A model generated the notes under the pieces. The model had not been told where the DNA came from. It saw only the letters and a list, made by a program, of their open reading frames with translations, and made no database searches. DNA of 24,539 nt from contig NW_003105610.1 in NCBI RefSeq assembly GCF_000003605.2, positions 116,587 through 141,125 of the forward strand, written 5' to 3'. Within the stretch, counting starts at the first letter, position 1. The number at the start of each line of letters is the position of its first letter. The position numbers and the translations under genes are program-made. Shown here in pieces: positions 1 to 24,539 of this stretch. This DNA comes from Saccoglossus kowalevskii. Lineage: Eukaryota; Hemichordata; Enteropneusta; Harrimaniidae.

Positions 1-2
1 CC

Positions 3-152
3 GCGTTTGCTATTATGTGTATGATAAGTGGACAGGTTGAATCAATATTGGAGAAAAATATATTATATATGACGATGGAAGGGGTACTTGACAATAATGT
101 CCGAGAACCCAACGTGAAAGTTGTGAGTTTGTCAATAAGTTCGAAAATATAA
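3..152 (+). pseudogene. Unrecognised open frame, left-arm copy, cut by the window start
   Basis: This is the left-arm partner of the frame at 17602-17805, in the same phase and with the same TAA stop at 150-152. It keeps the D-N-N-V-R-E-P-N core. It lacks one Leu codon relative to the right copy, an in-frame 3-bp difference. The 5' part lies outside the window, so completeness cannot be judged. No family is recognised. Confidence 0.4.
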
Positions 153-379
153 AGTTGGTTGTGGTTATTACCGAGTGACTATGCACACAACAGAACTTGT
201 GAATCGCAATGTACAAGAGATTGTTATGTAGACTTGTTCTTACACAGATGTATTTTGTATGCTTAAATATGCGACGTATGCATCAATCAAACATTAAACA
301 AACAAAGTGCACTGAGATATCTGATGGCGTGTGTGGCCTGTGCAATGTAATATCACGTTACTGGATGGATTGAATTTTA

Positions 380-655
380 ATGATTCACCGTTTCAATTCA
401 TGTAGGAATAGACCAATCGACACATGGACATACAAGAGTCAGTTCGCCATGCACAAAAATGCACACACTTTTCTGAGTTTTGTTCAACACAATATGTCAC
501 ACTACAGTCACATGAAATCATCATCCATATGTAACGTCGCGCAACAGTTTATATATACACTAGATCTTGCTGATACCATTCACTTAGTACCCTTATCAAT
601 GCATATATGCGAGTCATCGCATTGCATGTATGTCGCCCTTCATTTCGTGGTTTAG
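380..655 (+). pseudogene. Left-arm partner of the 16953-17186 frame, with an internal deletion
   Basis: This 91-residue frame matches the right-arm segment up to the T-L-D-L-A motif near 575. About 120 bp present in the right arm are then missing, and the rest is read in another phase, so its C-terminal third is not homologous at the protein level. The donor-like site that follows in the right arm (CAG|GTGGGT) is altered here to CAG|ATGAGT near 668-676, so splicing at this point would be lost. It looks like the more decayed copy. Confidence 0.35.
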
Positions 656-934
656 TGAGAATACTCAGATGAGTACTCACCCATGGAGTTTCTATATATT
701 TTTTTTGCATTAATACATTGTACGTTTTTTTCCAGCGTTAACACGTTGCATTACATTCGACAGTGAATGTACAATATGTTGTGTACGTTTGTCCACCTAA
801 GTTTGAGAATAGTTTCGACTATATAATAACTCAACATCCCAAAATATAGCAGCCTTAATACACGTAACCATTTATCGTAAACTTTTGTCTCAATGTACAA
901 ATAATGACATTATTTTGAATTTCGAATTGTAGGT

Positions 935-1090
935 AGTGTACTTGTAACGTATCATCAATTGTCCAGTAACTGTTATGAGCTTAAAATAGAAAGAGCAAAC
1001 ATCGTTTTTACTTCTTGGATATTAATGGACTATGGAATCTACGACATGCATGTAGCTCCAATTGATGGTTGGAGTGTTGTCATCGAATAA
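935..1090 (+). pseudogene. Left-arm partner of the 16349-16564 frame
   Basis: The frame is open from just after an acceptor-like TCGAATTGTAG (923-933) to a TAA at 1088-1090. It is collinear with the right-arm frame and mostly synonymous or conservative, with K-I-E-R-A-N-I-V-F-T-S kept exactly. It stops about 20 codons earlier than the right copy, at a GAA TAA where the right copy reads GAA CAA. Confidence 0.4.
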
Positions 1091-1524
1091 AACCATATTC
1101 AGGCAACCATTATATGGCATGAGCCTCCAGAATCAATTTATTCCAATCAGTATTTTCTGACTTTGATTTTGAGGAATATGGTGGTACGATCAAACTAACC
1201 GAAATAAAACATCAGTTTGGAACGAAAACACGAAACTGGACGATTTAAGCTGAAAGCAACATATTAAAACCTGTCCTCGCGGAATTTATTTATTGATTTA
1301 TTGTAATATAAGAAATATATTGTTCGTTTACCCATGTTGGATCAGATAACTACTCTGTTTTCTTTATGGTTGATGTTTTTACAATGTATTCAAATAGCAA
1401 TCGCTCGACTCTACAGATACAAATAGTACTTACATTAATGTCAATGCTGTTTTATAGCCAAGATTGTATATGAACAATACATTCAAATATAACATGTAAT
1501 TATTTGACAGAGATGTGTTGTTAT

Positions 1525-1600
1525 AGTGTAACAACCACAGTTATGGTTTTCAGCCTCGTACTGCTAATAAGAAGCTGACCATAATTGCGGCTGTTGCACT
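1525..1600. repeat. Imperfect hairpin at the inner end of the left arm
   Basis: Bases 1525-1553 (AGTGTAACAACCACAG...) and 1575-1600 (...GGCTGTTGCACT) are imperfect reverse complements around a loop of about 21 bases. The right arm has one matching half near 15862-15890. It sits where similarity between the long arms fades, so it may mark the inner boundary of the repeated unit. Confidence 0.55.
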
Positions 1601-2287
1601 GAATCACCGTTACTACATGTTTATGGTATGAACTTATATAAATAAAACAAAAAAATAAATATTTAAATAGATGGTTTTTGTCATAATTCTTAGAAATGTA
1701 GAGAACTATATTTAACTATTTGACCATTGTTGACGAGCCATTCTCATACTACTGATGCAAGCTAGTTCCGATCAGTGTGCGACATTTGTTATTGAAATAT
1801 TTGCATGCTTGTTGGCGAGAATGTAAGCAATTAACATCTCAGTGACCACATATATTGTTATATTTTAAAATATGATACATTGGAAACGAGTACTGCGCTG
1901 AATTGTTTGCATAATTGTTGGCAAATTAATCAAGATATTGTCTTTTTCAATAATTTTAAATATTCTACTTATTATGGATATAATTGAAATTGGCCTATCA
2001 TTATCGACGTCCAATACGGATCATTGTAAAAATTTTGACATGGGCAGACGAGTCGAACACATCGTAAATGATACAGCAGACAAAAATAATGACAGTGCTG
2101 GCTAAATTTATAAGTGAATTGTACAGCAAAAATAGTGGCTAATCTGCTCCAACCATTGGCTTGAAAAAGGATGTGTGCAAAAAGCTGTCTTATATGCACG
2201 GAACATTTCCTTAAAATTAAAAAAAAAAACAGCTGTACGAAATCCCGTTGTACATATGGGCCATATTTGACTCGAAGTGTTTGATGC

Positions 2288-2400
2288 AAATAATTTAATA
2301 ACTAGCGATTAGAAGCAATCCAATAATCGTTTTGAAATAAGTTGATAATATTGAACCTGGTTTCGTGTTTGCGATTTGATTAATCTCATTTAATTTTATC
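2288..2400 (+). repeat. Diverged direct repeat, copy 1 (copy 2 at 3690-3795)
   Basis: The stretch around TTTAATAACTAGCGATTAG and the following GATAATATTGAAC block is repeated about 1.4 kb downstream as TTTAATAATTAGTGATTAG and GGTAATATTGAAC. I count roughly 75 percent identity over about 65 bases, with a shared GATTAATC block after it. The unit is unknown and could be the 3' part of an old dispersed repeat or of a duplicated gene. Confidence 0.45.
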
Positions 2401-3689
2401 GTTGTTTTTCTTTAAATTATTTTTACAAAACACATTATTCACTGTCTGAACAAATTTGTCTACATTCAGTTTAGTTCACCAATTTGTAACAATGAATTAT
2501 TAGAAATAGTAAATATATTATATAACAATAATTCAATGTCAGAAATGTATTATTCGCTATTCAAATATTTCTCATATTATGAAAATATGTTATTTGCAAC
2601 AAATATTATTAAACTATAGTCTTGATTTGGTAAGTTGAAGGCTATCAATTCAGCTGTTCGTTTGTTCGGATATTGTTTTTTTTTATTTTGCAACATTATA
2701 TTACCATTATGTAAATGTATATAAATATCAATTTGCATTTGTTTTTAATACTACTGTATCTACTACCTACCATATTTAAAAGAAAACAGGAAAAAAGATG
2801 TGTCACTTGGATCACTGGTGCATGTATGGACATTTATATTACATTAAGTATAATCAGTTTATTCAGAAAACGAACAAAAACAATTCCCCTTCCTACATCA
2901 TACATTTTGAAAGTTATACTGCTATTAGCTTCATGTGTATGTTTGTGGAAATTAACGAACCATATTTGCATAACATTGGTGAAGTATTTGCTTATCTTAT
3001 AGTGGATTGAAGCATTAACTCTACAATGATTACTTATCCATACGCATACCACATTACCCATGATATATCTTGTGAGATGTGAGTTTATCTCTAGTACAAA
3101 TCTGAGAACGTACTTCTCAGGTAGCGTGCTTATCTTACAAGTCTTCATTTTTCAGCTCTGCTGTTGTTATGGCATTGAGAATACTCATGGTGTACCTAGT
3201 AATAAATTTAATAATTATCAACAATACGATGTGTAAGGTTTCTCTCATTTAATACATGAACACTATAGGACGCTGGCCACTGAATAGGATTATATACAGT
3301 CAATAATTGTAATGGAATAACAATCGATGCTGAAAAAAAAATTTCCACTGACCGGCGAAATTGGGATATATTCATGGTACATTTGCACTAAAACTGCAGG
3401 CTTTACAGCAAACCAAGTATATGAAGGCACGTACTGGAATGCAATCCGGCCAAACGCATTTTCATTAAACAAAATTGAAATACAACATTGTTTATATCCG
3501 GTAATCGTTTTACATTTATTATTAGTATTATACATTACCAGAATAGTATGTTTTTAATTGCATGTGTTTTGCCGCTGTTCAACTACAAGGTACCTAATTG
3601 TACAATACACTGACCAACAAATATGTATTTTAGTTAGTTTCGATGAGATTTGCTTGATTCAATCACACTTGTGTCGCAAATCTTAATGC

Positions 3690-3795
3690 ACATATTTTAA
3701 TAATTAGTGATTAGGAAAGGTCCAATACTGGTATTTAAATTACTTGGTAATATTGAACTTGTTTTTGATTAATCGGATTTATATTACTCCTTCTA
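3690..3795 (+). repeat. Diverged direct repeat, copy 2
   Basis: Partner of 2288-2400 in the same orientation, about 1.4 kb downstream. It keeps the spacing from the AATAATTAGTGATTAG block to the AATATTGAAC block, with one small deletion before GATTAATC. Confidence 0.45.
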
Positions 3796-4214
3796 ATTAT
3801 CTTTTTTTTCGAACATAATAACCCCCCTTGTATCCACGGTTAGTCTGTTGCACGTGTTGCAATGATTTTAACATGACTGATTTACAATATAACTTTCGAA
3901 TTTTTAGTATTTAATAATCATATATATGTTATATATTTTACTTTCACGGAAATAAAAGAATGTCGTGAGATCGAAACGAGATAATTAAAATTTGAAAATA
4001 TTTTACAGATTTTGTATATACAAATTAAAATAATTAAAATAATGTTGTCGTAATGACAATGTACTTTACAGAATACATTTAATAAATTATTTATGTTTTT
4101 TTTCAACGACTGATATTGTAAAATTGTTATTCTTATATCAGTATGTGGAGTTATTATGAATTGTGATTGTAAACAATTATTTGACATGGTATTATATGGT
4201 AAAAACTTGCCTAC

Positions 4215-4355
4215 ATGGTTACAACAAAAATGTGTTCTGTAGTTGAAGACGATACACCTGTTGGCATCATCGGAGAGGCAGGTATCCCGACTGAGTTCTT
4301 CCTCCTGACACATAACATGAAGCCGGTGCAAAAAATACAGCGCTTGTTGTGCTGA
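4215..4355 (+). CDS. Short unrecognised open frame
   Basis: This is an ATG-initiated frame of 46 codons ending in TGA. It has a notably protein-like composition: an acidic V-V-E-D-D-T-P-V-G-I-I-G-E-A-G stretch, then P-T-E-F-F-L-L and a basic end. Its local GC is higher than that of the surrounding AT-rich DNA. It may be an isolated exon of an unidentified gene or element. No splice partners or homologues could be established. The overlapping minus-strand frames at 3918-4331 and 4211-4417 look like shadows of it. Confidence 0.3.
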   Translation: MVTTKMCSVVEDDTPVGIIGEAGIPTEFFLLTHNMKPVQKIQRLLC

Positions 4356-5159
4356 TAGAGACCCAAGATAATTGCCGCACTTTGTGTGTCACCATTATAA
4401 TTAAAAAATAAAACCATATTGTGTTAAACTACCAATGATAGCAAATAAACAATTCCCCACAGTTTCGTTGAATGAAATACGTCATTAGCCATTAGCCTCT
4501 TTGATTTTAATAACGTTGCTCTTGCATATTTTCGAAGACATACTTGCCTGCCAGGGACAATATTCTTTTTCAAGCAGTTCTCTCTGTTCGAGTGAATTAA
4601 GTGTTCATTTTTTTCATTTAATTTAATTCATTTTTGCGATATTATTTTATTATTACAATGTACTACTATCTGTCAACTGTTTCTTATCAATAATATTGAC
4701 ACATAATTTTGCTGTTCATTGGGAAGACGCTTTTTCCATTATTTCCCTATGCATTTACTGTTATGAATGCAGTTCCTTAATGTTTTTTATATTCTCACCT
4801 GCTAGACTAAAATGGGTCACTGACTCGATTAGTTCAGTAGAACATTTTTATTAGTAATGTAACACTGATTTGTATTGTTTACTTGTTCATTTGGACATGA
4901 TGTGCTCTAAAAAATTACAATATTGTATTTAGGGTTAGATGTTAAACACGACCATATGTTAACCATTAATTATTCACAACCACAGTAGCGTCTTTTCCTC
5001 AAACACGTTGAAAGGTCGCTCTGCCACTGTATATCATATTAATAGTCCAGTCAATATATGCCAAGACCTTGAACAAACTGCAACAGAAAGTCTGTTTGCA
5101 AAAAATATTCAACCAACCTCCCCTCCCCTAAACATCATATAAAAAATGTAGAAAATGTA

Positions 5160-5198
5160 GGCAGTGGAAAATTGTTAATTTGCATATATTCAAAATTG
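5160..5198 (+). repeat. Short inverted repeat, left copy, flanking the nuclease gene
   Basis: GTTAATTTGCATATATTCAA and the next bases match the reverse complement of 9226-9262 (GTTAATTTGCATAAATTCAA...), about 30 of 37 positions by eye. The two copies bracket the XPG-type gene and its promoter-like motif, about 4.1 kb in all. It may be a terminal inverted repeat. Confidence 0.5.
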
Positions 5199-5680
5199 CT
5201 GCAAAATTAGGCAAATTTACACCAGAATAAGTATATAGCTTTGCATTATAAATTAATTTTGACATGTGTAAGGCCATGTGGAAGTGGTGATACATTATTT
5301 ACACAATAATAGGATGAGTGCCTTGATAAATGATGTAAATTGTCCAAAATGTCCGCCATTTTGAATAGAACATACCGGAAACAGAACAGAGCCACCATTA
5401 AGTATTCACTCACTTATATACATCAAATTACACTCTAGCATAACACGTAATAACGTAAACATGATGATGTTTTAAATAAATATATTCATATATTCATGAA
5501 CTAGAATTGTCTTTACACATAAAACGAATATATAAGTATGAGAATGACAATAATGAATTAATTTCAACCAATCATGAATAATATTAATTGTGCTCAACAA
5601 ATATTAGGTAAAACAAGCAGTCATATTATCATCAATTGTGTAAGTTACATCAATACATGCTCACAACCAGTTCTTTAGGA

Positions 5681-8603
5681 TTATATTTCTTCTTCATCAA
5701 TATTATGTGCAGAAACAGTTGAGTTTGTACAGCTAACACCCTTACATTCGCCTAATGCGAAAAAACATTCTAGACCATGGTTCTTGCAAATGCATCTTCT
5801 GGTATGACAATCTGATCTGCAGGTACACTTAATAATATTTAGAAGATATTCTGGAGCAGCTGCCAAATCAGTTGTTTTCGCTTCATAATGATCTTCGATT
5901 TTAACCCATCCACAGTCTTGAGGTTTTAAGTTTTTTAAATTTTCCATCCATTGCCGAATTTGAAAATAGACACGAGCACTGTGATAGCGCGCAGCAGCAG
6001 CTGTTGGTGGAATATTCTGAACCTGTACTGTATTGATACTAGCATATACTTTTGCACAAAATCGCCTGTATCGCAGTTTATCCAACCCCTCTCCTGGATC
6101 ACCACCATACAAAGAACATATAGCTCTCTCACCAGCAACATAGATTTCTTCCATAGATGATTCTCTAGTAAATACTTAAGCCTGCTTTTTGTAATCAGGG
6201 TCACTCTTTAATTTCCGTAGTGCTCCTCCTTTTCCAATGCCAAATAATCGTGATGTTGTATCGCATCCAGAAATAGCATGAATAAATGGCAACAACTGGC
6301 ATATCTCAGGTCCTAGTACATTATTAAGCCAATTTATATTTCATACTCTTGGTTTCGTTGATGTCTGTTTACCTTCTGTTCTGAAAATAATAGGGAAAGT
6401 CTTTACATTAGCATGGACACACAGTAGGACTACCAGATCTGGATAAGATATTATCTGAGCAATAAGTAAGTCAGCATCTTCTTCTGCATGGTTTGTTTTG
6501 AAGCCATTTTCCTGCAATTTTGCACTGAGCATGTTGATGAACTTTTGCTTGTTTTGGCAGTTGATAAGAAGGTTCCTTCATGGTCTTAATTGGCATGCTT
6601 CCAACAAAGTTCACTTGAGCACCCATAATGCCCTTTGAACGATGCACATGTGCACTATCTTTAGTAGAAGGTCCTGCTCCATATTCATCAAGACAATATT
6701 GGCGTTGGTATACTTTCGAAGTAATCTACATAACTTGGGCAGATGGAATCAAAGGTTTGCTCTTGCTTCCATGGAATGCGTTGGATTAGTGATCCACCAT
6801 CGAGCACATAATGCATTTCTGCCTCTTTTTGTATAGGCATAACAATTCCCCTACCAATTGTCCAAATAGCATCAGCAAGTTGTTTGCCGCTCGGAGGAGC
6901 CACAATAGTCAAAAAAGGATGATGGGTAATTACAGAGCAGGACATTATCAGTCACATTTGGTGCAACTGATATCAAACGCCGAAAAAGCAGCTGAGGGTC
7001 AATCTCTATGGAATCACCTGCAAATGTTATAGATTTTTTCTGGGCCATTGTATCTAGTTGCTACTTCCTCTTGAACGTATAATCTTGAACATTGTTTCCC
7101 ACCATTGAATGCAAAATGTTGTACCCAACTTCCTTTGCATTATTTGCATTCACAGTAGTATCAGCTGTTACATCATTAGCAATGTTTCACAGAAATGCAT
7201 CTGAACAAAATGGATTGCGTTCTGGAAGAAATTCTAGTATGTTACGTGTATTGTTGTCGTCTTTGTTTTGTCGAGCTGTAGTTGTGTTTTTATGTTGTTC
7301 ACTGGTCAAATAATTAAAATCTGTGAGGTCTTGCATAGCAGAATTAATGATTGCGCATGCTGGCATGGATGGTACCCATTGTGTACGAGAGTCAGCCATT
7401 CCACGACCCCTGGTCAATTACCAGGTCAGATGACAATCCAGCCCAATAACTATCACTCCGCCGAATGACATGCTAACCATTTCTAAAAAAATCCATTACA
7501 TCTGGATGCTCAATTACCAGGTCAGATGACAATCCAGCCCAATACCTATCACTCCGCCGAATGACATGCTAACCATTTCTAAAAAAATCCACTACATCTG
7601 GATGTTTGGATTCAAGCTGAAGCATTTGCTGTAAATAAATGTGGACAAATTTGGCATATAGATTATGCCCAGTACAGCATAATATGGCAGCATGTCTTTG
7701 AGTGACTGTAGGTGAAGACTCCAGTTCCCTGTCCGCTCTGCTTTGCTTTAATAAATTGGCGTAGAAGATCAACCATGTCCATATACTGTAACCATCGGCG
7801 TGCTGTTGGTTGAATGGTCAGTTCTTTTCGTCTATCATTTGCTTAATTTCATCAAGTAGACTTTCTGAGCAGACATCATCCACTGTTATCTCTCCACTCA
7901 TAAGCTTATCATAGAGTTCCACTGTGCTTTGAAATTCTCTCTGTTGTTCATTCCCTATTGGAGCAGCATCACCCACCTGGTTGGAGACTGCACCTTTCAA
8001 TTGGTACTTTTTGTGCATGATTCACAACCAATGTAGCTTCATCTCCAGTGACTTCATGCTCCATATCTTCAGCATTATGTGTATTAGGTAGACATACACC
8101 AAATGTGTCTGCTGTAACTATTGCATTCAGCGCAGTATCAACATGCATATGCCCTCTCACTGTTATGAACAAAGGCAATTCTCCCATGATCCTTCTTAGC
8201 CCAACTATCACCACGCTCATTACATATATGTACTATTGTGGTTTGAAAGTCTAAAGTTCGAACAGGGAAAACATCACGCCCTCGTTTCTTCCCTGAATGC
8301 TTTTCAGGCTGGCTACAAAATAAACAGTGTTCTCTAAAATTGAAAACTTGCTCAGATGAACGCAGAGTACAGCTAGTCGTAGCGAACTCTGTAGTTTGTT
8401 TCTTTAGGTCACGACTAATACAATTTTTATTACAGTATTGTGATCTGCATACTTCGTGGACAACTTGGCCCGCAGAGGTATGAAGAGTAAAACCTCTAAA
8501 ACGCACTTGCTCTATTAATACCACTACTCTCCTTCTCTCCAAGAACCACAGTCTGTAGTCCATTGTTAAGAGAGTCTCGACAAATAGTGCAGTTCTCCAT
8601 TGC
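5681..8603 (-). pseudogene. XPG-nuclease/Cys-cluster transposon protein, decayed
   Basis: The best start is the ATG at 8598-8600, just inside a splice acceptor (T-rich tract then TTTCAG, 8604-8632). It opens with M-E-N-C-T-I-C-R-D, a CxxC zinc ligand pair, followed by V-V-H-E-V-C-R (about 8475) and H-C-L-F-C (about 8325). The R-G-H-x-H-V-D-x-A-L-N block follows near 8150. In relatives I recall, a long central region precedes it, so a large internal deletion is likely near 8180. Then come K-A-E-R-T-G-N-W and L-Y-A-K-F-V-H-I-Y-L-Q-Q-M (about 7620-7740), R-G-R-G-M and M-P-A-C-A (about 7350-7410), L-D-G-G-S-L (about 6800), and D-A-D-L-L-I-A-Q with D-L-V-V-L-L (about 6430-6480; acidic nuclease motifs). 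A helix-two-turn-helix motif G-C-D-T-T-S...G-I-G-K-G (about 6215-6270) and an eight-Cys-like cluster (about 5710-5830) complete it. Several frameshifts and in-frame stops break it, including a TAA just before 6154. Confidence 0.7.
7414..7604 (-). repeat. 96-bp in-frame tandem duplication inside the nuclease pseudogene
   Basis: Bases 7414-7509 and 7510-7604 are nearly identical, with two internal mismatches seen. The period of 96 equals 32 codons, so the reading frame is preserved. On the minus strand each copy reads through H-P-D-V-(V/M)-D-F-F-R-N-G, a TAG (7569-7571 and 7473-7475), then R-R-S-D-x-Y-W-A-G-L-S-S-D-L-V-I. In relatives I recall there is one copy and no stop. The shared TAG shows that the gene was already dead when the duplication occurred. 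Confidence 0.9.
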
Positions 8604-9048
8604 CTGAAACACAAAAACAAAGTAAAGGTGTAATCGCTGTAAAAAGCGTTTATGTATCATATGGATTATAATGCAATAAATTTCACTATCTTACCTGTGA
8701 TCTGTTTTAAGTTTTATATATATATATAACTGCAGGTTTCACGTAAAAAAACTATGACTTGATAGGCTCTCATTAATTTCTGAAAGAAAATACCAAATAT
8801 ATTGAAATTGAAAGTCTCCAAATGCAGATCAACGGACATGAGTTTTCTAGAATTCAAAACCCGCAATCGCCTTTTTGATCATTTTAAGCAATATTCACCA
8901 TTATTTACCAGTGTATCTTTCGTGTGTGTTATTGCAAATAATCAAAGAGTAGTTTTCATAAAGAAAATTAGAAAACATGTCGCAAATCTACACATACACT
9001 AATATTTCGGAAATAAGAAGCCTCCAATAATTAATACTTGCTTTGAAA

Positions 9049-9066
9049 TACGGCGGCCATCTTGGA
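9049..9066 (-). promoter_or_regulatory. YY1-like promoter motif upstream of the nuclease gene
   Basis: On the minus strand this reads CCAAGATGGCCGCCG, a close match to the YY1 core AAGATGGCGGC. It lies about 450 bp upstream of the ATG at 8600 and in the correct orientation. The T-rich splice acceptor at 8604-8632 implies a 5' untranslated exon starting near this motif. Function is inferred from the motif and position only. Confidence 0.4.
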
Positions 9067-9225
9067 AAAAGGCCTCAGCTAAAAATGATCACCTACTAAT
9101 TGTATAATATAAATACTGTATTGTTTACTATACATCAAAATGTAGTTTTTCGAAGTCAACTGAACGCCCAAAACAATTTGCATGACTTATTTTAGGTATA
9201 AAATAGGAGAAAATAACTACATATC

Positions 9226-9262
9226 GTACGCCATTTTGAATTTATGCAAATTAACTATTTCC
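9226..9262 (-). repeat. Short inverted repeat, right copy, at the end of the DDE gene
   Basis: Partner of 5160-5198. It begins exactly at the stop codon of the DDE frame: the TAG at 9255-9257 overlaps the start of TTAATTTGCAT on the minus strand. The DDE protein appears shorter than relatives at its C-terminus, which would fit truncation at this junction. Confidence 0.5.
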
Positions 9263-11411
9263 CCCATCTTAGATTTTTGATATGTTGTTCTAGGTTTGCC
9301 AATTTTTTTGCTAGATTGACTGGACTAATTGGTTTTGAAGCCAAAAGCTGGTCAATATAGGCAAACATTCGCTCAGGCTGCTTATTGTGTTTTTCAACAC
9401 TCTGAGTAACCTGCTGCAGCTCTGGTGAAACTTCCTCATATCGGCCCCCAGGTAGATGATCCCTGAATTCCCGTCTGAGAAGTTTGGCTAGAGCTGGCAA
9501 CAGGATACTCAGAATAACCTGGCATTGAGTGTCATGCTCGGATGGTATGATCAGCTTATCAGTCACTGGACCAGCTTTCACAGGGATGTCTTCAGCGAAC
9601 AGGATTTTGCCTTCCATGAATTCTTTCACATTACGTGCTGCATCTTCTAAAAAGGTTACCAGCTGTAGATAATATTTGTTCATCCCTGTGATGCTAACAT
9701 CAGCACTGTCAATGATATTCCACAAAGGGGTGGTGATGATATTGGAAACCAACCCCAGTGCTTCACAACCAGCCAGAAAGAAGGGTGTCTGCATATCGCT
9801 CAAAACAGACTTAAGTAAACGATTGGTAGAAGCTGAAACATATTTGTTGAGAAAAGAAGTAATCTGTGGTGCAAGAAAAAAAATTGAGCCAGCATTTACA
9901 AAAAGTATATTAAAACGATTCCCTTTAAATGGCAACAAAGAAAGACTGTTCAACTTGTGCTCCAGTAAAAAAGGTTTAATAAAAGTGGAAAATGGCCCGT
10001 GGCATCCGCTCTTCTGGTCACCTCTTCTAGCTAGAGCTTTACATGCAGTTCGAATTAGTCGAATGGTTCTTGGCTCGCATGAATTTGCTGACTGCTTCTC
10101 TGTTCCAAGGACATTACCAGAAAAAAAAGTACATTCTACTTCCACCAATGTCTTCTGTGCTGTCTCAGCAATATGCACCAGTGAGTGCAGACCACAGTAA
10201 AAGTTGTTGAGACGACCCACTGCATTCTTGCTATCTTCAAGATGTGTGAGATAGTCATCCTTAACCAATGGGAGGATCTCTTTTCAATAATCGTCAACAA
10301 GGGTGTTAAACTTGATTTCTGTAGCTGCACGATCACTCATTGTATTTTGGATGTTACATAATAATCTTTTTCCTGATTTATTAGCTTGGCTGCTGACATC
10401 ATCAATATCTTGTAAGATTTCCTTATTCAATGTGTGTTCGGCTGACTTGGTAACTAGGTCCCGTAGACCTAACACACAATGAACACCTTCTCCATCCCTG
10501 GCTGTGTACGCCCCATACTTCTCACCATATTTTGAAGCCTCATCGGTATGAAGGGTTGTAGCAGGCTTCTGAGCAAAAACATCCCCTAACTGCTTTTGGG
10601 ATAAAATCCCCCTTTCCAAATTCCAGTTGTCAATAGTAGATTGCACAGGTAGTTTATTTGGAATGACCCCAAGAAATGATAAGCAGGCCCTGATTACTGG
10701 TGCAATATGGCATGGTGTTACACATTCATCTAACAACTTGTACGCCAACAAGTGCAATTCCTCTGTATATGTGTGCGTTTCCTCCGAATAAACTAGAAAA
10801 GTGGTACCCTCGTTTTTGCTGTATTTCATCCAGCTATGAAGTGAGTTGGACTACCAGACTTTCTTTGAACATTAAGCGGGCGGTTGCACTACTTCGCTTT
10901 TTTTCCAATCCCGGACACTTCTCCTTCCAATACCTTTCTTTTTCATGTGATCTTTTCAAATCAGCTCTCTTTCTTTTCTTGGGTTAGTACCGCATGCATG
11001 GAAGTGAGCTCCTCTGTCATATGTGCTTTGGAAAACTTCAGCTCTAATGCCAGGGATTGTGATACTTCATGATAAGTGCTTTGTGCATGTGTCACATCTT
11101 GTTTGCAAAAGGGCTGAGATGGTGATCTACCAACGACCTGTTTACCTTTGCTAATGGGATAGTTGTATAACTGCTCCTGCCACGTTTCCAAATCAGGTGG
11201 ACCATTTGGGCGGTGAAGATTTTTCTTTAATGCTTTAAATTTAGCAAACAAGTGACTAACGCTGTTGTTGTAGACTCATATTGATGCCATTGGAGTGCAG
11301 TTAGTGCAGACGCAGAGAGAAAGACTATAAACCCACCTGGCAACGTCCATTGTTGTCTTCACCTCCATCATCTGGGCTATTTCCCTGTTCGTCAGTATTT
11401 TCCGAGAACAT
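9255..11411 (-). pseudogene. RNase H-fold (DDE-like) transposase gene, decayed
   Basis: A plausible first exon starts at ATG 11409-11411 (M-F-S-E-N-T-D-E-Q, acidic) and ends at 11337 with a GCCAG|GTGGGT donor. The rest runs 11251-9255 through a Lys/Glu-rich coiled-coil region (about 10840-11250) with at least two frame changes. The catalytic-type motifs are T-D-E-A-S-K (Asp at 10542-10544), M-S-D-R-A-A-T (Asp at 10332-10334), a hAT-like C-G-L-H with following hydrophobics (about 10190), and G-C-E-A-L-G (Glu at 9762-9764), then P-L-W. The spacing and order suit a D-D-(CxxH)-E transposase core. An in-frame TGA at 10284-10286 follows V-D-D-Y, probably CGA to TGA decay. From 10268 to 9255 the frame is fully open for 337 codons. 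The C-terminus stops at W-G-K, apparently short, at the inverted-repeat junction. Confidence 0.65.
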
Positions 11412-12639
11412 CCTACACCAACACCACCACCAGTACCAGTACCACAAACAACAAACAAACGTCAAATCAAGAATGTTTCAATCCCTTACAAATTTTCATT
11501 GGGCTTGTTCAGTGAATTCAGTGGCGAACTACAAAGATTCGAAAAACATGGGCAGTAAACAATGCACTGTGCTGCCGCGATGATTGTAAACTACACTATT
11601 GTTTTTTAACCTGTCCAGACCTCTCCATTCAATTATCGGTACTCCTTGTTTTAGTCTGATTTCCTTGTGGTCCTCTTGGGTCGGGTGGCGTCCTTTGAGA
11701 AGATACATGGGTGCTTTTGTACTTGGCGTCAAGTTTGCTCCGCCGCACATCAAGTCAAGGTACTGTGGTACCATTGCTTCAAGTGAGCATCGAAGGGATG
11801 GCTAAAAAGCCACGTAGAATTCAATATTTATCGAGCGCAATAAATGTCCTTGCCTATATTTTATAATAAAGCTCTGCTCTAACAATCGTGTACAGTAGTA
11901 TTTTTTTTAGTAAATGTTGTGTGTTTTATTTCTGCTGTGGGATTGGTAGGGGGTTCGCAACCTCTTGTGGTGAGAACCGGTGTGACCGGCCTACCGGCAG
12001 GGTCCCATGGTTTAACATGATATGTCTTTTTTCCTTTATTAACTGTCAGCTGTACTTGTCTCTAACTGCGACACGAAAAAATCACTACTGCTACCACTAC
12101 TACTACTTGATTCCAATAGAGGTAACTGAGGATAAGCATGGTGGATAACCACAATATAAGCACAATATCAATCAATAATACTACCTACCTGATTTATTTG
12201 ATTACATTTTCTATGGTCTGTTTTTAATTATATCACCAAACTAATGACTTTCCAATTTTGTGTATTCAATCTAGCCTTTAAAAGCAATGTAATATATTTC
12301 TTACCTTGTAATAAATCTTTACTCAGACTCAACTATCAAATATAGTCAACTGTACTAGGCAAACTAAAAAAGGGGATTCATATAATTTTATTATATTTCA
12401 GTGTGTCGTGATATAACCAAAAATGTAATACTATTAACTGGGAAAGTTTTAGGCAAATATGTACTATGTAATAGGTATGATTTGTAACCTTGTATTGCCT
12501 GATGGTCCATTCACCATTTTTTGATTCAGTGCTTCAAACGTTTACAGTATTGTAACTCTACATCAAGCATTAAGTCATGATAAGTGCAGGGAACCCATTG
12601 CCGTTGCTCATTTGTTTACAGATGAGACGATCAAAACCA
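11412..12639. other. Interval without a supported gene
   Basis: Open frames here (for example minus 11529-11774 and plus 11888-12148) show no recognisable motifs and overlap each other on both strands. The part just above 11411 may be the 5' untranslated or promoter region of the DDE gene. A GGTTCGCAACC stretch near 11953-11963 resembles a tRNA B box, but I could not build a SINE around it. From 12150 to 12600 the sequence is plain AT-rich DNA. Confidence 0.5.
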
Positions 12640-12990
12640 ACGTACTATCGTTAAAATCACTTCCGGGTTTGAAAAACATGGCCGCGCACATTGGCGTTCG
12701 CCATTACAGCCAATCGACTACCAAAGACATGTTCACAGGTTGATATTCTACACTGATAATGCCGTGATACGCTATGACATTCCAAAAAAAAAACGATAGC
12801 TTATTATAATTAAACCGTTTTTAAACCGCCGCTAAAATGCCACAAAAATGCGTAAATTTACTCACTATTATCGGCAACTCACAGCAGCACATCTAATCTT
12901 TCTGATGACGTGCATGTTATCCCATAATACTTTCGAAACTAAGATCTCGCATAATTTTGCGAGATTTCGACCTCTTTCAAGATGGCGATC
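12640..12990 (+). promoter_or_regulatory. TATA-less promoter-like cluster (ETS, YY1, split TCTCGC/GCGAGA)
   Basis: ACTTCCGGGT at 12659-12668 fits an ETS site. AACATGGCCGCG at 12675-12686 and AAGATGGCGA at 12979-12988 resemble YY1 sites. ATCTCGC (12944-12950) and GCGAGAT (12959-12965) form a small inverted pair. Local GC rises against AT-rich surroundings. YY1 sites are known in LINE 5' regions and in housekeeping promoters, so this may be the 5' UTR promoter of the LINE downstream. The second YY1-like site overlaps a tiny ATG frame (M-A-I-K-Q-L) that meets a GTGGGT donor-like site. Confidence 0.4.
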
Positions 12991-13212
12991 AAGCAACTAG
13001 TGGGTTGTAATTAGAGCTCCGCGTTATGTGTGTTTTGAGGCCTTTAGTCTACAGTAACAGTATTTATTAAGCGTTATTTACAGCCAGGAAATACTCGGTA
13101 AATGACATTCGGTTTTAACAAGTTTGGGATTCAAACACAGTTTTGGGTAACAGAACAGTTTTTTTATGTTTTTACGTGTGGCAGATAGTAGACATCCCGG
13201 TGATGGGGGCGC

Positions 13213-13560
13213 CCTAACTTTCGGCAAAAGTAAGAACGAAGAGAGCAGCCATCTTGTCGACCACGAGGTGGAGGCAATGTCGAGGCCGGAGTTGGTATCC
13301 TATGCAAAAAATTGTTGAAAATGGGTTTAAAGAGGTTGCAGTTCTGAAATTCAGGGCTGTCGTGAGATAGCCGAGATGATTGAGTGGGTTAAAGCAGTTG
13401 CAACTAAACAACAAGAACTGGAAATGGCTGTTGCTTCAAATGAAGAAACTGTATGAGAGCTCACAACAAAAATTGAGGCACTGTCACAATGTAAGGCCTG
13501 CTTATTGCAATTGAGGGGGCCACCCACAGAACTCACAATGGACAGGGGGTTCTTTCACGG
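13213..13560 (+). pseudogene. LINE ORF1-like coiled-coil remnant
   Basis: In one plus-strand frame, about 13225-13310 reads through D-H-E-V-E-A-M-S-R-P-E-L-V-S-Y-A-K. After stops and a frame change, about 13370-13545 reads through I-E-W-V-K-A-V, Q-Q-E-L-E-M-A-V-A-S-N-E-E-T and T-K-I-E-A-L-S-Q-C-K-A-C. The heptad-like pattern of Leu/Ile/Val with Glu and Gln suggests a coiled coil, as in ORF1 of CR1-like LINEs. It carries at least three stops. It could instead be part of another protein. Confidence 0.35.
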
Positions 13561-14511
13561 TTAGTATGGGGTAGACAAGACAATAGTACTGGAAATGAAA
13601 TACACATACACCAAAATATCGAGTTAAAGCTTCTGGCTTTAATACCTCTCAAAATAATTACAAGAAATGAAGCACAGAAAATACAATGATTAAAGTCACT
13701 AAAATAGGGGATTGTGTAGGGAAGTGTGCATTGGTGATAACTCACAGTTCCAGGATGCATTAATGCTTGCAGAGGAACGCTGGTATTCTGGAGGGCACCG
13801 CTGGAAGCAGGAGGAGATCGCAGAGCAGTTCATACAAGTCTCACAGAATGATGGTTGTAGCCTATCAAACAATATCGTAGCCGAACACACCGGATACCAA
13901 GTTGAAATGATCGACGACAATCTGACTTGAGTCTGTCCAATTTATAGGCATGATTCAGTGTCACCCCCTGGGTTTCCACATAGGCCAATCAGAATGTGAT
14001 CTTTCTAGCAGCTGGGTCACGTAGGCAACTCAGCAGATCATAAACATCCTTTGTTTTTCAAATAACAGCACACCTGGTAGATTCCAATTCTTCTTCCAAA
14101 GTTGTAAACACCCTTTGTTATGTAAATTACAAGCACACCTGGTAAAACTCACTGTCCAAACAAGTATGACCTGTCAATCACCTTTATGATAATTATCACA
14201 GTGCACACCGTTTCTTTCCATGATTCCATGCAAACTTCCATTTGCAGGGTTTGAGGTAATATGAAAAACACATGAAAAATATAGGATGCTGGCATTGCCC
14301 CGTCATCAAGACTGAACATGTCACATTTTCAGTCCAATAATCAGCATCAACTACCAATAAATTTACATTTCTCAAAATTGAAAACAAATATTGTAACAGT
14401 AACTCTAACCGTTCCTGCTTAAATAGTCTGCACCTATATGTTCTTTACCATTAATTGTTATAATGCGGTAGCTAAAAGATTTCAAAGACTTATCGTGCCT
14501 TGTTTAAATAA
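13561..14511 (+). other. Interval between LINE-like parts, no clear gene
   Basis: The plus frame 13712-13930 (72 codons) is GC-richer than its surroundings and contains E-E-R-W-Y-S-G-G-H-R-W, but I recognise no family. A partial tandem duplication at 14041-14144 is listed separately. From 14163 to 14511 nothing is evident. Confidence 0.4.
14041..14144 (+). repeat. Imperfect tandem duplication of about 64 bp
   Basis: TAAACATCCTTTG...AGCACACCTGGTA at 14041-14079 recurs as TAAACACCCTTTG...AGCACACCTGGTA at 14105-14144. Each copy is followed by a TCCAAA motif (about 14095-14100 and 14155-14160). The offset is about 64 bp. Confidence 0.6.
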
Positions 14512-14967
14512 ATGAATACTAACTCCCAAAAAAAAGTTATCATAGGGATAATTTATATGAAACCTGGTACTGAGATTGGTGAATTTAAGAACAGTTTATT
14601 ACGGGTTTTATCTCAACTGAAACTTGAAAAATACAATCGTGTGCTCATGGGAGATTTCAATATTGGCTTATCCAAACATGAATCACATACTGATAATTTG
14701 GTTTCAACTTTTCAAATATTTTATCTACACCGACTTATTACAGTTGAGTCACAAATACCAGTAGCAGTTTTAATAGATTATATATATATTCTGGTGTCAT
14801 TACCACAGATGTCTCAGACCATTTTCCGACTTTTTGATAGTGTCCTTTCTACAAATATGTCACACACAGTAAAAAAAAGTTATAGAGATTTTAAGGCTGA
14901 TAAATTTAATGAAGACTTACTAAGTGAATCATGGGATGATGTATTTACATGTAATGATGTCATATGA
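14512..14967 (+). pseudogene. LINE apurinic-endonuclease domain fragment
   Basis: This 151-codon frame has the order of an exonuclease-endonuclease-phosphatase domain of a non-LTR retrotransposon: I-I-G-I-I-Y (about residue 10), R-V-L-M-G-D-F-N-I (about 44-52; the G-D-F-N catalytic motif), L-I-D-Y-I-Y (about 87) where relatives have a T-L-I-D-H/N-I motif, and a spot near 105 where an S-D-H motif is expected but not clear. It then passes into the linker K-K-S-Y-R-D-F...F-N-E-D-L. The N-terminal third of a normal endonuclease is absent. The frame ends in TGA at 14965-14967, and the homology carries on beyond in shifted frames. It is not active as it stands. Confidence 0.65.
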
Positions 14968-15174
14968 CAGATTCTATCCAATTTTCAACAAGATATGTGA
15001 TAAGCATGTACCATTAATGCAATAAGTACAAGAACAGTAAACCCTGGATTACATCTGCTCGTAAAAAATCGATCAAGACAAAACATAAAATAAATACAAA
15101 GGTTCTGATAACAAATCATAGGGAAAACGAGCTTGCACAGTATAGACAATATATAAATATACTGACCCGCGTGT

Positions 15175-15451
15175 TACTTGTTCCCAAAAACTATAGGCCA
15201 ATTGTCAATCTCGTATTTAGGAACTAAATCATGGAACATTCTGCCCGTCACATTAAGATCACAACCAAAGCATATATATTCAAACAAAAGCTGAAGAATT
15301 TATTATTGGCGAGATACACCACATAACTTTATTTAGTTTTTTTTTAATTTTGGTTGTTCTTTTGTAAAACGGTATTGTCATGAAGTAATATATGGCTGCA
15401 TTATTTTTATTTACTTATTCATATCATATCATATCATATCATATCATATCA
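15175..15451 (+). pseudogene. LINE 3' end with (ATATC)n tail
   Basis: Short shifted frames show N-Y-R-P-I, then a W-N-I-L-P-like segment, and I-F-K-Q-K-L-K-N-L-L-L (about 15275-15310). This is the usual C-terminal signature downstream of the reverse transcriptase in CR1-like LINEs. The stop is followed by about 100 bp of AT-rich 3' UTR and the pentamer array ATATC x6 at 15421-15450. A short tandem-repeat tail in place of poly(A) is typical of CR1/L2-like LINEs. Confidence 0.6.
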
Positions 15452-15857
15452 AAAGAACGATGCATTGCATACTATCCATCCATTAAAGTATTCAACATTT
15501 TTTTAATACGTGATAACAATTTTTAAAATCATAAGAGAAACATGTTCTTCGGATTAAACTCCATTATGAACGTTCTTTCATCCAATATTTGAAGTAATAT
15601 TTAATAGATGCAGTTCTCAAATATTACAAGTACAGAAGGAATAAATAGCACAATGATCGAAACTAGTAGAATACTGATAAAGTAGTAAAATAATTAAATT
15701 AGATTTTCTTGATCCTAACTAAATACCTTTTTTTTTCTTATGAAACTATTTAACTAGTTCCGTTAAATGTTATTATTTGTCATATTCAAACTACACAATG
15801 TTTTGGAAGAAAATATTTATTTAGATGTAAATATATAGATTTTGCGGACTTGTACTG
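15452..15857. other. AT-rich spacer between the LINE tail and the long inverted repeat
   Basis: I see no open frame, repeat or motif of note. The stretch from 15790 to 15857 has weak AT-rich resemblance to 1640-1690, possibly a decayed continuation of the long inverted repeat. Confidence 0.5.
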
Positions 15858-15956
15858 CAGCCATAATTGTGGTTGTTACACTATAACAACATATCTCTGT
15901 CAAACAATAGTTCAATAGCATGTTACATTCCAATGTATTGTTCATACAAATCGTGG

Positions 15957-16139
15957 CTATAAAACAACATTGACATCATTGTAAGTAATATTTGTATCAG
16001 TAGAGTCGAGCGATTTTTCATATTTCTTCATATTCATCTGGCTGTTGGGACCATTGCCATTTGAATACATTGTAAAAACATCAACTGTAAAGAACGCAGA
16101 AGTCATCTGATCCAACATGGGTAAACGAACAATATATTT
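15957..16139 (-). CDS. Unrecognised exon-like frame, last segment of the repeated gene
   Basis: This is an open frame of 60 codons ending in TAG at 15957-15959. It starts directly at a good splice acceptor: a T-rich tract followed by TGCAAG, read on the minus strand above 16139. A donor-like GGAA|GTAATA lies about 60 bp further upstream, which would give a very short intron. The segment begins K-Y-I-V-R-L-P-M-L-D-Q and ends T-Y-N-D-V-N-V-V-L. The left arm has the same acceptor and the same first codons (from about 1317), but then loses the frame and a piece of about 45 bp. I suspect this is the 3' coding exon of the repeated gene. No family is recognised. Confidence 0.35.
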   Translation of the reverse strand, partial: KYIVRLPMLDQMTSAFFTVDVFTMYSNGNGPNSQMNMKKYEKSLDSTDTNITYNDVNVVL

Positions 16140-16348
16140 CTTGCATTACAAAAAAACAATAAATATATTCCACGAAGACGGGTTTTAATATATTACTTCC
16201 AGCTCAAATCGTCCAGTTTCGTGTTCTGCTTCAATATTCATTTAGTTTTTGTTCCAAGTAACATATGTAGACCACGTTTTACTTCGGTTAGTTTGATCGT
16301 ACCACCATATTTCTCAAAATCAAATGGAAATGTATACCCAGTCATAAA

Positions 16349-16564
16349 CTACTGATTGGAAGAAATTGATGGAGGCACATGCCATGTAATGGTTGTCTGG
16401 ATATGGTCTTGTTCGATGACAACACTGCCGCCATCAATTGGAGCTCCATGCATGTCATAGATTTCATAGTCCACCAGTATCGAAGAAGTAAAAACGATAT
16501 TTGCTCTTTCTATTTTAAACTCATACCAGTTATTGGATAATTGATGATACGTTACAAGTACATC
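16349..16564 (-). CDS. Unrecognised exon-like frame, third segment of the repeated gene
   Basis: This frame has no ATG near its start and begins just inside a splice-acceptor-like TTTGAATTGTAG (16567-16578), so I read it as an internal exon. It is open for 71 codons to a TAG at 16349-16351. The left arm has the same frame at 935-1090, open for 51 codons. The two copies share V-L-V-T-Y-H-Q-L-S, K-I-E-R-A-N-I-V-F-T-S and A-P-I-D-G-x-S-V-V-I-E. The alternation of hydrophobic and polar residues suggests beta strands. I do not recognise the fold. The phase does not match the best upstream donor I could find, so the exon structure is incomplete or decayed. Confidence 0.4.
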   Translation of the reverse strand, partial: DVLVTYHQLSNNWYEFKIERANIVFTSSILVDYEIYDMHGAPIDGGSVVIEQDHIQTTITWHVPPSISSNQ

Positions 16565-16952
16565 ACCTACAATTCAAAATGTTAAATAACTCCGTTACTA
16601 GTACAATGGCACATAATTTACGATTAATGGTTACGAGCATTTTAGGGTGCTATACTCTGGGATGTTGAGTTATTATATAATCAAATCTATGCTCAAACTT
16701 AGGTGGACAAAAGTACAAAACATATAGTACATTCACTGTCGACACACATGCAACTTTGTAACGCTAGAAGAAAACGTACAATGTATTCATGCAAATATAT
16801 ATATATATAGAAATTCCATTGTGAGTACCCACCTGAGTATTCTCACTAAACCACGAAATGAAGGGCGACAAACATGCTATGCGATGGGCTCGCATATATA
16901 CATTGATAATGGCACTAAGTGAATGGTATCAGTAATATGACACGCAACTTTT

Positions 16953-17186
16953 TCATATAGACATGAGAATATTAATTAGTTGGGAACACTGTTTGGATGC
17001 ATGTGACAAACTTTCAGATTGAACTGCAACTCCTTGTGGAAACATTTGGTGTGCACATCGTTGTGCAAGATCTAGTGTCTTTATAAACTGTTGCGCGACG
17101 TTACATATGGATGATGATTCCATGTGACTGTAGTGTGACATGTTGTGTTGAACATAACTCCGAAAGGATTGTGCATTTTTGTGCAT
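16953..17186 (-). CDS. Unrecognised open frame, second segment of the repeated gene (right-arm copy)
   Basis: This is a 77-residue frame. The first part matches the left-arm frame 380-655, including the block N-M-S-H-Y-S-H-M and C-N-V-A-Q-Q-F-I. The left copy lacks about 120 bp just after the shared T-L-D-L-A, so it continues in a different way. The right copy also contains a Q-M-F-P-Q-G-V stretch and a Ser-rich region. Further along the minus strand a continuing open stretch ends near 16831-16840 at a strong splice donor (CAG|GTGGGT). The segment is polar with no membrane span. I do not know the family. Conservation between arms argues for coding, but neither copy is proven expressed. Confidence 0.35.
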   Translation of the reverse strand: MHKNAQSFRSYVQHNMSHYSHMESSSICNVAQQFIKTLDLAQRCAHQMFPQGVAVQSESLSHASKQCSQLINILMSI

Positions 17187-17601
17187 GGCGAACTGACTCT
17201 TGTCTGTCAGTGTGTCGATTTATCTAACGTGGTCTATTCCTACATGAATTGAAACAGTGAATCGTTAAAATTCAAACCACCCAGTAACCATGATATTACA
17301 TTGGACACGCCCACACATACCACAATATATCCCAGTTCATAGCAGGTTTTTTTCAGAGAATTCTTTTCAATTCAAAATTATATTACGTTGATCACTTTGG
17401 ATTACATTACGTTGTCAGCTACATAGAGATCACTTTGTTTGTTTAATCTTTGATTGATGCGTACGTCGCATCTTTAAGCATACAAAATGCATCGGTGTAT
17501 GGACAAGTCTACATAACAATCTCTTGCACATTGCGATTCACCTTTTAATATATTGAAGTTCTGTTGTGTGAGTAGTCACTCGGTAATAACCAGAACCGAC
17601 T

Positions 17602-17805
17602 TTATATTTTAAAACCTCTTGATAAACTTACAACTTTCCCGTTTGGTTCTCGGACATTATTGTCAAGTAACCCTTCCATCAACGTCATATATAATAACTT
17701 TTTCTTCAATATTGATTCAATCCATCCACTCATCTTACACATAATATCAAACCCGTAACGTACCCACCTGCCATTATATTGCGTTATTCGCATCATAATT
17801 ATCAC
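17602..17805 (-). CDS. Unrecognised open frame, outermost segment of the repeated gene (right-arm copy)
   Basis: This is a 67-residue frame ending in TAA. The left arm carries the same frame at 3-152, ending at the same TAA. Over about 48 shared codons the copies differ by scattered substitutions and one 3-bp indel (a Leu codon between Thr and Met), so the frame is kept despite clear divergence. That is the pattern of former or present protein-coding sequence. The shared core holds the motif M-E-G-x-L-D-N-N-V-R-E-P-N followed by K-V-V-S-L-S. The upstream part (about 17745-17805) may be intron or UTR, since a GGCAG|GTGGGTACG donor-like site lies at about 17760-17773. I recognise no family. The Met start is only the first ATG of the frame and is not supported otherwise. 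Confidence 0.4.
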   Translation of the reverse strand: MIIMMRITQYNGRWVRYGFDIMCKMSGWIESILKKKLLYMTLMEGLLDNNVREPNGKVVSLSRGFKI

Positions 17806-18097
17806 TAGTTAGACAGTTCTTCATTAATATATACTCACTATTATATTCTCCAGCCATTATATCCTGCAAAAAAATATTAAAACGTAAAAATCATTTCGTT
17901 TGCACAAGTCAATATGCCTTGATTTATATGTACAATATATAAATTTCTTTGCAATGTCATCATGTATGTTGTACAGTATAGAGTATATCAGACTGTGAAA
18001 TTCATCTATTTGATGACCTTATTTAACACCCAGTCAATAAAAAATCACTCGGATTTAATTTGCTCACATTGCAACACAATGAATTGTTGACCAAAAT

Positions 18098-18307
18098 GTG
18101 TCCTCTAGGCTTGACGAAGATGATTCGTTCGTGATGAGATTGTTTCCAGTGCAGAATTATAACGAATCATTATTTCAAATACATACCGTATTTATGTTCG
18201 TGAAGACATTGCTAATGTTTAGAAGAAAAGCACATACGAAACATAATATATACGTCATATTCATGGAACTCCCAACACTTGAACAAATTAAAAGTAAACA
18301 TCATTAG
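18098..18307 (+). CDS. Unrecognised open frame in the left foldback arm
   Basis: This is a 69-codon frame whose second half, about 18200-18275, contains K-H-N-I-Y-V-I-F-M-E-L-P-T. The mirror arm encodes K-H-N-I-Y-V-I-F-M-E-I-P-T on the minus strand near 18765-18810. Around this core the differences between arms are mostly third-position or conservative (Ala, Thr and Thr codons synonymous; Leu/Ile; His/Tyr), which points to coding constraint before or since duplication. The mirror copy has an acceptor-like CATACAG just before the homologous region. Only the shared part is likely coding, and the first half (D-E-D-D rich) may be chance. No family is recognised. Confidence 0.35.
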   Translation: MSSRLDEDDSFVMRLFPVQNYNESLFQIHTVFMFVKTLLMFRRKAHTKHNIYVIFMELPTLEQIKSKHH

Positions 18308-18601
18308 TAAAGAAAACGTACAATACGTTTCTTTTGTTTCTTAATTTGTGTACAGGATGACGAATTAAGTATGTAATAAAATAGAACGATTCTCCATAAC
18401 ATTATATGTGATGGTACAGTCAATCACATTGGTAATAATTGAAAATGTGAAGTAAAGAAACGCCGTTGAAAATGTTTGCAAAATAACTAATGAACATTTA
18501 CAATAGGGCCACAATCTTAATGTGTGATTGAGTTTAAACAGTTGTAAATGCTCATTATTTCAAATATTCATTCAATTATTTTCAACTGTGTTTTCACATT
18601 A

Positions 18602-18697
18602 TTAATTTTTACCATTGTGATTGACATTACCATCGCTGTCAGCACATCTAATTTTATGGAGATTCGTTCTATTCTCATTACATATGTAATTCGCCAT
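18602..18697 (-). CDS. Tiny unrecognised open frame in the right foldback arm
   Basis: This is a 31-codon ATG-to-TAA frame with a protein-like, polar composition: M-A-N-Y-I-C-N-E-N-R at the start and D-S-D-G-N-V-N-H-N-G near the end. The matching part of the left arm (about 18358-18450) is interrupted. It may be the last exon of the same unknown gene as 18098-18307. Short and unproven. Confidence 0.2.
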   Translation of the reverse strand: MANYICNENRTNLHKIRCADSDGNVNHNGKN

Positions 18698-19108
18698 ATT
18701 GAGCAAGATGAGAAACAAAGAAAACGTCTTGTACGTCTTTACTAAAAATGTTTACTTTAATTTGTTCACGGTTGGGATTTCCATGAATATGACGTATATA
18801 TTATGTTTTGTGTAAGCTTTTTTTAACATTTGCATTGCTTTCACAAAACTGTATGTGGTATGTATTTGAAATAATTATTTGAAATAATTCTGCACTGGAG
18901 ACGATCTCATCATCTCATCTCATCTCTCATCTTTGTCCAGAACATATTTTGTTCAACAAATCATTGTGTTGTATTGTGAGTAAAATAAATCCGAGTGATG
19001 TTATATTGACTGATCGTAACATAATGTCATAAAATAGATGAATTTCATATACTATATAATGTACAGCATAATTTTCACCAAATAACTACGCGTTTAATGA
19101 TGACATTG

Positions 19109-20270
19109 ATAATATATATATATATATATATCTTATAGAAGAACCTTCCCAAAGAAAAGAAATTCTAATATTTAAAAACATAAGAGTTAGTCACTAAACC
19201 ATGTACTTTCACACTCAAGCAAGAGAAAAGACATGATGATGAACTAGCCTTGCTCTGTGAGTATTTTATTATTTGAAGTATGTTAAATACCATTTTTTTC
19301 ACAAATAAAAAAAAAAAGAACTGCAAACCTCACTTCTTTATATCTTTGAGTGGGCCGGCCAAGTTTCCAAATAAAAAATACACATAATATTTCTATTTAA
19401 TTTATTTTGTTTTATAACATTTTCACTGCATTCTTTGGAATATATTTACCGTTTACAAATTAATGTGTTGAACAATATATAATCTCAATATTTTACAATC
19501 TATATCCTTATTTTTGAATCTGTTTCAAGACATTTGAAAACATTATTTTGGAATCATAACAATACAACGACTAGATTTGGTGTCACAGTTTGCTCCCAAT
19601 TCATATTGGAATATTGCCAGAAATAATTAATAAAGCTTGTTCAGAATACTATTTAATCCCCACATTATATTCAGTGGCTAGTTCTCAGGACCTGCAACAG
19701 TAAATAAATATACAGGATTCATTTTGATGCCATGTTTGTAGACGACACCGCCATATCGAATTTTGATACCATATCATTTAAAGCTGCAGGGTGTCTAAAC
19801 AATGACTCAACAAACAATAAACACATCTTCCACCCACCACACAAATGTTAGCCATAATTGGACAACCAAGAAAGCAACAAATATCAGGCTGCATCCTGAA
19901 AACAACGACGGCATTACAACCAGTCATTACAAACATGAAATCTTCCACCCCTCCCAGTACACCCTACAACATTAATGAACCCTATACTCATTTGCATATA
20001 TTTACAACAAGCTTAGCCAATAGATGTACCTGACTCATCAAACTTTTGACCAACCACTCATTCTAAATATTGTTGAGTGAAGGCGCTATTTACGAATGAG
20101 AGGAATCTTTTAAAAAAAATAAACAGATATATATATATATATATATTTCTCCACTGTGTATTAAACAATGTATCTTTCATGAACAAATTATATTCTCTGA
20201 GTTTAGTTTCTTATTTACTTGAAAAAGTGTTCCTAGTAGTATTATATTCTATTTGGCCATCCTCCCTATT
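19109..20270. other. AT-rich interval, no supported gene
   Basis: AT dinucleotide repeats lie at 19110-19131 and 20128-20147. A short minus-strand open stretch at 19678-19773 (31 codons, containing R-Y-G-G-V-V-Y-K-H-G-I-K and ending in G-P-E-N then TAG) looks protein-like but is too short to assign. Nothing else is evident. Confidence 0.5.
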
Positions 20271-20822
20271 TTAGTGTCGAAATCTGCGTAAACATTCGCA
20301 TTTTCTTTCCTTTAATTCCGTGCATGCTATGTCCCACCTGGGGTTCGTCTGGCACCCTGTATTGTTTTGTACTTTATTTTTTGTACAAGTTTTCAGATTA
20401 TGTGCCACAGCAGACATAATAGTATTGATAATAATATTGATGTTTGCATTAGATAACAACACTTCCAAATTTTCTCCACAAAATCTGCCATAATTGTTAA
20501 TTTCATTTGGTTATTTTCCAATGATATTAAAATCATAAGTTTCAACTTAAGATGGAGTCATGGCTTATCCCGTTCGACAATGAAATCTGTCAAATATCCT
20601 TGCATTAAAATTACCTCCGAAATATGTGACAAGTTTCATAATGCACTGCAATTTCTTTTTCAATTCTGCCAAAACAATTTGTTTCTCTTTGCCAATTACC
20701 GTCCTTGAAATTACAGGTCCGTGAAAATGGCCTGTAAAAATACGAAGCATTATATCTAATAAATTATTTCTTCGCATAGTCGTTGTGTATGAGCAAGATG
20801 GCTGTTGTGCTTTCCTATTCAT
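20271..20822 (-). pseudogene. LINE endonuclease/linker remnant, minus strand
   Basis: Two minus-strand frames in tandem fit one decayed LINE. The upstream frame, 20565-20822, contains L-K-K-K-L-Q and then F-G-G-N-F-N-A-R-I, a variant of the G-D-F-N-A-R motif of LINE endonucleases with Asn at the usual Asp. The downstream frame, 20271-20468, ends in N-P-R-W-D-I-A-C-T-E-L-K-E-R-K...L-R-R-F-R. That resembles the P-W-(W/F)-D-x-E-C...L-x-x-F-R linker between endonuclease and reverse transcriptase. The part between them has lost sequence and frame, and no reverse transcriptase follows. It differs in motif and strand from the LINE at 12990-15451, so it is a separate insertion. Confidence 0.45.
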
Positions 20823-20825
20823 ATT

Positions 20826-20828
<3 letters not shown>

Positions 20829-20860
<32 letters not shown>
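20829..20860. repeat. (TA)n microsatellite
   Basis: An uninterrupted TA dinucleotide run of about 16 units, next to the 5' edge of the minus-strand LINE remnant. Confidence 0.95.
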
Positions 20861-20864
<4 letters not shown>

Positions 20865-21864
20865 CTTTAATGATGTCTGTCAATTAAATCATCCCTGTGT
20901 ACACAAATTGTGCAATGTTAAATTAGTTCCCACACAAAGTGGTAAAAATCAAGCAACTTGTGAATGATTTGCTGTGACAGTTTCAATATCTCGAGATATG
21001 GGGGAATTATACTCACCTGGCGAGCTATACTTCTCATGTTAGAGATACAACTCGATCCAAAAGATGCACATTTGAAATACTCATAAACAAGAAGCACTAT
21101 TACTAGTCAGCCGGACACCAAGGTGCCTGACTTCCAATCTTCATGGTGTCGTAAACAAAATTGCTGACACATCTGAAGGGTATCAATACGTGGCAATACG
21201 TGGGTTTTATCTTTACAGAATATTGAAATTAATACTCACTCAAAACATTCAAATAGTTAAAATTTAAATGCAATAGTCGTATAGGTTTTTCAAAAAAGTT
21301 AATGATATAACAATAACATTTACACACAATGTGGCGGTGAATGCTACATTAAATGAAATAATTTGCCTGAAGCATTCGTACAATTAATGTACAAACTAAT
21401 AATATATAACTTTGAGGTTATAACCAAGAAGTGATGTCAGGTGTTTCCTATCGGCAGCGCCTGCCATATGTCAATCCAGTAGTCAATTCATGAAGAATCT
21501 TTTTATTAGGACAAATGATGTTAAAACAATCAGTGATCATCTGCTTAGATGAGTTGTTGTATTCTGGCACCACTTCATAGAATCCCCTATAGAAACGCTT
21601 GAATGGCAAAAACCGCATATTCAGTACAAGCTCTAGCATATTGAACAAGCTAAAAAATGAGATAAATTACTAGACGGTTGCTGATGATCGGCGAGATTTG
21701 ACCGAGTCACTCCAATCAAGGTAGGAAGTTCGTCTACCCAGTATGGTTATGACGTTAGTGGCCTAATCAGTGTTAGGTGTTAGCTGTTAGCAGTAAGACC
21801 AGTCACAATAACTCGGGGTGTATGATGTCAAGATCACAAGTCATGCAACTATATTCCCATCGCA
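20861..21864. other. Interval without a supported gene
   Basis: The sequence is mixed AT-rich. The minus frame 21448-21648 (66 codons) is the only sizeable one and shows no motif I know. The direct duplication GTGGCAATACGTGG near 21190 is minor. Nothing else is supported. Confidence 0.45.
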
Positions 21865-22690
21865 CAGATGTCAAATTCATAAATAGAGCCATGGGCAGCT
21901 ATCTGAACTTCCTAAGACCTTTGGTATAGACGAATTATACTAGGGTTTCTTTCCCCACCTATTTCCAAGAACCATGGGAGACAATTATAGAGAACCAACA
22001 CCCGACGCTGTTTATTTTGACCCAGATGGTTTGAAGGAGGAGGCTAGAGAGACATTCTACACATGGTTGCATAAAAAACTTCTTAAATACAGTCGGAGCG
22101 ATGTGCGGAAACTCAAAGAGTGCTGTTTGGCATTTGAATTGATGATGATGGATCTCACCAAAGTGGAACCCTTCAACCATTGCATCACAAATGCTTCTGT
22201 GTGCAACGTTATATTTCGGAAGAATTTCCTGGCTCCTGACACTATCGGAGTTGTGCCTGAGAAAGGTTACCTCAGTGCCAAGAATAAATCTTCAGATGCC
22301 GTAAGATGGATAGAACACGAGGCGTACACTAATAACACGCGCATCCATCATGCCCTTCTTTCCAGAAGAGAGATGAAAATCGGACTTTATTACGTAGATG
22401 GGTATGATGCTTCAACTTAAACATTGTATGAGTACTACTACAGCTGCCCAAAGTGATGTTTTCCCAGACAGAATAAGACGAATCTCAAAATGTACTCAGT
22501 ATGATCTCCCTCTATGACAGGCTACTGACGCGGGAAAAGTTGTTTAAATCGAAAGGATACTCGCTAGTTACCATGTGGGAATGCGATTTCAAAATCATGG
22601 AGTAAAATCTCGAAGTCAAGAGGTTTGTTGGAAACTTAGGTATCTCAAATCTTACCAGAGGCAGGGAGGCTTTTCTACGTCTACACCAAC
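21865..22690 (+). mobile_element. Fossil of a Polinton-type family-B DNA polymerase
   Basis: The plus strand carries a collinear run of motifs I associate with the N-terminal (exonuclease and following) half of protein-primed family-B DNA polymerases of Polinton/Maverick and related virus-like elements. They are a G-F-F-P-x-x-F segment near 21945, a D-P-D-G and S-D-V-R-K-L-K-E-C block (about 22020-22130), V-E-P-F with I-T-N-A-S-V-C-N-V-I-F-R (about 22165-22220), V-D-G-Y (about 22395), and a C-P-K-C-F and W-E-C-D-F region beyond (about 22450-22600). The longest open stretch is 21974-22420. Only this portion of the polymerase is visible, with no integrase, ATPase or capsid gene nearby, and it is broken in several places. 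It is an old fragment, not a functional element. Confidence 0.6.
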
Positions 22691-22701
22691 ACACATTGTT
22701 G

Positions 22702-22743
22702 CGTGTGTGTGTGTGTCTGTGTGTGTGTGTGGGGGGGGGGGGT
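22702..22743 (+). repeat. (GT)n microsatellite followed by a G run
   Basis: A GT-rich dinucleotide tract with one interruption is followed by about 12 consecutive G. It directly follows the polymerase fossil. Confidence 0.95.
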
Positions 22744-23635
22744 GCGTGCTTTCGTGTTTGCGTGTGACTTGTGACGTCAGAACCTGCGTTGTGACGACCA
22801 ACACTAATTTCATAATTTATATTAATATTTAATCGAATTTAAGTCAAGTTTGCGAGCTTAGGTTTAGTAAAGAGGATGGTATTTTTCAATTTATATTAAT
22901 ATTAATCCGTCACGGTATAGTCAACTTTTATTTTATTAAAGTTAATTAAAACGGAACCCTATATAGGGCCGCGTTTTAACCGAGTTCATATCGCAACTAT
23001 ATTAAACGTTAATCCAATGTATAAAACGCGTTTCATATAGTGTTGCGTTTAAATTGGTGTTTAATAAGTGAAAGTCTATTAAATAGATATTGTCAGTTGT
23101 GAAGAATGCATGAAATAATCACAACATTTGTCTCCGACAGAAACACAGGCTTGCTAATGACGATTTAGGATACTTCATTTACAACGACCGAAATTTTACA
23201 TGTTTGAAATAAAAACTATGACCTCCTTGATGGTCATCCTTATTGTGAGACAGCTATTCTGTGGAATAAGTCTCTGTCCAACTAGCTCAAGATTAAAACT
23301 TCAGCGAATTTTAATGGTGATAGCTCACTGTACCCAGTGTGCAAACTATGCTAATAACCAATACACATTTATTAGGGTGTGAATTTTTGGAAAAGATTAA
23401 TGTCATAACACACGAATGTGAAACCACAGCTTAGTGTTTAGAGACTAGAATCTCTACCCAAATTCAGAATTTGACAAATAACTATTTATATTCTGCCAAT
23501 GCTTGTCTGATTATCTTTGACATTAAACTTCTAGATACCTCACATATCATTTTATCTAGTTAGTACATTGCATGGGACTATAGCATGGTTATACAATTGT
23601 GTTTCTGCTCATCATTCAATTCTATATATCAACAC
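22744..23635. other. AT-rich interval with a palindrome, no gene
   Basis: A TTTATATTAATATT block occurs at about 22817-22830 and again at about 22891-22904. An imperfect palindrome of 34 bp lies at 22946-22979 (TTAAAACG...CCCTATATAGGG...GCGTTTTAA). The AAAACGCGTTT near 23023-23033 is a second small palindrome. A TGACGTCA octamer (CRE-like) lies near 22772-22779. The frame at plus 23200-23382 shows no motif. Confidence 0.5.
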
Positions 23636-24539
23636 GAGGGGCATTCAATAAGTCATGCCCCTGACCCATTTCCCATAGCAAGAGATTAATGAAACTTGGC
23701 ACAGTTATTAGTCTTTCTCTGCATAGGAACCACCCAGAGTTATGCATTTGTCCCGTCGTTTGATGTAGCTCTGGTCACCGTTTTGGTCCTTCAACCACGT
23801 CGTAACTTCAGAAATCAAGGCATCATCATCTGGGAAACAACGTATTCTTTTCAAGAACAACGTTATGGTTGGGAAGAGATGAAAGTCAGAGGGTGCAAGG
23901 TCAGGAGAGTAAGGGGGATGGGGGAGGATTTCATAGCCACACGTCCATGCTTCTGATCTGGCGACTTGCGGGTTGTGGACCGGGGCGTTGTCCTGCAGGA
24001 GGAGGATACCTTTGCTGATCTTGCCCCGCCTCTTTTGATAGCTCCAACAGCTTTCATCAAGAGTGAAGCGTAATAGGCTCCTGTAATTGTGGCACCCTTT
24101 GCCTGGAAATCCCTCATCACTACTCCGTACTGGTCCCAGAAGACTGTGAGCATGACCCTTGCCATCTTTGGAGGTGGTAATTCTAAGAGCTTCCACTCCA
24201 TTGACTGGGCTTGGTTCTCTGGATCATAGTGACGGACCCAAGTTTCATTCTGTGTAATCAGTCTTTTGAAACTCTTTGACTCATCTTCTTGGCACATTCA
24301 TGGCAAATTCATGCTCGAACACTCAACATGTTCTTGCTTCTGGAAAGGTGTGAGCAACCTGGGAATCCATCTGGCAGTCACCTTATGCATATGCAAATGG
24401 TCATGAATGATAGTTTCCACATACCCTGTACTAATCATGATCTCTTGGGCGAACAGTAATGCATCGATCTTCCAAAATGGCTGCAGCAAATTGACGGCCA
24501 GATGCCTCATCAATGGCAGAAGACCAGGTCTGGGAGCTA
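23636..24539 (-). mobile_element. Decayed mariner element, cut by the window end
   Basis: The 3' end of the element is at about 23636, where GAGGGGCATTCAATAAGTCA resembles a mariner terminal inverted repeat. A TA dinucleotide lies a few bases outside (23627-23628), but the exact tip is not resolved. The transposase runs on the minus strand from beyond the window to 23708. The other end of the element lies outside the window. Confidence 0.8.
23708..24539 (-). pseudogene. Mariner transposase (D,D34D), decayed and partial
   Basis: A helix-turn-helix region is visible as I-S-T-G-Y-V-E-T-I-I-H followed by V-T-A-R-W-I-P-R-L-L-T (about 24330-24450). The catalytic triad is Asp in H-Y-D-P-E-N (24223-24225), Asp in Q-D-N-A-P-V-H (about 23990-23992), and Asp in Y-S-P-D-L-A-P-S-D about 35 residues later (about 23885-23887), matching mariner D,D34D. 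P-H-P-P-Y-S-P-D-L-A-P-S-D is the family signature. The gene is broken: an in-frame TGA lies immediately before 24297, one frame change falls near 24470, and another near 24035. The N-terminus lies outside the window. It acts, when intact, by cut-and-paste into TA. This copy cannot be active. Confidence 0.85.

Follow-up and report, generated by a model that had tools for sequence, protein, structure and literature searches.

Two kinds of described system come closest to the locus analysed here. Inverted segmental duplications and palindromic gene clusters likewise have long inverted arms that carry host gene sequence and occupy few places. The arms in palindromic clusters are alike, as they are within one of the loci described below (contig C1737), but in our case both exon copies are broken and the arms stand in a star-like relation to the other copies rather than being homogenised. 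Large DNA transposons of the Maverick/Polinton type offer a likeness in the inverted arms of at least 1.5 kb that lie about 14 kb apart. The locus differs from these elements in its few copies, in the lack of a recognised element gene among the arm ORFs searched and in an inverted homology that goes past the unit on C1737.

The window (the whole stretch of 24,539 nucleotides that was analysed) comprises positions 116587-141125 of contig C56 of Saccoglossus kowalevskii, which is the right end of this 141 kb contig in a genome of 572 Mb and 4,830 contigs. It contains an inverted pair of arms that has few paralogues and shows stops and deletions, with one high-copy repeat between the arms. We regard it as quite probable that the arms represent a host gene block that was duplicated long ago in inverted orientation and has since decayed and been filled with repeats. 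Most likely, then, the inverted repeat is what remains of a small clustered gene block whose members have decayed, rather than a giant mobile element. As a phenomenon such a duplication is ordinary. Minor points of interest are an exon family without Pfam match and a hairpin-forming segment, which travel with sulfotransferase gene duplications in the same genome. Coordinates are collected in Table 1.

Table 1. Parts of the window, with the matches that define them
Feature	Position	Strand	Remarks
Left copy of gene block	1-5038	+	Enters from left window edge
Left copy against C1737 arms	3-287, 5-198, 702-2284, 2284-3113, 3427-4159, 4229-4608, 4602-5038		75-84%
Left copy against C2617	9-570 and 579-2211		79-86%
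Likely exon of left copy (Ig/FN3-like, predicted), broken	932-1162	+	Own-genome match C56:117518-117748, 74% amino acids, one TAA
Hairpin-forming segment (about 100 nt), found in six unit copies	1500-1622	+	Right arm ends (15861) before completing it; other copies on C2617, C1737 (three) and C56:62888-63005
Sulfotransferase-like fragment, 61 nt, out of collinear order	4164-4224	+	C1737 471889-471829, 88.5%, E 2.7e-15
Stretch between copies, probably repeat-filled	5039-15860		Unit homology absent except repeat-like pieces
High-copy interspersed repeat	13482-14294		Own-genome search
Right copy of gene block, inverted	15861-18503	-	C2617 79621-77131, 82.6% over 2,668 columns
Likely exon of right copy, broken by one TAG	16277-16567	-	Own-genome match C56:132863-133153, 86% amino acids
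Second outer end of block, opposite direction	18510-19070	+	C1737 456151-456730, 79%; C2617 77093-77626, 79%

The inverted pair of arms

The inverted repeat that the preliminary description placed at 1-1602 and 15858-17757 is real, as both self-BLAST and gapped alignment recover it. Positions 2-1546 align in reverse with 15861-17755 at 88.9% over 1,537 paired columns (self-BLAST pieces 2-309/17755-17431, 308-570/17339-17065 and 564-1546/16938-15861), and the changes amount to 88 transitions and 82 transversions. The left arm carries 17 of the 22 gaps, and 16 of the 22 are not multiples of three. The window thus has two homologous, oppositely oriented copies at a single locus, as expected of an inverted segmental duplication.

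A comparison of the window with itself loses the homology at 1546/15861. Inward of these positions even the best alignment obtained is marginal (score 95.5, against a mean of 82.8, a 95th value of 95.0 and a maximum of 104.5 in 100 shuffles) and the collinear BLAST pieces have E-values of 0.16-0.42. Copies on other loci run through window positions 1547-1602, where the right arm has already ended. The inner edge at 1546 was considered as a transposon end and rejected, because other copies continue through it and the sequence there forms one side of the stem of a hairpin.

Comparison with the other loci indicates that the arm limits first given are too narrow: the left copy reaches to approximately 5038 and the right copy outward to approximately 18503. 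The right copy also matches both C1737 arms (81-85%). Because the second outer end runs the opposite way from 18510, the stretches 17965-18503 and 18510-19070 together form a 1.1 kb palindrome (17965-19070). The left outer end is unseen, the 20 kb fetched to the left of the window reading N, and on the right the contig ends at the window's edge. Scans of the window for Rfam families (at gathering score) and tRNAs were empty.

Copies elsewhere in the genome

Searching the arm sequence against the same genome, a check proposed with the initial claim, gives few loci and a low copy number. Arm 1-1602 has at least 17 matches on five contigs, with long ones only on C56 (both window arms and an end piece at 62903), C1737 (456910-458388 forward, 478666-479644 reverse, and 557729) and C2617 (77790-79677). 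The matches on C1740 are short and diverged (162512 forward and 180908 reverse, 70-72%), and C4014 has one piece of about 76 nt. For the outer end (17453-19140) at least 25 matches are found on C56, C1737 and C2617, including two short ones on C2602 and C2315. These counts are lower bounds, as very common words were skipped, and the contrast between low-copy and high-copy sequence is qualitative. Within such bounds, few loci and few copies are what an inverted segmental duplication would give; the many dispersed copies of a large DNA transposon did not appear in the own-genome searches of arm and outer end. Viral_contigs and genome_contigs held no relatives for the queries sent.

Comparable inverted pairs are present on two other contigs. 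On C1737, 456161-465511 pairs with 480424-466969 (85-92% in the longer pieces), and the block sits inside a palindrome of about 50 kb, in which 449748-453956 and 499800-494440 form a further pair. C1740 has a pair at 162140-163478 and 181423-179999 (82%). Matches to the window end at 18503, the point at which its own sequence turns back, and C1737 and C2617 share sequence beyond the corresponding point (455853/76744).

The relations between the copies tell something about their history. Both window arms (L and R), the C2617 copy and the C1737 arms are star-like with K2P distances of 0.10-0.14. The exception is the C1737 pair, whose two arms are close to each other (0.054) and may have undergone gene conversion. 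The window arms group with a tree support of 0.62 and informative sites of 7, 7 and 4, and are therefore not clearly each other's closest relatives; this unclear pairing would weaken a simple local duplication. With C2617 as reference, substitutions are even between the arms (59 left, 53 right). Leaving out gaps below 3 nt, C2617 holds sequence at 10 of the 11 left-arm gaps (9 of 11 if the left C1737 arm, C1737L, must hold it too), which are therefore losses on the left arm. In the outer-end palindrome, each half groups with its counterparts at other loci (support 0.98-0.99), so this palindrome seems older than the copying.

A likely exon in the block

Four short collinear frames had been noticed in the arms. 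Most of them are unremarkable: the left arm has 10 stop-free stretches of at least 45 amino acids, where 200 mononucleotide shuffles gave 7.7 on average and 14 at most, and the arm-against-arm changes carry no coding signal in any of the six frames (synonymous fractions of changed codons 0.17-0.24). One frame, at 932-1162 and 16567-16277, does look like a true exon and, judged from sequence comparison, is likely to be one. It measures approximately 99 codons and has at least nine copies genome-wide; five of the nine lack an internal stop, and the frames of these five stay open down to 28-30% identity. Against C1740 the exon aligns gap-free over 267 nt, and its amino-acid identity lies above neutral placement (43 and 24 of 2000). 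Comparisons of the C2617 copy with the C1737 copies do not depart from the neutral expectation (267 and 562 of 2000 simulations). Overall the coding signal is moderate.

Both window copies contain a stop, and the left one has a 16-nt deletion further on. Two working genes in the window were rejected on account of these stops. We infer that the exon is part of an expressed gene. Its predicted fold is a seven-strand beta sandwich (pLDDT 80.9, pTM 0.69) that matches Ig/FN3-like domains, so the exon is predicted to encode a sandwich domain of this type. Unlike catalogued Ig/FN3-like domains, however, it has no Pfam family above cut-off (best DUF7055, E 0.11-0.23) and shares 5-17% identity with the fold matches shown; the best PDB profile, IL17RB, is weak (E 0.75). 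Searches of Pfam, PHROGs and PDB gave no significant match for the arm ORFs that were submitted. Weak Pfam and PDB matches of these ORFs (GAP1-N1, DUF7055, SufE, BRX_N, T7 5.5, SH3, OspA, amylase and IL17RB), with E-values of 0.047 or worse, were taken as chance.

Sulfotransferase genes beside the block

C1737, C1740 and C2617 have genes of the carbohydrate and galactose-3-O-sulfotransferase families (PF00685 and PF06990) within the block or next to it. C1737 has a sulfotransferase ORF at 471511-472479 (Pfam Sulfotransfer_1, E 3e-12) and galactose-3-O-sulfotransferase ORFs at 450938-452164 and 496273-497449, the second in two pieces. C2617 has a sulfotransferase ORF at 91237-92235 and C1740 a broken sulfotransferase sequence at 176857-176422. 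Further sulfotransferase E-values in Pfam are 8e-58 on C1737 and 9e-46 on C2617. On C1737 and C1740, the right copy has the likely exon and the sulfotransferase sequence on one strand, the exon being upstream. The copies thus carry host gene sequence, with the likely exon in both arms and sulfotransferase genes in the C1737 block. In the large C1737 palindrome (449748-499800) the galactose-3-O-sulfotransferase genes occupy both outer arms and the complete Sulfotransfer_1 ORF one inner arm only.

Unlike these loci, the window keeps only the 61-nt fragment, out of order, of which 22 amino acids match by tblastn (E 4e-6). Its filled interior starts at approximately 5039, near where the C1737 sulfotransferase gene would follow. 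The sulfotransferase protein has 39 matches in its own genome (46 candidates scored), and close relatives are found on C1844 (76%, open) and C2915 (57-81%, broken). The exon search found no copy on these two contigs; gene and exon are therefore not strictly linked. Against PDB sequences the C1737 sulfotransferase gave no match at E 0.001.

A hairpin-forming segment

Window positions 1500-1612 and five other copies were folded as single sequences, with energies of -28 to -43 kcal/mol. Five of the six formed a long hairpin, the exception being the C56 piece at 62.9 kb, which folds differently. At the hairpin its identity is 85-87% with C1737L and with the left window copy and 72% with C2617, against 69-78% in most other aligned blocks, with short blocks elsewhere reaching 79-92%. 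With a covariation term of +0.67 and changes on both sides in none of the 34 predicted pairs, a conserved RNA structure has no support. It is conceivable, though rather unlikely, that a clustered gene family, marked by an uncatalogued Ig/FN3-like domain, is maintained in inverted pairs at three loci (C56, C1737 and C1740) with the hairpin segment in its units, and that the palindromic layout and the hairpin are functional. If so, they could give rise to hairpin RNA, or serve as the substrate when gene conversion between the arms shapes the family.

The interior between the arms

A LINE and a DNA transposon had been proposed between the arms. Neither is confirmed by Pfam, as the interior ORFs sent (from the minus strand of 5039-15860) gave no match, but one interior stretch is indeed a high-copy repeat. 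Window positions 13100-15850 have at least 44 matches on at least 37 contigs, window included, with 40 of 719 candidates scored, and these lie mostly over 13482-14294.

Some further features of the interior can be mentioned. A run of open frames without Pfam match extends over 5681-11275 on the minus strand; by eye, the cysteine-rich tail of the last one resembles that of an ORF at C2617:93684-94184. There is a 57-nt inverted pair at 5143-5199/9230-9286, and a 96-nt unit is tandemly duplicated at 7411-7602 (97% identical).

Interpretation and alternatives

We propose that the arms are two paralogous, oppositely oriented copies of a host gene block. The block would carry at least one likely exon, from a small Ig/FN3-like family, and sulfotransferase sequence downstream on the same strand where better preserved (C1737 and C1740). 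It would have multiplied in a few clusters (C56, C1737, C2617 and C1740), three times as inverted pairs. A partly palindromic block would have multiplied first, decay and repeat insertion in the window coming later: both exon copies would have been broken, the left arm would have lost pieces by deletion the right arm would have been cut short at 15861, and repeats would have filled the space between. We infer this order of events, and also that the pairs arose by duplication with inversion.

The preliminary description had offered two readings: a host gene duplicated in inverted orientation, with transposons filling it later, and the terminal repeats of a very large DNA element. The former is supported by the low copy number and the sulfotransferase neighbours on C1737 and C1740, and the exon broken in both window copies and the high-copy repeat between the arms fit it further. 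The latter agrees poorly with so few copies and with the outer pairing on C1737. A very large but low-copy mobile element, with long terminal inverted repeats and captured host exons and sulfotransferase genes, could account for an inverted layout that recurs at three loci and for unit ends that meet in palindromes. Nonetheless we consider it quite improbable, given the few copies against at least 37 contigs for the interior repeat, the C1737 homology continuing past the unit, and arm ORFs without significant Pfam or PHROG match among those sent.

The neutral look of the arm-against-arm changes in all six frames, together with the C2617 and C1737 exon comparisons within the neutral range, would also suit an old low-copy noncoding repeat family that lies near sulfotransferase genes by chance and whose exon is a chance frame. 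This is highly unlikely in view of the gap-free alignment to C1740 with an amino-acid identity above neutral placement, the open frames in five of nine diverged copies and the confident predicted fold. An assembly artefact, in which two haplotypes or copies were joined head to head, might be suspected from the position of the window at a contig end and the run of N on its left; yet the arms differ by 11% plus the left-arm deletions, and the comparable pairs lie inside other contigs, which makes it extremely improbable.

Sequence to the right of the block

An open frame of 158 codons at 21944-22420 on the plus strand has no Pfam match and a related stretch at C1737:442895-443300 (68%); we take it to resemble the N-terminal part of the protein-primed DNA polymerase B of Polinton-like elements. 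At 23863-24297 on the minus strand lies a broken mariner-type transposase (Pfam Transposase_1, E 5e-13), and the adjoining stretch 23069-23611 is 73% identical to C2617.
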